Positions 1 through 64,000 of a stretch of DNA of 64,000 nucleotides are shown here, piece by piece. The stretch is from Arthrobacter gandavensis (GTDB lineage: Bacteria; Actinomycetota; Actinomycetes; Actinomycetales; Micrococcaceae): the NCBI RefSeq assembly GCF_009192735.1, contig NZ_VTFU01000004.1, forward strand, positions 310,001-374,000, in the 5' to 3' direction. The stretch's first letter is position 1. The number at the start of each line of letters is the position of its first letter. Below the pieces are notes generated by a model. The model saw only the letters and a list, made by a program, of their open reading frames with translations, was not told the origin of the DNA and searched no databases. The translations under genes were made by a program, and so were the position numbers.

Positions 1-1546
1 GTCCTTCGGCGCACCCGTCGAAGTTTCGGGCAGTGATCTCGGCACAGCCCTCGCTGTTTACCTCGTCAATCCATGCTGAGGTGCCAAGGGACTCGACCGA
101 TGGCGAAAACTCAGGGAACTCTCCCACAGCCAAAGCGGCTGACACGGCTGCTGCAACGTCCGCTGCAGGTTCTGGCTTGGCAGCGGTGCCGGCGGAGGTG
201 CCGGCGGAGGCAGTCGCCGTAGGCGTGCCCGTGACTGTGTCCGCTGCCAGTGACGAACTTGAAGAGGCGTCAGCTCCGGGACCGGCGGGGTTCAGGAGCA
301 GGGCAACGGCAAGCACGGCCGTGAACACGCCTTGGCAGGCAAGGGCAACGGGCTTCCAACGGGGAGGTGCCCAGCTGGACATGCCCCGCCGCGCCTCGGA
401 TACCCGGGCTGACCCCGCCCGGCCGGAACGCCGGATGGGATCCTCGACGAGATGGAAGGAAAGGATTGAAAGGACAGTGGTGACAGACAATACGGCGAGC
501 GCGTAAGCCGTCCCCGAATCGGGGAAGAAAACGCGCAGCAGGATGATGGCGGGAAAGTGCCAGAGATACAGTGAGTAGGATATCCGGCCGAGGTATTGGG
601 ACACCGGGTTGGTCAGGAGCAGCATGCTTCGTGAAGTGTGTCCTGTTCCACCTGCAATCACCAGGACGGCCCCGAGCACGGGAAGTGCAACCCCGGGAGC
701 TGGAATCCCGCTTTCCGGATGGACAACGAACAGGCTGGCCAGGATCATCATCAGCCCTACTACTGCCAATCCGCTGCGCATCCTGGTGGTCAGCCGTCCG
801 AAGAGCGGCAGGGCCAGCGCTGCCAGTGCACCGGCCGCGAGTTCCCAGGTGCGGGTGAACGTCGAGAAGTAGGCCCAGGTGGGTGCGGCCGCCACCTGCC
901 ACAGCGCATAGCCAAACGATGCTGTTGCCACGAGCACCATCAGCCCAGCCGTAACGGAAGTTGGGGAACGGCGGCCCGTCCTCATTCCAATATACGCGGC
1001 GGCTATGATCAGCCACGGCCAGAAGAGATAGAACTGTTCCTCAACCGCCAGCGACCAGTAATGCTGCAGGGGAGACACCACGCCGTCGGTCTGCCAGTAG
1101 TCCGTTCCGACGGCCGCGAAATGCCAGTTCGCGGCGAACAATGCAGCGAAAATGCCGTCCGTCCGCACGGATGCTCCCCTGGCTGAGTTGTAGAGCAGAT
1201 ATGTGGCCGCCACCGTGACCACCACCACCAAAAGCGCCATGGGAAGAATTCTTCGGGCTCGCCGGACGTAAAAGGCGACAAAGTCGATCCGGCCGCTCGC
1301 AGCGACCTCGCGCACCAGCAGTCCCGAGATGAGGAAGCCGGAGATGACAAAGAAGACGTCTACTCCGACAAAGCCGCCCACAGGCCACTCGAAAAGGTGG
1401 TTAAGGATCACGGCTACAACAGCCAGGGCACGCAAGCCCTGGATATCGCGCCGTTGCCGGGAGGCCCGGTGGGTTCCCGCCGGACCGGACATCCCGGCTT
1501 TGCCCTTTTGGGATTTATGCGATCCGGACAGTGCATGGCTATTCAT
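1..1546 (-). CDS. Acyltransferase-3 (OafA/YrhL-type) membrane O-acyltransferase, 3' end outside the window
   Basis: About 515 codons are visible with no stop before the window edge, so the C-terminus is missing. The N-terminus reads RRDIQGLRALAVVAVILNH, then VGGFVGVDVFFVISGFLISG and later HYWSLAVEEQFYLLWP. These are the hallmarks of the acyltransferase-3 family, multi-pass membrane enzymes that O-acetylate sugars of surface glycans. After roughly ten hydrophobic segments comes an Ala/Ser/Thr-rich linker and the probable start of the extracellular SGNH-like domain common in OafA proteins. The ATG lies inside the stop of the upstream glycosyltransferase (ATGA overlap), which fixes the start and implies translational coupling. 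Its position at the end of the cytidylyltransferase-GT4 unit suggests it decorates the polysaccharide made by this locus. The substrate is unknown. Confidence 0.85.
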   Translation of the reverse strand, partial: MNSHALSGSHKSQKGKAGMSGPAGTHRASRQRRDIQGLRALAVVAVILNHLFEWPVGGFVGVDVFFVISGFLISGLLVREVAASGRIDFVAFYVRRARRILPMALLVVVVTVAATYLLYNSARGASVRTDGIFAALFAANWHFAAVGTDYWQTDGVVSPLQHYWSLAVEEQFYLFWPWLIIAAAYIGMRTGRRSPTSVTAGLMVLVATASFGYALWQVAAAPTWAYFSTFTRTWELAAGALAALALPLFGRLTTRMRSGLAVVGLMMILASLFVVHPESGIPAPGVALPVLGAVLVIAGGTGHTSRSMLLLTNPVSQYLGRISYSLYLWHFPAIILLRVFFPDSGTAYALAVLSVTTVLSILSFHLVEDPIRRSGRAGSARVSEARRGMSSWAPPRWKPVALACQGVFTAVLAVALLLNPAGPGADASSSSSLAADTVTGTPTATASAGTSAGTAAKPEPAADVAAAVSAALAVGEFPEFSPSVESLGTSAWIDEVNSEGCAEITARNFDGCAEG

Positions 1547-2718
1547 GCTTTCTCCTTAGCGAAGGTGCCATCGGACGGCAACAAATGCGTGGCAATTCTG
1601 CTCCGGTACAGCTCCGGGCTGTGGCGGCTGGCCGCCAGAACCGCATCCGCAGCGGCAAGGCCGGAGTACCGGTCCCACTGGGCCAGCATCTTGTCCACAG
1701 CCTCGGCGATGGCCGAAGGGTCCGACGGCGGCACCAGCCGCACACTGGTGTAATTGCCGGCAGCCTCCCGCAACCCTGATGTGTCGCTGACCACGGCCGG
1801 CCGCCCGGCGAGAATCGCTTCGACGGCAGTGTTGCCAAACGGTTCATCAGCACGGGAGGGCACCAGCACAATGTCCGCCTCGGCCAAATACGGCCAAACG
1901 TCAGGTTGGAATCCGTGCAGGTGAACACGGTCCTGCAGTCCCAGATCCCGGACGGTCAGACGGAGCTGTTGCTCATACCCCTCATTGCCCGGATAGACAG
2001 CCCCAACTATGTCCAGCCGTGCTGCGCTTCCAGCGGCCACGAGCTCTGCGAACGCCTCCACGGCCACGTCCACTCCCTTGCGGTGCGCCAACCGGCCCAC
2101 GTAGGTCAGCCGGGCGTCGCCTTGCACTTCCCGCCGCAGCGACAGCGGGGTGGAGGGCCCCGGGACAGCATTGTCCACAACGGTGGTTCGGCCCCTCAGC
2201 CGCGGCTGGGCCGAATGCAGGACGGCTTCGCTGAATCGGCTGTTGACCAGTATCCGGGAGGCAAACAACAGCGGGGCTGCCAAAGCCCGCTTTACGAGGG
2301 GTCGGGCAGACTCCTCACCCTCATGGACGTGTACAACCACCCTGAGCCCAAGCAGCCGAGGCAGAACCGACCACAGGGGCAGCGTGAGCGTGCTGACGTA
2401 CACGCTCTGCGGCTTCAGCCTCCGAAGCAGCATCAACATTCGCCCGGTTGCCGCAACGCAAGCGGGCAGCAGCATCGGCAGGGAGCGCGGGGACAACAGT
2501 GCCTTGCGCAGCACGACTGTCCGGCAGAGCACCACTTCGGCGCCGCATTCCAGCAGCTCGGAGACAAGCGGACCTTGGGCCGGAACCGTAACCACCACGC
2601 GGGCGCCTCCCTCCAGCAGCCCTCGGACGCTCTCCAGCAGCACCCTGTCCGATCCGTAGAGCTCTGCCGAGGGATGGGCGACCAGCACGGTGTCCCTCTG
2701 CCCTGCCCGGACCGTCAT
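1543..2718 (-). CDS. GT4-type (GT-B fold) glycosyltransferase
   Basis: 391 residues. The N-terminal half begins TVLVAHPSAELYGSDRVLLE, typical of the acceptor domain of GT4 enzymes. The C-terminal half carries LTYVGRLAHRKGVDVAVEAF followed by EADIVLVPSRADEPFGNTAVEA, the EX7E-type nucleotide-sugar donor site of glycosyltransferase group 1. It should act on the cytoplasmic face, adding a sugar to a lipid-linked repeat unit. It overlaps the upstream cytidylyltransferase and the downstream acyltransferase by ATGA junctions, so the three genes form one translationally coupled unit. Donor and acceptor sugars cannot be read from the sequence. Confidence 0.9.
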   Translation of the reverse strand: MTVRAGQRDTVLVAHPSAELYGSDRVLLESVRGLLEGGARVVVTVPAQGPLVSELLECGAEVVLCRTVVLRKALLSPRSLPMLLPACVAATGRMLMLLRRLKPQSVYVSTLTLPLWSVLPRLLGLRVVVHVHEGEESARPLVKRALAAPLLFASRILVNSRFSEAVLHSAQPRLRGRTTVVDNAVPGPSTPLSLRREVQGDARLTYVGRLAHRKGVDVAVEAFAELVAAGSAARLDIVGAVYPGNEGYEQQLRLTVRDLGLQDRVHLHGFQPDVWPYLAEADIVLVPSRADEPFGNTAVEAILAGRPAVVSDTSGLREAAGNYTSVRLVPPSDPSAIAEAVDKMLAQWDRYSGLAAADAVLAASRHSPELYRSRIATHLLPSDGTFAKEKA

Positions 2719-3176
2719 ACCAGGTCTCCTGCGGAGGCCTCAAGGGGCCGCACGGCGCTTATAGCCGCCAGGGCACGCCGGAGCGCCGTGCTGGAGGTGT
2801 GAACGGTATAGGGAAAATAGACAACCTCAGTGCCGACGGCGGCAAAGCGCCTTTCCAGGTCACGCCCCTTAGCGGTTCCGCGCCAGTCGTCCCCCTTGAA
2901 GAAAACGTCAAACCGCAGCTCCTCCCACGTGCTGAGCCGGTCCGATTCAACCTCTGCGTAGGCCCTGTCCACACATTTAATGTTGCCGACAATTTCCAGG
3001 CGTTCGGCCAGCGGAATAATCGGCCGGGTGCCTTTGGTGCTTTCACACAACTCGTCTGACACCACACCGGCAATCAGGTAGTCGCAGTAGCTTTTTGCGT
3101 GCCTCAGGATATTCAGGTGTCCAATGTGAAACAGGTCAAATGCTCCGGCTGCGTAGCCGACGGCATACTTTTTCAT
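2715..3176 (-). CDS. TagD/RfaE-like nucleotidyltransferase (probable glycerol-3-phosphate-type cytidylyltransferase)
   Basis: 153 residues, the normal length for a single-domain cytidylyltransferase. GAFDLFHIGHLNIL near residue 11 contains the HxGH nucleotide-binding signature. VHTSSTALRRAL near residue 125 occupies the position of the second (RTEGISTT-like) motif. Family enzymes make CDP-glycerol or related CDP- or ADP-activated small molecules from CTP or ATP. An AGAGGG ribosome-binding site lies six bases before the ATG. The gene opens a three-gene unit divergent from the beta-helix protein gene. A CDP-alcohol phosphotransferase lies elsewhere in the same locus, which fits an activated polyol being transferred to lipid or polymer. 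The exact substrate is an inference. Confidence 0.85.
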   Translation of the reverse strand: MKKYAVGYAAGAFDLFHIGHLNILRHAKSYCDYLIAGVVSDELCESTKGTRPIIPLAERLEIVGNIKCVDRAYAEVESDRLSTWEELRFDVFFKGDDWRGTAKGRDLERRFAAVGTEVVYFPYTVHTSSTALRRALAAISAVRPLEASAGDLV

Positions 3177-3221
3177 AGCATCCCTCTCAATAACATGTTG
3201 GCAACGAAGCCGTTTTTATGG

Positions 3222-3250
3222 TTGACTTCAGGAGGTTTCGATTGATCAAT
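3222..3250 (+). promoter_or_regulatory. Candidate sigma-70-type promoter of the beta-helix gene
   Basis: TTGACT at 3222-3227 and ATCAAT at 3245-3250 are separated by 17 bp inside the relatively AT-rich 122-bp gap between the divergent cytidylyltransferase and beta-helix genes. Predicted transcription would start near 3257, about 40 bases before the ATG. This is a pattern match only. Confidence 0.35.
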
Positions 3251-3298
3251 TTTTTCGTTTGTCTGTAGCTGGGCGGCAGGCCTACATGAGAGACCTCT

Positions 3299-5908
3299 AT
3301 GAATCCCCCTTCTTCCAGCTCCCTCCAACGCGTCCGAAAACGCGGGCACCTTCCCGTCCTCACGGCAGTGCTGCTGAGCCTTGTCGCCTTTCCGGCGCCT
3401 GCCTCTGCAGCGGACCCGCCCGACTATGTGCCGGATACCCCGCTCCTTCGTGACAGCATGTCCCGCTCTGTTCAGGACGGCTGGGGTGAGTCCGAGAGCG
3501 GAACCGGGTACACCACCAGCTGGCTGCCGTCCCTTGCGGTATCCGGAGGCACCGGTACCGTGGAAATCCCAGAGCCAGGCACGTCGCGCACCGTGGAAGC
3601 AGGCGTGTCCCCCGCCGTCGACATGTCGGCGTCCTACGGTGTTTCGGTGTCTGAAATCCCGACGAGCGGGGGCGGGGTCCATACCGGGCTCCAGGTGCGT
3701 TACAGGGACGGATCCTTCTACCAGGCCACTCTCCGCGTCCTGCCGGGCGGCGATACCGCCCTGGATATCTCCCGAACCAATGGCGGACCGGAAACCAAAA
3801 CGGCGTTGTCCCGCCCAGTGGCCCTGCCTTTCCGCGTTGACGCGGGGCAAAAGGTGAATGTGGAATTGCAGGCCACCGGGAGTTCGCCGGTGGAGATCAA
3901 GGCCCGCGCATGGCTGGCAGGCGCGACAGCAGGCGATTGGCAGCAAACCGCCTCGGACTCGGGCGATGCCCGGATCACCGATGCGGGCACGCTCCGGATC
4001 ACCACCTACGTCTCCGCAGCCAGCCAACCCGCGACGGTAGCCTATGACGATCTGGCCGCGCAGACGCTGCGGAAGGCAACGGGACCCGTTGTGCCACCGC
4101 CGGCACCGGCACCGGTACCGCCTGTTCCCCCTGTGAAGCCGCCGGTCAACCCCGCACCGCCCACTGTGCCCGAGCCGCCCACCTTGCCCCAGCCGCCCAC
4201 CGTGCCGGAGCCACCGGCAGAACCCGGCTCCCGAAACGCGACAGGTTCCGCCCCCGTGGGAAGCACCTCGTACCCCATTCCCTCCCGCGCAGTTTTCGCA
4301 GCGCCGGGTGGATCTGACTCCGCTGCCGGCACGCTGGCTTCTCCGCTGCGCACCATCGGCGCCGCTATTGCCCGCGCACCCCAGGGCGGCACAGTAGTTC
4401 TCCGGGGCGGGACCTATCACGAGGAGGTGACCATCCCGGTTAACAAGCCGTTGACCATTCAGGCCTACCCCAATGAGGCCGTGTGGCTGGACGGAAGCCG
4501 TCAGGTCAGCAACTTTGTGCCGACCGGCAAAGTCTATGCAGCTGCCGGTTGGACTCCCACCTTCGATTCGAGCCCCACGTACCAGTGGGGAAAGCCGGGA
4601 ACCGAGCACGGAGGTTCCTTCGTCGACCCGGCCTATCCCATGGCCTCGCACCCGGACCAGGTGTGGATCGACAATGCAGCGCAGAAGCAGGTGGGCTCCC
4701 TGTCCGAGGTTACGGCTGGGACCTTCTATGCGGATTACGCTGCCAAGAAGCTCTATGTGGGGACGAACCCGGCAGGAAAAACCGTCCGAGCCAGCGCATT
4801 GGCCAAGGCCATGAGCGTCCGCGCCGAGAACTCCGTGGTTCGGGGAATCGGCATCCGGAGATTCGCCACGTCGGTACCGCACATGGGCGCTGTTACTGTG
4901 GAAAAAACCGGCGTCGTTTTTGAGAACGTTTCCATCACAGACAATTCCACTACCGGTATAGCTGTAGGGGCCGGAAAGGTCACCCTCCGCAATGTCACCT
5001 CTGCCCGGAACGGGCTGATGGGTGTCAGCGTGGTGTACGCCGACGGATTGACGGTTACCGGATTGGACGCCAGCGGCAACAACGTAGAGCGTTTCAAGAC
5101 CGCGCCGGTTGCGGGCGGCATGAAAGTCGGACGAACGCGCGGCGTCAGCGTCCAGCAAAGCACTTTCCGCAATAACACCGGCACCGGGCTGTGGCTGGAT
5201 GAGTCTGTGTACAACGCAGACTTGGCCGGCAACGCCATGACCGGCAATGCGAGTCATGGCGTATCGGCCGAAATCTCCGCCAAGGTGCGGTTGGTGGACA
5301 ACGTCATCGCCGACAACCGGAACTTCGGCGTCAAGGTCAACAACACCAGCGAGGTGGAGATTTGGAACAACACCTTCAGCGGCAACGGTCGGCAAATCAA
5401 TATTGTCCAGGACAAGCGGCGGGCCAGTAACCAGTCGACTCCCGGACACAATCCCCGCCAGCCCTTCCCTGACAAGACAATGACGTGGATTAACGGACCG
5501 GTAACCGTCCGCAACAACATCATCGCTTCCACTTCCGCGGCCGGAAACTGTCTGTTGTGTGTGGAGGACTATTCCAGGGAGTTCACCGCTGAGCAGCTCC
5601 GGGTCACAGCCCAGGGCAACGTGTACCACCGGGTCAATGCTCAGCAACCCAGCTGGGCAGTGGTGTGGTCCGGAGGCAAGTCCAACGCCAGTGTGTACAC
5701 AGGTATCGCGGCATTCCGTGCGGCCACCGGTCAGGAAAAAACGCATCTGGAGCTCACCGGCCCAAGTCCCCTGGCACCTAACACATTTGCCGCCAACCGC
5801 ACGGTGCAGGACCAGGCCGGTGCAGTTGCCGTTCCATTGCCGGCTTCCATTGCCGGCTTGGCCGGGCAGCCTTCGGGAGCACGTCATCTGGGCGCCTTTA
5901 CCAACTGA
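3299..5908 (+). CDS. Secreted right-handed parallel beta-helix protein with N-terminal sandwich module
   Basis: 869 residues. A signal peptide (RVRKR, hydrophobic core, cleavage after ASA near residue 37) marks it for export. Residues about 46-255 form a beta-rich module (LLRDSM...DGWG, LQVRYRDGSFYQATLRV, VNVELQATGSSPVEIKARAW). A Pro-rich linker spans about 262-310. The rest has parallel beta-helix (PbH1, pectate-lyase-like) repeats with Asn ladders, such as FENVSITDNSTTGIAVGAG and VEIWNNTFSGNGRQI. Such folds occur in polysaccharide lyases, hydrolases and binding proteins. I cannot assign catalytic residues, so lyase activity is only possible. It is the only plus-strand gene in the locus, and its 3' end overlaps the convergent polymerase gene by 25 bp. 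No sortase motif or transmembrane anchor follows. The ribosome-binding site is weak (GAGAG). Confidence 0.85.
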   Translation: MNPPSSSSLQRVRKRGHLPVLTAVLLSLVAFPAPASAADPPDYVPDTPLLRDSMSRSVQDGWGESESGTGYTTSWLPSLAVSGGTGTVEIPEPGTSRTVEAGVSPAVDMSASYGVSVSEIPTSGGGVHTGLQVRYRDGSFYQATLRVLPGGDTALDISRTNGGPETKTALSRPVALPFRVDAGQKVNVELQATGSSPVEIKARAWLAGATAGDWQQTASDSGDARITDAGTLRITTYVSAASQPATVAYDDLAAQTLRKATGPVVPPPAPAPVPPVPPVKPPVNPAPPTVPEPPTLPQPPTVPEPPAEPGSRNATGSAPVGSTSYPIPSRAVFAAPGGSDSAAGTLASPLRTIGAAIARAPQGGTVVLRGGTYHEEVTIPVNKPLTIQAYPNEAVWLDGSRQVSNFVPTGKVYAAAGWTPTFDSSPTYQWGKPGTEHGGSFVDPAYPMASHPDQVWIDNAAQKQVGSLSEVTAGTFYADYAAKKLYVGTNPAGKTVRASALAKAMSVRAENSVVRGIGIRRFATSVPHMGAVTVEKTGVVFENVSITDNSTTGIAVGAGKVTLRNVTSARNGLMGVSVVYADGLTVTGLDASGNNVERFKTAPVAGGMKVGRTRGVSVQQSTFRNNTGTGLWLDESVYNADLAGNAMTGNASHGVSAEISAKVRLVDNVIADNRNFGVKVNNTSEVEIWNNTFSGNGRQINIVQDKRRASNQSTPGHNPRQPFPDKTMTWINGPVTVRNNIIASTSAAGNCLLCVEDYSREFTAEQLRVTAQGNVYHRVNAQQPSWAVVWSGGKSNASVYTGIAAFRAATGQEKTHLELTGPSPLAPNTFAANRTVQDQAGAVAVPLPASIAGLAGQPSGARHLGAFTN

Positions 5909-7122
5909 GGCACGACGGAAATCGGTGGCCTGCTGATTACCGTGTAATCCCGGGTGGGAGCAGCCTCCGCTGCCCCCGCCCGGGGTTCCCAGACCACCAG
6001 CGAAATGGCAAAGAACAGGAGGAAAGAGGTGCTGACCTCGGTCAGCCCGTTCTCGAGGAAGCTTCGCAGCAGCAGAAACAGCAGCATGGCCGGCAGAAAT
6101 GAGTCCGGTGCCCTTCTCAGACTGCGGGACAGCAGGGAGAAGGCCCACATGGCCAGGACCAATGTGCCAAGGACGCCGGCCTGGGCAAGCGCCGAGATCC
6201 AGCTTGAGTCCAAAACCTGGGAATCCCAGTACTGCCCTTTGACGGCCACCGTCTTGATCGACAATCCCCCGCCGACCCACCGCTCCCATGTGCGTGCGGA
6301 AGTATCCAGGACGGTCTCCCACGCCAAGGTACGCGAATTCAAAGTCAGCAGGGATGCGCTCCCGGGCCGCATCACCATGTTCATCAATGCAGGGGTATAC
6401 AGGAGCGCCGGGAGCATAACCGTTCCGAGCGCGAGCAGCCCAACGGCTACCGCACGCCGCATCCTCCTGAGGGCGAGACCAATCATGGCGGCCGCCAGAG
6501 CAAGGCCCAGCAATGCTGTCCTGGACTCCGTGGCAAGGACTGCCCCCAGCAACACTCCGAGGAGGCCCACCTGGACAAAGGTTCCTTTGCCCCGGAGGAG
6601 GTTGTGCGCCAGGGCAATGGCAGGAACTCCACACAGCATGGCAATTGCGTTCGGCCGAAGCGGGGGGATGACGCCTGCAAGCCGTTGGCCGCTCAACAGG
6701 CCGGGCAGGCCAGTGGCCGCACTCACCAGGCCGACGATCGCCATAGCCACGAGCAGCGGTTTGAGCGCGGCTGGGGTGGGAGAAGCAGCCAGCAGAAATC
6801 CCACGGTCGCCGCCACTAAAAGCAGCCGCGCGGCCAGGACAACTGAGGCTCCCACGTCTCCAACGGCAACAGCACCGAGCAGCGAGACCGAAACGAAAAG
6901 AAACAGCAGCAGGAACGGCCGACCCGGGATCTTCCGGCGCTTCGGAGCGTAGGCCGCAAGCGCAAAGGCAAGGAGGCAAGCCAGAGCCTGGCAGGCAGCC
7001 TTTGCCAAGACCACTCCATCCGCTCCGCCGTCGTAATAGAACCCCTTGCGCCAAGCCACCGTGCTGCCCAGAAGCAAAAGCCAAATCGCGTACGGGGCAG
7101 ACTTGAGGATCCAGGCATTCAC
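5884..7122 (-). CDS. O-antigen ligase/polymerase-like membrane protein (Wzy_C family)
   Basis: 412 residues with about ten to twelve hydrophobic segments. Between them lies a hydrophilic loop (RPGSASLLTLNSRTLAWETV, then WVGGGLSIKTV) resembling the periplasmic loop of Wzy polymerases and O-antigen ligases (RTxxW-type pattern). It should link repeat units into polymer, or attach polymer to an acceptor, on the outer face of the membrane. The GTG start overlaps the stop of the Wzz-like gene (GTGA), so chain-length and polymerisation functions are coupled. It is the last gene of the long minus-strand run and converges on the beta-helix gene. Polymerase versus ligase cannot be decided from sequence. 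Confidence 0.85.
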   Translation of the reverse strand: MNAWILKSAPYAIWLLLLGSTVAWRKGFYYDGGADGVVLAKAACQALACLLAFALAAYAPKRRKIPGRPFLLLFLFVSVSLLGAVAVGDVGASVVLAARLLLVAATVGFLLAASPTPAALKPLLVAMAIVGLVSAATGLPGLLSGQRLAGVIPPLRPNAIAMLCGVPAIALAHNLLRGKGTFVQVGLLGVLLGAVLATESRTALLGLALAAAMIGLALRRMRRAVAVGLLALGTVMLPALLYTPALMNMVMRPGSASLLTLNSRTLAWETVLDTSARTWERWVGGGLSIKTVAVKGQYWDSQVLDSSWISALAQAGVLGTLVLAMWAFSLLSRSLRRAPDSFLPAMLLFLLLRSFLENGLTEVSTSFLLFFAISLVVWEPRAGAAEAAPTRDYTVISRPPISVVPQLVKAPR

Positions 7123-8471
7123 CGGCGTTCCTCCGTGGCGACCACCGGCGCCACCGGGCGGGGCCTTAAGACACCTTTGAGAACTCCGGCAGGCACATCG
7201 AGCATGACGATCCCCAGAGGTTCAATGCCCAGGGAACGCATTTCCATGACCTCTGCATCCAGCTGGGCGTCAGTTGTTGATCCGTATGAGACCAGAACCA
7301 GCGCACACTGTGACACGGCGCCCACCATTTCCGTATTCAGCGGCTCCGAGGAAGCAGCAGTCAGCGTGAGCAGCACATCGAAGTCTTCTGCGAGTTCTTT
7401 GATCAGGGTTCCCGCGTTCCGGCCCGTGTCAGCTGCCGGGAGGGAAGGGCCAGACCCGGCTGTAACAGTGAAGAGTGAGCCTGTGCCTACTTGGCGGACC
7501 ACCTCGCCGGCCTCCACGGCGCCGGCGACCAGATCGGTGAACCCGTGGCTGTCACGCGAAAGCCCGAACGGAGCTTGGACGGCTCCATCCCCTTGAAGGA
7601 TGCATACCCGTCGCCCGCTGTCGGCGATAAAGCGGCCCCACTCCTCGAGCATCATCTCTCCGGACACCGTGGAACGCTGGCATGCGCCCGTGGCCAGCAC
7701 GATGCGGGGCAGCTGTCCTCCCGTGCGGAGCAGAATGCGCGTCAGCAGGGAACGCAGCTCCGTGTCCGGGCCTACCTGCTTGCGCAGTGGAAAACGACTG
7801 CTTCTGCCCAGGACCGGCATCCGTCCGATAAGTTCCACCCCTGAAGCGGTGACCACGTCTTCCGCAGAATGCAGGGCAGCGCCCCTGCGGTCCATAACAA
7901 TGGCCGCTATCAGGCCGATGAACAACCCGCCGAAGGCACCCAGCACCAAGTTGGTGACGATATCCGGCGACGAGGGATGGGCTGGAGGGGCAGCGGGGAC
8001 CGTGATCTGGGGGTCGACTACTGCGGCGCGCGAATCCTCATCGTTCTCCAGCAGCCGGATCTGGTCTGCCAGGCTTTCTGCGACAAGATTCGCGGTGGTG
8101 GACGCTTCCTTGCCCGATGCGGCGGAAGCCGTGACCCGTACATACACGGTGTCCTTGGGATTTTCGGCGCTGACCCGGCGGGCAAGGCTGGAAGCCGTCA
8201 CACCATTGCCGAGTTTTTCGGCCACTGGTGCCAAAACCTGTGGACTCCTCACCAGATCCGGGTAGTTTTTCACCCGTTGCAGGGTGAACTGCGAGTCCTC
8301 ATAGGACGAGCTGCTGGAGGACTGGGCCTTTACGAAAAGATCCGCGCGGGCGTCGTAAGATTTGGGGCTAACCCAGCTCACCAGAATCGCGGCGTCCACA
8401 GCAAGAAACACAATGAACAGGATCAGCAGCAGGCGCCTGCGGAAAAGCAGCAGATATTCACTCAATTCCAT
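7119..8471 (-). CDS. Wzz-type chain-length determinant with degenerate BY-kinase-like domain
   Basis: 450 residues from the ATG at 8471, chosen over a longer reading frame because GGGAGGTGA sits just upstream and the protein then starts MELSEYLLLFRRRLL, a typical Wzz start. Two membrane segments (about residues 13-33 and 170-190) bracket an extracytoplasmic coiled region. The C-terminal half aligns by eye with bacterial tyrosine kinases (HGFTDLVAGAVEAGEVVRQV, VTAGSGPS). However, the Walker A position reads GACQRSTV without the lysine, Walker A' reads VCILQGDG, and the Walker B position is FDVLLTLTAAS without an aspartate. There is no C-terminal Tyr cluster. It probably controls chain length structurally rather than as a kinase. 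It overlaps the genes on both sides. Confidence 0.85.
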   Translation of the reverse strand: MELSEYLLLFRRRLLLILFIVFLAVDAAILVSWVSPKSYDARADLFVKAQSSSSSSYEDSQFTLQRVKNYPDLVRSPQVLAPVAEKLGNGVTASSLARRVSAENPKDTVYVRVTASAASGKEASTTANLVAESLADQIRLLENDEDSRAAVVDPQITVPAAPPAHPSSPDIVTNLVLGAFGGLFIGLIAAIVMDRRGAALHSAEDVVTASGVELIGRMPVLGRSSRFPLRKQVGPDTELRSLLTRILLRTGGQLPRIVLATGACQRSTVSGEMMLEEWGRFIADSGRRVCILQGDGAVQAPFGLSRDSHGFTDLVAGAVEAGEVVRQVGTGSLFTVTAGSGPSLPAADTGRNAGTLIKELAEDFDVLLTLTAASSEPLNTEMVGAVSQCALVLVSYGSTTDAQLDAEVMEMRSLGIEPLGIVMLDVPAGVLKGVLRPRPVAPVVATEERR

Positions 8472-9205
8472 GACTTCACCTCCCGGTACCACTTGCCCAG
8501 GGCCAGAACGAGAAACCCAGCGGTGCAGGCGAAGACGAACACATACAGGCCGGTAAACAGCCAGGGAATACAAAGCAGAAGCGACAGTACGCAGATAACG
8601 CCGAAATCCGTGGGCAGCACTGCCAGTGAATACAGCAGAGAGGAAGAGCGGTTCCCGTCAACCGGCGCTTTCCCGGCTGCACTAAGGCTGCGCCGGAGCT
8701 GGTCCATCAGCAGAGTGGAGAAAAAATGCACGGTCGCAAGTACCTGGAACAGCAGCGGCAGCAGCAGCCACCCGGCGTCGAGGTCATAGAACCGCCACCA
8801 ACAAACCAGGAAGGCGAGGTGGATGGAGCCGACCTTGAAGGCATCGACAGTGTGGTCCAGCCACTCCCCCGCCATGGATCCCCTGCCGGTCAGCCGGGAG
8901 AGCTGACCGTCCGCGGAATCCAGGGCGTATCCCAGCACCAGCAGTAGTGACACTGCCAAGGACGTCAAGAAAGTTGGCTGGACGGCAACGATGATTCCGA
9001 TGCCGCTGAAGGTCGAAAGTGCGCTGAGCGCTGTCACCTGGTTTGGAGCCAAACCTGCGGTGCAGGCTGCCGCAGCCAGATAACGGCCAAGGCGCCGGTT
9101 GACGTAGCGGGAGTATGCAGGTGCGCCTTTGGCGCTTTTTTGGGCAGTTGAAAGTCCGTCCAGTGCTTCTCGGAATGTTGGCTGCGCCCCAGTTCGCAGT
9201 GTCAT
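8462..9205 (-). CDS. CDP-alcohol phosphatidyltransferase family protein
   Basis: 247 residues with about six hydrophobic segments. LDSADGQLSRLTGRGSMAG followed by EWLDHTVD matches the CDP-OH signature Dx2DGx2(A/S)Rx8Gx3Dx3D; the usual Ala before Arg is Ser here. Family members swap CMP of a CDP-linked substrate for an alcohol within the membrane, making phospholipids, archaetidyl or inositol-phosphate compounds, or adding polyol phosphate to glycans. Its position inside a polysaccharide operon, with a cytidylyltransferase gene nearby, suggests a locus-specific phospho-modification or a special lipid carrier rather than housekeeping phospholipid synthesis. It begins three bases after the glycosyltransferase stop and overlaps the Wzz-like gene by 10 bp. 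Confidence 0.85.
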   Translation of the reverse strand: MTLRTGAQPTFREALDGLSTAQKSAKGAPAYSRYVNRRLGRYLAAAACTAGLAPNQVTALSALSTFSGIGIIVAVQPTFLTSLAVSLLLVLGYALDSADGQLSRLTGRGSMAGEWLDHTVDAFKVGSIHLAFLVCWWRFYDLDAGWLLLPLLFQVLATVHFFSTLLMDQLRRSLSAAGKAPVDGNRSSSLLYSLAVLPTDFGVICVLSLLLCIPWLFTGLYVFVFACTAGFLVLALGKWYREVKSWN

Positions 9206-9208
9206 TGA

Positions 9209-10510
9209 CTACCTCGTTCTAGTTTGGGCGACATCAGTCGCCGGGCGTGATTCTGATCCGGTGGGTATGCGTGCGGACGCGGGAGCAGGTTCCGGCACGA
9301 CGTCGTGAAGGGGCGCCGGCCCGTCAGGACCGTGCATCTTCCACCCGGACTGCGGGTTGCGTCTGGCCCGGGGGTTCCTTGTGGTGCTTCCGCTGGCCAG
9401 ATCTTTCGCGAGCCGCAGGTAACCTTCGGCGACGTCGTCCCAGCGGTAGGCGGCCTGCGCCCGCTCCCGGGCGCTGGAGCCCATGGCCCTCGCCCGCCCT
9501 TCATCGGCGTCCAATTCTTCGATCAGCCCCGTCAGGCGCGCCGGACCGTCGAAGTACCGTCCGGCCTCTGGGCCGAGTACCTCGCGGTTGAAAACGACGT
9601 CGTACGCCAGGACCGCGGTTCCCGAACCCATTGCGCGGAGCAGAGAAGGATTCGTTCCACCGACGGAATGGCCGTGAAGATAGGTCCGGGCGTGGGAATA
9701 GAGTTGGCTCAGCAGTTCCTGGTCCCAGACGCCGCCCAGCAACCGGATTCGGTGGTCCTCTGCGGCCAGGGATTTGATCCGCTCCGTGTACGCTGCGGCG
9801 TAAGGCGCGGATCCCACCACCACCAAAGGCAGCTGGGCCTTACTGCTCCGGTATCCCTCCAGGATCTGGTCAACATGGTTTTCCGGTTCGAACCGGGCCA
9901 CGACTAAGTGGAAGCCGTCCGGGACCAGCCCCGCGGCGCCCAGCTTGTCGAGGGCTCCGTTGCCTTTTTCCGGCGCCCCGTAAACCAGGAGCCGGGTGTC
10001 GACATCGAACTCGCTGCGGTAGTAGCTGGCAATACCTGCCGCATCGGCGATGAGCGCATCCGCTCCGCGGACGGATGCCTGTTCCGCCCAGCGGTAGTAG
10101 CTTCGGCCTTTGCCGCCCCACTTGGATCTTTTCCACTCCAGCCCGTCCACGTGAACCGCCACACCCGTGGCGGAGCGGCGCAACAGCGGCAGAAACGGTG
10201 CATTGGCGGCGTTGAACAGAAAAGCCGCATCGAACTTGGGCCCACGGAGCATGTGCATGGCGGACAGGGCCGTATGGCTGAGCGTCTCACCTGTTTTCAG
10301 CCGAAGCGCCGGCAGGTGCACCAGTTTCATACCGAGGTGGCGGGGAGGGCGTTCGTCATTATGCGGACGGCAATAGACGGTGACATCCACTCCCCGCTCC
10401 ACCAACCGGGAGCCGATTTCTTCAATGGCCGTCTCGAACCCTCCATAGTGCGCTGGCACGCCGCGCGTGCCGACCATGGCCACCCGGAGCTGGCTGTGTT
10501 GGGTACTCAT
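9209..10510 (-). CDS. DUF1972/rhamnosyltransferase-type glycosyltransferase
   Basis: 433 residues. The N-terminal VGTRGVPAHYGGFETAIEEI is diagnostic of the DUF1972 subgroup of GT4 enzymes, often the second, rhamnosyl-like transferase in exopolysaccharide pathways. The C-terminal donor half includes SVGGTNPSLLRAMGSGTAVL. The last 65 or so residues (Arg/Pro-rich) look disordered. It starts 56 bp after the giant PKD gene ends, in the same direction. It and the sugar transferase are the only glycosyltransferases in the long minus-strand run, which argues for a short repeat unit unless further enzymes lie outside the window. Confidence 0.88.
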   Translation of the reverse strand: MSTQHSQLRVAMVGTRGVPAHYGGFETAIEEIGSRLVERGVDVTVYCRPHNDERPPRHLGMKLVHLPALRLKTGETLSHTALSAMHMLRGPKFDAAFLFNAANAPFLPLLRRSATGVAVHVDGLEWKRSKWGGKGRSYYRWAEQASVRGADALIADAAGIASYYRSEFDVDTRLLVYGAPEKGNGALDKLGAAGLVPDGFHLVVARFEPENHVDQILEGYRSSKAQLPLVVVGSAPYAAAYTERIKSLAAEDHRIRLLGGVWDQELLSQLYSHARTYLHGHSVGGTNPSLLRAMGSGTAVLAYDVVFNREVLGPEAGRYFDGPARLTGLIEELDADEGRARAMGSSARERAQAAYRWDDVAEGYLRLAKDLASGSTTRNPRARRNPQSGWKMHGPDGPAPLHDVVPEPAPASARIPTGSESRPATDVAQTRTR

Positions 10511-10566
10511 GTTGCTGTTCCTTCTTTCGGAGGGTCAGGGTTAGTGAGGGGGGAAATGAACCGGAA

Positions 10567-13500
10567 TCAGGGGCGCGGCTGGCCGGCCCAAAGGTTGTCC
10601 GAGAATCCGGAGACCGGAGCGTTCGTGGACGACCCCGAGAGGTAACCCCCCAGGCCGATCCGGCCGGGGGCCTGCAGCGCCGCTGTGGAGTCGGTCGTGG
10701 AGAGCTGCCACTGCGCTGGTTCGGCCTGACCCGTCTTCCACACCTTGGCCCGCAGTGTTGTGGGTGAGGTGCCGACGGCCTGAACGCGTACCGTCAGCCG
10801 GTCACCGGGCCGGTAGGTCAACCCGGTAATGGTGGTTTGCGGGACCAGATAAACATCGCCCCGGTTTAGGCTCACTCCCACGGTGCCGTTGGACATGTAC
10901 CGGACTTTTGCTGAGTAATTGCCCTTTCCAGCGATGTCGCGTGCATAGACCGATTGGTAGACGCCGCCGCCTGTGGGTGCTTTGTCCAGGCCCATCTCCA
11001 CCTGCACTTCTGTGTCCGCTGCGTTGACGCTGGACAGGTAAACGGTGAGGCCTGCACCTGCCGTACCGAGACGAAGGCGGCCCAATCCGTCTGCGACGGT
11101 GAAGTTCGCAGTCGAACCGACGTGGGTGTACGCGCCGCCCTGCTCCGCCGTCATCCAGCCGATGATCGAGGTTCGCCCGAAGGAATCCTGGGCATAGACC
11201 ATCGGTACAGGGCTCGCTGTCCGGATTTGGCCGGTCTGCGTAGCGGTGGCGCCGTTGGAATCCGTGACGGTCAGCGTCACGGTGTATGTTCCGACACGGG
11301 TGTAGGTGTGCGCCGCGGTCCTGCCGGTGCCGGAAGAACCATCACCGAACGACCAGGCATAGCTTGCCGGTGCCCCCTCCACGTCCGTTGAGCCGGAGGC
11401 ATCGAACGATACCGAGAGCTCGGATACAACAGAGGTGAAAGCAGCAACGGGAGCGGCATTGACGGCCCGAATACTCTGGGTTACGGATGCCGTGGCGCCG
11501 TTGGCAGCGGTTACTGTCAGCCGCACTGCGTAGTCCCCGTCAACGGCGTAAAGCCTTGTGGGGGCAATGCCCGTCCCGCTGGTTCCATCCCCGAAGTCCC
11601 AGGAATAGGTGGCTCCGGTTCCTGCATCCTCTGCCGAGAATCCGGCTGACCGTCCGTTGAGGCTGGAGTTGAATGCAGCCACCGGCGCAGGATTGCTGAC
11701 CGGGATGGTTTGTGAGACGGAATCGCTCAAACCGGTGCTGTCTGTGACTGTCAGCGTGACGGTGTACTGCCCGCCCGTGGCATAGTCGTGGACCGGGTTG
11801 CGTCCGGCCCCTGTGGAACCGTCCCCGAAGTCCCAGGCGTAGGTGATGATGCTGCCGGTGCCGGCGCTGGTCTTCGAGGCGTCGAAACTGGCCCGAAGCG
11901 CACTGACGGATGACGTGAAGGCTGCCGTGGGGCCGGTGGGGGCCGGCGCCTGCGGACTGGCTGTGGCCGTTGCTGTGCTCGCAGCTCCGCGGTTATCCAC
12001 GACAGTCAGCGTGACGAGGTAGTCCCCTGCGGCTGCGTAAACGTGGGTTGGATTAACTCCGGTGCCGGTGGTGCCGTCGCCGAAGTTCCAGGCGTAGGAA
12101 CTGATGGTCCCGTCCGGGTCAGTGGAGGCTGCGGCATCAAAGATGACAGCAAGATCCCGGACCTGGGTGGAGAATGACGCGGTTGGCGTCACGTTTGTGC
12201 GGTCAACCGTTAGGTCGGTCTGGACGGTTGCTTTGGCGCCCAGGTTGTCTGTGACGGTCAACGTGACAGTGTAGGTTCCCGGCGCCCGGTAGGTGTGGCC
12301 CGAGGTGGCGCCGCTGCCGGTGGTGCCGTCGCCGAAGTCCCAGGCATAAGAGCTGATGTCTCCGTCAACATCTCCGGAAGCGGCAGCGTCGAACGTGGCG
12401 TCCAGCCCCGAAGCCGAGGATTCGAACTGTGCTGTGGGAGCGGCATTGACCATCGTCACGGTTTGTGTGGTGGTTCCTTCACCGTCCCTGTTGTCAGTGA
12501 CGACCAGCCGGACCGTGTAGCTGCCGGCTGCGGCGTAGGTGTGCGCTGCCGTGGCCCCGGTGCCGGTGGTGCCGTCGCCGAAGTCCCACCGATAGCCTGT
12601 GATTTGTCCATCGCTGTCGGCAGACGTTCCTGCATCAAAGGTCGCTGCCAGTCCCTGCGCAGTGGCTGTGAAGGCCGCTTCGGGCAGGGCATTTGCTCCG
12701 CTCGTGACGACGGTTGCCGTAGCCGTGGCCTTGGCCCCCGCGTCGTCGGTCACGGTGAGGGTGACAACGTGCTCACCCGACTCCTCAAATGCATGTTGAA
12801 CCCGTTCCCCCTCGGCGGTGACACCGTTGCCCAAGTCCCACTGATAGGAAACGATCCGGCCGTCCGAGTCGGTGCTTCCTTCTCCTGACAGCACCACATT
12901 TGCACCCTCAGCAATGAAGGTGATCTTCGCAACAGGAGCTGCGTTGGCCAACTCGCTGGCGTTGTAGTGGGCGCGGATGCGATCCTCGGTGAGGGCTGTG
13001 CCATACACGGCAGCTTCGTCGATGGTTCCGCGGAAGAAGGGGCTCGAGGCACCGCCCCAGGTCCGGTCACCGCCAATACGCCAGAACCCTGTATACGGCT
13101 CCGCTCCAGTTTGCGGGTTGGTACCCGCCAGCACGCCGTCCACGTAGAGCTTCATTCCCTCCGCTGACTGTGTGGCTACCACATGGTGCCACCGGTTGTT
13201 GTTGTAGGAATCAGCGGTGATGATCGTGTTTTCGGATCCGGTGTAGGTGCCGAACGTCAGCTTTCCGTCATCCCGCATATACACGTGCCGGTCGTAGCTG
13301 CTGGACAGCCCGGTGTTGGAGTTGCCGAATCCGATGATCTTCCCGCCCACGTTCGTGTCGGTCTTGAACCAGGCCTCGGTGCTGTACACCGACGGGTTAT
13401 TGGCCGATGCCCCGGCAGCTGCTATGCCGTCCGAGCCGTTGAAGGCAAAGGTGCCGCTCCCTCCGACTCCGCCGGAGGTGTTCCTCGTGACTCCCCCGGA

Positions 13501-16059
13501 GACCAGGGCATCGTTCATGGACAGGCTGGTGTCCAGGGCTGTTGCCGTTCCGCTGTCATTGAGTCGCCAGAAGATCTGGGGCGAGTCACTGTAGACGGAT
13601 TTCCCGTAGCTGTCGGTGGGGACGGCGGGGATTCTCGGGCTGCGGCCGCTGGCGGTGTAATGATCGGCCACCCGCTGCGCAGTCAGCGCGGTCGGGTAGA
13701 CGGCAACTTCATCAATGTTGCCGGTGAAGCTGCTCGTGGCGGGCTGGCCGGGCCAACCGCCGATGTTGTCGCCGCCGATCCGCCAGTATCCGTCGTATTC
13801 CTGTCCCGTGGTGTTGTCAGTCCTAAAGGCAGTGCGGACCCCGTCGATGTACAGTGTCATGCCGGCGGAGCTCATGGTGGCGGTGACATGGTGCCATTCG
13901 CCGTCATTGTACGACTTGGCAGAGTTGACCGTTACCGTCCGGCCCGGGTAGGCACCGAACCAAATCCGGCCCGAGTTGTCCATATAGATGCTGCGGTCGT
14001 GTGAGGACGAATTGCCCGTCCGCTGGTTGCCGAAGCCCAGGATTTTTCCACCTGTGGTGGTTGTTGTCTGGAACCAGGCTTCAGCCGTGAAGGTGTCCAT
14101 GCCGGGGGTGAGCGCCCGGTTCGCTATGGAGGCTGTGGTGCTGCCGTCAAAGCGTGAGGCCGCGTTATTGGGCAGGGCGCCTGTGGCGCCGCGGGTGATG
14201 CCGGCCCCCAAATCGCCGTCGTCGTAACCCACGTGGTTGTAGGCAATGCTGCCCGCCTGCTCGTCCAGGGGGTAGTACAACAGAGCGCCGTCTTCTTTGA
14301 CCATCCGTGAATAGGCCGAGGGGGTGGAGTTGGAGACCGTCACCGGATCTGAGCGCGGGCTGATGTACTCATTTCCGGAGGCATCCTTAACCCGGATGCG
14401 GTAGGTGTGCGTGGCCCCGGGTGTGCGGCCCGTATCGGTGAACCCCAGGGCCTGACCCTTCCACCACACGGAGCGTGCGTCCACTGAGCCGATGGCAGTG
14501 AGGCTGTTATCCCGCAGCACTTCGTAGGTGAGGACGGCGTCGTCGTAATCCCAAGTGTTGGGCCACGCCACGCGGACGGTACCTGCGGTCGTTGAGAGGG
14601 GTGAGGGTTTGAGCGCAGCCGAGTATACGGGCGCCACCTTGTTGGGAGCGATTGACCTTTTGGCGAAGACGGCAAGTCCCTGCTGGGCTTTACCGTTGAC
14701 GGTAGTGAATTCGCCGCCCTCAACCAGATAATTGTCGTTGTTGTCCAGCGCCCATCCACCCTGGAACTGTCCGGTGAAGAAGCCGGTGTTGATCGAGGGG
14801 TACCAATGCAGCAGCGAGGGCACCGGCTGCCCGGAGTACTTGCTGTTGCTGCCCGGAGGCGCCTGGTCAGTGCCGGTTGCATAGATGGTTTCCGCCAGGC
14901 TCCGCCGCCAAGTTTGAGGACTTGTTTCGGGGAATTCGCCCAGCGACGAGCAGTCATGGGCGTGTGAAACGCTGTAGAGCACTTCGCCCATGACGGCCAC
15001 GTCCGTGGATGCTCCGTAGCAGTTGTCCAGCCAGACAAGGTCGCCGGTCCAGAAATTCGCGGCGAAGCGGCCGTCGAACCAGTGACCGCCCATGCCGTTG
15101 GCCGATGCGTAGATGACGCCGTCCTTCTCGATCATCTGAGTAACCCAGGAGGTATTCTTAGTCGTGCCCTGCATCTGCGACTGGGGGATGGGTGTGCTGG
15201 TCCACAGCTGGCTCTCGCCGGATGTTCCGTCCACGGCGCCTATGCCAATCTGCAGGGAGCCGTTAAGCGTTTGGAACCGGCCACCAAGCACGACCCGGCT
15301 GTTGTCAGCGGACGCCACGATGCCGTGCACAATGTCGTCTGCCTGCGGCGCCCACGGCAGCAGGGCTCCGGTGGAACGGTTGAAGGCAGCGGCATTGCCG
15401 CGCGGCTGATTTCCGGCCTGCTTGAATGATCCACCAACGTAAAGGGTGGTTGCGGTGGTGTAGACCGTTTGAACGCTGCCGGCAATGCTGACGCTGAAGG
15501 GCTGGAGCGCTCCGGATGATGCGGAGAAGATAGCCAGCTTGCTGCGGGGCTGACCACCCACAGTGGTGAAGCTGCCCCCGACAATGATCTGTGAGTTGTC
15601 TGGACTCATTTCCACCTCCAATGCCTGCGCATTGAGGTTCGGGTTCCACGGCAGGATCTTCCCGGTGGAGATTTCAAAAGCCATGGCGTTGTTGCGCACC
15701 ACTTCCCCGGCGCCTCCCTCGGGAACACCTGAGGGACGCGCTCTGGTGAAGCTGCCCACGGCGTAGGCTACGTTTCCATTGACCGCGGTGCTCCAGACAA
15801 CGCCGTTGATCTGCGGAGTGGTGAGAAGATCAGCGCTGAGGGTCTCGGGGTGCTCCCTCTCCAAGGCCGCCTCCGGCGTGGCAGCGTCAGAGACTGCTCC
15901 CGGCTGCACAACCGTTGCGGGAAGTGGCGTGGCTTGGGCCGGAGCCACTACCAGGCTCGTTAGCAGGGACGCCGCCCCCAGAACTGCCAGAAATTTGGTG
16001 AGACTTTTTCTGCTGGCTGCTTCCCCCCGAGAAGACTCCGCCCAATTTCCTTTACGCAT
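10567..16059 (-). CDS. Giant secreted protein: propeller-like repeats, FN3, two LamG and seven PKD domains
   Basis: 1,830 residues from the ATG at 16059, favoured because it gives a clean signal peptide (SLTKFLAVLGAASLL, cleavage near AQA). Residues about 45-470 hold repeats of the type IIVGGSFTTVGGQPRSKLAIF, reminiscent of delta-60 beta-propeller blades. An FN3-like stretch spans about 480-580. LamG domains cover about 586-806 and 813-1031; both end WRIGGD...GxIDEvAVY. Seven PKD domains (WDFGDGTTGTG-like cores; the first is WDLGNG) cover about 1033-1620. A beta-sandwich module shared with the beta-helix protein ends the chain. There is no sortase signal or membrane anchor, so it is probably released or bound through polymer. 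The start overlaps the flippase gene by 8 bp, tying it to polysaccharide export. Function is unknown; a matrix adhesin or scaffold is likely. Confidence 0.85.
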   Translation of the reverse strand: MRKGNWAESSRGEAASRKSLTKFLAVLGAASLLTSLVVAPAQATPLPATVVQPGAVSDAATPEAALEREHPETLSADLLTTPQINGVVWSTAVNGNVAYAVGSFTRARPSGVPEGGAGEVVRNNAMAFEISTGKILPWNPNLNAQALEVEMSPDNSQIIVGGSFTTVGGQPRSKLAIFSASSGALQPFSVSIAGSVQTVYTTATTLYVGGSFKQAGNQPRGNAAAFNRSTGALLPWAPQADDIVHGIVASADNSRVVLGGRFQTLNGSLQIGIGAVDGTSGESQLWTSTPIPQSQMQGTTKNTSWVTQMIEKDGVIYASANGMGGHWFDGRFAANFWTGDLVWLDNCYGASTDVAVMGEVLYSVSHAHDCSSLGEFPETSPQTWRRSLAETIYATGTDQAPPGSNSKYSGQPVPSLLHWYPSINTGFFTGQFQGGWALDNNDNYLVEGGEFTTVNGKAQQGLAVFAKRSIAPNKVAPVYSAALKPSPLSTTAGTVRVAWPNTWDYDDAVLTYEVLRDNSLTAIGSVDARSVWWKGQALGFTDTGRTPGATHTYRIRVKDASGNEYISPRSDPVTVSNSTPSAYSRMVKEDGALLYYPLDEQAGSIAYNHVGYDDGDLGAGITRGATGALPNNAASRFDGSTTASIANRALTPGMDTFTAEAWFQTTTTTGGKILGFGNQRTGNSSSHDRSIYMDNSGRIWFGAYPGRTVTVNSAKSYNDGEWHHVTATMSSAGMTLYIDGVRTAFRTDNTTGQEYDGYWRIGGDNIGGWPGQPATSSFTGNIDEVAVYPTALTAQRVADHYTASGRSPRIPAVPTDSYGKSVYSDSPQIFWRLNDSGTATALDTSLSMNDALVSGGVTRNTSGGVGGSGTFAFNGSDGIAAAGASANNPSVYSTEAWFKTDTNVGGKIIGFGNSNTGLSSSYDRHVYMRDDGKLTFGTYTGSENTIITADSYNNNRWHHVVATQSAEGMKLYVDGVLAGTNPQTGAEPYTGFWRIGGDRTWGGASSPFFRGTIDEAAVYGTALTEDRIRAHYNASELANAAPVAKITFIAEGANVVLSGEGSTDSDGRIVSYQWDLGNGVTAEGERVQHAFEESGEHVVTLTVTDDAGAKATATATVVTSGANALPEAAFTATAQGLAATFDAGTSADSDGQITGYRWDFGDGTTGTGATAAHTYAAAGSYTVRLVVTDNRDGEGTTTQTVTMVNAAPTAQFESSASGLDATFDAAASGDVDGDISSYAWDFGDGTTGSGATSGHTYRAPGTYTVTLTVTDNLGAKATVQTDLTVDRTNVTPTASFSTQVRDLAVIFDAAASTDPDGTISSYAWNFGDGTTGTGVNPTHVYAAAGDYLVTLTVVDNRGAASTATATASPQAPAPTGPTAAFTSSVSALRASFDASKTSAGTGSIITYAWDFGDGSTGAGRNPVHDYATGGQYTVTLTVTDSTGLSDSVSQTIPVSNPAPVAAFNSSLNGRSAGFSAEDAGTGATYSWDFGDGTSGTGIAPTRLYAVDGDYAVRLTVTAANGATASVTQSIRAVNAAPVAAFTSVVSELSVSFDASGSTDVEGAPASYAWSFGDGSSGTGRTAAHTYTRVGTYTVTLTVTDSNGATATQTGQIRTASPVPMVYAQDSFGRTSIIGWMTAEQGGAYTHVGSTANFTVADGLGRLRLGTAGAGLTVYLSSVNAADTEVQVEMGLDKAPTGGGVYQSVYARDIAGKGNYSAKVRYMSNGTVGVSLNRGDVYLVPQTTITGLTYRPGDRLTVRVQAVGTSPTTLRAKVWKTGQAEPAQWQLSTTDSTAALQAPGRIGLGGYLSGSSTNAPVSGFSDNLWAGQPRP

Positions 16060-17344
16060 TCTTTTCCAGCTCCCTTTCATGGGGCGTGGTGCTGACGATT
16101 GTGTTTTTTGTTTCTGTGGTTCGCAGCGGGACCAGGAGAATCTGCCGGATGGCAAGCCCTCCCAGCGCCGCCCCGGAGGCTGCAGCCAAAGGAGCCAGAG
16201 CAGCATTTGCGGTGAAATGGACGATTAAGACGACGGCGCCCAGGGACACCACCGTGTCGGCGGATCGGATGAGGAAGATCCGTGAAGGGTTGGACCTCAC
16301 GGCTGCCAGGACCCCGTACGGGGTGGCGGCGGAAACTGCTGCGGTGTAGGTCAACCAACCGGCCACCGCAGTCAGTTCAGGCAGGCTGCCGAGCAGGAGC
16401 GGCGCGGCTGTGGGCAACGCAAGCACGGCCACGGCGGTACAAACCGCAGTCATGCACAGCAGGGCCAGCACACCGCGGTCCGCTCGCCGGAGCAACTGTT
16501 CCAGGGGGACGGTGCGGGCGCGGGCAAAGGAGGCGAAAAGGTACGAGGAGATGCCTCCCACCACCAGCATTGCGGGCGCCGCGTACACCCGGGCGAGCTC
16601 CAGTGCCCCGCTCGCCTCGAAGGCAACCAGCATGACCACTGCACTTCGCAGGGCGGTCAGCAGGGCTGGGCGAAGGGCCTGCTGTGCCGCGCGCCAGCTG
16701 CCGTAGGATGCGACTGCCCGCCACTGCGCACCGCGCAGACTGACCAGGAAACGTTCGGCGGTGGGAAGCGCAACCACTCCGGCCACCATGCCGGCGGCCT
16801 GGCCGAAGGCGATGGCAGCCAGGAATGCCGTCACCGTCAGTTCCGTCTGCTGCCCCACCACCAGTAGGAGAAGGAGAGCTGCCGCTATGACTGTCAGATC
16901 CATCAGCACGATTCGTTGGAAAAGCAGGCACGCCATATGCAGGCGCCGGAGCACGTCCTCCAACAAATAGGCTGCAATAGCGAGACCGAGCAGGAGGGCC
17001 TGCATCGGGTCGACCAGGCCCAAGGCCCAAACCGCCAGCGGCACAGCGACGGCACACCCGGCAGACAACAGGAACAACCACAGTTGGAGTCCTGCGCGCA
17101 GCGAGTTCAACTGGCGGTCCAGCACAGTCAGGGAATCACCGACAAACCCGCTGGTAGTTGCCGCCGAGAGCACAAGCAATCCATAGAGCAGGCTCAGCAG
17201 GCCAAGGCTTCCCAAGTCCAGCGAGCGGGCCGCGACAGCGAGTATCAGGAAGCTGCCCAGGGCCTGGCTCGCCTGGGCTCCCACAGCCCCGACGACTGCA
17301 CCGTAACGGGTGGCGCCGCGGGAAAGGGTGGCACTGCGGGTCAT
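16052..17344 (-). CDS. Wzx-like polysaccharide flippase / MATE-like membrane exporter
   Basis: 430 residues with 12 or so hydrophobic stretches and few charged residues. It opens GAQASQALGSFLILAVAARSL, similar to the first helix of polysaccharide transport (Wzx/MurJ-like) proteins. It would flip lipid-linked repeat units across the membrane for Wzy-type polymerisation. Its ATG lies within the lipoprotein gene stop (ATGA), and its own stop overlaps the start of the PKD protein. The family call rests on topology and context because these proteins diverge strongly. Confidence 0.78.
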   Translation of the reverse strand: MTRSATLSRGATRYGAVVGAVGAQASQALGSFLILAVAARSLDLGSLGLLSLLYGLLVLSAATTSGFVGDSLTVLDRQLNSLRAGLQLWLFLLSAGCAVAVPLAVWALGLVDPMQALLLGLAIAAYLLEDVLRRLHMACLLFQRIVLMDLTVIAAALLLLLVVGQQTELTVTAFLAAIAFGQAAGMVAGVVALPTAERFLVSLRGAQWRAVASYGSWRAAQQALRPALLTALRSAVVMLVAFEASGALELARVYAAPAMLVVGGISSYLFASFARARTVPLEQLLRRADRGVLALLCMTAVCTAVAVLALPTAAPLLLGSLPELTAVAGWLTYTAAVSAATPYGVLAAVRSNPSRIFLIRSADTVVSLGAVVLIVHFTANAALAPLAAASGAALGGLAIRQILLVPLRTTETKNTIVSTTPHERELEKNA

Positions 17345-18054
17345 GGCAGATCACCGCGGAAAACCAAAGGCTCATGGGACCCGTTCAGATCCAAATAGAG
17401 AACGGGGTCTGTGGCTCCCGCCGGCAATTGGAAAGCGTACTCGGCTTCGGTTGATGCACCGGGTTCCAAGGAACCCGTCAGGTCGAACGCTTCGACACCT
17501 CTGTATAGGGGGGCTGCAGACACGCGGTCCTCCCCGTGCAGCAGTGTCGGAACGACTGCGGTCAAGTCCAGGTTCTTTGAGGATCCGTTAAGCACCGAGA
17601 CCGTAAACACGATGTACTCGGCTCCTGCCACCACGCCGATGCCCTCTTCATCGACAGTCCCCCGCCGGATGTTCGATGTTGTGGCGACGACGCCATCCTC
17701 GTATACGGCTTCCCCGTCAAAGGATGAGGGCTCCACCGAAACCGGGTTGGCAACAGCATCATTGCGGAGAACTACTGGTGCTTCATCGGCAGTCTGCGCG
17801 TTCTCCGGCTCGGATGCCGGCCCGCCCAACGGTCCTGCGATTTCGTCCGGTTCAGGAGTTGGGAGCGGATCCGCCGGCGCGGCTGACACGGAAGTTTCAA
17901 CTAACGCGGACGGCCCAGGATCGGGAGCCTGCATGGTGTCGATGGAATTCCCGGAACAGCCCGCCAGCAGCAACGCGATTACACCCAGCAGCACGCGCTG
18001 ATACTTGCGGGGGTCATGGCCTGGATTTGCACCAGCCGTCATTCTGTTACCCAT
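17341..18054 (-). CDS. Lipoprotein of unknown function
   Basis: 237 residues. LLGVIALLLAGC is a lipobox, so the mature protein should be a lipid-anchored protein on the outer membrane face, starting at Cys near residue 33. A Pro/Ala/Glu-rich linker follows, then a beta-rich domain (FTVSVLNGSSKNLDLTAVVP and YAFQLPAGATDPVLYLDLNG) resembling DUF4352-type immunoglobulin-like folds. No catalytic motif is visible. It heads the lipoprotein-flippase-PKD run and has a candidate operator 78-94 bp upstream. A role in surface assembly or anchoring is inferred from context only. Confidence 0.7.
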   Translation of the reverse strand: MGNRMTAGANPGHDPRKYQRVLLGVIALLLAGCSGNSIDTMQAPDPGPSALVETSVSAAPADPLPTPEPDEIAGPLGGPASEPENAQTADEAPVVLRNDAVANPVSVEPSSFDGEAVYEDGVVATTSNIRRGTVDEEGIGVVAGAEYIVFTVSVLNGSSKNLDLTAVVPTLLHGEDRVSAAPLYRGVEAFDLTGSLEPGASTEAEYAFQLPAGATDPVLYLDLNGSHEPLVFRGDLP

Positions 18055-18131
18055 TACGAGACCGCTTATCTTTTGAATTAATCGATATGTAGAACCTGAA
18101 ACAACTTATCTTTCTCAGGAAGATCAGCGCT

Positions 18132-18148
18132 TGAGTATCGACTACTGC
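18132..18148. promoter_or_regulatory. Candidate operator, GAGTA-N5-TAC type (site 1)
   Basis: TGAGTA-TCGAC-TACTGC lies 78-94 bp upstream of the lipoprotein gene. The inner arms GAGTA and TACT match the better palindrome at 20060-20076 with the same five-base spacer; the outer bases do not. The surrounding 198-bp gap is AT-richer than its neighbours and also holds GAGTAA and TTACTC half-sites. Function is inferred from repetition. Confidence 0.4.
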
Positions 18149-18252
18149 CTTAAATGTTTTTCACTCTGCATCGGCGGAGTAAATTACTTGGTTTGGTTTT
18201 CGATTTACTCACTTCGCGGAAGCAGGCTGGAGCTGCTCGCCGGTGGCCGGAT

Positions 18253-19794
18253 TTAGTAGGCGCCAACAGGTCGGAACATTTGCGCCACCGTCCGCCAGAG
18301 GATGATGATGTCGCCGGCGAGGGACCAGTTCTCCACGTAGTAGAGGTCCAGCCGCACTCCGTCTTTCCAGTTCAGTTCGGAGCGGCCGTTCGTCTGCCAC
18401 ATGCCCGTGATCCCGGGTTTGATGTACAGCCGCCTGTGCACGCGGTTCTTGTATTGGTCCACCTCGCGCTGCAACGGCGGTCGCGGCCCGACGAGGGACA
18501 TATTTCCCAGAAGGACATTCCAAAACTGTGGCAACTCGTCCAGGGAGTACTTGCGCATCCAGCGACCCACGTCCGTGACCCGCGGGTCATGCTGCATCTT
18601 AAAGAGCACGCCACTGCCTTCGTTACTGTCCAAAAGGCCGGCGAGATCGTCCTCCGCGGTTTCCACCATCGAGCGGAACTTGTACATCAGGAACTTCTCA
18701 CCGCCGCGCCCCACGCGTTCCTGGCGGAAGATGACCGGCCCGGGGCTGTCCTTCTTGATGAGCACACCGAGGAGGATAAGCACGGGAAGAAGCACCAGCA
18801 GGGCCAGACCGGACATCACAATGTCCAAGGTTCGCTTCAGGACGTGGCGGGCACCCGTATACTGCGGCAGCTCCACGTGCATCAGCGGCAACCCCTCCAC
18901 CGGGCGGGAGTGGATTCGGGGACCGGCAACGTTGGTCAAGCCAGTTGTCAGGATCAGCTGCGTGGCGGACTCCTCCAACTCCCACCCCAATTCCTGAACG
19001 TAAGACGTCCCGCCCTTCATGGGACCAGCTACGATGACCGCGTCAGCCCGTGCCTGCCGGACCGCGGATACTACCGTGTCACGGTTTGCTATCACGGGGA
19101 TTAGCTGCCCGTTCACTGACAAGGAACCGGGCCTGTCCTGACCGGAGGTCAATGCAGCTCCCACAACCCGGTATCCGGATCCGGACTTCCGCTGAATCTG
19201 GTTCGCCACGTATTTGACGTCCTTGGCTTTGCCAAGCACAACTACTTTGAACAAATATCGCCCCCTCTTTCGCTGGGCCATAAGCCAGCGTCGAAGCATC
19301 CACCGACTGAGAATGAGCCCAAAGATCCCGGTGGGAAAGGCCAAGGCAAAGAAGCCTCGGGAGATGTCTATGCCAAAGACCAGACAAGCCATGGCCAGGC
19401 TCCCCAGGAGCGTGACGGTTGCACCCACCACCCTCTTGTACTCATCCACGCCATGACCCACGATTCTGGCGTCCCGGCTGCCGTATCCGGACAGGGCTGC
19501 TAACCAGAAAACAACAATCGCCGCCGAGATCACTGTGTACGGGACGGCCACGGGTCCGGCGTTCACTGAGGGCTGGGTCAGCCCGAACCGGGCAATGTGC
19601 GCCAGGACCATCACTGAGACGACCACCGCGGTGTCGAACGCCAGCAGAATTCTGCGGTAGCGGTTGGTCCATCTCAGGCTGTCGCTGGCCACCCTCCGAC
19701 TGGCAGGAACAAAGCTCCTGAAGTCGGGAAATGTAATGGGTGCGGTAGGAAAATTGAGGTCCAGACGGACCCCGGGATCTTTCAATTCAGTCAT
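18253..19794 (-). CDS. Polyprenyl-phosphate sugar-1-phosphate transferase (WbaP/EPS initiating enzyme)
   Basis: 513 residues. Four to five membrane segments and a Rossmann-like domain (LFKVVVLGKAKDVKYVANQI) precede the bacterial sugar transferase core from about residue 317. That core has KRTLDIVMSG, SPGPVIFRQERVGRGG, KFRSMV, a conserved SLDELPQFWNVLLGNMSLVG, then GPRPP and KPGITGMWQTNGRSE. The family transfers a sugar-1-phosphate from UDP-sugar to undecaprenyl phosphate, the first committed step of repeat-unit assembly. GAGGGG lies six bases before the ATG. The gene has its own 437-bp upstream region with several repeat elements, so it is probably a main control point of the locus. Confidence 0.95.
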   Translation of the reverse strand: MTELKDPGVRLDLNFPTAPITFPDFRSFVPASRRVASDSLRWTNRYRRILLAFDTAVVVSVMVLAHIARFGLTQPSVNAGPVAVPYTVISAAIVVFWLAALSGYGSRDARIVGHGVDEYKRVVGATVTLLGSLAMACLVFGIDISRGFFALAFPTGIFGLILSRWMLRRWLMAQRKRGRYLFKVVVLGKAKDVKYVANQIQRKSGSGYRVVGAALTSGQDRPGSLSVNGQLIPVIANRDTVVSAVRQARADAVIVAGPMKGGTSYVQELGWELEESATQLILTTGLTNVAGPRIHSRPVEGLPLMHVELPQYTGARHVLKRTLDIVMSGLALLVLLPVLILLGVLIKKDSPGPVIFRQERVGRGGEKFLMYKFRSMVETAEDDLAGLLDSNEGSGVLFKMQHDPRVTDVGRWMRKYSLDELPQFWNVLLGNMSLVGPRPPLQREVDQYKNRVHRRLYIKPGITGMWQTNGRSELNWKDGVRLDLYYVENWSLAGDIIILWRTVAQMFRPVGAY

Positions 19795-19894
19795 TGGAGC
19801 CCCTCAAGCCCAGAGCCATCCGAAGGGGCCGACGACGGCTGGGGGGAAGCCTTGGTCTCAAGAGGCTTCGACGCCGTCGACCCCGCTCGGGGGA

Positions 19895-19913
19895 CCGGCG
19901 CCGGAGGCGCCGG
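19895..19913. promoter_or_regulatory. GC-rich hairpin in the sugar transferase leader region
   Basis: CCGGCGCC and GGCGCCGG (19895-19902, 19906-19913) form a perfect 8-bp stem with a three-base loop. No T-tract follows on either strand, so it is not a classical terminator. It lies 100-119 bp upstream of the sugar transferase ATG and could be a 5'-leader structure or a weak terminator of the upstream regulator gene. Confidence 0.35.
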
Positions 19914-19928
19914 ATGATTGATCGCGGG

Positions 19929-20020
19929 CGAACAATTGGAATATGCGAAATATGTTCACTCTGGGAAATACCCGGGAAATACCGCTCCATTTATGTTCAC
20001 ATTTATTACCGCCGAACAAT
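19929..20020. repeat. Spaced GAACA/TGTTC repeats upstream of the sugar transferase gene
   Basis: Four copies of the pentamer GAACA or its complement occur at 19930-19934, 19953-19957, 19994-19998 and 20014-20018. The outer pair sits in CGAACAAT (19929-19936 and 20013-20020), 84 bp apart. The inner pair sits in TATGTTCAC (19951-19959 and 19992-20000), 41 bp apart. Two copies of GGGAAATACC (19963-19972, 19974-19983) fill the middle. The distances are close to whole helical turns. The stretch is clearly AT-richer than its surroundings and is probably promoter and regulator-binding DNA. Confidence 0.45.
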
Positions 20021-20059
20021 CAACACAACTAAGACTAGAAGGGGCGTATATCCCTGCCA

Positions 20060-20076
20060 CGAGTAATGCTTACTCG
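20060..20076. promoter_or_regulatory. Candidate operator, perfect 17-bp palindrome (site 2)
   Basis: CGAGTAATGCTTACTCG has 7-bp perfect arms around TGC. It lies 266-282 bp upstream of the sugar transferase ATG and about 155 bp beyond the stop of the last LAL regulator gene. It shares CACGRGTA-N5-TACYCG with the site at 29008-29024. Confidence 0.5.
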
Positions 20077-20231
20077 AGTCCCAACGGTGACTTCTCACTT
20101 TGCCGGAGATATACCTGCTACTACTTGGCTTGACCACATTCATCCAGGCGGTGAAGCCAGAAGTCAGGTGTGGGTGCTGGCTTGATTAATCTCCCGCAAG
20201 GCACTTTGCAGGACTATCGGGAGGGGCGTCT

Positions 20232-23042
20232 TTAATCCATGACCGCAGGGCTGACACCTGGTTCGAGCGCCAAGTAGGCCGCTTCCAGGTCCGCACGCCG
20301 GCTGATCCCCAACTTCACGTAAATCCGGTAGACATGGCCCTCCACTGTCCGTTGGGAAAGCGTGAAGTGCGCCGCCACGTCCTTGGTGCTGGCCCCGGCC
20401 AGAAGAAGGCCTATAATCTCGTGTTCCCGCCGGGTGAGCCGCACCAGGTGAAGCGAGGGGCTGAGGTAGGAGACGGTGACTCCTGCCAGCTCCCCGCGGC
20501 GGCGGCGCAGCTGCTGGATGAGGGCACGTTGCCGGCGCAGGTTGCCATGAGTGCCGTAAAACCGAATAGCGTGGCCGATGCTCTCTACTGCAATAAGGTA
20601 CTTCCGGTGCCGAACTGCCTCGTCCGCAGCAGCAACCATACGGTCAGGACTGCCCGATGCCACCGCCTCAGCGTAGGCATGAAGCGCTTGCGCCTCGCCG
20701 CCTTCGAAGACCGCACTGACCTCGACCAGCCTGCTGGCGTGCCGCAGGTCGCCGACTGCGAGGCACAACTCGAGGATGTCCTTCTCCGCGGCAAGGAATC
20801 CCTCAGCGCGTGCCTGTTCTGCAACTTCTGCCAGTTGTTCCGGCAGTTTCTCCGGTGCGCCCGCGTCGGAATCGGAGGAAGCGAGCGCTGCGGCAGCATA
20901 TGCCTGACCCACCAGCCAAAGCGGCCTCGGCCCGGTGTATCCGACACTACGCAGTTCCTTCGCGTACCTTGCTGTTTGGGCATGGTCCCCAACCACCGTG
21001 GAGGCGTAGCCGGCTAATCCCAACGCATACGGCAACATCATTTCGGGATCTGAGACCCGCAGGGCTTCCACGGCAGGGTGCAGGCGCTGCAGCCCTTCCC
21101 GCAACCTGCCCTGATGGATTTCCACCGCTCCTTCGAAGACTCCCATGGTGCCCCCATAGGCAATCAGGTACTGCGGCGGGGCACCCAGCTTGGCCTCAAG
21201 GAGACTCTCCAGTTCAGCGAATCGTCCACCGTGCAGCAGCGCCTGAGCATGCCGCACGAGTACTGCACCGCACTGTGTCTGGAGCTGTCCGCCGAGACGC
21301 CTGATCAGTTGGAGAGCCTGGTCCGTGTGCTCGAGGGCAGAGCTGATTTGTCCGTTCGAGACCAGGAGCTCCGCCAGTAAGCCATGAATGGCAACGCTCC
21401 CCCGGAATTCGGGGTTGCCGGACGCCAGTGAGGCATTAAGTCTGGCCAGTGCCGCGGCGTAGTCACCCCCCACCATCAAAGCGACGCTGCGCAGCAGTTC
21501 GGCGTACCCCGCAAAGGTGGACCCCGTTTCGCTCATACCGGCGCTGGGCGATGAGAGTTTGCCCGATGCGGCGCTCCAGGCGCCTGCAAGCTCTTCCAGT
21601 TCATGCCCGGGCAGGCCTGAGAGCTGATAGATGCGCGTCAGTGCCAGCGCCGCGCGGTTCAGCGTTTCGCCGTCGGGCGCCGGGGTTGGCTGCCCGAAGC
21701 CAAGGATGCCTTCCAACAACAGCCGAGCCTGCGCAAGGTCTCCGGTCTGGGCAGTGGCCACGGCGGTTTCGACCTTTGCCTGGATCAGGTGCCCTGCGCC
21801 GCGGACAGCGCTTCCAAAACGGCGGGCTTGCGCTGAGCGGGAAGAATCGTTGGCCTTTCGGGCAGCCTTGAGCAGCAGCTCATCCGGGACGATATCGCCG
21901 CAGTCAAGGCCCCACTCGATCCGTCTCAGCCAGGCTTCTTCTTCGAATGGGAACGACGGCGCGAATCCGTCAGTGTTTCGGGTGCCGATGCCCGTGGCTG
22001 CGCTGCTCCCGGCGAAGCTGCCGTCGAGCTCGGCCAGGACGCGTGAGCGGATGGCGGCGCTGCGGACAGTGGGCACAAGGGACCTGATGACCTCGGCGTG
22101 AAGCGGCTGGGACAGGCACAGAAGATCACCCATTCCCGGGCCGGAGTGCAGAAGCCCGTCGGCCATCAGGGCGTGGACCGGCGCTGGCCCGCAGACGCTG
22201 ACAAGAACGGAGCGGGGCAGCAGCTTGGCCAACGCCAGTGTCTCGAGGGCAGCGCGCTCCTCCGGGGTCCGGCTCGCCAGCTGGCCCTTGACCAGGTCCA
22301 CAACAGAAGCGTCCAGTCCGTCAGGTTCGGCTCGCAGGTACCAAGCCCCGTTGCCTTCGGCGAGTGTTCCCAGCCTGCGCGACTGGGCTAAGAGAGCTCT
22401 CAGGTACAGCGGGTTGCCGCCTGAGGCCACGGTCAGCAGCGCTGAGGTCGCCCGCAAAACGGGTCCACCCAAGACACCTTGGCAGACTTCATCGACAGCT
22501 TCCGCCGATAAGGCGCCGAGGTCGATGCGGGCCAGCAGGCCATCCCGGGCCAGCGAGAGCAGCTCGTGGATGCTGCGCGCACGGGGACGGGTCAGAACCA
22601 ACAGCCGCAACTCTCCGGACATTGCGAGCTGCGTCAGCACATGGCAGCTGGATTCATCGAGGTGGTGAGCATCGTCAACGACCAGCAGCGGCTGCAGACT
22701 GCCAACCTCTCCAATCCTGCGGAAGTGCCGGCGGATCGTGCGGAGCACCGCCAGCGGCGAGTCCATGTCTTGAGGCCCGGCCGACTCCAGGTAAGGAGAG
22801 AGCACACCGTACGGCATGCGGGACAACACCGGACTGCCATGGATGTAGGAGGCACTGACGATGCCGTCCAGCCGTTCGAGCACATGGTCAGCAAGCGCGG
22901 ATTTGCCCATGCCTCCAGCACCGACGATCACGGCTCCGCGCAGCCCCGGCTCGAGCAGCCGGGAGCTAACCTCCTGCACTTCCCTGTCCCGTCCCAGCAA
23001 CAGGGAGGATGGACCGCGCCCTTTCAGAGGGACTGTGCTCAT
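20232..23042 (-). CDS. LAL-family LuxR regulator (STAND ATPase), type I; last of five
   Basis: 936 residues. The Walker A motif GAGGMGKSAL is near residue 41, and Walker B LLVVDDAHHLDE keeps both acidic residues. A long helical, TPR-like middle region follows. The C-terminal LuxR helix-turn-helix contains LTRREHEIIGLLLAGAST, then QRTVEGHVYRIYVKLGISRR. LAL/MalT-type proteins are signal-dependent ATPases that oligomerise and activate transcription when ligand and ATP bind. The ATG overlaps the stop of the preceding type II gene (ATGA), so the two are made as a pair. The closest relative in the window is the 896-residue protein at 29079-31769, which shares a PYGxLxP segment and the GISRR end. 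The ligand is unknown. Confidence 0.92.
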   Translation of the reverse strand: MSTVPLKGRGPSSLLLGRDREVQEVSSRLLEPGLRGAVIVGAGGMGKSALADHVLERLDGIVSASYIHGSPVLSRMPYGVLSPYLESAGPQDMDSPLAVLRTIRRHFRRIGEVGSLQPLLVVDDAHHLDESSCHVLTQLAMSGELRLLVLTRPRARSIHELLSLARDGLLARIDLGALSAEAVDEVCQGVLGGPVLRATSALLTVASGGNPLYLRALLAQSRRLGTLAEGNGAWYLRAEPDGLDASVVDLVKGQLASRTPEERAALETLALAKLLPRSVLVSVCGPAPVHALMADGLLHSGPGMGDLLCLSQPLHAEVIRSLVPTVRSAAIRSRVLAELDGSFAGSSAATGIGTRNTDGFAPSFPFEEEAWLRRIEWGLDCGDIVPDELLLKAARKANDSSRSAQARRFGSAVRGAGHLIQAKVETAVATAQTGDLAQARLLLEGILGFGQPTPAPDGETLNRAALALTRIYQLSGLPGHELEELAGAWSAASGKLSSPSAGMSETGSTFAGYAELLRSVALMVGGDYAAALARLNASLASGNPEFRGSVAIHGLLAELLVSNGQISSALEHTDQALQLIRRLGGQLQTQCGAVLVRHAQALLHGGRFAELESLLEAKLGAPPQYLIAYGGTMGVFEGAVEIHQGRLREGLQRLHPAVEALRVSDPEMMLPYALGLAGYASTVVGDHAQTARYAKELRSVGYTGPRPLWLVGQAYAAAALASSDSDAGAPEKLPEQLAEVAEQARAEGFLAAEKDILELCLAVGDLRHASRLVEVSAVFEGGEAQALHAYAEAVASGSPDRMVAAADEAVRHRKYLIAVESIGHAIRFYGTHGNLRRQRALIQQLRRRRGELAGVTVSYLSPSLHLVRLTRREHEIIGLLLAGASTKDVAAHFTLSQRTVEGHVYRIYVKLGISRRADLEAAYLALEPGVSPAVMD

Positions 23043-25927
23043 TTCCGGGCTCCCGACTTATCGGCGATGACCTTGGTCAGTTCTCGCCTGCTGCCAACAT
23101 GGAGCTTCGCATAGACTTGGTACAGGTGCCCTTCGACCGTCCTCACTGAAATGTTCAATTCGGCGGCAATGGCTTTATTGCTCGATCCCGCCGCTGCCAT
23201 CTTGGCAATCGACCGCTCGCGAAAGGTCAGCGACCCGAGGTATTCCTCGACAGAATCAGGCCGCTCCGCTGTTCCCGCGCCCACCGTTCCGCGTCGACTG
23301 CGGTGGATGAACCGCACTGTAGCCCGATCACCCGCCCCCGAGGCAACAGCCAGTGCCCGTTCAGAGGCTTCCCGGGCAAAGAGCAAATGGCCCGTGGCTT
23401 CCCCCATCTCCGCCGCTTGGATCAGCAGCTGCGCATCGCAGGTGCCCACACCCTTGGCATACGTCTCGGACATCCTGGCGAACGCCCCCTGCTGGTGAGC
23501 GGCCACTGTCAGGATACGGTCCAGGTTATCCAGGTCCCCCAGCCGCACTGCATGCAGCAGGGACAGGAGTTCGTATGAGTAGGCGCCCCTCCTGTGGTCA
23601 TGAGCGGCTAGGTCGAGGAAGCGTCGGGCGGCCTGCGGAGAAGCCTGCGCTGCGTCGGCCAGTGCGGCGAAGTGCCGCGCGCTGCGGCGCAACGTCCAAG
23701 GACCGCCGTCAGAGGCCTTGCTGCTGATCTTCAGGTACAAATCCGTCCCTGCACTGTCATTCTGCAGCGCCAGACAGTAGGCAGCAGCCGCTGCCGCCAG
23801 CGGAATCAGGGACTCCGGTCCGCCCGCCCGAAGCTGTGCAACGGCTGGAACGAGGCATCCCAGCGCGCTTTCCGGATCACCTGCGTAGGCGCAGAGCAGT
23901 CCTTCGCCCAGCTCGCCGAACATTCCCGGGAAGTGCGTGGCCTGTACGTGCTGCCGCTGGGCAGTGAACAGCCTCAGGGCCTCGTGGAGTGCGCCGATGG
24001 CCAGGTAGACGTGGACTATCCGCGCCAATGATGTGCTTCGGTCCCATGTGGCGACGTCGGGCTCCATCAGGAGGCGCTCCAATTCCTTTGCCATTTCAAG
24101 GGCTTCATCTTGTCGGTCCGTCATGCCCAGCGCTTCGCAAAGCCATGAGCCAACTAGGACGCGGTAGCCTTTGTCTCGGACCGAAGCGCCGGCCTGCAGC
24201 GGGGCAAGAAAGGCGGCGTTTTCCAGAAACCGCCCGTGGTTCGAGTTGCATTCAGCACGGGCCAGTGTCAGATCGCGGCTCAGCACAGCGGCCTCCGTGC
24301 GGCCTATTGTTCCCGCTGTTGAAAGTTCGACCACGCGCTGTTCCGCCCTCTGCAGCAGTTCGTCATGTTTCTTGGCGGCACCGGGCGGAAGCTCATCAGC
24401 GGGCAGCGAACCCGAGAGGGCGCCGGTCGCGGCCATGCACAGCACCCGGTTTTCAGCGAGTAACAGTCGAACCTCCTGCGCCGGCGTGGCTTCCGTTCCC
24501 CGCCGTCGGTAACTCCTGAGAACCGCCAACGCAGCGCCATACTCGGCCCTGGTCATCCGTGCCGCAACGAGCTCGAGCACCGCCGAAGGGTCGGCGGCAC
24601 CGTCTTCCCGAAACGACAGGAAGCGGATTGCCTCCGCCGGATCCCCGCAGGCGTTGGCATCGCGCGCCCCGGCCACGGCTGCCTTGAGAGTCATCGGTTC
24701 TCCGCTGTCCAGGCGCCAAGCGGCCAGACGGGCCGGTTGCAGGACGGCTTCAGCCGGATCCTCTGCGAAAGGTCCAGATGGATTTGTTTTTGCACCCGAT
24801 GCCTGGATCGGAGGTGAAGCAGCGGCAACAGCCGAGCGCAACTGCTGGAGCAGTCGGCCGCGGTCCGAGGCATCGAGTGAGAGGCAGACGGCGTTGGCCA
24901 GCACGGCATCCCGGATTCGAACCCGAGGCACGCTATGCCTTTCCACAACCAGGATTCCCTGCTCCTGCAGGACATCCACTTCGACTGGGTCGGCATCATG
25001 CAGTGCTAGCCCCAAGGGCAGGGTGTCAGCAAGCGCCACGGTCCTCACCAGCGCCATTTGCTGTTCAGTCAATCCGTCCAGCCGGCCGAGAACAGATTCG
25101 GCAACGCGTCCTGCCGGTGCGGGGCGTTGCAGTTCCAAGACCCAGACCTGCCCACTACGCCGGAGCCTTCCGCTCTCTCTGTAGTCCTTGCATGCGAGGG
25201 TCAACAGGTGCGGGTTCCCACCTGTATGCCGGTGCAGGTCATCCACGGCAGCTCCAGAAACGGGCCCGGCGAGTTCAGCCGACACCAGCTCCGTGCTTTC
25301 CCCCAGGTCGAGGGGTCCCAAGTCCACACGAGAGAGGATGCCCTCCCGCCACAAGCCGGTGAATTCCGCGGGGGCACGGCTGAAGTCACGGAAGCAAGCC
25401 AAGAGTCCCGCGGTCCGGCTCAGGACCATTTGGCTTAGGGCCATGGCCGAGAACTCGTCGAGGTCCTCACCGTTGTCAACGGCCAGCAGAACGGTTCTGC
25501 CTTGGGCACGCTCTTGGATCAGCCGAGTTAGACCGCGCAGGATCAATACCGGGTGGGCGGAAACGTCGGAGTCCAGCTCGGACAGGAGGAAGGTCAGGGC
25601 ACCAAAAGGGGTGCGGCCTGAGAAGGCGGAACCACGAATGTGGACCACATAGGTGTCTGGGCTGCACTGCCGCAGCACATGATGGATCAGTGCAGTCTTC
25701 CCGCTGCCGGGTTCCCCCACCAGTATGCAGCCCGAGCCCCCGCCTGATGCCAGCCGCTCTTGGATTTTCCGCGATACTTCCCGCCGGCCGATGAAGCGGG
25801 GCGGTGCGGCCTGCTCCTCCCTCACCGCTTCCTCCGGACGCAGACCCTGGCCAAAGGCCGTGGCAGCCACGGAATCCTTCGAAGGGTTTGAACGGGAAAG
25901 ACGAGGCTGGTGAATGCTCTGGTGCAC
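23039..25927 (-). CDS. LAL-family LuxR regulator, type II ATPase with type I-like HTH
   Basis: 962 residues from a GTG start with a poor ribosome-binding site, so the exact start is uncertain. Walker A is GEPGSGKTAL (near residue 72). Walker B reads LLAVDNGEDLDE, so the second acidic residue is Asn. The segment RGSAFSGRTPFGAL resembles the 881- and 951-residue paralogues. The C-terminal helix-turn-helix, RTVEGHLYQVYAKLHVGSRREL, is closer to the type I pattern RTVEGH than to the DWH form of its ATPase relatives, giving a mosaic. It overlaps the downstream type I gene by four bases. A 234-bp gap with a candidate operator separates it from the preceding gene. Confidence 0.9.
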   Translation of the reverse strand: MHQSIHQPRLSRSNPSKDSVAATAFGQGLRPEEAVREEQAAPPRFIGRREVSRKIQERLASGGGSGCILVGEPGSGKTALIHHVLRQCSPDTYVVHIRGSAFSGRTPFGALTFLLSELDSDVSAHPVLILRGLTRLIQERAQGRTVLLAVDNGEDLDEFSAMALSQMVLSRTAGLLACFRDFSRAPAEFTGLWREGILSRVDLGPLDLGESTELVSAELAGPVSGAAVDDLHRHTGGNPHLLTLACKDYRESGRLRRSGQVWVLELQRPAPAGRVAESVLGRLDGLTEQQMALVRTVALADTLPLGLALHDADPVEVDVLQEQGILVVERHSVPRVRIRDAVLANAVCLSLDASDRGRLLQQLRSAVAAASPPIQASGAKTNPSGPFAEDPAEAVLQPARLAAWRLDSGEPMTLKAAVAGARDANACGDPAEAIRFLSFREDGAADPSAVLELVAARMTRAEYGAALAVLRSYRRRGTEATPAQEVRLLLAENRVLCMAATGALSGSLPADELPPGAAKKHDELLQRAEQRVVELSTAGTIGRTEAAVLSRDLTLARAECNSNHGRFLENAAFLAPLQAGASVRDKGYRVLVGSWLCEALGMTDRQDEALEMAKELERLLMEPDVATWDRSTSLARIVHVYLAIGALHEALRLFTAQRQHVQATHFPGMFGELGEGLLCAYAGDPESALGCLVPAVAQLRAGGPESLIPLAAAAAAYCLALQNDSAGTDLYLKISSKASDGGPWTLRRSARHFAALADAAQASPQAARRFLDLAAHDHRRGAYSYELLSLLHAVRLGDLDNLDRILTVAAHQQGAFARMSETYAKGVGTCDAQLLIQAAEMGEATGHLLFAREASERALAVASGAGDRATVRFIHRSRRGTVGAGTAERPDSVEEYLGSLTFRERSIAKMAAAGSSNKAIAAELNISVRTVEGHLYQVYAKLHVGSRRELTKVIADKSGARK

Positions 25928-26031
25928 GGTGAGACCCGATTCTGCCGGTGGCCCACCCTATCGATTTCCAGCTGGGTGAGCCTCGTGTTCAATGTCTGCC
26001 GCAAGAGTAAGAGAGAAAAACAGTAGTAACA

Positions 26032-26048
26032 CGAGTACCGGTCACCAG
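26032..26048. promoter_or_regulatory. Candidate operator half-site (site 3)
   Basis: CGAGTA-CCGGT-CACCAG has a perfect left arm, including the preceding CA seen in sites 2 and 4, but a right arm matching only four of six positions. It lies 105-121 bp upstream of the GTG of the 962-residue regulator. The same gap holds further TTACTCG and CTACTC half-sites near 26063 and 26095. Confidence 0.35.
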
Positions 26049-26161
26049 CGGAATACAGCCACTACTCAGGTTCAGAGTGTGCTGCGCACCACAATTACTC
26101 GAAACAGGTGCAGGGTATTACCCGGCATAAGGTGGTGTTGGGACGGGCTTGGCGCCGAGGA

Positions 26162-28870
26162 CTACTCGGATACGAGTGCAAGGGCGTTTCGTAAGTCGGT
26201 TCGGCCAGAGACATGCAGGCGCGCGAAGACCCGGCCCAAATGCCAGTCCACGGTCCTGGCTGAGAGATGGAACCGGCTTCCCAGCGCGGAACTTGTTTCC
26301 CCTGCAGCGGCCCGCAACGCCAGATCACGTTCAAAGTCGCTCAACTGGGCGAGCCCGTATTCGACGCTGTTCACCGGTGTCAGCGAACGAAACCCCTCAT
26401 ATTCCAGTTGCCGTGCCCGCCTCACCAGCGCGCGGGAGGCGCGTCCGGCGCCCAGAACGCGGGCGGCACGGGCCGCTCCATAACCCAGAGAGCTGTTTTG
26501 CTGCTTCAGTGCTGCCTCAGCGGCAAGGATCAGGGCCGTTACATCTTCGGTCAGGAGGCCACGTGCAAGCTGGCCGTACAGATATGCCGGTGCTCCATCA
26601 GCAGCATCTGCGGTGACCATAAGGTCCCGCATTGCGGCTCGGTTTCCCCGCATGGCGGCCGCTGAAAACCCGAGGAGTGCGTTGGGGATATCGCCCGTGG
26701 CCAGCTCATCCACGGCAAAACGGTGAAACTCAACCGCAGCCTGGTTCGGTTCGTCAAAGAAGGATGCCAGGATGCGGAAGTAACGCACCTCGGATGCCGA
26801 GCTGGGATCAGTGCGGCCGCCGCTGTTCTGCGGGGCCGGAAACTCCGCATCAGCGTTCGATTCCCGCCGCTGCAGAGCGCAGTATGCTGCAGCGGCCGCA
26901 GCCAGGGGCAGCGTGTCGTCAGGATCTTGGGATTCAAGTTGCGCCACCGCCGGTTGCAGAAATTTGATGGCTGCATCGCCGCGTCCTGCGAACGCATGGA
27001 CCAAACCGATGGGGAGTTCGATGCCAGTGGCTGTCGCCAGGCCGGAGCTTTCCCCGTTCTCCGCAGTTGTGAGAGAGAGGTCCAGTGCGGTTTCCAGCTC
27101 ACCGCACCGAATAAGCAGAAAAAAGAGGTGGTGGAAAAGCAGTTCGCGTGTGCGGGTACCCATGTGAATTCCGGCCGACAACCGGCCGCGGATTTTGGCG
27201 ACGAGTGAGACAGCTTCCGAGAACCGGCCGGCGGCAGCACATTGCTGCCCCCACCGGATACCCGCCCAGAGGCGGTTGGCGGGCGGGATGGCGGGATCAG
27301 CGAAATCATCTGCCAGTGATGATGGCATGCCGCTGAACCTGCGGTTCAGGGAGAGAACCTCGGCCCGTGCCAACGTTACTTCCACGCGGGGACCGGGGCG
27401 TGCACCGGTGTCCTCGGGCACTAGGCTGCCGGCCAGATACAGCAACTGGTCAGGGTCATCCCGGGACCCCGGAGTTCGGGCAGCACTCAGGGCACGGGCG
27501 ATGAGCACCCGCAGACTTAGTTCAACCCCGGCGCTCCCACTCTCCTCCACTGCTGCGAGAAGCCGATAGGCCTGAGAATGCCTGCCCTCAGCCCGCAGAG
27601 CATCGGCCTCCTCCGCAATCGCGGCCAGGGGGCGCGGTTCAGCGACAGCACGCGCATAGCGGAGGGCCGCATCGGTGTCCCCAACGCTGTTGGCCCAGTT
27701 GGCAGCGGCGACAGCGGTTTCGGGATCCGGCGCAACCCCCACCGACAGGGACCAAGCAGCCAGGCCGGCGGCAGTTTCTCCGGAGAGTGCCCGGGGATCG
27801 ACTATCCGTGTCACTTCGGACCACAGGTCCCGGCTCCGGCCGAAGGGAATCCTCGCTGCGATAGTGGCGGGCTGCAGATGCCAAGCTAGTCTCACGGGCT
27901 GGCCATGTCCGCCTTTAATGACTAGAACCGAAGCTTCTTCCAATGCATCGATGGTGTGGGCAGGCACAAGCTGCAGGACACTCTTCGCCGGAAGCTGGCG
28001 GCAGAGGGCCAGGATTTCGACGGCGCGCCGCTCGTCCGGGGTGAAGCGGCGCAGCACAGTCTCCACCCGTTCAGGCAATTCTCCCGAGTGGACCAGAGGA
28101 CCGGCCCATGTCCAGTAACCCCGACGGTGAATAAGCGAACCGGCGCCAATGTGGTCACGGCAGAGCAGGGAGGCCAAGAGTGGATTTCCCTTGCTGTGCC
28201 GCCACAGCATGAGCTGGGCGAGGCTGCTCAGCGGGTCCCCGGCACTCACAGCCAGCAACTCTCCGGTACGTGCCAGATCCAGCGGGGCCAAATCAACGCG
28301 CTTGAGCAAGCCGTCCGTCCATAGCCGGATGTATTCCTGATGACAACGAATAAGGTCGCCGCAGATGAGAAGGAGCGCCGCTGTCCCCCGGCGGCACAAC
28401 TCAGCGGTGACCAACACGCCAAGATCATCAATTTCTTCTGCGTTGTCTATCACCAGGATGATCCGCCTCCCGCCGGCTTGCTTAACCAGCAGCGTTTCCA
28501 GTGCACGCACCACCAAGACGGGGCTGGCGAGCTGTTTCTGGGGAAGGTCGCTGAGCAGCCATGCCAGCGCACCGTAGGGCGTCTGCGCCGAGAGGGTGCT
28601 CCCGCGCAGTTGAACGCTGAATCCGCCGTAGCGGCTTACACTCTCCCGGGCCAAAGTGGTTTTGCCGATTCCCGCGGCGCCCAGTATGACGGCGCCGGGA
28701 CCGTCGAGCGCATCGATCACCGCCCGCCGCACGGCATCGCGGCCATCATCGGCTTTTTGGGGGCCCTGCCGCCCGCCTCCACGGGCTTGTGTCAGACTCG
28801 CCGGACGCGGCTCATGGGCACTAGCGGCGACTGGCTCGGTGGATGGGCTTGGATGTTGAAGCGTGCTCAT
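26162..28870 (-). CDS. LAL-family LuxR regulator, type II, unpaired
   Basis: 902 residues from the ATG at 28870, which has AAGG eleven bases upstream; a longer frame up to 29017 lacks a ribosome-binding site and would run through the candidate operator. Walker A is GAAGIGKTTL. Walker B is ILVIDNAEEIDD (Asn at the second acidic position). The middle is Ala/Leu-rich helical repeats. The C-terminal helix-turn-helix has LSARTVDWHLGRVFARLHVSGR, where the usual EGH is DWH. It is most like the 881-residue paralogue at 31805-34420. It has its own upstream gap of 208 bp with a 17-bp palindrome and no tightly linked type I partner. Confidence 0.9.
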   Translation of the reverse strand: MSTLQHPSPSTEPVAASAHEPRPASLTQARGGGRQGPQKADDGRDAVRRAVIDALDGPGAVILGAAGIGKTTLARESVSRYGGFSVQLRGSTLSAQTPYGALAWLLSDLPQKQLASPVLVVRALETLLVKQAGGRRIILVIDNAEEIDDLGVLVTAELCRRGTAALLLICGDLIRCHQEYIRLWTDGLLKRVDLAPLDLARTGELLAVSAGDPLSSLAQLMLWRHSKGNPLLASLLCRDHIGAGSLIHRRGYWTWAGPLVHSGELPERVETVLRRFTPDERRAVEILALCRQLPAKSVLQLVPAHTIDALEEASVLVIKGGHGQPVRLAWHLQPATIAARIPFGRSRDLWSEVTRIVDPRALSGETAAGLAAWSLSVGVAPDPETAVAAANWANSVGDTDAALRYARAVAEPRPLAAIAEEADALRAEGRHSQAYRLLAAVEESGSAGVELSLRVLIARALSAARTPGSRDDPDQLLYLAGSLVPEDTGARPGPRVEVTLARAEVLSLNRRFSGMPSSLADDFADPAIPPANRLWAGIRWGQQCAAAGRFSEAVSLVAKIRGRLSAGIHMGTRTRELLFHHLFFLLIRCGELETALDLSLTTAENGESSGLATATGIELPIGLVHAFAGRGDAAIKFLQPAVAQLESQDPDDTLPLAAAAAAYCALQRRESNADAEFPAPQNSGGRTDPSSASEVRYFRILASFFDEPNQAAVEFHRFAVDELATGDIPNALLGFSAAAMRGNRAAMRDLMVTADAADGAPAYLYGQLARGLLTEDVTALILAAEAALKQQNSSLGYGAARAARVLGAGRASRALVRRARQLEYEGFRSLTPVNSVEYGLAQLSDFERDLALRAAAGETSSALGSRFHLSARTVDWHLGRVFARLHVSGRTDLRNALALVSE

Positions 28871-29007
28871 CGGGAACCTTAACAATTGACAGCGCGCTTT
28901 GCGCGGCTGGGGATTCGGCCGGCTAATTTCCTGAGAACTTGCTGACCCTGCAGGAAACAGCCCCTCGAGGTTCACCCCAACGCTAGGCTCTTGGCCCGCC
29001 GGCAGCA

Positions 29008-29024
29008 CGGGTATCACCTACCCG
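29008..29024. promoter_or_regulatory. Candidate operator, 17-bp palindrome (site 4)
   Basis: CGGGTA-TCACC-TACCCG has perfect 6-bp arms and a five-base spacer, preceded by CA as at 20058-20076. It lies 138-154 bp upstream of the ATG of the unpaired type II regulator gene and 55 bp beyond the end of the preceding one. Confidence 0.5.
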
Positions 29025-29078
29025 ATAATGCGGACCACGGATAGGTGGAATTACTTTATGCGGGGCTCCCGGTACTGC

Positions 29079-31769
29079 TCATTTCTGGCCGTGATGGGTC
29101 AGGGCTTCCTGTTTCAGGTCTTCCCGGCGACTAATTCCGAGTTTCTCGAAGGTGCGGTAAATATGGCCCTCGACGGTTCGAACGGAGAGGAAAAGCCGCT
29201 CGGCGATTTCAGCGTTACGGTAGCCCTGCACCACCAACGCCGCAATGTCGCGCTCCCGCCGAGTGAGCTTGGGGACCCCATCCTGCTGCTGCCGTGCATC
29301 GGACTGGCCGTTCTTCTTGTTGAGCGTTCGCTGAACTCTGGCAAGGGCAGCCCGGTCTCCACCCGCCCTTGCCAGCCTCATGGCTTCCTCACGGCACCTT
29401 CCGGCCAGGCGTGCCCAACCCGGTTCCACCTCGCCCCCCGCGATCCGCAGAAGCAGCTCAATGTCTTCATCAAGAAAGGCCCTTGCAATCAGCGCCGCAG
29501 TCTCCGCATGCTGGCCCTCGAAGTCCCCGGTTATCTTCACCAGCCTGCTCAGCCCATCCAAATCTCCAAATGTCAGTGCCAACAGCCTTAGTTCAAGCTC
29601 CACGGCAATGAATCCCGAGTCCTCGGCCACATCAATAAGCCCCCGCAACCCTAGAGGTATATCCCGCTGCATAGACAGCACCGACCTGGCGCAAGCGGCG
29701 AACCCACGGGCAAGCAAGCGGTCCGCGGCCGATCCCCGCGGACCGCGGGACAGTCCCTCTGCCAGGAGGTCCTCAGCCGATTTCCGGTGCCCCAAAGAAG
29801 CTGAAACAAAGGCGCCCAACGCCAGTGCCAGCGGAAGCTGCCCCTCATTGTCGTGAGTTCGCAGCCCTTCGACGGCGGCGGACAGATGAGTAAGTGCTGC
29901 CTCCGGATTGTCGTTTCTCAGATTCATGACGGCAACTGCCAATTCAACCACCCCCGCAACCCGAACGAGGGCACCGAAGACTCCGGCTGTGCCGTGCTGC
30001 ACCGCGGTTTGAACGCCGTCCCAGTCCCCCAGCCACAGCAAGGCAGCCAAATGGCGGTGGAGGACAAATTGGTAGTAGGACATAAACCGGTGTCCACCGT
30101 TGTCCAGCACATGCATCGCGTGCCGACTCATTTCGTAGCTGGCACTGACCCGGCCAGTGACCGTCAGGATTTCGGCGAGCAAAGCCTCCGCAACAAGAAC
30201 GGCTTCATCATCCCCAGCCGCATAGGCGTCTTCGCGGATAAGGCTAAGTTCCTGTTCCGCGGGCTGCAGTTCACCAGCGGACACCCGGCCCATGAGGGAC
30301 AGCAGTCGTGCGCCGCGGCGCGAAGACAGCAGGTCAGCGGTCAGCTCGGCGTCCAGGTTCCCATTCGCTTCGATGCGGTCAACGCCGGCGAGCCAGTCTT
30401 CGGAGATGGCCGCCAGCCCGGAAATCTCCGACTGCTCCTGTAGATCCAGTTGGACCCGGATCAAGACAGCCATCTTTAGGGTAGTCAGGTCGGCTGCGGC
30501 CCCGGTGACGCCATCGATGAGTTCCCAGGCTGACGTCGGGTCGCCGTCCTGGTAACAGGCCCGTGCTGCCTGCACCCGTGCCGCCAGCGAGTATTCAGGT
30601 CCCTTCACCGCCCCGGCGGCACGAAGGGCACCAGCGCTGTCGAAGGCATTATTGGCCCGGTAAGCAGCCTCCACAAGATCGGCGTCGCTTACCTGGACAC
30701 CGCAGTCCAGCGACCAGCTCACCCACCGGAGGAGGTTTTCCCCGGTGGCACCGGAGGCTGCACCGGAGGCCAGCAACCGCTGACGCAGGCGTGCGCTGCG
30801 GGCCGCTGGAACCAGCCTGCGCACCACTTCTCCATACAGGGGGTGCATAGGCTGCAGGAGGCGGGGCGACCCGGAAGTAATCTTGACCAGTTTCGCTTCA
30901 GTCAGCGCGTCTACTGCCCGATGCAGCCCAAGGTCAAAGGCAGCGGAAGCCGGCAGCGGCTCCGCCAGTGAAATGATTTCCAAGGCCTCACGCTCATCTT
31001 TGGTCAGGCCGGATAACTGTGCCCTGAGCAGATCACCCAGTCGACCGTCCGACGGAAGCATCTGGTCATGCAGGAGCCAAACACCGTGGCGTTCCGCAAG
31101 GCTGCCCACCCGTGTAGTTTCCGAGAGCAGAGCCAGAACCAACATGGGGTTTCCCCCGGATGCCCGGGCAAGATCGGTGCTGGTGCCGGTCAGCACAGGC
31201 CCGCCAAGCACTTGGACACAAAGTTCATGCACCTGATCATCCGTCAGTGGCTGCAACTCGTGGCGCGACAAGACGCCTTCCCAGACTTGATTCGAGATTC
31301 CGGGGGGAACATCTGTCAGCCGACGGGCTAACAGCAGGATGCGGATCTGGGCCGATGCAACCAGTTGCGCGAGCAGGTCCGCTGTGGCTTCATCGAGGAA
31401 ATCTGCGTCGTCCACGATCAACAGCGGCGCTGCGGGAGGCTCAGCCGGGTTTCCCCTGTCCAGGTAAAGGCGCCTCAACAGCGAACGCATGACTGCAAGC
31501 GGAGAATCGCTGTCCTGCGGCTCCACATCGAAGATCAGCGGGGCCAGTGCTCCGTACGGTACATGCGAGAGCGAGGAGCTGGTGTGGATCCTGTGCACGG
31601 GAAGGCTTCCGTCCAACTTTGCCGCAAGAACACCTGCCAAGGCGCTCTTTCCCATCCCTGCGTCCGCCACCACGACAGCGCCGTGACCGCCCGGACGCAG
31701 GACGCTGTCCAGCACGGCTTCCATGACCGCTTCCCGGCCAACGAACGGCCGCGCCCAAAACGCCTGCAT
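29079..31769 (-). CDS. LAL-family LuxR regulator, type I
   Basis: 896 residues. The ATG is preceded by AGGGGG at good spacing. The Walker A region reads ADAGMGKSAL, so the first Gly of GxxxxGKS is Ala. Walker B LLIVDDADFLDE is intact. A helical middle region is followed by the helix-turn-helix LTRRERDIAALVVQGYRN, then VRTVEGHIYRTFEKLGISRR. It starts 35 bp after the 881-residue type II gene and repeats the type II-type I arrangement seen at 20232-25927. It should bind DNA as an oligomer after ligand sensing. The ligand is unknown. Confidence 0.92.
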   Translation of the reverse strand: MQAFWARPFVGREAVMEAVLDSVLRPGGHGAVVVADAGMGKSALAGVLAAKLDGSLPVHRIHTSSSLSHVPYGALAPLIFDVEPQDSDSPLAVMRSLLRRLYLDRGNPAEPPAAPLLIVDDADFLDEATADLLAQLVASAQIRILLLARRLTDVPPGISNQVWEGVLSRHELQPLTDDQVHELCVQVLGGPVLTGTSTDLARASGGNPMLVLALLSETTRVGSLAERHGVWLLHDQMLPSDGRLGDLLRAQLSGLTKDEREALEIISLAEPLPASAAFDLGLHRAVDALTEAKLVKITSGSPRLLQPMHPLYGEVVRRLVPAARSARLRQRLLASGAASGATGENLLRWVSWSLDCGVQVSDADLVEAAYRANNAFDSAGALRAAGAVKGPEYSLAARVQAARACYQDGDPTSAWELIDGVTGAAADLTTLKMAVLIRVQLDLQEQSEISGLAAISEDWLAGVDRIEANGNLDAELTADLLSSRRGARLLSLMGRVSAGELQPAEQELSLIREDAYAAGDDEAVLVAEALLAEILTVTGRVSASYEMSRHAMHVLDNGGHRFMSYYQFVLHRHLAALLWLGDWDGVQTAVQHGTAGVFGALVRVAGVVELAVAVMNLRNDNPEAALTHLSAAVEGLRTHDNEGQLPLALALGAFVSASLGHRKSAEDLLAEGLSRGPRGSAADRLLARGFAACARSVLSMQRDIPLGLRGLIDVAEDSGFIAVELELRLLALTFGDLDGLSRLVKITGDFEGQHAETAALIARAFLDEDIELLLRIAGGEVEPGWARLAGRCREEAMRLARAGGDRAALARVQRTLNKKNGQSDARQQQDGVPKLTRRERDIAALVVQGYRNAEIAERLFLSVRTVEGHIYRTFEKLGISRREDLKQEALTHHGQK

Positions 31770-31804
31770 TACGAGTTCCCCCTGGCTTCCGGCATCCCAC
31801 GCGT

Positions 31805-34420
31805 TTAGCGCAGAACCTCGCCGAGTTCCGAGCGCCCCGAAACATGCAGCTTGTCGAAGATCTTACCCAGATGCCAATCAATCGTGCGCGGCGACAGATG
31901 CAGTTCGGCACTGATTTCTTTGCGTGTCGCACCTCGTGCCGCGCGGTGAGCGAGGTCCGCTTCGAAGGGAGTCAGCGCTGCCATGCACGACTGGATGGAG
32001 TTGGCATCACGCAAGTTACGGAAACTGCCATGCTCAAACCTGAGCGCAGTTCGTGCCTGGGCCCGGCTCTCGCTCCCTTTATGCCCCTCGAGGAGCTGAA
32101 GGGCTGCCCGTGCTGCCGTGTTGCACAGCAGATCGTTGCCGAGTTCATCCGCAAGGGCAGCCGATTCCAGCAACAGCGATGGGCTCTTCTGTTCGAGTCC
32201 GGAGCCGTAGCAGTAGAGCGCCGACGCCCAGCGGCCGTTGGCTGAGGCCGCGGCAGTGACAAGCTCCTGAACCGCCGCATGGTCACCTCTGCCGGCCGCT
32301 CTGGTCAAGCAATAAAGGGCGATGGGAACCATGCCCGTCTTCAGGCTCTCCCGGGCTATGGAACGCAGTTCGCCGCACAGTTTTTGCGTATCTGTGGCCC
32401 ATTTGGCTTCTAACCGCAGCACATGCGACATCAGCCGTATCAGTTCCTGGGGGTGGTGCCTGAAGTCCGCTGCATCCGGTACCGAGCCTTCGACAGACTG
32501 CGTGTTCCCCTGAACGGCCCTGACGCTCGTGGATAGAGCCTGCACGAGGGGCAGCACGTCGAAAGGGTCCTGGACCCTGATCTGGCTTGTCGCGCTGGTC
32601 AGTGAGGCAAGCGCTTTGTCCCCTCTTCCGGCGAGTGCATGGATTACTCCGGTCACGACATCCCCTGCGCTGCCGCGGAAGGCACGGCGGTTGGCACCGT
32701 CCACAAGATCCGTTACCAGTTGTTCAGCAAGCTTGTGCTCCCCGGCGGCAACCACCGCCTGCATGATCCTGATATGCGCGGAATGCATGGTGTTGTTACC
32801 CAGAGTGCCCTGAAATTCATCCCTAAAGGGTTGCACCACGGTGAGCATTTTTTCGAAGTCACCGGACATGGCGAGGTATTGGGCCTGCAAAGCCAAGGCC
32901 TGCATGCGAACCGGCGCGCCCAGAGTTCCGTCCTCCACCAAGGATCCCAGTTCCTCGGGGACCTCTTTTGGGCGCCCGGCATCGATGGCCAGGGCAGCAT
33001 GCGTCATCAGTACCCTCGCCTCCCACATTCGTTGGTCGGTCCTGCCTGCGTAATCCTGAATAGTGCAGGAAATCCTGCGCAGGATCTCAGCCGGGTCCCC
33101 GCGATGGGGCAGAAACTGGAGCAGCGCCGCTTTCCTCAGCATGATTTCCACCCAGCTTTCCGGTTCCTCTGGATCCGCCGAAGACAAAAGACAATCGAGT
33201 GCGAGAAGTGCGCCCAAATAATCTCCCGTTTCCGTCAGCGCCTGTACCTCGGCCAGCAGCATTGCGTGATTCAGCTTTTCCGGGGGGACTGCCCGAATGT
33301 ACCGCAGCGCAGACTCGGGGTCGTCGTACGCCATTGACAGACTGGCCGCACGGCTGGCAGTTTCCGGATCCAAGGTCCCCTGGCTGGCCAGGGTCCACCG
33401 GGCAAAACGGATAACGGCGCCGGGACGGAGCATCTTCGGATCCAGCAGTACCGATACTTCTTCCCACAGCTCCCTGCTGCGCCCGGGTGGTATCGCCGCA
33501 GCAATGGCTGCGGCTGTGCCGGCGCTGGCGAGGTGGATTGCCTGATCGGTTATCTCCACGACGCGTGCTTCTTCCAGCGAATCAATGGTTTCGGCCGGGA
33601 ACAGTTTCAGCACTACAGGCAGCGGCAAATCGGAGCACAGGGCCAAAAGTTGCACAAGCGACCTCTCGTCCGAGGGAAGCCGCTTGAGCCGGGCAGTAAT
33701 GACTTCCGCTGCCTGCCCCGAGAATACCAGCGGCTTGGCAAGCACCCAGAAGCCGTCCTGACGAACGAGTGAACCCTCGCCGGCCTGGTCCCGCGTCAAG
33801 AGGGTAATGAGCTGTGGATTCCCGCCCGAGTGACGCTGCATCGATTGGGCAGCCATTGTCGAGACCGGTCCGTCCAGAAGGTTCTGCATGAGTTCCCGGG
33901 TCTCTTCCATGGCCAGCGGCGTAAGATCCACGCGGTGCAGCAGGCCTTCAGTCCACAGTGCCAGAAGGTCCGGGGCCGAATCGGAAAAGTTTTCGGCTGC
34001 GGCAAGGACCCGTGCACCCGATCTTCGAACCAGCTGTGAAACCGCCATGCCCGTCCAGTTGTCGAGCCACTCAACGCTGTCCAGCAGCAGCAGGATTCTT
34101 TTTCCGCCGGCACGCTGAGCCAGCAGGGAGTCCAGCTCATGGAGCAGCTGCTCGGGGCGCGCTTCAACGTCCTCGGTCAGTTCGGAGATTAGCCAGGCCA
34201 GTGCGCCGAAGGGAGTTTTGCCGGACACCCGGCTTCCACGGATGGTCACCGGGTAATAGGCCGGGTCGGCCGCGGCTGCCCGGATCAGCGCAGTCTTTCC
34301 GATGCCGGCCGGACCGATCACAACGGCACCTGCCGCTGCCTGCAGACCATGTGCAAGCTCGGCCAGAGCCTCGTCCCGGCCGACCAGGCGATCTTGAACT
34401 ATTTCCGTTCTCGACAACAT
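31805..34420 (-). CDS. LAL-family LuxR regulator, type II; first of the array
   Basis: 871 residues from the ATG at 34420; an in-frame start ten codons upstream (34450) and a GTG between them are alternatives because no start has a well-spaced ribosome-binding site. Walker A GPAGIGKTAL is canonical. Walker B is ILLLLDSVEWLDN, with Ser at the second acidic position. The helix-turn-helix LSPRTIDWHLGKIFDKLHVSGR matches the DWH class. It is the promoter-proximal gene of the five. Its upstream region holds an inverted repeat at 34567-34588 and, further away, a small-RNA terminator that should block read-through from pth. Confidence 0.9.
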   Translation of the reverse strand: MLSRTEIVQDRLVGRDEALAELAHGLQAAAGAVVIGPAGIGKTALIRAAAADPAYYPVTIRGSRVSGKTPFGALAWLISELTEDVEARPEQLLHELDSLLAQRAGGKRILLLLDSVEWLDNWTGMAVSQLVRRSGARVLAAAENFSDSAPDLLALWTEGLLHRVDLTPLAMEETRELMQNLLDGPVSTMAAQSMQRHSGGNPQLITLLTRDQAGEGSLVRQDGFWVLAKPLVFSGQAAEVITARLKRLPSDERSLVQLLALCSDLPLPVVLKLFPAETIDSLEEARVVEITDQAIHLASAGTAAAIAAAIPPGRSRELWEEVSVLLDPKMLRPGAVIRFARWTLASQGTLDPETASRAASLSMAYDDPESALRYIRAVPPEKLNHAMLLAEVQALTETGDYLGALLALDCLLSSADPEEPESWVEIMLRKAALLQFLPHRGDPAEILRRISCTIQDYAGRTDQRMWEARVLMTHAALAIDAGRPKEVPEELGSLVEDGTLGAPVRMQALALQAQYLAMSGDFEKMLTVVQPFRDEFQGTLGNNTMHSAHIRIMQAVVAAGEHKLAEQLVTDLVDGANRRAFRGSAGDVVTGVIHALAGRGDKALASLTSATSQIRVQDPFDVLPLVQALSTSVRAVQGNTQSVEGSVPDAADFRHHPQELIRLMSHVLRLEAKWATDTQKLCGELRSIARESLKTGMVPIALYCLTRAAGRGDHAAVQELVTAAASANGRWASALYCYGSGLEQKSPSLLLESAALADELGNDLLCNTAARAALQLLEGHKGSESRAQARTALRFEHGSFRNLRDANSIQSCMAALTPFEADLAHRAARGATRKEISAELHLSPRTIDWHLGKIFDKLHVSGRSELGEVLR

Positions 34421-34566
34421 TCCTACAACCACGCCCCCAGGCATCCCCACAAATACTGCTTCAACAACTCCGGCTAAACGGAAGTTCCTGCGGTTCTCCC
34501 CCGCGGGACGCCCTCATTTGGTGCTGGTTTTTGCTCAATACTGTTTTCAAAGCATGGTTATGGTGC

Positions 34567-34588
34567 CGGTACTGCAGTGAGCGTACCG
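34567..34588. promoter_or_regulatory. Inverted repeat upstream of the LAL array
   Basis: CGGTAC (34567-34572) and GTACCG (34583-34588) flank ten bases, about 150 bp upstream of the first LAL gene. It is not the same as the GAGTA-N5-TAC sites. It could be a regulator site, but short GC-rich inverted repeats occur by chance. Nothing else is recognisable between 34421 and 34700. Confidence 0.25.
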
Positions 34589-34705
34589 CCCCATGCCGGA
34601 ATTAGTCCAGAAGATATTAAGGCATGGACTTCCGTGTCGAAAGCCGACCGGTGTCCCGGCGCCCATAAAAGACATTCACTCATTCATCGGGGCGGCGCCG
34701 GATAA

Positions 34706-34844
34706 AACATAAAAAACCGGACACCCGCTGTCCAATGACAGCCGGTGTCCGGTTATCGTATAAGGGACCGGCGCCGGGATGGGGGTGGCCCAGTCTCGGA
34801 GGCCTCCCGACGCCGGCCCCAGCTTTGCATGCCCGAGGGCATGC
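34706..34844 (-). ncRNA. Candidate structured small RNA between pth and the LAL array
   Basis: On the minus strand a promoter-like sequence is followed by three hairpins. First, GCATGCC-CTCG-GGCATGC (34827-34844). Second, a 16-bp stem joining 34805-34820 to 34764-34779 with GGCC-GGCC pairing in its loop. Third, a terminator hairpin ending in T6. The 16-bp stem contains two G-U pairs if read from the minus strand, but two A-C mismatches if read from the plus strand, which favours a minus-strand transcript of about 139 nt. No open reading frame explains it. It lacks the SRP tip and tmRNA or RNase P signatures. It could instead be a structured pth 3' region. Confidence 0.5.
34711..34754 (-). terminator. 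Intrinsic terminator of the candidate small RNA
   Basis: AACCGGACACC (34715-34725) pairs with GGTGTCCGGTT (34744-34754), and inside it GCTGTC pairs with GACAGC around CAAT. On the minus strand the stem is followed by TTTTTT and more T-rich sequence. This is the strongest one-way terminator in the window. Confidence 0.8.
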
Positions 34845-34848
34845 CTAA

Positions 34849-34877
34849 ATTCTAGGCCCGGGGCAGGGGTCCAACAA
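34849..34877 (-). promoter_or_regulatory. Candidate promoter of the small RNA
   Basis: On the minus strand TAGAAT (34854-34849) is a near-consensus -10 element. TTGTTG (34877-34872) lies 17 bp upstream as a weak -35. Transcription would begin near 34842-34844, exactly at the first hairpin. Confidence 0.45.
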
Positions 34878-35028
34878 TGGGTTACGGCATCTTTGCTGTG
34901 ACGGGAGCCGTACCCGTCTTCCGCGGTGGATTACTTGCCGGCCGCAGGGCGTTGCGGACGCGGATCTGTCTGGCCGGTCCAAGCGCACCAACAGCGGCGG
35001 CCGAAGGGAGGCGCCGTTCGGGTGCCGG

Positions 35029-35616
35029 CTAGGAGGCTGCTGAGTGGAATTTCTGCTGGGCCGCAGTGAGGCCTTCGGTCAGCAGCAGCTCGACGGCGTC
35101 GGCCGCATCTCCGATGAGGAAAGGAAGCTCTTTGGCTTCAACCGGCGGAAAGTCCTTCAGGACGTAGTCTGCTGTCTCCATCCGGCCGGGCGGCCGTCCC
35201 ACGCCGACGCGGACACGGAAGTAATCCTTGGTGCCCAAGGCCCGGCTCATGTCGCGCAAACCGTTGTGGCCGCCTTCGCCGCCGCCGGATTTCAGCTTGA
35301 TGGTGTTGAACGGAATGTCGATTTCGTCGTGTACTGCCACAACGTTTGACGCGGGGATGTCAAAGAACTTGCTCAGCGCCGAGACCGGCCCGCCCGAGAG
35401 GTTCATATACGTCAGGGGCTTGGCCAAGATCACGCGCGGTCCCCCGATGCCGAGGCGCCCTTCAAGAATCTGTGCCCGGGACTTGTGGGTCTTAAAGTTC
35501 CCGCCCACGCGGGAGGCCAGGTCATCGAGGACCATCTGGCCGATATTGTGCCGGTTACGGCTGTAGCCGGGCCCGGGATTCCCGAGCCCGACTACAAGCC
35601 AGGTAGTGCTGTTCAC
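35029..35616 (-). CDS. pth: Peptidyl-tRNA hydrolase
   Basis: 195 residues, the usual length. VVGLGNPGPGYSRNRHNIG holds the conserved Asn and catalytic His. VVAVHDEIDIPFNTIKLKSG holds the catalytic-site Asp, and GGGEGGHNGLRDM the second conserved block. It frees tRNA from prematurely released peptidyl-tRNA in the cytoplasm. It follows rplY by 66 bp in the conserved order glmU-prs-rplY-pth. Confidence 0.98.
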   Translation of the reverse strand: MNSTTWLVVGLGNPGPGYSRNRHNIGQMVLDDLASRVGGNFKTHKSRAQILEGRLGIGGPRVILAKPLTYMNLSGGPVSALSKFFDIPASNVVAVHDEIDIPFNTIKLKSGGGEGGHNGLRDMSRALGTKDYFRVRVGVGRPPGRMETADYVLKDFPPVEAKELPFLIGDAADAVELLLTEGLTAAQQKFHSAAS

Positions 35617-35682
35617 TGCAGGTACTGCTCCTTCGAAAAGAACCGGACGGCTCCGTTACGGGGAGCAGACCCCGGAAGTGGA

Positions 35683-36291
35683 TTACGCTTCGGCGCCAAC
35701 TTCGGCAGCTGCATCGGCGATCTGCTCGTCGGACGGAGCACCCAGGTCCTGGACGATGGACTCGGAGATGTTGATGACCATGGTTTCGGGATCCAGCAGC
35801 AGCTCGACGCCGGCAGGCAGTTCGAGGTCGGAAGCGTAAATGTGCTGTCCGGCTTCGCGGCCTTCGATGCTGACGACGATCGTCTCCGGCAGGTTGGTGG
35901 CGTCTGCGGCAACCAGGACCGTGTTGGCTTCCTGGTTGTAGACGGCCGAGCCCGGAGCCAGTTCGCCTTCAACGTGGACGTTGACTTCAACCTCAACCTT
36001 TTCGCCCTTGCGGACGGTCAGGAGGTCGATGTGCTCGATGATCTGCTTGATCGGGTCGCGCTGGATGTCGCGGGCCAGGGCCAGGTGCGATTCGCCGTCG
36101 ACGTCGATTTCCAGCAGGGCGTTGGCGGTGCGGACAGCCAGCGTGGTGGCCTTGGCCGGAAGCAGGATGTGCATAACCTCGGCGCCGTGGCCGTAGATGA
36201 CTGCCGGGATCATGTTGGCAACGCGTGCCTTGCGGGCAGCACCCTTGCCGAATTCGGTGCGGACGGTTCCTGCGAGCTTCTGCTCAGACAT
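35683..36291 (-). CDS. rplY: 50S ribosomal protein L25/general stress protein Ctc
   Basis: 202 residues: an N-terminal 5S rRNA-binding L25 domain (KLAGTVRTEFGKGAARKARV) and a C-terminal TL5/CTC domain (HVEGELAPGSAVYNQEA). The Ctc-type long form is typical of Actinobacteria. The C-terminus ends in an acidic, Ala-rich tail. A 266-bp gap to prs contains a hairpin, so it may have its own promoter. Confidence 0.97.
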   Translation of the reverse strand: MSEQKLAGTVRTEFGKGAARKARVANMIPAVIYGHGAEVMHILLPAKATTLAVRTANALLEIDVDGESHLALARDIQRDPIKQIIEHIDLLTVRKGEKVEVEVNVHVEGELAPGSAVYNQEANTVLVAADATNLPETIVVSIEGREAGQHIYASDLELPAGVELLLDPETMVINISESIVQDLGAPSDEQIADAAAEVGAEA

Positions 36292-36487
36292 TTCAAACTC
36301 CTGAAGATGGATGTTCCGTGGTTGCCGGGACGAAGGCGCCGGTATGGGAACAGCGCCGCACTGCTGGACGGTCCGAAGACCATGTCCGTGCGGTCAGAAG
36401 TTGCCAGCCACCGTCGATAACGGAGTATTGCCCGGATCTATCCGGACCTCTCCCTCGCCTAGGCATCGCAGACCATCCTACCAGCAG

Positions 36488-36527
36488 CACGCTGCCCGTC
36501 CGAACCGGGGTCCAAACGGGCAGCGTG
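36488..36527 (-). terminator. Hairpin downstream of prs
   Basis: Perfect 12-bp inverted repeat, CACGCTGCCCGT (36488-36499) and ACGGGCAGCGTG (36516-36527), starting 31 bp after the prs stop. There is no T-tract on the minus strand, so it may act as an attenuator or stabilising element rather than a full terminator. Confidence 0.55.
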
Positions 36528-36557
36528 TGCTTGATGCGGAGGTGATGCCGCTGAAGG

Positions 36558-37541
36558 CTAGGCCTTGCCGTCGAACAGGCTCGTGACTGAACCGTCTTCA
36601 AAGACTTCCTTGATCGCACGCGCAATCAGCGGAGCAATCGAGAGGACGGTCAGCTGGTCGAAGCGCTTGGCGGCCGGAATCGGCAGCGTGTTGGTCACCA
36701 CGACTTCGCGGGCTCCGGATTCGGCCAGCGTGCGGGCGGCCGGATCGGAGAAGACGGCGTGGGTGGCGGCGATGATGACATCCTTGGCGCCGGCCTCCTT
36801 GAGGACGCGCACGGCTCCGGCAATGGTTCCGCCGGTGTCGATCATGTCGTCGATCAGCACGCAGGTGCGTCCTTCGACCTGGCCCACCACCTGCTTGGAG
36901 ACGGCCTGGTTCGGCACGGTGAGGTCCCGGCTCTTGTGCACGAAGGCCAGCGGCGCGCCGCCGAGGCGCTCGGCCCACTGCTCGGCAACACGGACGCGGC
37001 CGGTGTCCGGGGACACCACTGTGACGTTGGTGACGTCAACGCGGGTGCGGATGTAGTCAGCCAGCAGCGGGATCGCCATCAGGTGATCCACGGGACCGTC
37101 AAAGAAGCCCTGGATCTGGGAGGTGTGCAGGTCAACGCTCATGATGCGGTCGGCGCCGGCCGTCTTGTACAGGTCGGCGATCAGGCGGGCGGAGATGGGC
37201 TCGCGGCCGCGGCCCTTCTTGTCCTGCCGGGCATACGGATAGAACGGGGAAACCACGGTGATGCGCTTGGCGGAAGCCCGCTTCAGCGCGTCAACGGTGA
37301 TCAGCTGTTCCATCAGCCAGTTGTTCATCGGCGCCGGGTGCGCCTGGATCACGAAGGCGTCAGTGCCGCGGACGCTCTCACCGGGACGGACGTAGATCTC
37401 GCCGTTGGCGAAGTCATAGGACGCCAGCGGAAGCAGGTCCGTGTCGAGACAGCGCGCGATCTCCTCGGCCAGCTCCGGGTGTGCCCGGCCAGTGGCAAGG
37501 ACAAGCTTCTTTTCACCTTGGGCGGTGATCTCGCTGCTCAT
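36558..37541 (-). CDS. prs: Ribose-phosphate pyrophosphokinase
   Basis: 327 residues. It contains the PRPP-binding loop VLIDDMIDTGGTIAGA, the flexible loop around YARQDKKGRGREPISARL, and the start KKLVLATGRAHPELAEEIA. It makes PRPP from ribose-5-phosphate and ATP for nucleotide, His and Trp synthesis. Its ATG overlaps the glmU stop by one base (TAATG), so the two are coupled as in other Actinobacteria. Confidence 0.98.
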   Translation of the reverse strand: MSSEITAQGEKKLVLATGRAHPELAEEIARCLDTDLLPLASYDFANGEIYVRPGESVRGTDAFVIQAHPAPMNNWLMEQLITVDALKRASAKRITVVSPFYPYARQDKKGRGREPISARLIADLYKTAGADRIMSVDLHTSQIQGFFDGPVDHLMAIPLLADYIRTRVDVTNVTVVSPDTGRVRVAEQWAERLGGAPLAFVHKSRDLTVPNQAVSKQVVGQVEGRTCVLIDDMIDTGGTIAGAVRVLKEAGAKDVIIAATHAVFSDPAARTLAESGAREVVVTNTLPIPAAKRFDQLTVLSIAPLIARAIKEVFEDGSVTSLFDGKA

Positions 37542-39064
37542 TAATGATCGCTTTCTCGCGTGGGGGTATCAGTTTCTGAGGAAGAGGTTTTGGAAGCCGT
37601 GGAGGCGTTGGCCGCAGCTGCCGCATCGGCCGCCGCTGTGCCGGGACGGTTGGTCAGCACCCAGCCGTCGAGGTTGCGCTGAGGCGCTACGTTGATGGCC
37701 AGGGAACCGGCCGGAACATCCTTCCGGACCACAGTTCCAGCTCCACTGTACGCGCCGTCGCCCACTGTAACGGGTGCCACATACATGTTGTCGCTGCCCA
37801 TCCGGACGTGCGATCCGATGGTCGTATGGTGCTTGTTTACGCCGTCGTAGTTGACAAAAACGGAGGCTGCGCCGATGTTCGACTGCTCGCCGATGGTGGC
37901 GTCCCCCACATAGGAAAGGTGCGGAACCTTGGAACCGGCGCCGATGTCCGCGTTCTTGGTTTCCACGAAGGTGCCGATCTTGCCCTTGGCTCCCAAGACG
38001 GTGCCCGGGCGCAGATAGGCAAAGGGACCGACGTCGGCGCCTGCGCCCAACCGGGCATCGGAACCATGGGCGCGGATGACCTTCGCGCCCTCCCCCACCA
38101 CCACATTGGTGAGCGTGGTGTCCGGGCCGACGACGGCGTCGCGCGCCACCGTGGTGGTGCCGTGCAGCTGCGTGCCGGGGAGGATAGTGACATCCTCGGC
38201 CAGGGTGACCGCCGCGTCGATCCATGTGGTGGCGGGATCCACGATGGTCACGCCGGCGCGCATCCAGCGCACCAGGTTCCGCCGGTTGTGCTCGGCGTTG
38301 AGCGCGGCCAGCTGGACGCGGTCATTGGCACCTTCAACCTGCCAGAAGTCACCGGTGACGACGGCGGCAACGCGGCCGCCGTTGGCCCGGGCCAGGCCCA
38401 GCACATCGGTGAGGTACATCTCGCCCTGCGAGTTGTCGGAGGTGACCTTCGGCAGCGCATCGCGCAGCACTGCGGCATCGAAGGCGTAAATCCCGGAGTT
38501 GATTTCGGTAACCGCACGCTGGGCTTCGTCAGCATCCTTGTGCTCGACGATGGCGGTGACGGTGCCGTCTTCCGCGCGCAGGATCCGGCCGTAACCGGTG
38601 GGATCGTCCAGGTGCGCGGTGAGGACGGTGACGGCGTTGCCGTCCAGCTGATGGACTGCCACGAGTTCGCGGAGCGTGTCTGCCTCGAGAAGCGGAACGT
38701 CGCCGTACGTTACGACGACGGTGCCTTCCAGCGCTGCAAACGCATCCAGTGCCTCCAACGCCACCTGGACGGCACGGCCGGTGCCGGGGATCTCGTCCTG
38801 GTCCACGATGAGGGCCCGCGGAGCGGCGGCGGTGACGTGCTCCGCCACCCGGTTGCGTTCATGCCGGACGACGACGGCGAGCGCCCGGGGATTCAGGGCC
38901 TCGGCGGCGGCCAGGGCATGCCCAACCATGGAGGTGCCGCCAACCGGGTGGAGGATCTTCGGAGTACGGGACTTCATCCGGGTGCCGGCTCCGGCCGCCA
39001 GGACTATGACTGCTGCGGGTCCCCCGCTGCGGGCACTTTCGGTGGATTCATCCTGTGTGGTCAC
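37541..39064 (-). CDS. glmU: Bifunctional GlmU: glucosamine-1-phosphate acetyltransferase / UDP-GlcNAc pyrophosphorylase
   Basis: 507 residues from a GTG at 39064 preceded by AGGAG; the open frame continues upstream through the tRNA gene but without support. The N-terminal LAAGAGTRMKSRTPKILHPV is the uridylyltransferase motif. From about residue 265 hexapeptide left-handed beta-helix repeats follow (GAGADVGPFAYLRPGTVLG, NIGAASVFVNYDG, MYVAPVTVGDGAYSGAGTVV). It makes UDP-GlcNAc for peptidoglycan and possibly for the polysaccharide locus. The last 40 residues are Ala/Ser/Thr-rich and probably disordered. Confidence 0.97.
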   Translation of the reverse strand: MTTQDESTESARSGGPAAVIVLAAGAGTRMKSRTPKILHPVGGTSMVGHALAAAEALNPRALAVVVRHERNRVAEHVTAAAPRALIVDQDEIPGTGRAVQVALEALDAFAALEGTVVVTYGDVPLLEADTLRELVAVHQLDGNAVTVLTAHLDDPTGYGRILRAEDGTVTAIVEHKDADEAQRAVTEINSGIYAFDAAVLRDALPKVTSDNSQGEMYLTDVLGLARANGGRVAAVVTGDFWQVEGANDRVQLAALNAEHNRRNLVRWMRAGVTIVDPATTWIDAAVTLAEDVTILPGTQLHGTTTVARDAVVGPDTTLTNVVVGEGAKVIRAHGSDARLGAGADVGPFAYLRPGTVLGAKGKIGTFVETKNADIGAGSKVPHLSYVGDATIGEQSNIGAASVFVNYDGVNKHHTTIGSHVRMGSDNMYVAPVTVGDGAYSGAGTVVRKDVPAGSLAINVAPQRNLDGWVLTNRPGTAAADAAAAANASTASKTSSSETDTPTRESDH

Positions 39065-39134
39065 GAAGAAGCGCTCCTGATTGTGAGACGGCTGGCGATC
39101 GGGCGGGCCGGCATGTGGACCGGCGCTGCTGCCG

Positions 39135-39206
39135 TTCCGCCCATAGGATTCGAACCTATACTCCACGGCTCCAAAGGCCGGGGTGCTGCCATTACACCAG
39201 GGCGGA
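39135..39206 (-). tRNA. tRNA-Gln(TTG)
   Basis: A 72-nt cloverleaf on the minus strand. Acceptor arms TCCGCCC and GGGCGGA pair perfectly with discriminator A. The D-arm is GTGTAATGGCAGCAC. The anticodon loop CTTTGGA gives TTG (Gln, CAA). The T-arm has GTTCGAA. One pair at the top of the anticodon stem is mismatched (C-T). CCA is not encoded. It lies just upstream of glmU in the same direction. Confidence 0.9.
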
Positions 39207-39352
39207 AAATGTACGGGTCGCCCCGCACACAAGAGTTTAGTTTGCCATGCCGCGGGACACCGGCGCGACTTGAGGTCTTTTCGGCACGGTGGCCGGCGGG
39301 AGTGCAGCACGTTGCGCCAGTCCGCGGCCGCTGCGCACCCAGGCCTTAGACT

Positions 39353-40435
39353 GTGGTGGTGGTAAGAATTCCGGCTGGCGGAGCACGCCTGCGCATGACC
39401 GGCGTGCAGCGGCGCGCACAGCTGATAGTCGTGGCTCGAAGCATGTTTGCCCTGCGGGGCCTCGACGGCGCCACCATTGAAGATATTGCCGCTGCGGCCG
39501 GTGTTTCCAAGCCCGTGGTGTACGAGCACTTCGGATCCAAGGAAGCGCTGTACACCGAGGTGGTGGACGGCGAATTTGACCGTGTTCTCGAGGTCATCAC
39601 CGATGCCCTCAGCGCGGACGCCGGTCCCCGAGTCCTGATCGAACGGGCGGCCTACGCGCTGCTCGACTACATCGAAAACCACACCGACGGGTTCCGGATC
39701 CTGGTGCGGGATGCACCGCCGTCGCAGCCGGAGGGCACCTTCGCCACGCTCCTGTCCCGGATCACCGGCCACGTGGAGCACATCCTGTCCAAGGAGTTCG
39801 CCAACCGGGGCCTCAGCGCAGAAGTTGGCGGCATGTATGCCCAAATGCTGGTGGGCATGGTCGCGATGACCGGCCAGTGGTGGCTGGACGCACGGACTCC
39901 GGACAAGGCAACGGTGGCGGCACACCTGGTGAATCTGTCCTGGAACGGATTGACCGGCCTGCAGAAGGATCCCCAGCTGCGGCATATGGATCCGGACCAT
40001 CCGCACGGGCCGCCGGTTGTCCTGACCCTGTCGGCGGTGCTCGTCCGTGACCCTGCCGGCCGTATCCTCCTGGTCCGCAAACGCGGCACCACTAAATTCA
40101 TGCAGCCCGGCGGAAAGCTTGAGCCCGGCGAATCCTTTGCCGCCGCGGCGGCAAGGGAAATGAAGGAAGAGATCGGCCTAGACGTTCAGGAATCGGACCT
40201 GGAATCCCTCGGCGACTGGTACGGTCCGGCGGCCAATGAGGACAACACCTTCATAAACGCCGGCCTGTTCGCCTATTCCCTCCCGGACACCGGCGGCGCT
40301 CCGGGCGCCGGAGCAGTGGCTGCAGCCGAGATCGAAGAACTGCTGTGGATTGATCCGGCCCAGGCGCTGGACCGCGACGACATTTCACCGCTGCTGCGCG
40401 ACCATATCCTGCCGCAGCTGCTTGCAGAGGCCTGA
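39353..40435 (+). CDS. TetR-family regulator fused to a NUDIX hydrolase
   Basis: 360 residues in one frame. The N-terminal TetR helix-turn-helix (TIEDIAAAAGVSKPVVYEHF) and ligand-binding region fill about residues 15-215. From about residue 225 a NUDIX domain follows (VLTLSAVLVRDPAGRILLVRK) with a complete box: GKLEPGE, seven residues, then REMKEEIGL. The order glmU-tRNA-TetR is conserved in Actinobacteria, where I recall the TetR protein as a separate protein of about 200 residues, so the NUDIX part looks like a lineage-specific fusion. NUDIX enzymes hydrolyse nucleoside-diphosphate-linked compounds; here the domain may act as enzyme or sensor. The start is ambiguous: GTG at 39353, or ATG at 39395 with GGAG upstream. 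Confidence 0.88.
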   Translation: MVVVRIPAGGARLRMTGVQRRAQLIVVARSMFALRGLDGATIEDIAAAAGVSKPVVYEHFGSKEALYTEVVDGEFDRVLEVITDALSADAGPRVLIERAAYALLDYIENHTDGFRILVRDAPPSQPEGTFATLLSRITGHVEHILSKEFANRGLSAEVGGMYAQMLVGMVAMTGQWWLDARTPDKATVAAHLVNLSWNGLTGLQKDPQLRHMDPDHPHGPPVVLTLSAVLVRDPAGRILLVRKRGTTKFMQPGGKLEPGESFAAAAAREMKEEIGLDVQESDLESLGDWYGPAANEDNTFINAGLFAYSLPDTGGAPGAGAVAAAEIEELLWIDPAQALDRDDISPLLRDHILPQLLAEA

Positions 40436-40508
40436 CCCCGGTCTGTTCCGCCGGCTAGCTCAGGCTGCTGACGGCCACTGGTTCCCCTGCCTTTTGGGGT
40501 TTCTGCTG

Positions 40509-40559
40509 CCGTTTGGGGTGTCGCTGCCGTTGCGCAGTGGCAGCGAAACCCCAAAACGG
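40509..40559. terminator. Long hairpin between convergent genes; possible REP-like repeat
   Basis: The arm at 40509-40528 pairs with 40539-40559 (outer GTTTGGGGT with ACCCCAAAAC, inner CGCTGCC with GGCAGCG). It lies between the convergent TetR-NUDIX and ABC-F genes and should act in both directions. Just upstream, at 40488-40503, the same TGCC-TTTTGGGGTTT unit occurs again in direct orientation, so three copies of one motif lie within 75 bp. Confidence 0.6.
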
Positions 40560-40588
40560 TCGAGTTCCAAACCGGAGGGACCCGAGCC

Positions 40589-42472
40589 CTACTCGAGCTT
40601 CTCCGAAGCCTCAAGCCACTGCATCTCCAGGTCGTCCTGCTCGGCGGCCAGGGTCTGCAGCTTCTTGTTCAGTTCAGCCAGCTGCTCAAAGTCTGCACCG
40701 CCGGCCTTTTCAGTGGCGGCGCTCATCTGCGCGTTGACCTTCTCGATCTGCACCTTGAGCTTGGTCATCTGCCGGTCAATCCTGGTCAGGTCCTTCTTGG
40801 CGATCCGCTTCTCAGCCTCGCTGGCCCCCGGGGAGGCACCGGATCCGGAAGCGACCGCAGTGGCCACCCCGCCGCCGGAACCGGGACGGGAGGAGCCGGC
40901 CGCCGCGGCGCGGGCGGCCTGCGACGAACCGCGGGCGGCGGTTGAGGCTGAGGAGTTTGCGGCCAGGGCCTGCCCGCGCAATTCGAGGTACTGGTCCACG
41001 CCGCCCGGCAGGCCCCGCAGCTTACCGTCGCCGAGCAGTGCCATCTGGTGATCAGTCACGCGTTCAAGCAGGTACCGGTCGTGGGAAACCACCACGAGGG
41101 TTCCGGGCCAGCCGTCCAGCACATCCTCCACGGCGGCCAGGGTGTCCGTGTCCAAGTCGTTGGTGGGCTCATCGAGCATCAGCACATTCGGTTCGCCCAC
41201 CAGCAGGCGCAGCAGCTGCAGGCGGCGGCGCTCACCGCCGGAGAGCTCCTTGACCGGAGTCCACTGACGCTGCGCGGAGAAGCCCAGCTGCTCCACCAGC
41301 TGGCCGGCGGACAGCTCGCGGCCGCCCACGTTGAACACGCGCTTCTCGTTCTCGATGACCTCGATGACGCGCAGGTCGGCAACTTCGTCGAGTTCCTTGA
41401 CCTCCTGCGTCAGCACGGCCGTCTGCACGGTCTTGCCGCGCTTCAGGCGCCCCTTGGTGGGTTCAATTTCCCCGTTGAGCAGGCGCAGCAGGGTGGTTTT
41501 GCCGGCCCCGTTGACGCCCACCAGGCCCAGCCGCTCCCCCGGCGCCAGGCGCAGGGTGATGTTCTTGAACAACTCGGTGTCGCCCAGGGTCAGGGACACT
41601 TCCTCGAGATCCAGCACGTCCTTGCCCAGACGGGCGGTGGCCATCTTATTCAGGGACAGGGTGTCGCGCGGCTCGGGCACGTCGGCGATCAGGTTGTTCG
41701 CCGCCTCGATGCGGAACTTGGGCTTGGCGGTTCGGGCAGGGGCGCCCCGGCGCAGCCAGGCCAGCTCCTTCTTGACCAGCTGCTGGCGCTTGCCCTCGAT
41801 GACGTTGGCCATGCGGTCGCGCTCCGCGCGGGCCAGCACGTACGCGGCATATCCGCCGTCGAAGGGGTCGATGACCGCGTCATGGACTTCCCAGGTGCGC
41901 GTGCAGATTTCGTCCAGGAACCACCGGTCGTGGGTCACGACCAGCAGTCCGCCGGCGTCGGAGCGCCAGCGGTTCTTCAGGTGCTTGGCCAGCCACGCCA
42001 CGCCTTCCACGTCCAGGTGGTTGGTGGGCTCATCCAGCATGACGACGTCGTCGTCCCCGGTCAGGAGCTTGGCCAGCGCCACGCGGCGCTTCTGTCCGCC
42101 GGAGAGCGAGGAAACCTGCGCGTTCCAATCCACTTCCTGGATCAGCCCGCTCATCACGTCCCGGATCCGGGCGTTGGAGGCCCATTCGTAGTCGGCGGCG
42201 TCGCCCACGATGGCCTGGCCAACGGTGAGGTCCCCGTCGAGTACGTCGGACTGGTCCAAGTAGCCCACCGTGACGTCGCGGCGGCGGGTGACACGGCCGT
42301 CGTCGGGCGTCTGACGCTCCGCCAGGAGGCGCATCAGGGTGGACTTGCCGTCGCCGTTGCGGCCGACAACCCCAATGCGGTCCCCCTCTTCCAAGCCCAG
42401 GGAAACCCCGTCCAGGATCGTGCGGGTGCCAAAGGAAATGCTGAGGTTCTCAGCACCAAGCAGGTGTGCCAA
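40589..42472 (-). CDS. ABC-F family ATPase (Uup-like)
   Basis: 627 residues with two ABC domains in one chain and no membrane segments. The first has GRNGDGKST, signature LSGGQKRR and LDEPTNHLD. The second has GVNGAGKTT, LSGGERRR and LDEPTNDLD. A C-terminal coiled coil (about residues 560-627) follows an Ala/Ser/Gly-rich linker, as in Uup proteins. ABC-F proteins act on ribosomes, or, for Uup, also on branched DNA. The exact role cannot be decided. It is a usual neighbour of ispE in this chromosomal block. Confidence 0.93.
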   Translation of the reverse strand: MAHLLGAENLSISFGTRTILDGVSLGLEEGDRIGVVGRNGDGKSTLMRLLAERQTPDDGRVTRRRDVTVGYLDQSDVLDGDLTVGQAIVGDAADYEWASNARIRDVMSGLIQEVDWNAQVSSLSGGQKRRVALAKLLTGDDDVVMLDEPTNHLDVEGVAWLAKHLKNRWRSDAGGLLVVTHDRWFLDEICTRTWEVHDAVIDPFDGGYAAYVLARAERDRMANVIEGKRQQLVKKELAWLRRGAPARTAKPKFRIEAANNLIADVPEPRDTLSLNKMATARLGKDVLDLEEVSLTLGDTELFKNITLRLAPGERLGLVGVNGAGKTTLLRLLNGEIEPTKGRLKRGKTVQTAVLTQEVKELDEVADLRVIEVIENEKRVFNVGGRELSAGQLVEQLGFSAQRQWTPVKELSGGERRRLQLLRLLVGEPNVLMLDEPTNDLDTDTLAAVEDVLDGWPGTLVVVSHDRYLLERVTDHQMALLGDGKLRGLPGGVDQYLELRGQALAANSSASTAARGSSQAARAAAAGSSRPGSGGGVATAVASGSGASPGASEAEKRIAKKDLTRIDRQMTKLKVQIEKVNAQMSAATEKAGGADFEQLAELNKKLQTLAAEQDDLEMQWLEASEKLE

Positions 42473-42524
42473 TCGGTACTACTTTCTTGTGATGTCAGGA
42501 ATGTTTTCTACGGTGTGGGTAATA

Positions 42525-43505
42525 TCAGCCGGCGACCGCGGGAGCGGTCCTTGCGCCGGGTACCGGACCTTCAACGGCCAGGGCCCGGTGGCCTTCAGCA
42601 CGCAGGGCGCTTTCCAGGTCCGACGCCGCCGCCGCGTCTTCGGTCAGGAAAGCCACTGTGGGGCCTGAGCCGGACACCATGCCGGCGAGCGCGCCGAGCC
42701 GCTCTCCGGTGCGCAGCAGCCCGCCGAGCTCGGGGGCCAGCCGAAGTGCCGCCGCCTGGAGGTCATTGGAAATAACGGCTGCGAGCTCCCGGGCATTCCC
42801 GGAGCGCATGGCCGCCAGGATTTCCGCGTCCACTTCTTCCGGCTCCGCGGCCTGGACCTGCTGCTCCCTGCGGAGCTCGTCAAGCGCGCCGTACACGGCC
42901 GGGGTGGAGAGACCGGCGTCGGAGGCGACCAGCACCCAGTGCAGCGGCGTTTTGGAAATGGCCGGGGTGAGCCGGTCCCCTATGCCAAGCCCGACGGCGA
43001 TGCCGCCGAGCAGCGAAAACGGAACATCAGCGCCAAGGCCGGAGGCAATGCCGGCAAGCTCTTCGCGGGACAGGCGGGTGTTCCACAGCGCGTCGCAGGC
43101 AACCAGTGCCGCCGCCGCGTCGGCCGATCCGCCGCCCATGCCGCCGGCGACCGGAACACGCTTAGTAATGTGCAGATGCACCCCCGAAGGATTTTCGGCG
43201 TATGGCGCGAGCGCCGCAGCTGCCCGCGCGGCCAGGTTGTCCGGTCCCAGGGGAATGCCGCCAACGGGGACCTGCAGTGCGCCGTCGCTGTCCACGGTGA
43301 CCGTGATGCCCGGACTGTCCGTTACCGTGGCCCGGATCTCCTCGAACAGGGACACGGCAAGGTAGACGCTGGCGACCCCGTGGTAACCGTCCGGTCGGAG
43401 CGGTCCCACCCGCAGGGACACGTTGATCTTTCCCGGGGCGCGGACCAGCACGGAAGAAGGTGCCGCGGCCGGAACCTGTGCGGGAGGAAAGTTCACTGCG
43501 CTCAT
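42525..43505 (-). CDS. ispE: 4-diphosphocytidyl-2-C-methyl-D-erythritol kinase
   Basis: 326 residues from the ATG at 43505; a TTG three codons upstream and a GTG four codons downstream are possible because GGAAGG lies very close to the ATG. VRAPGKINVSLRVG is the GHMP kinase start, and PVAGGMGGGSADAAAAL the ATP-binding glycine-rich loop. MVSGSGPTVAFL is the third motif. It phosphorylates CDP-methylerythritol in the MEP isoprenoid pathway, which supplies undecaprenyl phosphate and quinones. It lies 53 bp upstream of rsmA's 3' end in the conserved rsmA-ispE order. Confidence 0.96.
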   Translation of the reverse strand: MSAVNFPPAQVPAAAPSSVLVRAPGKINVSLRVGPLRPDGYHGVASVYLAVSLFEEIRATVTDSPGITVTVDSDGALQVPVGGIPLGPDNLAARAAAALAPYAENPSGVHLHITKRVPVAGGMGGGSADAAAALVACDALWNTRLSREELAGIASGLGADVPFSLLGGIAVGLGIGDRLTPAISKTPLHWVLVASDAGLSTPAVYGALDELRREQQVQAAEPEEVDAEILAAMRSGNARELAAVISNDLQAAALRLAPELGGLLRTGERLGALAGMVSGSGPTVAFLTEDAAAASDLESALRAEGHRALAVEGPVPGARTAPAVAG

Positions 43506-43558
43506 ACCTTCCAACTTAGAGGAAGGGCCACCATCGCCGTTAATGCGCGGACCTGGAA

Positions 43559-44536
43559 CTAGAGCGATGCTGCGCCGTCCGCGCCGCCGTCGGCTGCAGG
43601 CGCGGAACCGTCAGCAACGGACGCCTGACCGTCGGCAGTGGTGGTTTCGGCACTGTTGGCTCCGGCGTCCTTGGCTTCGGCAATCCGGGCAAACGCGTGG
43701 ATGTCGATGACCTCGCCGCGTGCCTTCGGGTCCACTCCGGCCGCCACGAGCGCATTCTCGGCCTGCGCCGGGCTGCCGGCCCAGCCGGACAGCGCCGCAC
43801 GCAGTGTCTTGCGGCGCTGGGCGAAGGCGGCATCGATCACGGCGAAGACCTCTTCACGGGTGGCCGTCGTTTCGAGCGGTTCATGCCGGGTGAACCCGAC
43901 CAGCCCGGAAGCGATCTTGGGTGCCGGCCAAAAGACGTTCATGCCAATGACGCCGGCCTTGCGCATGGTGGTGTACCACGCCGCTTTTACCGAAGGCACT
44001 CCATACACCTTGGAACCGGGAACGGCGGCCAGGCGGTCGGCCACCTCATCCTGAACCATGACCAGGCCGTGCCGCAGCGACGGAAAGCGTTCGAGCAGGT
44101 GCAGCACCACGGGCACGGCCACGTTGTACGGCAGGTTGGCCACCAGGGCCGTCGGCTCAACCGGCAGTTCCGTGATCCGCATCGCGTCGCCGAGCACCAC
44201 GTGAAGATCGTCGGCCTTCTCAGGCCGCCAGGACTGGACCGTCGCGGGCAGGCGCGCAGCCAGGACGGGATCGATTTCCACGGCGACCACCGATTGTGCA
44301 GCGTCCAGGAGTCCCAGGGTGAGTGACCCCAGGCCCGGACCAACCTCCAGCACCGTTTCATCAGGTCCAATGCCTGCCGCAGCGACTATCCGGCGGATGG
44401 TGTTGCCGTCGATGACGAAGTTCTGCCCGAGGGTCTTCGTGGGGCGTACTCCCAGCTCGTCAGCAAGGGCGCGGATATCAGTGGCACCCAGCAGCGGTTT
44501 TACCGGTGGACGGGAGGCGGAAGCGGATTCAGTCAC
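43559..44536 (-). CDS. rsmA: 16S rRNA (adenine1518/1519-N6,N6)-dimethyltransferase
   Basis: 325 residues. [19 protein letters not shown] precedes the SAM motif [31 protein letters not shown] contains the NLPY catalytic motif. [15 protein letters not shown] is the conserved C-terminal block. It dimethylates two adjacent adenines in helix 45 of 16S rRNA. The last 40 residues (Ala/Asp/Gly-rich) extend beyond the usual family end and look disordered. It is divergent from the XRE/TPR gene. Confidence 0.97.
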
Positions 44537-44791
44537 TGAGTAATACTAGCCGAGCATGCCATCACGGTTCCGGGCGGGAACCCGCACACCGGCGGTCAAC
44601 GGGGGCTGATGTGTCCGTCAGTCCGGCCAGTCCCCCACCGCCGTAGAAGCCGCTGCCAGCCGTTCAATCGTCTTCATCGTGTTTCCTTCCGGAATCGGCA
44701 TGCACTCTGCCACCCCCGCTGGACGCTCGGTAGCATTTGGCTCGGAGGCACAGTTCAAGTGTCCCGCGGCCCGAGATCGGCGGAAACAACA

Positions 44792-46048
44792 ATGGGCAAA
44801 ACCTTCGGAAAACGGCTGCAATCCGTGCGCATGGACCGGCGGCTGACCCAGGCGGAACTTGGCGGCGACATGTTCCGGGCCCGTGATATTTCGCAGCTGG
44901 AAAAGGGCCGCAGGGAGCCCACGGGCGGTGCGGTGCGGCTGCTGGCCGAGCGGCTCACGGCGGTGCAGGGCTTCCCGCAGCCCCATCCCGGAGAGGACAG
45001 CCGTACGTTTCTTGAGTTCTCCGCCGCGCAGGCCTGGGATGAGCGGAATTACCCGGCATCGCGCAGATATTCCCAGCATGCTGCTGATGCCGCCCTGGCC
45101 GACGGCGACCCGATGGGCTGGTGGGAGCTGAGCTTCCTCGCCGCCGCATGCCTGCGCAGGATGCACCAGTATCAGGAGTGCATGGCCGAGGCGGAAATGC
45201 TGGCACTGCATCCGCTGGCAGCCGAGGGCCAGCCCCTGCGTCCGCAGGCCGAGACGCTGTTGGCAACGGCGTGCCAGGGATCCGGCCGCCTCCCGGAAGC
45301 GGTGAACCACGCACGGCGGGCGCTGGAGCTTGGCTTGTCGGCGAGGTTGGGCGCCGACGAGCTCGTCGAGGTCTACCAGGCGCTGATTGCGGCGCTGTCG
45401 GAGAGCGGCTACCAGGACGAGGCCTGGGGATACTGCCAGACCCTCCTCATCCCGCTCTTGGAGGCAACCCCTGACCGCCAGACGTGCGGCAAGGGGCACT
45501 GGGCCGTGGGAAACGTCGCCTTCCGCCGGGGGGACGCTGCCGCCGGAATCCGCCACCATACCCGCGCCGGCTCACTGCTGACGCCGGACGCGGATCTGGA
45601 GGTCTGGGCAGCGTTCAACCGTGCCTCGGCCGCGATGCGGCTGGCGGAGGGACTCCACGACGACGCGACACGGGAGTGCATGGTGCATGCGGAAACCGCC
45701 CTGTCGGTGGTGGGCGGCACCGAAGAAGAGGCACTTTCCCTTCAGCACAGCCGCGGCCGGTGGCTTCAATTGAGGGGAAACCACGTAGCGGCCGCCCGGG
45801 CACTTGGTGATGTGTACGCACACCGGGACGCGCTGTCGCCGCAGGATGCCGGTGAAGTGGCCCTGCACCTGGCTATCAGTGTTGCGGCCCTGGGCAGGTG
45901 CCGGGAAGCGGTTGATCTGTTGGATAAGAGTGCAGCGGCCTTCCATGCCGCAGGGGCCGTGGCACGGGCGGGCCATGCCGGCCGCCTGGCAGCGGAGGCG
46001 CGGACCGGAACCTCGGTGGACTTAACGAACCGGACCGGGTCCTGGTGA
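44792..46048 (+). CDS. XRE-type helix-turn-helix protein with TPR-like C-terminal domain
   Basis: 418 residues from the ATG at 44792 (GGAAA upstream); the frame is open further upstream but without coding character. An N-terminal helix-turn-helix (KRLQSVRMDRRLTQAELGGD, then ISQLEKGRREPT) is followed by about 330 residues of Ala-rich helical repeats resembling TPRs (SRRYSQHAADAALADGDPMG, ACQGSGRLPEAVNHARRALE). This layout is shared with regulators that sense peptides or proteins through the TPR part. The gene sits inside the usually conserved rpf-rsmA interval, divergent from rsmA and convergent with rpf. Its targets and signal are unknown. Confidence 0.85.
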   Translation: MGKTFGKRLQSVRMDRRLTQAELGGDMFRARDISQLEKGRREPTGGAVRLLAERLTAVQGFPQPHPGEDSRTFLEFSAAQAWDERNYPASRRYSQHAADAALADGDPMGWWELSFLAAACLRRMHQYQECMAEAEMLALHPLAAEGQPLRPQAETLLATACQGSGRLPEAVNHARRALELGLSARLGADELVEVYQALIAALSESGYQDEAWGYCQTLLIPLLEATPDRQTCGKGHWAVGNVAFRRGDAAAGIRHHTRAGSLLTPDADLEVWAAFNRASAAMRLAEGLHDDATRECMVHAETALSVVGGTEEEALSLQHSRGRWLQLRGNHVAAARALGDVYAHRDALSPQDAGEVALHLAISVAALGRCREAVDLLDKSAAAFHAAGAVARAGHAGRLAAEARTGTSVDLTNRTGSW

Positions 46049-46061
46049 GGTCCCGGTCCGG
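46030..46061. terminator. Hairpin at the convergent XRE/rpf junction
   Basis: CCGGACCGGG (46030-46039) and CCCGGTCCGG (46052-46061) form a perfect 10-bp stem that includes the stop codon of the XRE gene in its loop. No T-tract is seen. It may work in both directions. Confidence 0.5.
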
Positions 46062-46092
46062 ATTGTTGCAGAGGCTTAGCGTGCCTGCCCGC

Positions 46093-47229
46093 TCAGAGCA
46101 GGCCCAGCTTGGCGGCGCAGGCCGGCCAGTGGCCCCATCCTCCGTTGGCGCGCAGTTTCTCGGCGACGGCAATCTGCTGTTCCGGGGTGGCGTCGGCGGC
46201 GATCGGCGCATACTGGCCGCCTCCGGCTCCGAGCCAGCTCGAAACGCTGAACTGCAGGCCGCCGGAATAGCCGTTTCCGGTGTTGATATGCCAGTTTCCG
46301 TTGGACTCGCACTGCGCCAGCGCGGCCCATGTTCCACCGGAAGGTGCGGTGCCGCCGGGTGCCGACGGAGCGGGAGCGGCAGGCTTTTTCTTGGTGCCCA
46401 CTGCAATTTGTTCCGCGACCGGCGGGAGGGCAACGGTTTCGCTGACCAGGGTTCGGCTGGCCTCCACGCCGTCGACCAGGACGGTGCTGAACACGCGGAC
46501 GATCTCGCCCGGGGTTCCCTTGGCAGTGACCTTCTTCTCGCCCTCAAGCAGGTTGGGGTCAGGGACTTCGGTGGATTCGTAGGGCACCGGCTCGGTGACG
46601 GTGTCCTGCTCGCCGGGCTGCACGCGGGTAATCTTCAGCGCCATGCCGTCCACCAGGGCAGTGCTGGCCGGGACGGTCAGGCGGTCTGTTGCGGCCAGGG
46701 TGATGCCCGCTTCATCGAGCAGTTCGGCGACGGTTCCCGATGTCGTCGGGCGGTCATAGGACGTGCCGTCCATGACCATCGTGACCGTCTTGGGGGTGGA
46801 AATCGAAAGCCGGTCATTGAGCCCGTTCAGCGCGGTGTCCAGCGAAGCGGACACCGCCGAGTTCGAGGCGACGCGAAGCTCCGACACCAGATCGGCCACG
46901 GTCTGGCCGGTGGTGCTGACCGTGTGGCCTTCACCGTCCAGCGTCACGTCAACCGTTTTGGCCTTGAAGACCTCGATGGCGGTCCCGTCGGTGACCTCCT
47001 CGGTCAGGGCCGGACTCACGCGGTCCGCCGCGGTGACCTGTACATCGGCCTTTTGAAGGACCTCGGCAACCGTGCCTCCGAAGGTCATCACGTCAGTGCT
47101 TTGACCATCGACGGTCAGGGAAACGGATTTGTTGGTGCCGATGAACGCCACCAGCCCCAGGATGAGGGCAACCATGACGACGGCCTGCCCGGTCAGTTTT
47201 ACCCCACGCCTCACGAGTGCATGTGCCAC
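46093..47229 (-). CDS. rpfB: RpfB-like resuscitation-promoting factor
   Basis: About 379 residues from the GTG at 47229, placed just before the membrane segment LTGQAVVMVALILGLVAF; the exact start is uncertain because several GTG codons are nearby. Three DUF348 repeats follow (such as VSLTVDGQSTDVMTFGGTVA), then a G5 domain (TEPVPYESTEVPDPNLLEGE) and a C-terminal Rpf domain (WAALAQCESNGNWHINTGNG, then YSGGLQFSVSSWLGAGG). The Glu in CESNGNW is the catalytic residue of this lysozyme-like fold. Rpf proteins cleave peptidoglycan and promote growth out of dormancy. The gene follows tatD in the conserved tatD-rpf-rsmA-ispE order. Confidence 0.95.
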   Translation of the reverse strand: MAHALVRRGVKLTGQAVVMVALILGLVAFIGTNKSVSLTVDGQSTDVMTFGGTVAEVLQKADVQVTAADRVSPALTEEVTDGTAIEVFKAKTVDVTLDGEGHTVSTTGQTVADLVSELRVASNSAVSASLDTALNGLNDRLSISTPKTVTMVMDGTSYDRPTTSGTVAELLDEAGITLAATDRLTVPASTALVDGMALKITRVQPGEQDTVTEPVPYESTEVPDPNLLEGEKKVTAKGTPGEIVRVFSTVLVDGVEASRTLVSETVALPPVAEQIAVGTKKKPAAPAPSAPGGTAPSGGTWAALAQCESNGNWHINTGNGYSGGLQFSVSSWLGAGGGQYAPIAADATPEQQIAVAEKLRANGGWGHWPACAAKLGLL

Positions 47230-47455
47230 GAAATTCCAAACGTTATGAGCGTCCGGGCACGGGGATAAGGGCGCGCGGCACCGTTCTCCCCGGATCGCAC
47301 GGGGCGGAGCTTTGCACAGGCGTGGAACCGCAGCCGGAACCGGGCACAGGGGCATCGCCGCATCTCAACTGAAATGAGCGCGCAACTGTTCACAGGACGG
47401 TGCGTGGTTCAGTATTAGTTCCGGTGCCTTCCCCGACCCCGGCTAATAGGTCCCT
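47230..47455 (-). other. Long rpf leader / intergenic region
   Basis: About 220 bp between the candidate promoter and the rpf start have no coding character. Small inverted repeats are visible, for example CTCATTTCAGTTGAG on the minus strand, but no riboswitch core that I can recognise. With the promoter and the DNA up to the tatD stop (47590), the whole non-coding gap is 361 bp. Confidence 0.4.
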
Positions 47456-47484
47456 ACCGTAACCGAACCGTGATGTGAGGGCAA
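47456..47484 (-). promoter_or_regulatory. Candidate sigma-70 promoter of rpf
   Basis: On the minus strand TTGCCC (47484-47479) and TACGGT (47461-47456) are separated by 17 bp. A transcript would start near 47449, leaving a leader of about 220 nt. This is a pattern match only. Confidence 0.4.
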
Positions 47485-47590
47485 CCCGAGTATTTTGAGG
47501 TTTTTGTGACGCAGGTGACACAAGTGGTTTGGGTCACGGCGCCGCCGTCCCGTGCCACCGTCCTTCTCCATTGCCTGTAAAGGGCAGTGC

Positions 47591-48508
47591 TTAGAGGGCG
47601 GAACCGTCCGCCCAGGAGCCGTAGACCCGAACCGTATTCTCGACCAAATCGGTACCGAGTTCAGCAACATCCACTCCCAGCTGGGCAGCCATGAACCGGA
47701 CCGTGAATGGCACCATATAGCTGGCATTTGGGCGGCCACGGTACGGATGCGGGGTGAGGAAAGGGGAATCAGTCTCCACCAGCAGGAGCTCACGCCGCGC
47801 CACTGCAAGGGCCTCACGGAGGTTTCCGGCGTTCTTGAAGGTGAGGGTGCCGGCGAAGGACATGTTCCATCCGTTTTCATTACAGATCCGGGCCAGATCC
47901 CGGTCGCCGGAGAAACAGTGGAAAACGACGTTCTCCGGGGCTCCCTCCTCCAGCAGGACCCGCACGACGTCGTCGTGGGCGTCCCGGTCGTGGATCTGCA
48001 GGGCCAGGCCCAGCCGCTTGGCGATGTCGATGTGCCGGCGGAATGAATACTGCTGGCGCTCGACGCCGTCGGAGCCGGTGCGGAAATAGTCCAGGCCGGT
48101 TTCACCGATGCCGCGCACCCGGGGGTGCCTTGTCAGTGCTTCGATTTCTTCCAGCGCGGCGTCCAGCGAACCCGCCGCCGCCAGCACCGGAGCGTCATTG
48201 GGATGGATTGCCACCGCACCGAGCAGCCGCGGTTCCCCGTCCAGGACCCGAACCGTAAAGCGGGACGATTCCAGATCCGTTCCCACCTGCACCGCACCGC
48301 GGACACCCGCCGATTCGGCTGCGTCCATGGCCTCGCGGACGCCAGCGGTGCCGGTCTCGCCCGGGGCAAAATCCAAGTGGGTGTGGTTGTCAATAACCGG
48401 CACCGGAAGCGGTTCCGGCGCCGGAGGGTAGGGTTTCCCCGAGCCGGAAGCAAAGTCCAGATAAGCGGCGGGGATTTCGCCCGGAACATAACCACTGTCA
48501 TTACACAT
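47591..48508 (-). CDS. tatD: TatD-family metal-dependent DNase
   Basis: 305 residues from the ATG at 48508. Metal ligands are recognisable: DNHTHLDF (HxH), GETGLDYF (Glu), QIHDRDAHDD (His), VFHCFSGD (His) and LLVETDSPFLTPHPYRG (Asp). TatD enzymes are cytoplasmic 3'-5' exonucleases/deoxyribonucleases of the amidohydrolase fold. metG, which usually lies upstream in other Actinobacteria, is absent here; a divergent MoxR gene takes its place. A start 13 codons upstream is possible. Confidence 0.95.
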   Translation of the reverse strand: MCNDSGYVPGEIPAAYLDFASGSGKPYPPAPEPLPVPVIDNHTHLDFAPGETGTAGVREAMDAAESAGVRGAVQVGTDLESSRFTVRVLDGEPRLLGAVAIHPNDAPVLAAAGSLDAALEEIEALTRHPRVRGIGETGLDYFRTGSDGVERQQYSFRRHIDIAKRLGLALQIHDRDAHDDVVRVLLEEGAPENVVFHCFSGDRDLARICNENGWNMSFAGTLTFKNAGNLREALAVARRELLLVETDSPFLTPHPYRGRPNASYMVPFTVRFMAAQLGVDVAELGTDLVENTVRVYGSWADGSAL

Positions 48509-48635
48509 GTCCTTAACCCTAAGTGAGCTTGTAACCTGTACAGACATAGGCCGCCGCCTAACCGGCGGAGCCTTTTCAGCGTCGCTAGCGGCTCCCGTCC
48601 CGGGTTCCCTGCGATCCCCGGCTTGGAAGGTATCC

Positions 48636-49709
48636 ATGGACGCTCGAAATCCCGCAGCCACCGCACAGTATTCCGGGAACGTCCCCGCAGCGGCGGCACC
48701 CGGGGAACCGGCCGCTTGGAACCGCAGGGCAGAGACCCCTCCGGATGCCGAGGCGTTCCACAAGGCAGCATCGGGCATCCTCGCATCCATCAACACCGTC
48801 ATTGACGGCAAGGAGGAGGCAGCGTCCCTGGTGCTGACGGTCCTGCTTGCCCAGGGACACGTGCTCTTGGAAGACGTTCCCGGAGTCGGCAAGACGCTTC
48901 TCGCCAAGACGCTCGCGCGGACCATCGACTGCTCCGTCACCCGGATCCAATTCACTCCGGACCTGCTGCCCTCGGACGTCACGGGCGTTTCGATCTACAA
49001 CCAGGATTCCCACCGGTTCGAGTTCCGCCAGGGACCCATCTTCGCGAACATCGTGATCGGTGATGAAATCAACCGCGCCTCCGCCAAGACCCAATCAGCC
49101 CTGCTGGAGTGCATGGAGGAACGCCAGGTGACGGTGGACGGCGGCACGTACCGGCTGGCCGAGCCCTTCATGGTGGTGGCTACCCAGAACCCCATCGAGA
49201 TGGAGGGCACCTATCCCCTCCCCGAGGCCCAGCGAGACCGGTTCATGGCGCGCATTTCCATGGGTTACCCGGATGCCCGGTCGGAAATCGAAATGCTGGA
49301 GTCCCATCAGTCGACGTCGCCGCTGGACAAGGTTGCCGCCGTCGTCGACGTCGGTGAAGTCGCTGCCATGACGGCCCGGGTGCGGGATATCTTCGTTTCC
49401 AGTGCCGTGAAGGAATACACCGTGGCCATCGGCCGGGCTACCCGTGAACACGCCCATCTGAGGCTTGGCGCCAGTCCCAGGGCGCTGCTGCAGCTGCTGC
49501 GGGCCGCCAAGGCCCACGCAGCCCTGGCGGGGCGGGATTTTGTTCTGCCGGATGACATCTCGCATTTGGCCGACGCGGTGCTCGCGCACCGGATTATCCT
49601 GGACCGCAAAGCGGCCAGCTCCGGCGAAACGCCAAGCGGCTTGCTGGCCCACCTGCTGGCCCGCGTTCCCGTACCGCGCAGCCCGGCCGGCGAGCGCATG
49701 AGGCGGTAA
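48636..49709 (+). CDS. MoxR-family AAA+ ATPase
   Basis: 357 residues from the ATG at 48636, which has GGAAGG six bases upstream; the frame is open earlier, but that part overlaps the divergent tatD start. Walker A is EDVPGVGKTLLAKTLA. Walker B with the MoxR context is IVIGDEINRASAKTQSALLE, followed by FMVVATQNPIEMEGTYPLPE. MoxR proteins are chaperone-like ATPases that help mature or insert partner proteins. The DUF58 and transglutaminase genes follow in the typical MoxR-DUF58-TgpA operon, so they are its likely clients. Confidence 0.96.
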   Translation: MDARNPAATAQYSGNVPAAAAPGEPAAWNRRAETPPDAEAFHKAASGILASINTVIDGKEEAASLVLTVLLAQGHVLLEDVPGVGKTLLAKTLARTIDCSVTRIQFTPDLLPSDVTGVSIYNQDSHRFEFRQGPIFANIVIGDEINRASAKTQSALLECMEERQVTVDGGTYRLAEPFMVVATQNPIEMEGTYPLPEAQRDRFMARISMGYPDARSEIEMLESHQSTSPLDKVAAVVDVGEVAAMTARVRDIFVSSAVKEYTVAIGRATREHAHLRLGASPRALLQLLRAAKAHAALAGRDFVLPDDISHLADAVLAHRIILDRKAASSGETPSGLLAHLLARVPVPRSPAGERMRR

Positions 49710-49774
49710 ACAGCAGTAAAACCCGCCAGGATTTCCGTTAGTGACGTACGCACCACCATCTGTGGGAAGGCTTC

Positions 49775-51196
49775 ATGGAATCAGCGACAACACGGCTCCT
49801 CACACCGCGCGGCTGGGGCCTGATGCTGGCGGGTTTGGCGGCACTGCTCATGGCACAGGTCATGGGCCGCCGGGACGTCCTTGTCCTCGCGGTGTTCCTG
49901 CTGGCGCTGCCGCTGCTGTCAGCCCTGGCGCTGCGCCTGGTGAAGCCTGTGTTCGACGTCGAACGCACCTTCAGTTCGGGGACGGTGGAAACGGGAATCC
50001 CGGTGACTGTGGTGCTTACGCTGCGCACCCCCCGGCCCGTCCGGGAGAGCGCCACCATGAGGGAAGGACTGCCCCTGCGCTTCGGGGAAAGCCCGGTGTT
50101 TCGGTTTCCGGCGCGGTTCACTGCTCCGGACGGCGCCAGCAGTTATGAATACCAGCTTCGCTCTGCCCGTCGGGGACTGTTTCCGATCGGACCCGTCACG
50201 GCGGAATTCCAGGACCTCTTTGGGCTCGCCCGCCGCCGGCACACCCTTGGCACCGCAGACTCCCTGGTGGTTTCCCCGGCGCCGCGGGCCCTGCCCCGCA
50301 CGCCGCTGGGCGGTCCGCGCGGAACGGAGGGATCGGTTTCCAACCCCCGCCGCGGCAGCCCCAGCGAGGATGACGTGTCCACCCGGGAATACCGTTCCGG
50401 AGATCCAATGCGCCGCGTCCATTGGGCGGCCACAGCGCGGCATGGGGAATTGATGGTCCGGCAGGAAGAACCGGTGACATCCCCCGGCGCCACCCTGCTG
50501 ATCGATGCGAGGGAAGGCTGCTATGCCGGCGGTGTCGCCTCCACCCTGTGGCTGGAACCTGCCGGCGGCAACGGTCTGTCCACCTCCGAATCCTTTGAAT
50601 GGGCGGTGACCGCCGCAGTCTCCGCGGCTGCGCATTTGGTCGAAAACGGCTATTCGCTTCACCTGCTGGATGCATTTGCACGCCCCGGCCTCGCCCGCTC
50701 CCCCTCAGCTCCGGAACCCCGGCAGCGCGACTTCAATGGCCCCACCGGGCTGCAGGATATTGCCGACGGGCTGGCGGCCTTGGGGCTGGAGTCCGGCGCT
50801 CCGGAGCGGCAGCGGAACTCCGGCGACGGCGATGCCGCCGGTAGCGGCGGGGACACCGACCACACCCCGGGTAACGGCGGCGGAGCTTTTGGAGATGCGC
50901 TCCTGGACTCCCTGGCCCAGCGCCGGCGTGGCCCCCTGGTGGCCGTGCTGGGACGCCTGACTGCCGAGGAAGCCCAGCGGCTGGCTCCGGCTGCCGACTA
51001 TGCGTCCCGTGCCTGCGCGATCCTGGTGGTCGACCGGTTGCCGGAAGCCGCCCCCGCGCTGGCCGTCCTGCGGGCCGGCGGCTGGGACGCCTCGGCAGCC
51101 ACCCCCGAGTCCGACCCCGCCCGCGTCTGGGCAGCGTTTGGGGATCCCTCAGTCCTTCCCGTTCCCGTTTCCACCGCACGGGAGGACCGCCCATGA
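49775..51196 (+). CDS. DUF58 membrane protein
   Basis: 473 residues with two N-terminal membrane helices (about 10-60), a beta-rich middle (FPARFTAPDGASSYEYQLRS) and the DUF58 signature STREYRSGDPMRRVHWAATA, followed by a vWA-like stretch (TLLIDAREG). The family nearly always partners MoxR ATPases and transglutaminase-like proteins, and the assembly is thought to act at the cell envelope. It overlaps the transglutaminase gene by four bases (ATGA). A Gly/Asp-rich insert near residues 345-370 is probably a flexible loop. Confidence 0.93.
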   Translation: MESATTRLLTPRGWGLMLAGLAALLMAQVMGRRDVLVLAVFLLALPLLSALALRLVKPVFDVERTFSSGTVETGIPVTVVLTLRTPRPVRESATMREGLPLRFGESPVFRFPARFTAPDGASSYEYQLRSARRGLFPIGPVTAEFQDLFGLARRRHTLGTADSLVVSPAPRALPRTPLGGPRGTEGSVSNPRRGSPSEDDVSTREYRSGDPMRRVHWAATARHGELMVRQEEPVTSPGATLLIDAREGCYAGGVASTLWLEPAGGNGLSTSESFEWAVTAAVSAAAHLVENGYSLHLLDAFARPGLARSPSAPEPRQRDFNGPTGLQDIADGLAALGLESGAPERQRNSGDGDAAGSGGDTDHTPGNGGGAFGDALLDSLAQRRRGPLVAVLGRLTAEEAQRLAPAADYASRACAILVVDRLPEAAPALAVLRAGGWDASAATPESDPARVWAAFGDPSVLPVPVSTAREDRP

Positions 51197-53628
51197 CCGC
51201 CACGCTGACCCGGCCTCCCGGCGAGGGGCGTGCCGAGGCACCACAGACTTCCCGTTTCCGGCCTCCGTGGGACTGGGCATCAGCAGGCGCAAGCGCTGCT
51301 GCCGTCCTGTTGAGCAGCATGAGCCTGTACGGCGTTTTTGACGGCTGGTCCTGGCTCCCGCCGCTGGTCCTGACCGTTGCGGCCGTTGTCTCAGCCATGG
51401 CTGCAGCACGCCGGTTCCGTGTTCCCACGGCTCTGGTCCCCGCCGTCGGCCTGGCAGCCCTTACCATCGTCCTGACCTGGCTGTTTGCCTCCTCCACGGC
51501 GCTGCTGGGACTCCTGCCCACAGGGGCAACGCTGGAACGCAGCGGTCAGCTGGTCAACGATGCACAAGCCACCATCATGAACCAGGTCCCGCCCGTCCTT
51601 GCCGACCCGGGGATCGTTTTCATTGCCTGCCTGGGCACCGGGCTTATTGCTTTGCTGATTGACACGCTCGCCACCACCCTGCGGATGCCGGCGGCGAGCG
51701 GGCTCGGGCTGCTGGCCCTGCTGACGGTCCCGGCGGTGCTGAAGCCCAACAGCATCGGGGTATTCGCCTTCATCCTGGCCAGCGCAGGGTACCTGCTGAT
51801 CCTCGCCACGGGTTCATGGCAGGACCGGCCCCGCAGCGCGCCGGCTGCAAGCCGCCCGCCCGTAAGGCACGCGGCCATGGCCGCCGGGATCGGGGCCGCC
51901 GCACTTGTCGTTGCCCTCAGCCTTCCCGCTGCCCTCCCCGGCTTCAACCAGGGCACCTTTCCGCAGGGATCACGACTGAACATCTGGAGCGGCCAATCCG
52001 GCCTTAACCCGGTGGTCGCCCTCGGAAACGATCTGCGCCAGCCGTCGGCGTCGGGCCGCATCCGCTACGCCACAGACTCGGGGCAGGCCGTGTATTTGCG
52101 CTCAACCACGCTCGAGGACTTCTCCGGCCAGCGGTGGGCGCCCGATCTTCGTCCCGAAAGCCGCCGCGCGGGGCTGCAGGACATGCTGCCGGCGGAAGCT
52201 GACGGACCCGCCGACAGCACGTCCCTTGTCACCACCCGGGTCCGGTCGGAAACGTACAGCAGTCCGTGGCTGCTGGCACCCTACGCTCCCCTGCGGGTAA
52301 GCGGCGCCGCCGGACGGTTCAGCTGGGACCCGAAAACCATGACTGTCATCTCGGAGGAGAACACTGGAACCTCGAGACTGGACTACGAGGTGCAAAGTGC
52401 TTCCCTGAACATTTCCGCCGATACCCTGCGGAGCCTCGAACCGGTGCCCGCAGGCACCGTTGATCCGATCTTTACCGATCTTCCGAGAAACCTGCCCGAG
52501 AGCATCCGGGAGGCCACGCGGGCGGCCACCACGAGGGCCGACGGCCCCTATGAGCAGGCCATGGCAATCCAGAACTACCTGCGCGGACAGGAATTCACCT
52601 ATTCATTGGACGCGCCGGTGGAAGGCGGTTATGACGGCGACGGCATGGACGTCCTGGACCGCTTCTTGACGGAGAAGTCCGGGTACTGCGTGCATTACGC
52701 GGCCGCAATGGCCGTGATGGCCCGGGAAGCGGGGATCCCCAGCCGGATGGCCCTTGGCTTCGCGCCGGGAAGGTCCACCGGAAGCACCCTGTTGAACATG
52801 CGGGGCGAAGAGTTGAGGGAGTACGAAGTCGACTCGCGCGACGCGCACGCGTGGCCGGAACTCTACTTCGAAGGCACGGGCTGGGTCCGGTTTGAGCCGA
52901 CCCCGTCACGCGGTTCCGTCCCTTCCTACGCGCTGCAGCCCCGCCCGGCCGTCCAGGAAAATGCCCCTGAAGATGACGACCTGAGCATGAACCGTCCACT
53001 GCCGGAAACAGTTCCGCTGCCGGCGGTGACTCCGCCTCCCACCGCCGGTGCGGCTCCCGTGGAGGCTGCCGAAACAGACGCTGGAAAGGTGGCGGCTGCG
53101 GGGCTTGCCGCTCTGACCGCTGCGGCGGCCCTGATGAGCCCCTGGGCGCTGCGCCGGCGCCGGAGCATCCTGCGCCGACGCGGAATCACCGCCGGGGGGC
53201 GCCCGGGCAACCATTCCGGAGAGCGTTCCGGGCCTGCGGCGCTGGCCTGGGATGAAGCAACGGACACCGGCCTGGACTTCGGCCACGTGCCGGCGAAGTC
53301 CGAGTCTCCCCGTGCCTACGCCCTGCGCCTGGAACGGGACGCCCCGCTGGCCGAGGGACCTTCGCGGGCGCTCCAGCGGCTGCGCGAAGCGTACGAGCAG
53401 GAGGTGTACGCGGCTCCGGGGGTACCGGCGGGGGCTCCCAGAGCCGGCGTGGCCGGTGTAGGGAGTCCGGTGAGTCCGGGGAGTCCGGGGAGTCCGGATG
53501 ACCGCCCGGAGCGGCTCTGGGCGGATGTGAAATCCGTTCAGGACGGGGTGTCAGCCTCCGCGTCCTGGGCCGTCCGGTTCCGGGCACGGTTTTTCCCGGC
53601 GTCGCTGGCATCGCGGTTTCACCGCTAG
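51193..53628 (+). CDS. TgpA-like transglutaminase-domain membrane protein
   Basis: 811 residues. Six or so N-terminal membrane helices (DUF3488-like) precede an extracytoplasmic transglutaminase domain. Cys499 in SGYCVHYAAAMAVMAREAG and His552 in DAHAWPELYF are the catalytic pair. The third position reads WVRFEPTPS, with Glu where many relatives have Asp. A further membrane helix (about 630-650) is followed by a cytoplasmic DUF4129-like tail (AYALRLERDAPLAEG). Near the 3' end GAGTCCGG is repeated in tandem, giving SPVSPGSPGSP. It probably modifies or cleaves envelope proteins. It is the last gene of the MoxR operon. Confidence 0.93.
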   Translation: MTATLTRPPGEGRAEAPQTSRFRPPWDWASAGASAAAVLLSSMSLYGVFDGWSWLPPLVLTVAAVVSAMAAARRFRVPTALVPAVGLAALTIVLTWLFASSTALLGLLPTGATLERSGQLVNDAQATIMNQVPPVLADPGIVFIACLGTGLIALLIDTLATTLRMPAASGLGLLALLTVPAVLKPNSIGVFAFILASAGYLLILATGSWQDRPRSAPAASRPPVRHAAMAAGIGAAALVVALSLPAALPGFNQGTFPQGSRLNIWSGQSGLNPVVALGNDLRQPSASGRIRYATDSGQAVYLRSTTLEDFSGQRWAPDLRPESRRAGLQDMLPAEADGPADSTSLVTTRVRSETYSSPWLLAPYAPLRVSGAAGRFSWDPKTMTVISEENTGTSRLDYEVQSASLNISADTLRSLEPVPAGTVDPIFTDLPRNLPESIREATRAATTRADGPYEQAMAIQNYLRGQEFTYSLDAPVEGGYDGDGMDVLDRFLTEKSGYCVHYAAAMAVMAREAGIPSRMALGFAPGRSTGSTLLNMRGEELREYEVDSRDAHAWPELYFEGTGWVRFEPTPSRGSVPSYALQPRPAVQENAPEDDDLSMNRPLPETVPLPAVTPPPTAGAAPVEAAETDAGKVAAAGLAALTAAAALMSPWALRRRRSILRRRGITAGGRPGNHSGERSGPAALAWDEATDTGLDFGHVPAKSESPRAYALRLERDAPLAEGPSRALQRLREAYEQEVYAAPGVPAGAPRAGVAGVGSPVSPGSPGSPDDRPERLWADVKSVQDGVSASASWAVRFRARFFPASLASRFHR

Positions 53629-53655
53629 CGCCCGAACCACAGCCCGCACAAATGA

Positions 53656-53693
53656 CCCGGCCCTGCCGCCCGTAGTCGGGCGGCAGGGCCGGG
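53656..53693. terminator. Bidirectional hairpin terminator
   Basis: A perfect 17-bp inverted repeat with loop TAGT (arms 53656-53672 and 53677-53693; CCCGGCCCTGCCGCCCG and its complement) between the convergent transglutaminase and aldehyde dehydrogenase genes. It is very GC-rich and lacks a T-tract. Confidence 0.7.
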
Positions 53694-53744
53694 CCTCACT
53701 CGCGGTCAGGCAGCCTCAGGCTAGGCCCCGGGGGTCCGGCAGAC

Positions 53745-55226
53745 CTAGCCGGCAGAAGGATCGGCGATGCCGATGTACTGCGTGTAGAGGTACTCCTCAA
53801 TGCCCTCGGCTCCGCCTTCGCGGCCCAGGCCGGACTGCTTAACCCCGCCAAACGGGGCTGCGGCGTTGGAAACGACTCCCGCGTTCAGGCCGAGCATGCC
53901 GGTCTCCAGCCTCTCGCCAATCCGCAGGCCGCGGTTCAGGTCTTCGGTGAAGACGTAGGCGACCAGACCGTACTCGGTGTCGTTGGCCAGGGCCACGGCT
54001 TCGTCTTCCGTAGCGAAGGTGACGATTGGAGCAACGGGACCGAAGATTTCCTCCTGCAGGATCCGTGCGTCCGGGGCCACGTTCTTCAGCACAGTGGGCT
54101 GGTAAAAGTATCCGGGCCCATCCACAGCGGCGCCTCCGACGATGGCCTCCGCACCGCCGTCGACCGCTTCGGATACCAGCGCGTGCACCTTGTCCCGGCT
54201 CTTGGCGTCAATCAGCGGGCCGATCTTGGACTCGTCCTCGGTTCCGCGCGCCGTGGTCATGGCGCCCACCTTCGCGGCAAACTTCTCCGCGAACTCATCG
54301 GCGATGGACTCGTGCACGATGAACCGGTTCGCGGCGGTGCAGGCCTCACCCATGTTCCTCAGCTTGGCGGCCATCGCGCCGGTCACGGCCTTGTCCATGT
54401 CGGCGTCTTCGAAGATGACGAAGGGGGCGTTGCCGCCCAGCTCCATTGAGGTGCGCAGCACCCGGTCAGCGGCATCCCGGATCAGGCCCTGGCCAACCGC
54501 CGTGGAGCCGGTGAAGGAGACCTTGCGCAGCCGCTCGTCCTTCAGGATCGGTCCGGTGACGTCGCCGGCCGAGGTGGTCGAAACAACGTTGAGGACCCCG
54601 GCGGGCAACCCGGCCTCGATCATCACGGCGGCAAAAAGCTGGGAGGTCAGCGGAGTGAGTTTGGCCGGCTTGAGCACCATCGTGCAGCCGGCGGCCACAG
54701 CGGGGGCAATCTTGCGCGTGGCCATGGCCAGCGGGAAGTTCCACGGGGTAATCAGCAGGCACGGGCCGACCGGCTTTTTGTTCACCATCAGCCGGGATTT
54801 GCCGTCCGGGGACATGCCGTAGCGGCCGGAGACCCGAACGGCTTCCTCTGAGAACCAGCGCAGGAACTCGGCACCGTACGTGACCTCGCCGCGGGCTTCC
54901 GCCAGGGGCTTGCCCATTTCCAGGGTCATCAGCAGCGCAAAGTCCTCGGCGCGCTCGGTGACCAGTTCAAAGGCACGGCGCAGGATTTCTCCACGTTCAC
55001 GCGGAGCCGTCTTGGCCCAGGACTCCTGGGCAGCCGCAGCAGCGTCCATGGCCAGTGCACCGTCTTCGGTGCTGGCGTCGGCAATGCTCAGCAGGACCTT
55101 GCCGGTGGCCGGATCCTCGACGTCGAACGTCTTGCCGCCGGCGGCGTCCCGCCACTCACCGTTGATTAACAGTCCGGTGGGGACCTGTGCCAGCAGTGCG
55201 GCTTCTCGGTCAGCAGTAATACCCAT
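53745..55226 (-). CDS. gabD: NAD(P)-dependent succinate-semialdehyde dehydrogenase
   Basis: 493 residues from the ATG at 55226, chosen because GGAGG lies eight bases upstream and LINGEWRDAAGGKTFDVEDP is the normal family start; the longer frame is not coding. MELGGNAPFVIFEDADMDKA carries the catalytic Glu, and NMGEACTAANRF the catalytic Cys. The C-terminus SGLGREGGAEGIEEYLYTQY is typical of GabD. It oxidises succinate semialdehyde to succinate in GABA breakdown. Related aldehydes are possible substrates. It is transcribed alone, convergent with the transglutaminase operon. Confidence 0.9.
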   Translation of the reverse strand: MGITADREAALLAQVPTGLLINGEWRDAAGGKTFDVEDPATGKVLLSIADASTEDGALAMDAAAAAQESWAKTAPRERGEILRRAFELVTERAEDFALLMTLEMGKPLAEARGEVTYGAEFLRWFSEEAVRVSGRYGMSPDGKSRLMVNKKPVGPCLLITPWNFPLAMATRKIAPAVAAGCTMVLKPAKLTPLTSQLFAAVMIEAGLPAGVLNVVSTTSAGDVTGPILKDERLRKVSFTGSTAVGQGLIRDAADRVLRTSMELGGNAPFVIFEDADMDKAVTGAMAAKLRNMGEACTAANRFIVHESIADEFAEKFAAKVGAMTTARGTEDESKIGPLIDAKSRDKVHALVSEAVDGGAEAIVGGAAVDGPGYFYQPTVLKNVAPDARILQEEIFGPVAPIVTFATEDEAVALANDTEYGLVAYVFTEDLNRGLRIGERLETGMLGLNAGVVSNAAAPFGGVKQSGLGREGGAEGIEEYLYTQYIGIADPSAG

Positions 55227-55396
55227 GGGGATGCCTCCAATATCGACGGTGGTTGGCCGGGCTCGTCGCCCGTCATCTGAACTCACCGTATGCGCGTGCC
55301 GTTCCGGCTGTAAAGACAGATGTGCACCACGGGAAGACGGACCGACTGTGCACTTGGCCAACGACGAGTGGGTGACGGCACCGTCTGCGGGGCAGG

Positions 55397-56359
55397 TCAG
55401 GCGCGGGCTGCCAGGACGGCCGAGTAGAGCTCCCGCTTGCTGATGCGGGCATCCTCGGCCACGGTGGCAACGGCGTCCTTGAGCCGGGAGCCCTGGCCGA
55501 TCAGGGCGTTCACGGCAGCCACGTGGTCCTCGGGCAGCTCGGGAGCTGCCTCTCCCGCACCGGCGACGACGACGGCGATTTCCCCGCGGATCTCGGATGT
55601 CTCGGCCCATTCGAGCAGCTCCCGCAGCGGCGCGCGCAGCACCTGCTCGTGGAGCTTCGTCAGCTCGCGGGCGACGGCAGCCCGGCGGTCGCCGCCAAAA
55701 GCCGCGTCCAATGCGCGAAGCATCGGTTCCAGCCGGTGCGGTGCTTCAAAAAAGACCATGGTGCGCTGCTCGGTGGCCAGATCCGCGAGCCGGGCGCTGC
55801 GTTCGCCGGCTTTGCGGGGCAGGAAACCCTCAAAGCAGAACCGGTCGGTGGGAAGCCCGGACAGGGCAAGGGCCGTCAGGACCGCTGACGGTCCGGGCGC
55901 GGCCGTGACGGTCAGGCCTTCCTCCGCTGCTGCCTCCACCAGCCGGAAGCCGGGATCGGATACGGCGGGCATGCCGGCGTCGGTCACCATCAGCAAGGTG
56001 GCACCGCCGCGCACCATCTCCAGCAGGTCCGCGGTGCGGGTGGCCTCATTGTGCTCGTGGTAGCTGATGATCCGTCCGGTGGTGCTGATCTTCAGCGCCG
56101 AGACGAGCCGGTGCAGCCGCCGCGTGTCTTCAGCCGCGATCACGTCGGCCGTTTCCAGCAGGCTGATCAATCGGTTGGTGGCATCGCCCATGTTGCCGAT
56201 CGGGGTGGCCGCAAGCACAATCTGCCCGGTTGCGGCGCCGCCCGCGGCGCCATGCGCTGCCGCACTGCCCGCGCCCGACGCGGCGGCGTCGGTTCCGCCG
56301 TCGTTCTGTGTGTTCTTGGTGCTGCCGGTCCCGGTGCTCTTCTTGCTGGAATTCACCAT
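55397..56359 (-). CDS. rsmI: 16S rRNA (cytidine1402-2'-O)-methyltransferase
   Basis: 320 residues. IVLATPIGNMGDATNRLISL, DVIAAEDTRRLHRLV, then ISYHEHNEATR, MVTDAGMPAVSDPGFRLV and AAPGPSAVLTALALSGL are the tetrapyrrole-methylase-fold motifs of RsmI. The first 45 residues are Gly/Ala/Thr-rich and unusual, so an internal start is possible, but no methionine fits better. It is divergent from the protein mannosyltransferase gene, an arrangement conserved in Actinobacteria. Confidence 0.96.
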   Translation of the reverse strand: MVNSSKKSTGTGSTKNTQNDGGTDAAASGAGSAAAHGAAGGAATGQIVLAATPIGNMGDATNRLISLLETADVIAAEDTRRLHRLVSALKISTTGRIISYHEHNEATRTADLLEMVRGGATLLMVTDAGMPAVSDPGFRLVEAAAEEGLTVTAAPGPSAVLTALALSGLPTDRFCFEGFLPRKAGERSARLADLATEQRTMVFFEAPHRLEPMLRALDAAFGGDRRAAVARELTKLHEQVLRAPLRELLEWAETSEIRGEIAVVVAGAGEAAPELPEDHVAAVNALIGQGSRLKDAVATVAEDARISKRELYSAVLAARA

Positions 56360-56417
56360 CTAACCCTACGCGAGTTGGGGCAGCCCAAGGCCCGGCGGCG
56401 GCTATAGAGTGGAGCGC

Positions 56418-58055
56418 GTGAGTCTGACCGTGAGAGAGACCCCGGCCCCCGGCCCGGCGCCGCTGGTTTCCGATCCCGTCGAGGCTTACCGCTTCGGTGC
56501 GCTGCGGAACCGCCTGTTGGGCTGGGCGCCGGGCACCACCTTTACCCTGGGACTCTGGGGTTGGCTGCTGCCCCTGATGGCCGCGGCCGTGGGCGCCGTC
56601 CTGCGGTTTGTCCGGCTGGGAGAACCCCGTTCCCTGGTGTTTGACGAGACGTACTACGTCAAGGACGCCTATTCCTACCTCGTGTCCGGCTACGAACGCG
56701 AGTGGCCGGAAGACGCTAATACCTCCTTTAATGCCGGCGTCCCGGACATCCTGCTCGCCAGTCCGGAATACGTGGTGCATCCGCCCGTTGGGAAATGGAT
56801 GATCGCCGCGGGCATGGCGCTGTTCGGCGCAGAGGACAGCTTTGGCTGGCGGTTCGGCGCCGCGCTCACGGGTACGCTGACCGTCCTGCTGGTGGGCCTC
56901 ATTGCCGTCCGGCTTTTCCGGTCGCCGCTGCTGGGCGGTGTTGCCGGGCTGCTTCTGGCCGTCGACGGACATCATCTGGTGCATTCCCGGACGTCGCTGC
57001 TGGATGTTTTCCTGACCTTCTGGATTGTGGCCGCGTTTGGTGCCCTGCTGCTGGACCGGGACGACGGACGACGCCGGCTGGCCCGGAAACTGTCATCCGC
57101 CGCGGACGGCGGGCCGCCGGCCCCGGGAATGCTGCTCTACGGCCCGTGGCTGCTGTGGCGCCCCTGGCGCCTGGCCGCGGGCATCTGCCTGGGCTTGGCC
57201 GTGGGCACCAAGTGGTCCGCCCTGGCCTTCGTCGCGGTGTTCGGCCTCATGACGGTGCTGTGGGACGTGGGTGCGCGCCGGGTGGCGGGGATCCGGGCAT
57301 GGCCCACCGCCGGCCTGCTCAAGGACGGGATACCGGCCTTCCTCACGATCATTCCCGCGGCGGCACTGACGTATTTGGTGTCCTGGATTGGCTGGCTGCG
57401 GTCGGCGGACGCGTACGGACGGAACTGGGCACAGGACAACCCGTCGCAGACCTGGGGCTGGCTGCCGGACTGGCTGCGGTCCCTGGCCGAGTACCACCGC
57501 AGCGCCTACACCTTTCACAACGGACTCAGCTCGGAGCACACCTACGAGTCCAGTGCATGGAGCTGGCTTTTCATGGGCCGCCCGACGTCGTTCTTCTACG
57601 AATCATCAACGTTGGGTGTTGACGGGTGCACCGCGGACTCATGCAGCACGGCCGTTTCCGTGGTGGGTAACCCGGTGATTTGGTGGGCCGCCGCGCTGTC
57701 CCTGCTGGTGCTCCTGTTCTGCTGGATTGGCCGCCGCGACTGGCGGGCCGGTGCCGTCCTTGCCGGCATTGCCGCCGGTTACCTTCCATGGTTTGCCTAT
57801 CCGGAGCGCACCACGTTTTTCTTCTATGCGGTGTCCTTCGAGCCGTTTCTGATCCTGTCCCTGACCTGGGTGCTGGGGCTGGTCCTGGGCCGAAAGTCCG
57901 ATCCCCTCCCCCGCCGCCGGGCCGGTGCGGCGGTGGTTGGTTTCTTCCTCCTGGCAGCCATTCTGGTCAGCGCATTCTTCCTGCCGGTCTGGACGGCCGA
58001 AACTATCCCGTATTCTGACTGGCGGCTGCGTATGTGGATGCCCAGCTGGATTTAG
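56418..58055 (+). CDS. Dolichyl-phosphate-mannose-protein mannosyltransferase (PMT, GT39)
   Basis: 545 residues from the GTG at 56418 with GGAG six bases upstream; another GTG three codons earlier is possible. After the first membrane helix, PRSLVFDETYYVKDAYSYL carries the conserved Asp-Glu of PMT enzymes. Some ten further membrane helices follow, and a WGWLPDWLRSLAEYHRSAY loop. PMT proteins transfer mannose from a polyprenyl-phosphate donor to Ser/Thr of exported proteins. The lipoprotein, Rpf and the large secreted proteins here, with Ser/Thr-rich linkers, are possible substrates (inference). Confidence 0.95.
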   Translation: MSLTVRETPAPGPAPLVSDPVEAYRFGALRNRLLGWAPGTTFTLGLWGWLLPLMAAAVGAVLRFVRLGEPRSLVFDETYYVKDAYSYLVSGYEREWPEDANTSFNAGVPDILLASPEYVVHPPVGKWMIAAGMALFGAEDSFGWRFGAALTGTLTVLLVGLIAVRLFRSPLLGGVAGLLLAVDGHHLVHSRTSLLDVFLTFWIVAAFGALLLDRDDGRRRLARKLSSAADGGPPAPGMLLYGPWLLWRPWRLAAGICLGLAVGTKWSALAFVAVFGLMTVLWDVGARRVAGIRAWPTAGLLKDGIPAFLTIIPAAALTYLVSWIGWLRSADAYGRNWAQDNPSQTWGWLPDWLRSLAEYHRSAYTFHNGLSSEHTYESSAWSWLFMGRPTSFFYESSTLGVDGCTADSCSTAVSVVGNPVIWWAAALSLLVLLFCWIGRRDWRAGAVLAGIAAGYLPWFAYPERTTFFFYAVSFEPFLILSLTWVLGLVLGRKSDPLPRRRAGAAVVGFFLLAAILVSAFFLPVWTAETIPYSDWRLRMWMPSWI

Positions 58056-58097
58056 TCTCAATACCCATGTGCGCAGGCACAGAAAGAGAGGCCAAAG

Positions 58098-59912
58098 GTG
58101 CGCGAATCCGCCACTGATTTACTGGTCCATCTCGCCTCGGAGTCGAACATCACCGACATCCTGGTGGGACTGCATGCGAAGACCCCCAACCATCCCCTGT
58201 TCTCGCTGAAGAGCGACGGCGGCTGGACAGATGTGACTGCCAATGACTTCTTGACCTCTGTCAGCGAACTGGCCAAGGGCCTGATCGCCCGCGGCGTCCG
58301 CCCCGGCGACAGCGTGGCCGTGATGTCCAAAACCCGTTACGAGTGGACCCTGGTGGATCTTGCCGTGTGGTTCGCCGGCGGCGTCACCGTACCCATCTAT
58401 GAAACGTCCTCCGCTTCCCAGGTGGAGTGGATCCTTGAAGATTCCGGTGCCACCCATGTGTTTGTCGAAGATGCCCGCAAAGCCGCGGTTGTCTCGGCTG
58501 CCGCGGCATCCGGTGACCTCGACGTCCAGCTGTGGCTGATGAACAGCGACGACGCCGAAAGCGCCTTCCGCGAGCTGGTTGCCGCAGGTTCCACGGTCGA
58601 TGATGACCAGTTGGAAGCCGCACGCACCACCGCCGGGCTGGAGTCCGTGGCCTCCATGGTTTACACCTCCGGAACCACGGGCCGTCCCAAGGGCTGCGAA
58701 ATCACGCACGGCAATTTTGCCCTGTTCGGGGTCAACATCGTTGAGTTCCTTCCGGAAATGCTCAAGGAAAAGGACGTCAGCACGCTGATGTTCCTGCCGC
58801 TGGCGCATGTGCTCGCCCGCGCAGTCCAGGTAGGCTGCCTGGCCGCGGGAGTGCGCGTTGGCCACTCCGGCAGCGCTGCTGACCTGATGGGTGATCTGAA
58901 GTCGTTCCAGCCCACGTTCCTCCTGGCCGTACCCCGGATCTTCGAGAAGATCTACGCGGGGGCACAGCAGTCCGCCGAGGCTGCCGGCAAGGGCAAGCTG
59001 TTCGCGGCAGCCGCGGATACCGCCGTCGCCTACTCCACCGCCGTCGACGCCGCATCCCGCGGCGGCAGGGGTCCGTCCGTGGCGCTGAAGCTGCGGCACA
59101 AGCTCTTCGACAAGATGCTGTACCCGAAAGTGCGCAATGTCTTCGGCGGCAAGCTGACCTATGCCATCAGCGGGGCCTCGGCGCTGAGTCCGCAGCTGTC
59201 GCATTTCTTCCGCGGCGCCGGAGTCATGGTGCTGGAGGGTTACGGCCTGACCGAGACCACGGCACCGGCCACCGTGAACACCATCCCGCTGTCCCGTGCC
59301 GGGTCGGTGGGCCTGGCCCTGCCCGGAACTGCCATCCGGATTGCCGACGACGGCGAGGTGCTGATCAGCGGCGCCGGCGTCTTCAAGGGCTACCACAACA
59401 ATCCCGAAGCCAACGCAGCCGCCTTCACCGGCGAGTGGTTCCACTCCGGCGACATGGGGTCCCTGGACGATGACGGTTTCCTGTCCATCACGGGCCGGAA
59501 AAAAGACATCCTGGTCACGGCCGGAGGCAAGAATGTCGCTCCCGGGCCGCTGGAAGAAAAGATCAGGGAGCACCGCCTGGTGTCCCAGGCGATTGTCGTC
59601 GGCGAAGGCCGCCCGTTTGTCACGGCGCTGCTGACCCTCGACGACGAGACGCTCGCGGCATGGGCACGGGAGAACGGGTCCGCCGTCACCGCGAAGACGG
59701 CGGCGGATGATCCCCAGGTCCGCGCTGCCCTTCAGGAGGCCGTGGACGCGGCAAACGCCACGGTCTCCCAGGCCGAGCAGATCCGCAAATTCACGGTGCT
59801 GCCGCAGGACTTCTCGCTTGAGTCCGGTCACCTGACGGCTACCCTCAAGCTGCGCCGGAACGCAGTGATCGCTGATTACTCCGCTGAAGTGGAGAAGCTC
59901 TACACGAAGTAA
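58098..59912 (+). CDS. Long-chain fatty-acid-CoA ligase (AMP-forming)
   Basis: 604 residues from a GTG with AGAGAGG upstream. VYTSGTTGRPKGCEITHGN is the phosphate-binding loop, and YGLTETTAPAT the adenylate motif. EWFHSGDMGSLDDDGFLSI and GRKKDILVTAGGKNVAPGPL form the hinge and C-terminal domain. It activates fatty acids to acyl-CoA through an acyl-adenylate. It starts 42 bp after the mannosyltransferase stop, same strand, and may be co-transcribed. Chain-length preference cannot be read from the sequence. Confidence 0.93.
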   Translation: MRESATDLLVHLASESNITDILVGLHAKTPNHPLFSLKSDGGWTDVTANDFLTSVSELAKGLIARGVRPGDSVAVMSKTRYEWTLVDLAVWFAGGVTVPIYETSSASQVEWILEDSGATHVFVEDARKAAVVSAAAASGDLDVQLWLMNSDDAESAFRELVAAGSTVDDDQLEAARTTAGLESVASMVYTSGTTGRPKGCEITHGNFALFGVNIVEFLPEMLKEKDVSTLMFLPLAHVLARAVQVGCLAAGVRVGHSGSAADLMGDLKSFQPTFLLAVPRIFEKIYAGAQQSAEAAGKGKLFAAAADTAVAYSTAVDAASRGGRGPSVALKLRHKLFDKMLYPKVRNVFGGKLTYAISGASALSPQLSHFFRGAGVMVLEGYGLTETTAPATVNTIPLSRAGSVGLALPGTAIRIADDGEVLISGAGVFKGYHNNPEANAAAFTGEWFHSGDMGSLDDDGFLSITGRKKDILVTAGGKNVAPGPLEEKIREHRLVSQAIVVGEGRPFVTALLTLDDETLAAWARENGSAVTAKTAADDPQVRAALQEAVDAANATVSQAEQIRKFTVLPQDFSLESGHLTATLKLRRNAVIADYSAEVEKLYTK

Positions 59913-59945
59913 GGCCCGGCGCTTCGCGCCGTTTGGGGCACAAAC

Positions 59946-59983
59946 AAAAACTGCACGTCTCCGGCCGGAGACGTGCAGTTTTT
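59946..59983. terminator. Perfect 38-bp palindromic bidirectional terminator
   Basis: Arms AAAAACTGCACGTCTCCGG (59946-59964) and its exact complement (59965-59983) abut with no spacer; the RNA hairpin would loop at the central CCGG-CCGG. Runs of A and T at the two ends give a U-tract on either strand, matching the convergent acyl-CoA ligase and membrane-protein genes. Confidence 0.9.
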
Positions 59984-60004
59984 ATCTTGGGTGACGGGTT
60001 ACAG

Positions 60005-61612
60005 CTAGACCGCTTCCAGCGAGTCGAGGTACCGGCGGCGGGCGGCTTCCTGCTTGATGCGGGCGCGCTCCCTGCGGGCCTTGGTGGGCCATGAACAGAT
60101 CAGCACCACGATGCAGGTCAACAGCACCAGGCCGGCAATGGCAATTCCGGCATCCATCCAGAACTGGGCCGGGAAGAGCCGGATCAGGGTGTCGTCCATC
60201 CGGAACGTCCAATTGCCGTTGGCAAAGAAGATCGTGTGCACCTGGGTGAAGAAACTCTCCCAGCCCAGGACGGCGGTGACGATCAGTGCACCCACCAGCA
60301 CCAGTGTCAGCACCGCGCCAGCGAAGAGCGCGCGGCGGATTCCTCCGGGGCTGCGCTTGGCCAGGTAGACGCAGGCGATGATACTCAGCAGGGCCATGGC
60401 CAGCGCCGACACAAACGCAATCGTCAGCACCGTCTTCACATCAGCCATGTGGCTGACTTCGCTCTCCAAGTACAACGGCTCTCCCCCGGCCGTCACGAGG
60501 TCGCCCAGATAGCGGGCGCCGGAGAAGTTGAGCAGGTAGTCCACGGCGTAGGAGCCGTAGGTCATGCGGTCATCGGTCGAGAAGCCGTAACTGTCCTGCG
60601 GGAACCCCGGGCGGTGATACTCGATCCACAGGAACACCGGAGTGGCCACCGCCCGGATGGCCGCCGCGAGCAGCATCACCGGGAAGAACACCGCAATCAT
60701 CACCTGCAGGATACGGGCCAGGACGGGTTTCGCCGACCCTGCCCGCTCGCGTTCCTCCGCCCGGCGGCGGGCTTCCTCTTCGGAGATTTCGTCATCTGCA
60801 GCCCGTGCCTCAGCGCTCTCCCGGCCGGAAGGGGCAGCGGCGGCTTTCACATCGGCGGCTTTTTCATCTGCGGCTTTTTCATCTGTGGAGTCCGCGCCGG
60901 AAACGGCGGCCGGCGCGGACTGTGCGGTGCTGATCCGGGCGGTTTCGGGGACGTGCTGCGCGGAGCCGGAACCTGCGGCTCCGGAACCCGCAACGGCTCC
61001 GGAACCCGCAACGGCCCCGGCCCCTGCTGCGGCTGACGCCTTCCCTGCCGTGGCTGATGCCTTCCCTGCCGGTGTTGAAGTCTCCGGGGCAGTGCCCCGT
61101 GAGGGCAGGTCGGCGTCGATGTCTCCGGCCGCTTTCTGCTCCGCATCCGAGAGTTCGCCGTATCCACTCACATCGGGCATGGTGCTGGCGCGGCGCATCG
61201 GCAGGCTGCTGCGCTGGGCCAGGGAGGGATGGCCTCCCGGCACCACCGCGGCGTCGGCAGGCGCGGAATCTCCGGAGGCTGCGGCATTACCCCGCGGCAT
61301 TGTGGCATCGGCCGGCGTTCCTGCCGCATCGGCGAACGCCGCATCCCAGTCCTCGTGACCCAGGTCCTCCTCACCGCCTGCAGAACCAGCTGAAGCACCG
61401 GCATCCGCTGCAGTGCTGCCCGTTCCTTCAGCCGTGGTTGCCGCCGGGCGCGGTCCCTTCGCCTCAGTGCCCGCAGCATGGTCACCGCTAACAATGGTTT
61501 CGCTGGCGTCGCTGAGGCCGTCACCGGCGCCCGTTTCGGCCCGATCCCGCCCGGTGTCGGCGGATTCTCCGGTCGTCGGTTTTTGCTGGGGGGTATCGTC
61601 CTGGCTTGCCAC
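60005..61612 (-). CDS. DUF1461/TIGR01906 (Lit-like) membrane protein with long low-complexity N-terminus
   Basis: 535 residues from the GTG at 61612 (GAGGAAG upstream). The first 265 or so residues are Ala/Gly/Asp/Glu-rich with short repeats (AVAGSGAVAGSGAAGSG, DEKAADEKAAD) and should be cytoplasmic and disordered. The rest has about five membrane helices and the family motifs VSHMADVKTVL and QVHTIFFANGNWTFRMDDTL, then IRLFPAQFWMD. The family includes Lit, the lipoprotein intramolecular transacylase of Firmicutes, whose conserved His residues correspond to those in the two motifs. Whether this actinobacterial member acylates lipoproteins is unknown. Confidence 0.75.
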   Translation of the reverse strand: MASQDDTPQQKPTTGESADTGRDRAETGAGDGLSDASETIVSGDHAAGTEAKGPRPAATTAEGTGSTAADAGASAGSAGGEEDLGHEDWDAAFADAAGTPADATMPRGNAAASGDSAPADAAVVPGGHPSLAQRSSLPMRRASTMPDVSGYGELSDAEQKAAGDIDADLPSRGTAPETSTPAGKASATAGKASAAAGAGAVAGSGAVAGSGAAGSGSAQHVPETARISTAQSAPAAVSGADSTDEKAADEKAADVKAAAAPSGRESAEARAADDEISEEEARRRAEERERAGSAKPVLARILQVMIAVFFPVMLLAAAIRAVATPVFLWIEYHRPGFPQDSYGFSTDDRMTYGSYAVDYLLNFSGARYLGDLVTAGGEPLYLESEVSHMADVKTVLTIAFVSALAMALLSIIACVYLAKRSPGGIRRALFAGAVLTLVLVGALIVTAVLGWESFFTQVHTIFFANGNWTFRMDDTLIRLFPAQFWMDAGIAIAGLVLLTCIVVLICSWPTKARRERARIKQEAARRRYLDSLEAV

Positions 61613-61790
61613 TACTTCCTCTTTCACTTCCGGGCCCTGTCAATCACGGCCTTTTTGCGGATTCCGGTGGGCTTTCGGGCTCCATCCTCCTTCGACCCTA
61701 CCGGGCGGGCGCAGCGGGAATCGGAAGCCACCCCGCACCGGCTGCAGAGTCACCGGACTGTTACGTGATTCCCGGTGAATCGATTGCCGC

Positions 61791-62786
61791 TCAGGCGGTC
61801 CGAAGGACATCCCCGCTGTCACGCCGGGACAGGTCTCCACGGTGTCCGGCGCGGTAGGCCCGGCCGCCCAGGACCAGCGTGTACAGCCAATAGGCGGCAA
61901 AGAGCGAAGCTCCTATCCCCATCCGCAGCCAGAAAGGCATCGGCGACGCGGTGACGAACCCCTCCACGAGCCCGGACAGGAACATCACGATCACCAGTCC
62001 CAGGGCCACGGTGAACAGCGAGCGCCCTTCGGCAGCGACGGAGGCAGCCCGCGTTTGCCGGCCGGGAGCAACCCAGGCCCAGAAAATGCGCAGTCCGGCC
62101 GCCACGGCAATGAAGACAGCGGTTAACTCCATGAGCCCGTGCGGCAGGATGTACGTGAAGAAGACGTCCAGTTCGCCGTAAGCGGCCATGGTGCCGCCTG
62201 CGATCCCCACGTTCATGGCGTTCTGGTACAGCACGTACGGACCCCAGATCCCCGTGATGCCGAAGGCAACGGACTGCAGGGCAATCCAGGCGTTGTTGGT
62301 CCAAACCTGTCCGGCAAAGGACGCCGCCGGATTCTCGGAGTAGTACGCCACAAAGTCCTGCTCCACATACCGCTGGACCTCCGCATCCGAACCGATGGCC
62401 GCGGAAATGACGCCTGGCGTTGATGCGGCCCAGGCACCGGCCAGCCACGCCATCAGGATGAAGGCTGCCCCCACGGCCAGGGTAAGCCAGCGGACCCGGT
62501 AAAAACCGGACGGGAGCGCATGGACGAAGAAGTTGACCAGATCTTCGAGGAAGTTCGAGCGTGCCCCGGTGAAGCGGGTCCTGGCACGGGAAAGGCGCAT
62601 GGACAGGGCTGCGGACAATGCTCCCTCGGGCGCCACCGAACGAATGGTGGACAGATGGGACGAGGTGCGCCGGTACAGGCGCAGCAGTTCATCGGCTTCC
62701 TCCCCGCTGAGCCGGCGCCGTGCGGAGAGTTCATCCAGCCGCTGCCAGTCCGGGGAGTGCACTGCACTGAAAGCATCCATGTCCAC
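61791..62786 (-). CDS. SpoIIM/DUF95-family membrane protein
   Basis: 331 residues. It starts at a GTG with AGGG seven bases upstream; ATG two codons later is possible. A helical N-terminal region (WQRLDELSARRRLSGEEADE) precedes four to five membrane helices, with the family block TNNAWIALQSVAFGITGIWG, then ILPHGLMELTAVFIA. The family relates to stage II sporulation protein M, but here there are no other sporulation genes. In Actinobacteria it is commonly divergent from an RDD protein, as here, suggesting a shared envelope function that remains undefined. Confidence 0.9.
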   Translation of the reverse strand: MDMDAFSAVHSPDWQRLDELSARRRLSGEEADELLRLYRRTSSHLSTIRSVAPEGALSAALSMRLSRARTRFTGARSNFLEDLVNFFVHALPSGFYRVRWLTLAVGAAFILMAWLAGAWAASTPGVISAAIGSDAEVQRYVEQDFVAYYSENPAASFAGQVWTNNAWIALQSVAFGITGIWGPYVLYQNAMNVGIAGGTMAAYGELDVFFTYILPHGLMELTAVFIAVAAGLRIFWAWVAPGRQTRAASVAAEGRSLFTVALGLVIVMFLSGLVEGFVTASPMPFWLRMGIGASLFAAYWLYTLVLGGRAYRAGHRGDLSRRDSGDVLRTA

Positions 62787-62850
62787 GGTTACACCCTAGC
62801 GCTGGGTACAGTGGAGTTCCCACCACGAATTGCCGCCGGGAGGAGCACAC

Positions 62851-63654
62851 GTGAGTTCCATCGTCACCGGGGAGGCCGTTGTCTTGGAGCTGCGCCCGGC
62901 GTCTTTTGCCGCACGGGCGCTGAGCTCCCTGATCGACGTCGTCACCCAGCTGCTGGTGCTCCTTGGGCTGCTGGTGCTTTTCGCGCGGACCCTGGGCGAA
63001 TCAGTGGATCCCGCCCTCGGTGCCGCCCTCATATTGGCGATCGTTGTCCTGGTCATGGTCGGAGCACCCGTGGCGGTGGAAACGCTGACCCGGGGCAAGT
63101 CCCTGGGGCGCCTTGCCATGGGTCTGCGGATAGTGCGCGACGACGGCGGTGCCGTGCGCTTCCGCCACTGCCTGATCCGCGGCATGACAGCGATCCTCGA
63201 GATTTATCTGTCGGCCGGATCAGTGGCCTTCATGGTGGCCCTGTTCAATGAGAGGTCCAAGCGGCTCGGTGACATCATGGCCGGAACCTACGCCCTGCGG
63301 GAACGCATCTCAGCACCCGGTTCCCCTCAAGTGGAGGTGCCGATGATGCTGGCGGGCTGGGCCCGGCTCGCCGATCTGGGCCGGCTGCCTGATGCGCTGT
63401 CCCGCCGGGTGTCGCGGTTCCTGACCCAGAGCCCCAGGTTGTCGCCGCAGTCACGCGGCGCGCTTGCCGCCGGCCTGGCCAGTGAAGTTTCGGCTTTCGT
63501 GTCTCCGCAGCCGCCGGCCGGGACCTTCCCCGAGGATTTCCTCCGTGCCGTGATGGCTGAGCGCCGGAACCGGGACTTCGCCACGCTGACCCGGCAGCGC
63601 GAACGCACCGAGCAGATGAGCCAGCGCCTGCACCGGCTGCCCTTCAGCAGATAA
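62851..63654 (+). CDS. RDD-family membrane protein
   Basis: 267 residues from the GTG at 62851 (GGGAGGAG upstream). RPASFAARALSSLIDVVTQL carries the Arg and Asp that name the family, and GKSLGRLAMGLRIVRDDGG is the conserved inner loop. There are three membrane helices, then a long cytoplasmic tail rich in Arg. It is divergent from the SpoIIM/DUF95 gene. The function is unknown; some RDD proteins have been linked to ion transport. Confidence 0.9.
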   Translation: MSSIVTGEAVVLELRPASFAARALSSLIDVVTQLLVLLGLLVLFARTLGESVDPALGAALILAIVVLVMVGAPVAVETLTRGKSLGRLAMGLRIVRDDGGAVRFRHCLIRGMTAILEIYLSAGSVAFMVALFNERSKRLGDIMAGTYALRERISAPGSPQVEVPMMLAGWARLADLGRLPDALSRRVSRFLTQSPRLSPQSRGALAAGLASEVSAFVSPQPPAGTFPEDFLRAVMAERRNRDFATLTRQRERTEQMSQRLHRLPFSR

Positions 63655-63684
63655 ACGGCTCCGCCCGCCGGCCGGTTACCGGAG

Positions 63685-64000
63685 CTACTGCTTGGGCTGG
63701 CTGGTCCATTCCGCCCAGGGCAGGTTCCAGTCACCGAAGCCGTCCCATACGTACATCGGTCCGTAGCCGGTGTTCAGCACCTGGACAACGTCCCCGGCGT
63801 CGAAGTTGTCATAGATGTACTTGGCGCCTTCGGGGCTCATGCCGATACAGCCGTGGGAAACATTTGCCACGCCCAGCACCGGCTGCGCCGAAGGCAGGGC
63901 CTCATGGATGAAGGCGCCGCCATTGGAGATGCGGGAGGCGTTCTTGGCGTTCACCGGCTCGTAGTAGGCCTTGTCCCCCGGCTTTAGTCCCAGGGACTCG
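63685..64000 (-). CDS. L,D-transpeptidase (YkuD domain), C-terminal part only
   Basis: About 104 codons are visible; the 5' end lies beyond the window. VLGVANVSHGCIGMSPEGAK contains the SHGC(I/V) catalytic motif with the active-site Cys, followed by AKYIYDNFDAGDVVQVLNTG as usual in YkuD domains. These enzymes form 3-3 peptidoglycan cross-links outside the membrane. The upstream fragment ESLGLKPGDKAYYEPVNAKN fits the same domain. It is convergent with the RDD gene, 30 bp apart. Confidence 0.92.
   Translation of the reverse strand, partial: ESLGLKPGDKAYYEPVNAKNASRISNGGAFIHEALPSAQPVLGVANVSHGCIGMSPEGAKYIYDNFDAGDVVQVLNTGYGPMYVWDGFGDWNLPWAEWTSQPKQ

Follow-up and report, generated by a model that had tools for sequence, protein, structure and literature searches.

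The window analysed here, a 64-kb stretch of an Arthrobacter genome, contains an array of five LAL regulator genes and, downstream of it, a sugar transferase gene and a polysaccharide cluster of glycosyltransferases, a Wzz-like protein, a cytidylyltransferase and a large PKD/laminin-G protein. The genes that matter for the argument are the following:

18253-19794, minus strand, sugar transferase gene (Bac_transf and CoA_binding_3), the first gene behind operator O1
20232-23042, minus strand, LAL1 (AAA_16 and GerE), recognition helix SQRTVEGHVYRIYV, the strongest single candidate for binding
23039-25927, minus strand, LAL2 (AAA_16 and GerE), recognition helix SVRTVEGHLYQVY, candidate binder
26162-28870, minus strand, LAL3 (AAA_22 and GerE), recognition helix SARTVDWHLGRVF of the other specificity class, start at the ATG at 28870
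29079-31769, minus strand, LAL4 (AAA_16 and GerE), recognition helix SVRTVEGHIYRTF, candidate binder
31805-34450, minus strand, LAL5 (AAA_16 and GerE), recognition helix SPRTIDWHLGKIF, no operator layout upstream

All five proteins belong to the LAL class, being about 900 aa long with AAA and GerE matches above the curated cut-off. The gene order LAL5-LAL4-LAL3-LAL2-LAL1-transferase is common to 28 other genomes of the same genus, with exceptions: LAL5-LAL4 is located elsewhere in four of them and on another contig in a fifth, and a close transferase match is absent from two, one of which (G007) keeps the operator site despite the lost transferase.

An earlier note on this DNA had described a 17-bp inverted repeat at four intergenic places. 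All four sequences are present between genes, the one at 29008 on the condition that the LAL3 start is the ATG at 28870, which is our reading, and not at the GTG at 29017 of the mechanical open reading frame. The CA that precedes the motif on the plus strand is a TG on the gene strand, and three of the four sites are part of a longer promoter-like layout:

20060-20076, minus strand, operator O1, gene-strand CGAGTA-AGCAT-TACTCG then TG (forward-strand letters CGAGTA-ATGCT-TACTCG), with the sugar transferase ATG 266 bp downstream
20032-20037, minus strand, -10 box TAGTCT of the sugar transferase promoter, 22 nt past O1
26032-26048, minus strand, operator O2, gene-strand CTGGTG-ACCGG-TACTCG then TG (forward-strand letters CGAGTA-CCGGT-CACCAG), upstream of LAL2-LAL1
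26004-26009, minus strand, -10 box TACTCT of the LAL2-LAL1 promoter, 22 nt past O2
29008-29024, minus strand, operator O3, gene-strand CGGGTA-GGTGA-TACCCG then TG (forward-strand letters CGGGTA-TCACC-TACCCG), upstream of LAL3
28980-28985, minus strand, -10 box TAGCGT of the LAL3 promoter, 22 nt past O3
18132-18148, minus strand, weak candidate site, unproven, gene-strand GCAGTA-GTCGA-TACTCA (forward-strand letters TGAGTA-TCGAC-TACTGC), upstream of the lipoprotein operon and accompanied by TAAGTT at 18103-18108

The layout common to the sites at 20060, 26032 and 29008 consists of the palindrome, TG, 20 bases and a TANNNT -10 box, so that exactly 22 nt separate the right arm from the -10-like box in all three. 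When both strands of the 64 kb were searched, the full layout was matched three times, at O1, O2 and O3. A simple scan of the sugar transferase, LAL2 and LAL3 gaps found no promoter of the TTGACA/TATAAT type.

Taken by itself, the palindrome is no more frequent than its control. The form CRRGTA-N5-TACYYG occurs at three places in the 3.72-Mb genome (two are window sites and the remaining one is inside a coding-like frame) and the reversed control at three per strand, so there is no over-representation. A longer form with up to two mismatches gave 15 hits in the genome versus 62 for its reversed control, and the pattern proposed in the earlier note, with two mismatches, gave 91 matches in the window versus 51.8 expected; judged by their positions, most of these fall within genes. 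As a control for counts the reversed pattern is of little use, its matches being mostly coding DNA, and genome-wide counting of the bare palindrome was rejected as uninformative. The lack of a genome-wide excess is what one would see if the palindromes were chance matches selected afterwards. We regard this explanation as extremely improbable, since orthologous gaps conserve the site with a fixed spacing and the site recurs both in other genera and upstream of a distant target gene. Over the genus genomes, the full layout has 76 matches in 51,521 bases of gaps versus one in 418,140 bases of array coding DNA (both strands). The above-chance signal is the full promoter layout together with its conservation, not the bare palindrome.

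Conservation in the orthologous gaps of related strains had been suggested as a check. With a pattern tuned on the genus set, whose related genomes are not independent of each other, and with both -10 forms allowed, the layout was found in 27/27 sugar transferase gaps, 27/29 LAL2-LAL1 gaps and 18/28 LAL3 gaps, or 19/28 counting genome G000, whose site fell outside the gap limit. Shuffled gaps (200 shuffles) had a mean of at most 0.04 layout matches, and the reverse strand of the genus gaps had none. A stricter first test gave 18/27 for the transferase, 21/29 for LAL2, 17/28 for LAL3 and 0/29 for LAL5; a relaxed pattern with a -10 form that omitted TAGTCT missed known sites, and the final counts use both -10 forms. 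The LAL3 site has diverged in the middle clade and was missed there, and ten of the 28 LAL3 gaps are without a layout match, one of them being that of G000. When arm conservation was ranked over all offsets of the gap alignments, the site came first in five of the seven sets that could be scored. It took second place in another set and rank 41 of 432 in the last, probably on account of a conserved leader there; the middle-clade LAL3 and LAL2 sets showed no site in the reference sequence and have no rank.

The aligned sites define a predicted consensus operator of the RRGTA-N5-TACYCG-TG kind, with a variable left arm and a right arm that is nearly fixed in most clades. An inverted repeat that stands at a fixed distance from the -10 box, takes the place of the -35 hexamer and is conserved in orthologous gaps has the features of a LuxR-family class II activator operator. 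The transferase, LAL3 and LAL2-LAL1 promoters share this conserved layout, with 22 or 23 nt between the palindrome and the -10-like box, which bears out the link between the sugar transferase and the regulator array drawn in the earlier note. Its further proposal that the motif controls the array itself fits the LAL3 and LAL2-LAL1 gaps and finds no support for LAL5-LAL4, whose upstream gap has the layout in 0/29 genus genomes. Equal standing of the site at 18132, already listed as a weaker version in the earlier note, is not supported either: the layout pattern fits none of the three lipoprotein gaps, although the three genomes in which the lipoprotein-operon gene was found beside the transferase have a look-alike with a box of the TAAGTT/TACGTT type at 23 nt. 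The lipoprotein operon is thus an uncertain target of the operator.

Away from the array, the best genomic match has one mismatch to the consensus. It is intergenic, and 71 bp separate it from the open frame of a glycosyltransferase that carries DUF3492, a domain of PelF. This PelF-like gene is present in 11 of the 29 genus genomes, and all 11 have upstream of it a site matching at least 9 of the 12 arm positions and, at a distance of exactly 22 nt, a T..A.T box (shuffles: mean 0.26, maximum 3). At least 11 of the 12 arm positions are matched in 7/11 (shuffles: 0), the site in genome G017 reads CAAGTA-N5-TACTCGTG, and in two genomes the site is weak.

Across the Micrococcaceae, the core CRRGTA-N5-TACTCGTG was found in 53 of 245 genomes and 13 of 32 genera, and the reversed control in 88 genomes, mostly in coding DNA. 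An order-level search found the core in 12 of 297 genomes, 11 of which are among the 24 Micrococcaceae and one among the 273 genomes of other families; this single other-family match lies in a coding-like frame and is without a -10 box. We read 31 of the 76 non-genus hits. A -10-like box at 22/23 nt is present in 24 of these loci (17/21 and 7/10 in two sets), and three (2/21 and 1/10) are in coding-like frames as judged by third-position GC, which is a rough test; a laxer frame test makes 3/21 of the first set coding-like. Of 30 control loci, 28 were used after two same-genus loci had been dropped, and none of them has a -10 box, while 23 lie in coding-like frames. In addition, when loci were fetched by the LAL1 protein, the 22 from Micrococcaceae outside the genus that were long enough all had the layout, and four loci of other families fetched in the same way gave no layout match. 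Behind ten non-genus sites we found four class-V aminotransferases, a sugar transferase, an enolase-like enzyme, a SARP-type response regulator, an Hpt protein, an F5/8C protein and one gene product without a match.

As to the protein that might read the operator, a helix-turn-helix regulator had been proposed, and this part of the earlier note is reasonable and can be narrowed. The recognition helix is RTVEGHxY in LAL1, LAL2 and LAL4, and RTVDWHLG or a close form in LAL3 and LAL5; the W of the DWHLG class matters because NarL residues at the corresponding helix positions contact bases. The LAL1 helix is identical in 27/28 genomes, G022 having been omitted from the helix counts because its LAL and transferase genes are split; LALs were named by position in two genomes (the first LAL) and wherever the third LAL matched LAL5 best. 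Among the 14 GerE (LuxR-type) proteins of the genome, EGHxY occurs solely in LAL1, LAL2 and LAL4. In other genera, 8/8 loci with the site carry EGH-type helices alone, among the helices read, most of them EGHxY, with EGHVH at two loci and EGHLS at one. The five loci with a DWHLG-type LAL are all without the site in the stretch read, and two of these five genomes have the operator on another contig. The distribution of helices, within the genome and in other genera, therefore points to LAL1, LAL2 and/or LAL4 as the putative binder, and LAL1 is the likeliest candidate at the transferase promoter. The LALs mostly form neighbouring A-B pairs when classed by best match (LAL2, LAL3 and LAL5 versus LAL1 and LAL4). 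A LAL heterodimer would fit a site with a fixed right half and a varying left half; this is only an idea.

The operator might also be real and its activator not a LAL, in which case some other factor such as a response regulator would control both the LAL and the polysaccharide genes. Of the 44 non-genus genomes with the operator, 20 yielded no LAL2-like protein at E<=1e-60 among the three candidates scored per genome, and a more distantly related LAL or a different regulator may be at work in them. The SARP-type response regulator and the Hpt protein behind sites elsewhere also fit such a factor, as does the presence of nine other, small GerE proteins in the genome, although none of these nine has a helix of the EGH kind. 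Moreover, operator and LAL2-like protein occur together: among 228 non-genus genomes, 44 have the operator, 41 the LAL and 24 both (Fisher p 2.6e-10, kinship ignored). In other genera the motif is frequently, though not invariably, next to LAL genes: in the non-genus genomes with a LAL2-like protein, 14 of 35 operator hits are within 15 kb of the LAL2-like gene versus 3 of 24 reversed-control hits, a modest contrast (33 reversed-control hits were used, including all 24 in these genomes). Sites adjoin LALs even at loci where the neighbouring target differs. On balance, we consider a non-LAL activator rather unlikely.

We think it probable, with some confidence, that the palindrome is a class II (promoter-proximal) activator operator, putatively bound by LALs with the RTVEGHxY helix, and that it serves positive feedback and polysaccharide output. 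With the -10 box at -12 to -7, the centre of the palindrome would lie near -43, in the position of the -35 hexamer, where a bound dimer would be in contact with RNA polymerase. The dimer would be composed of the RTVEGHxY proteins LAL1, LAL2 and/or LAL4. Through O3 and O2 these LALs would raise the expression of LAL3 and LAL2-LAL1 in a positive feedback loop, and the output would be the switching on of the polysaccharide genes of the cluster and of the PelF-like glycosyltransferase elsewhere. LAL5-LAL4 would stand outside the loop and may provide its input.

A protein bound near -43 could instead block the polymerase, so that LALs or another factor would silence these promoters from a repressor site. 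The site and the expected -35 region overlap, and PMC9628970 reports one LAL, SCO6993, as a negative regulator. The failure of the scan to find TTGACA/TATAAT-type promoters in the three gaps speaks against a repressor, being what is expected of activator-dependent promoters. So does the rigidity of the 22/23-nt spacing, as a rigid distance between operator and -10 box is typical of activators. We therefore regard repression as quite improbable.

The alignment of transferase leaders (in which the G022 row is empty) revealed a second conserved block, a structured RNA with two copies in the window:

19822-19893, minus strand, structured RNA copy 1, within the leader of the sugar transferase gene
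34761-34829, minus strand, structured RNA copy 2, between pth and LAL5, with a terminator-like hairpin and T-run within about 45 nt after it

The fold of the 72-nt RNA is a long hairpin closed by a GAGAC loop and interrupted by a C-rich bulge. A model built on 11 leaders, applied at E<=0.01 to 150 first-look candidates per genome, a number at which weak extra copies could escape, found two copies in 28 genus genomes and three in one, all of them at the array or at its split-off LAL5-LAL4 part. One copy is upstream of LAL5 and the other in the transferase leader, or in the LAL3 leader in a distant clade. Compensatory changes support the helices: in 83 matches from 61 sources (59 distinct), aligned by fitting to the model, 17 of the 23 pairs have changed on both sides. 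Of the cells, 96.5% are paired, versus 28-60% in slid controls, and 0/500 shuffles did as well; in an unfitted alignment of 11 sequences, 2/23 pairs have both-side changes. In a comparison of the window with Rfam 15, tRNA alone reached the gathering threshold; at 19700-20250 the sole match at E<=1 was CRISPR-DR20 (E 0.83, far below gathering), and the copy at locus L180 had no match. In a strict test, strong terminators follow 8 of the 78 copies listed, 7 of which are LAL5 copies of the near clade. By eye, weaker hairpins with T-runs can be seen after the RNA at L180 and one other locus.

Operator and RNA frequently travel together. The LAL1 protein fetched 37 loci, of which 33 are from Micrococcaceae, including one short fragment (3.2 kb) without RNA or layout; the other 32 carry the RNA, preceded by the operator layout at a distance of 102-195 nt (median 139). 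Ten of the 32 are genomes of the genus set and 22 lie outside the genus, and some may repeat genomes of the 245-genome family search. At one locus the copy counted (at 2010, 41 bits) is weaker than a second copy at 8127 (79.7 bits) upstream of which no operator was found, and the four other-family loci gave one weak reverse-strand RNA match (26.7 bits). This association would also be seen if the RNA were the conserved feature and the palindrome merely its promoter background. However, no RNA was found behind the operator at the LAL2 and PelF-like promoters, and conversely the RNA copy at LAL5 is without the operator layout, which makes this reading very improbable.

The RNA is probably a leader element that acts after initiation; its means may be attenuation, antitermination or masking of the ribosome site. 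Under the activator model, the transferase transcript would run on from the operator-controlled promoter through the conserved hairpin, a probable point of post-initiation control. A more tentative extension, to which we give somewhat less than even weight, is that operator and hairpin RNA form a single regulatory module of Micrococcaceae LAL arrays, in which a heterodimer of A-type and B-type LALs would occupy the asymmetric site and start transcription, and a hairpin of a new class would gate expression of the polysaccharide and regulator genes by one of these three means.

The -10 box layout, the distant PelF-like target and the RNA are features absent from the earlier note, which underrated the repeat. 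As far as our searches go, which were made without most subscription journals, neither the operator nor the RNA has been described; the operator belongs to a known type, that of a LuxR-family activator site, which we did not find described for LALs of this group, and of the two the RNA is the more novel. What is proposed here is a set, comprising an operator, the spacing between it and the -10 box, targets both close by and far off, and the helix likely to read the site, so that LAL binding becomes directly testable. A covarying RNA that has no Rfam match and is found in 29 genomes at these arrays alone represents a possible second layer of control over polysaccharide genes.

Among known systems, the array LALs resemble MalT and other LAL regulators in their length of about 900 aa, their N-terminal AAA-type ATPase and C-terminal GerE helix-turn-helix, and the position of their genes beside likely targets. 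The MalT box has the form GGGGAKGAGG, and we rejected a MalT-type operator here, as this form with up to one mismatch has 10 matches in the window versus 17.4 expected and none in the three gaps. In PMC9628970 the MalT box is given as the short motif GGA[TG]GA. Unlike MalT, the present system has a 17-bp palindrome as its operator and five LALs in a single array. Another known system is SCO6993, a LAL of Streptomyces coelicolor, which according to PMC9628970 binds palindromes in target promoters, although a consensus site could not be predicted, and represses antibiotic regulatory genes. Both LAL systems thus have palindromes in target promoters, with binding by a LAL being putative here, and they differ in that SCO6993 represses antibiotic regulatory genes.

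Operators of the NarL/DevR/GerE type have TAC-containing half-sites. The LAL DNA-binding domains are related to this group (GerE, DevR and NarL are among their sequence matches), and the TAC core is the part of the earlier NarL analogy that survives. The NarL arrangement 7-2-7, TACYYMT-N2-AKRRGTA, is at chance level: with two mismatches it has one match in the window versus 0.94 expected, inside the transferase gene, and a NarL-type operator was rejected. Unlike in NarL sites, the TAC ends here face inwards across a 5-base spacer. The LuxR box is an inverted repeat at about -42.5 with GTA/TAC at its inner ends, and the operator described here has the same inner ends and, by prediction, the same class II position. 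The LuxR box is 20 bp long (PMC9628970). Its outer bases differ from those of the present operator, and no autoinducer domain was matched in the LALs. Finally, EAR and LoaP-type elements are leader RNAs of polysaccharide operons, as the structured RNA appears to be in the transferase leader; the RNA described here differs from them in lacking an Rfam match and in being placed upstream of regulator genes as well.

A covarying hairpin RNA accompanies the LAL regulator genes in all 29 Arthrobacter genomes compared (two copies in 28 genomes and three in one), and every copy found sits at the LAL array or at its split-off LAL5-LAL4 part. Neither of the two copies in the window has a match in Rfam.

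19822-19893, minus strand: hairpin RNA, copy 1 (sugar transferase leader)
34761-34829, minus strand: hairpin RNA, copy 2 (between pth and LAL5)
about 34710-34760, minus strand: terminator-like hairpin and T-run, immediately 3' of copy 2 and ahead of LAL5

The terminator-like element follows the LAL5-side RNA copy in seven near-clade genomes; it was not found in genome G007, and a strict test detected none in the distant clade.

The LAL genes (window 20232-34450; loci L172-L191) usually form neighbouring pairs of types A (best match LAL2, LAL3 or LAL5) and B (LAL1 or LAL4), which suggests that they function in pairs. At locus L085 of Arthrobacter sp. ATA002 (G022), the transferase and several LAL genes each apparently occupy two frames, and these splits appear to reflect decay or sequencing error. 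The polysaccharide cluster includes a 1879-aa protein (10567-16206, minus strand) that contains seven PKD stretches and two resembling laminin-G.

An operator look-alike was also identified away from the array, in 11 of the 11 genomes possessing the gene concerned; its box, of the TCTACT/TTTACT type, lies at a distance of 22 nt.

L098 (G000:C4:955870, window genome) and L198-L208: PelF-like glycosyltransferase gene with operator look-alike, far from the LAL array

In another Micrococcaceae genus, g10 (loci L209-L223), a single genome carries as many as six copies of the operator, which precede genes for aminotransferases, SARP-type response regulators and Hpt proteins. The operator network is broader in this genus than in Arthrobacter.
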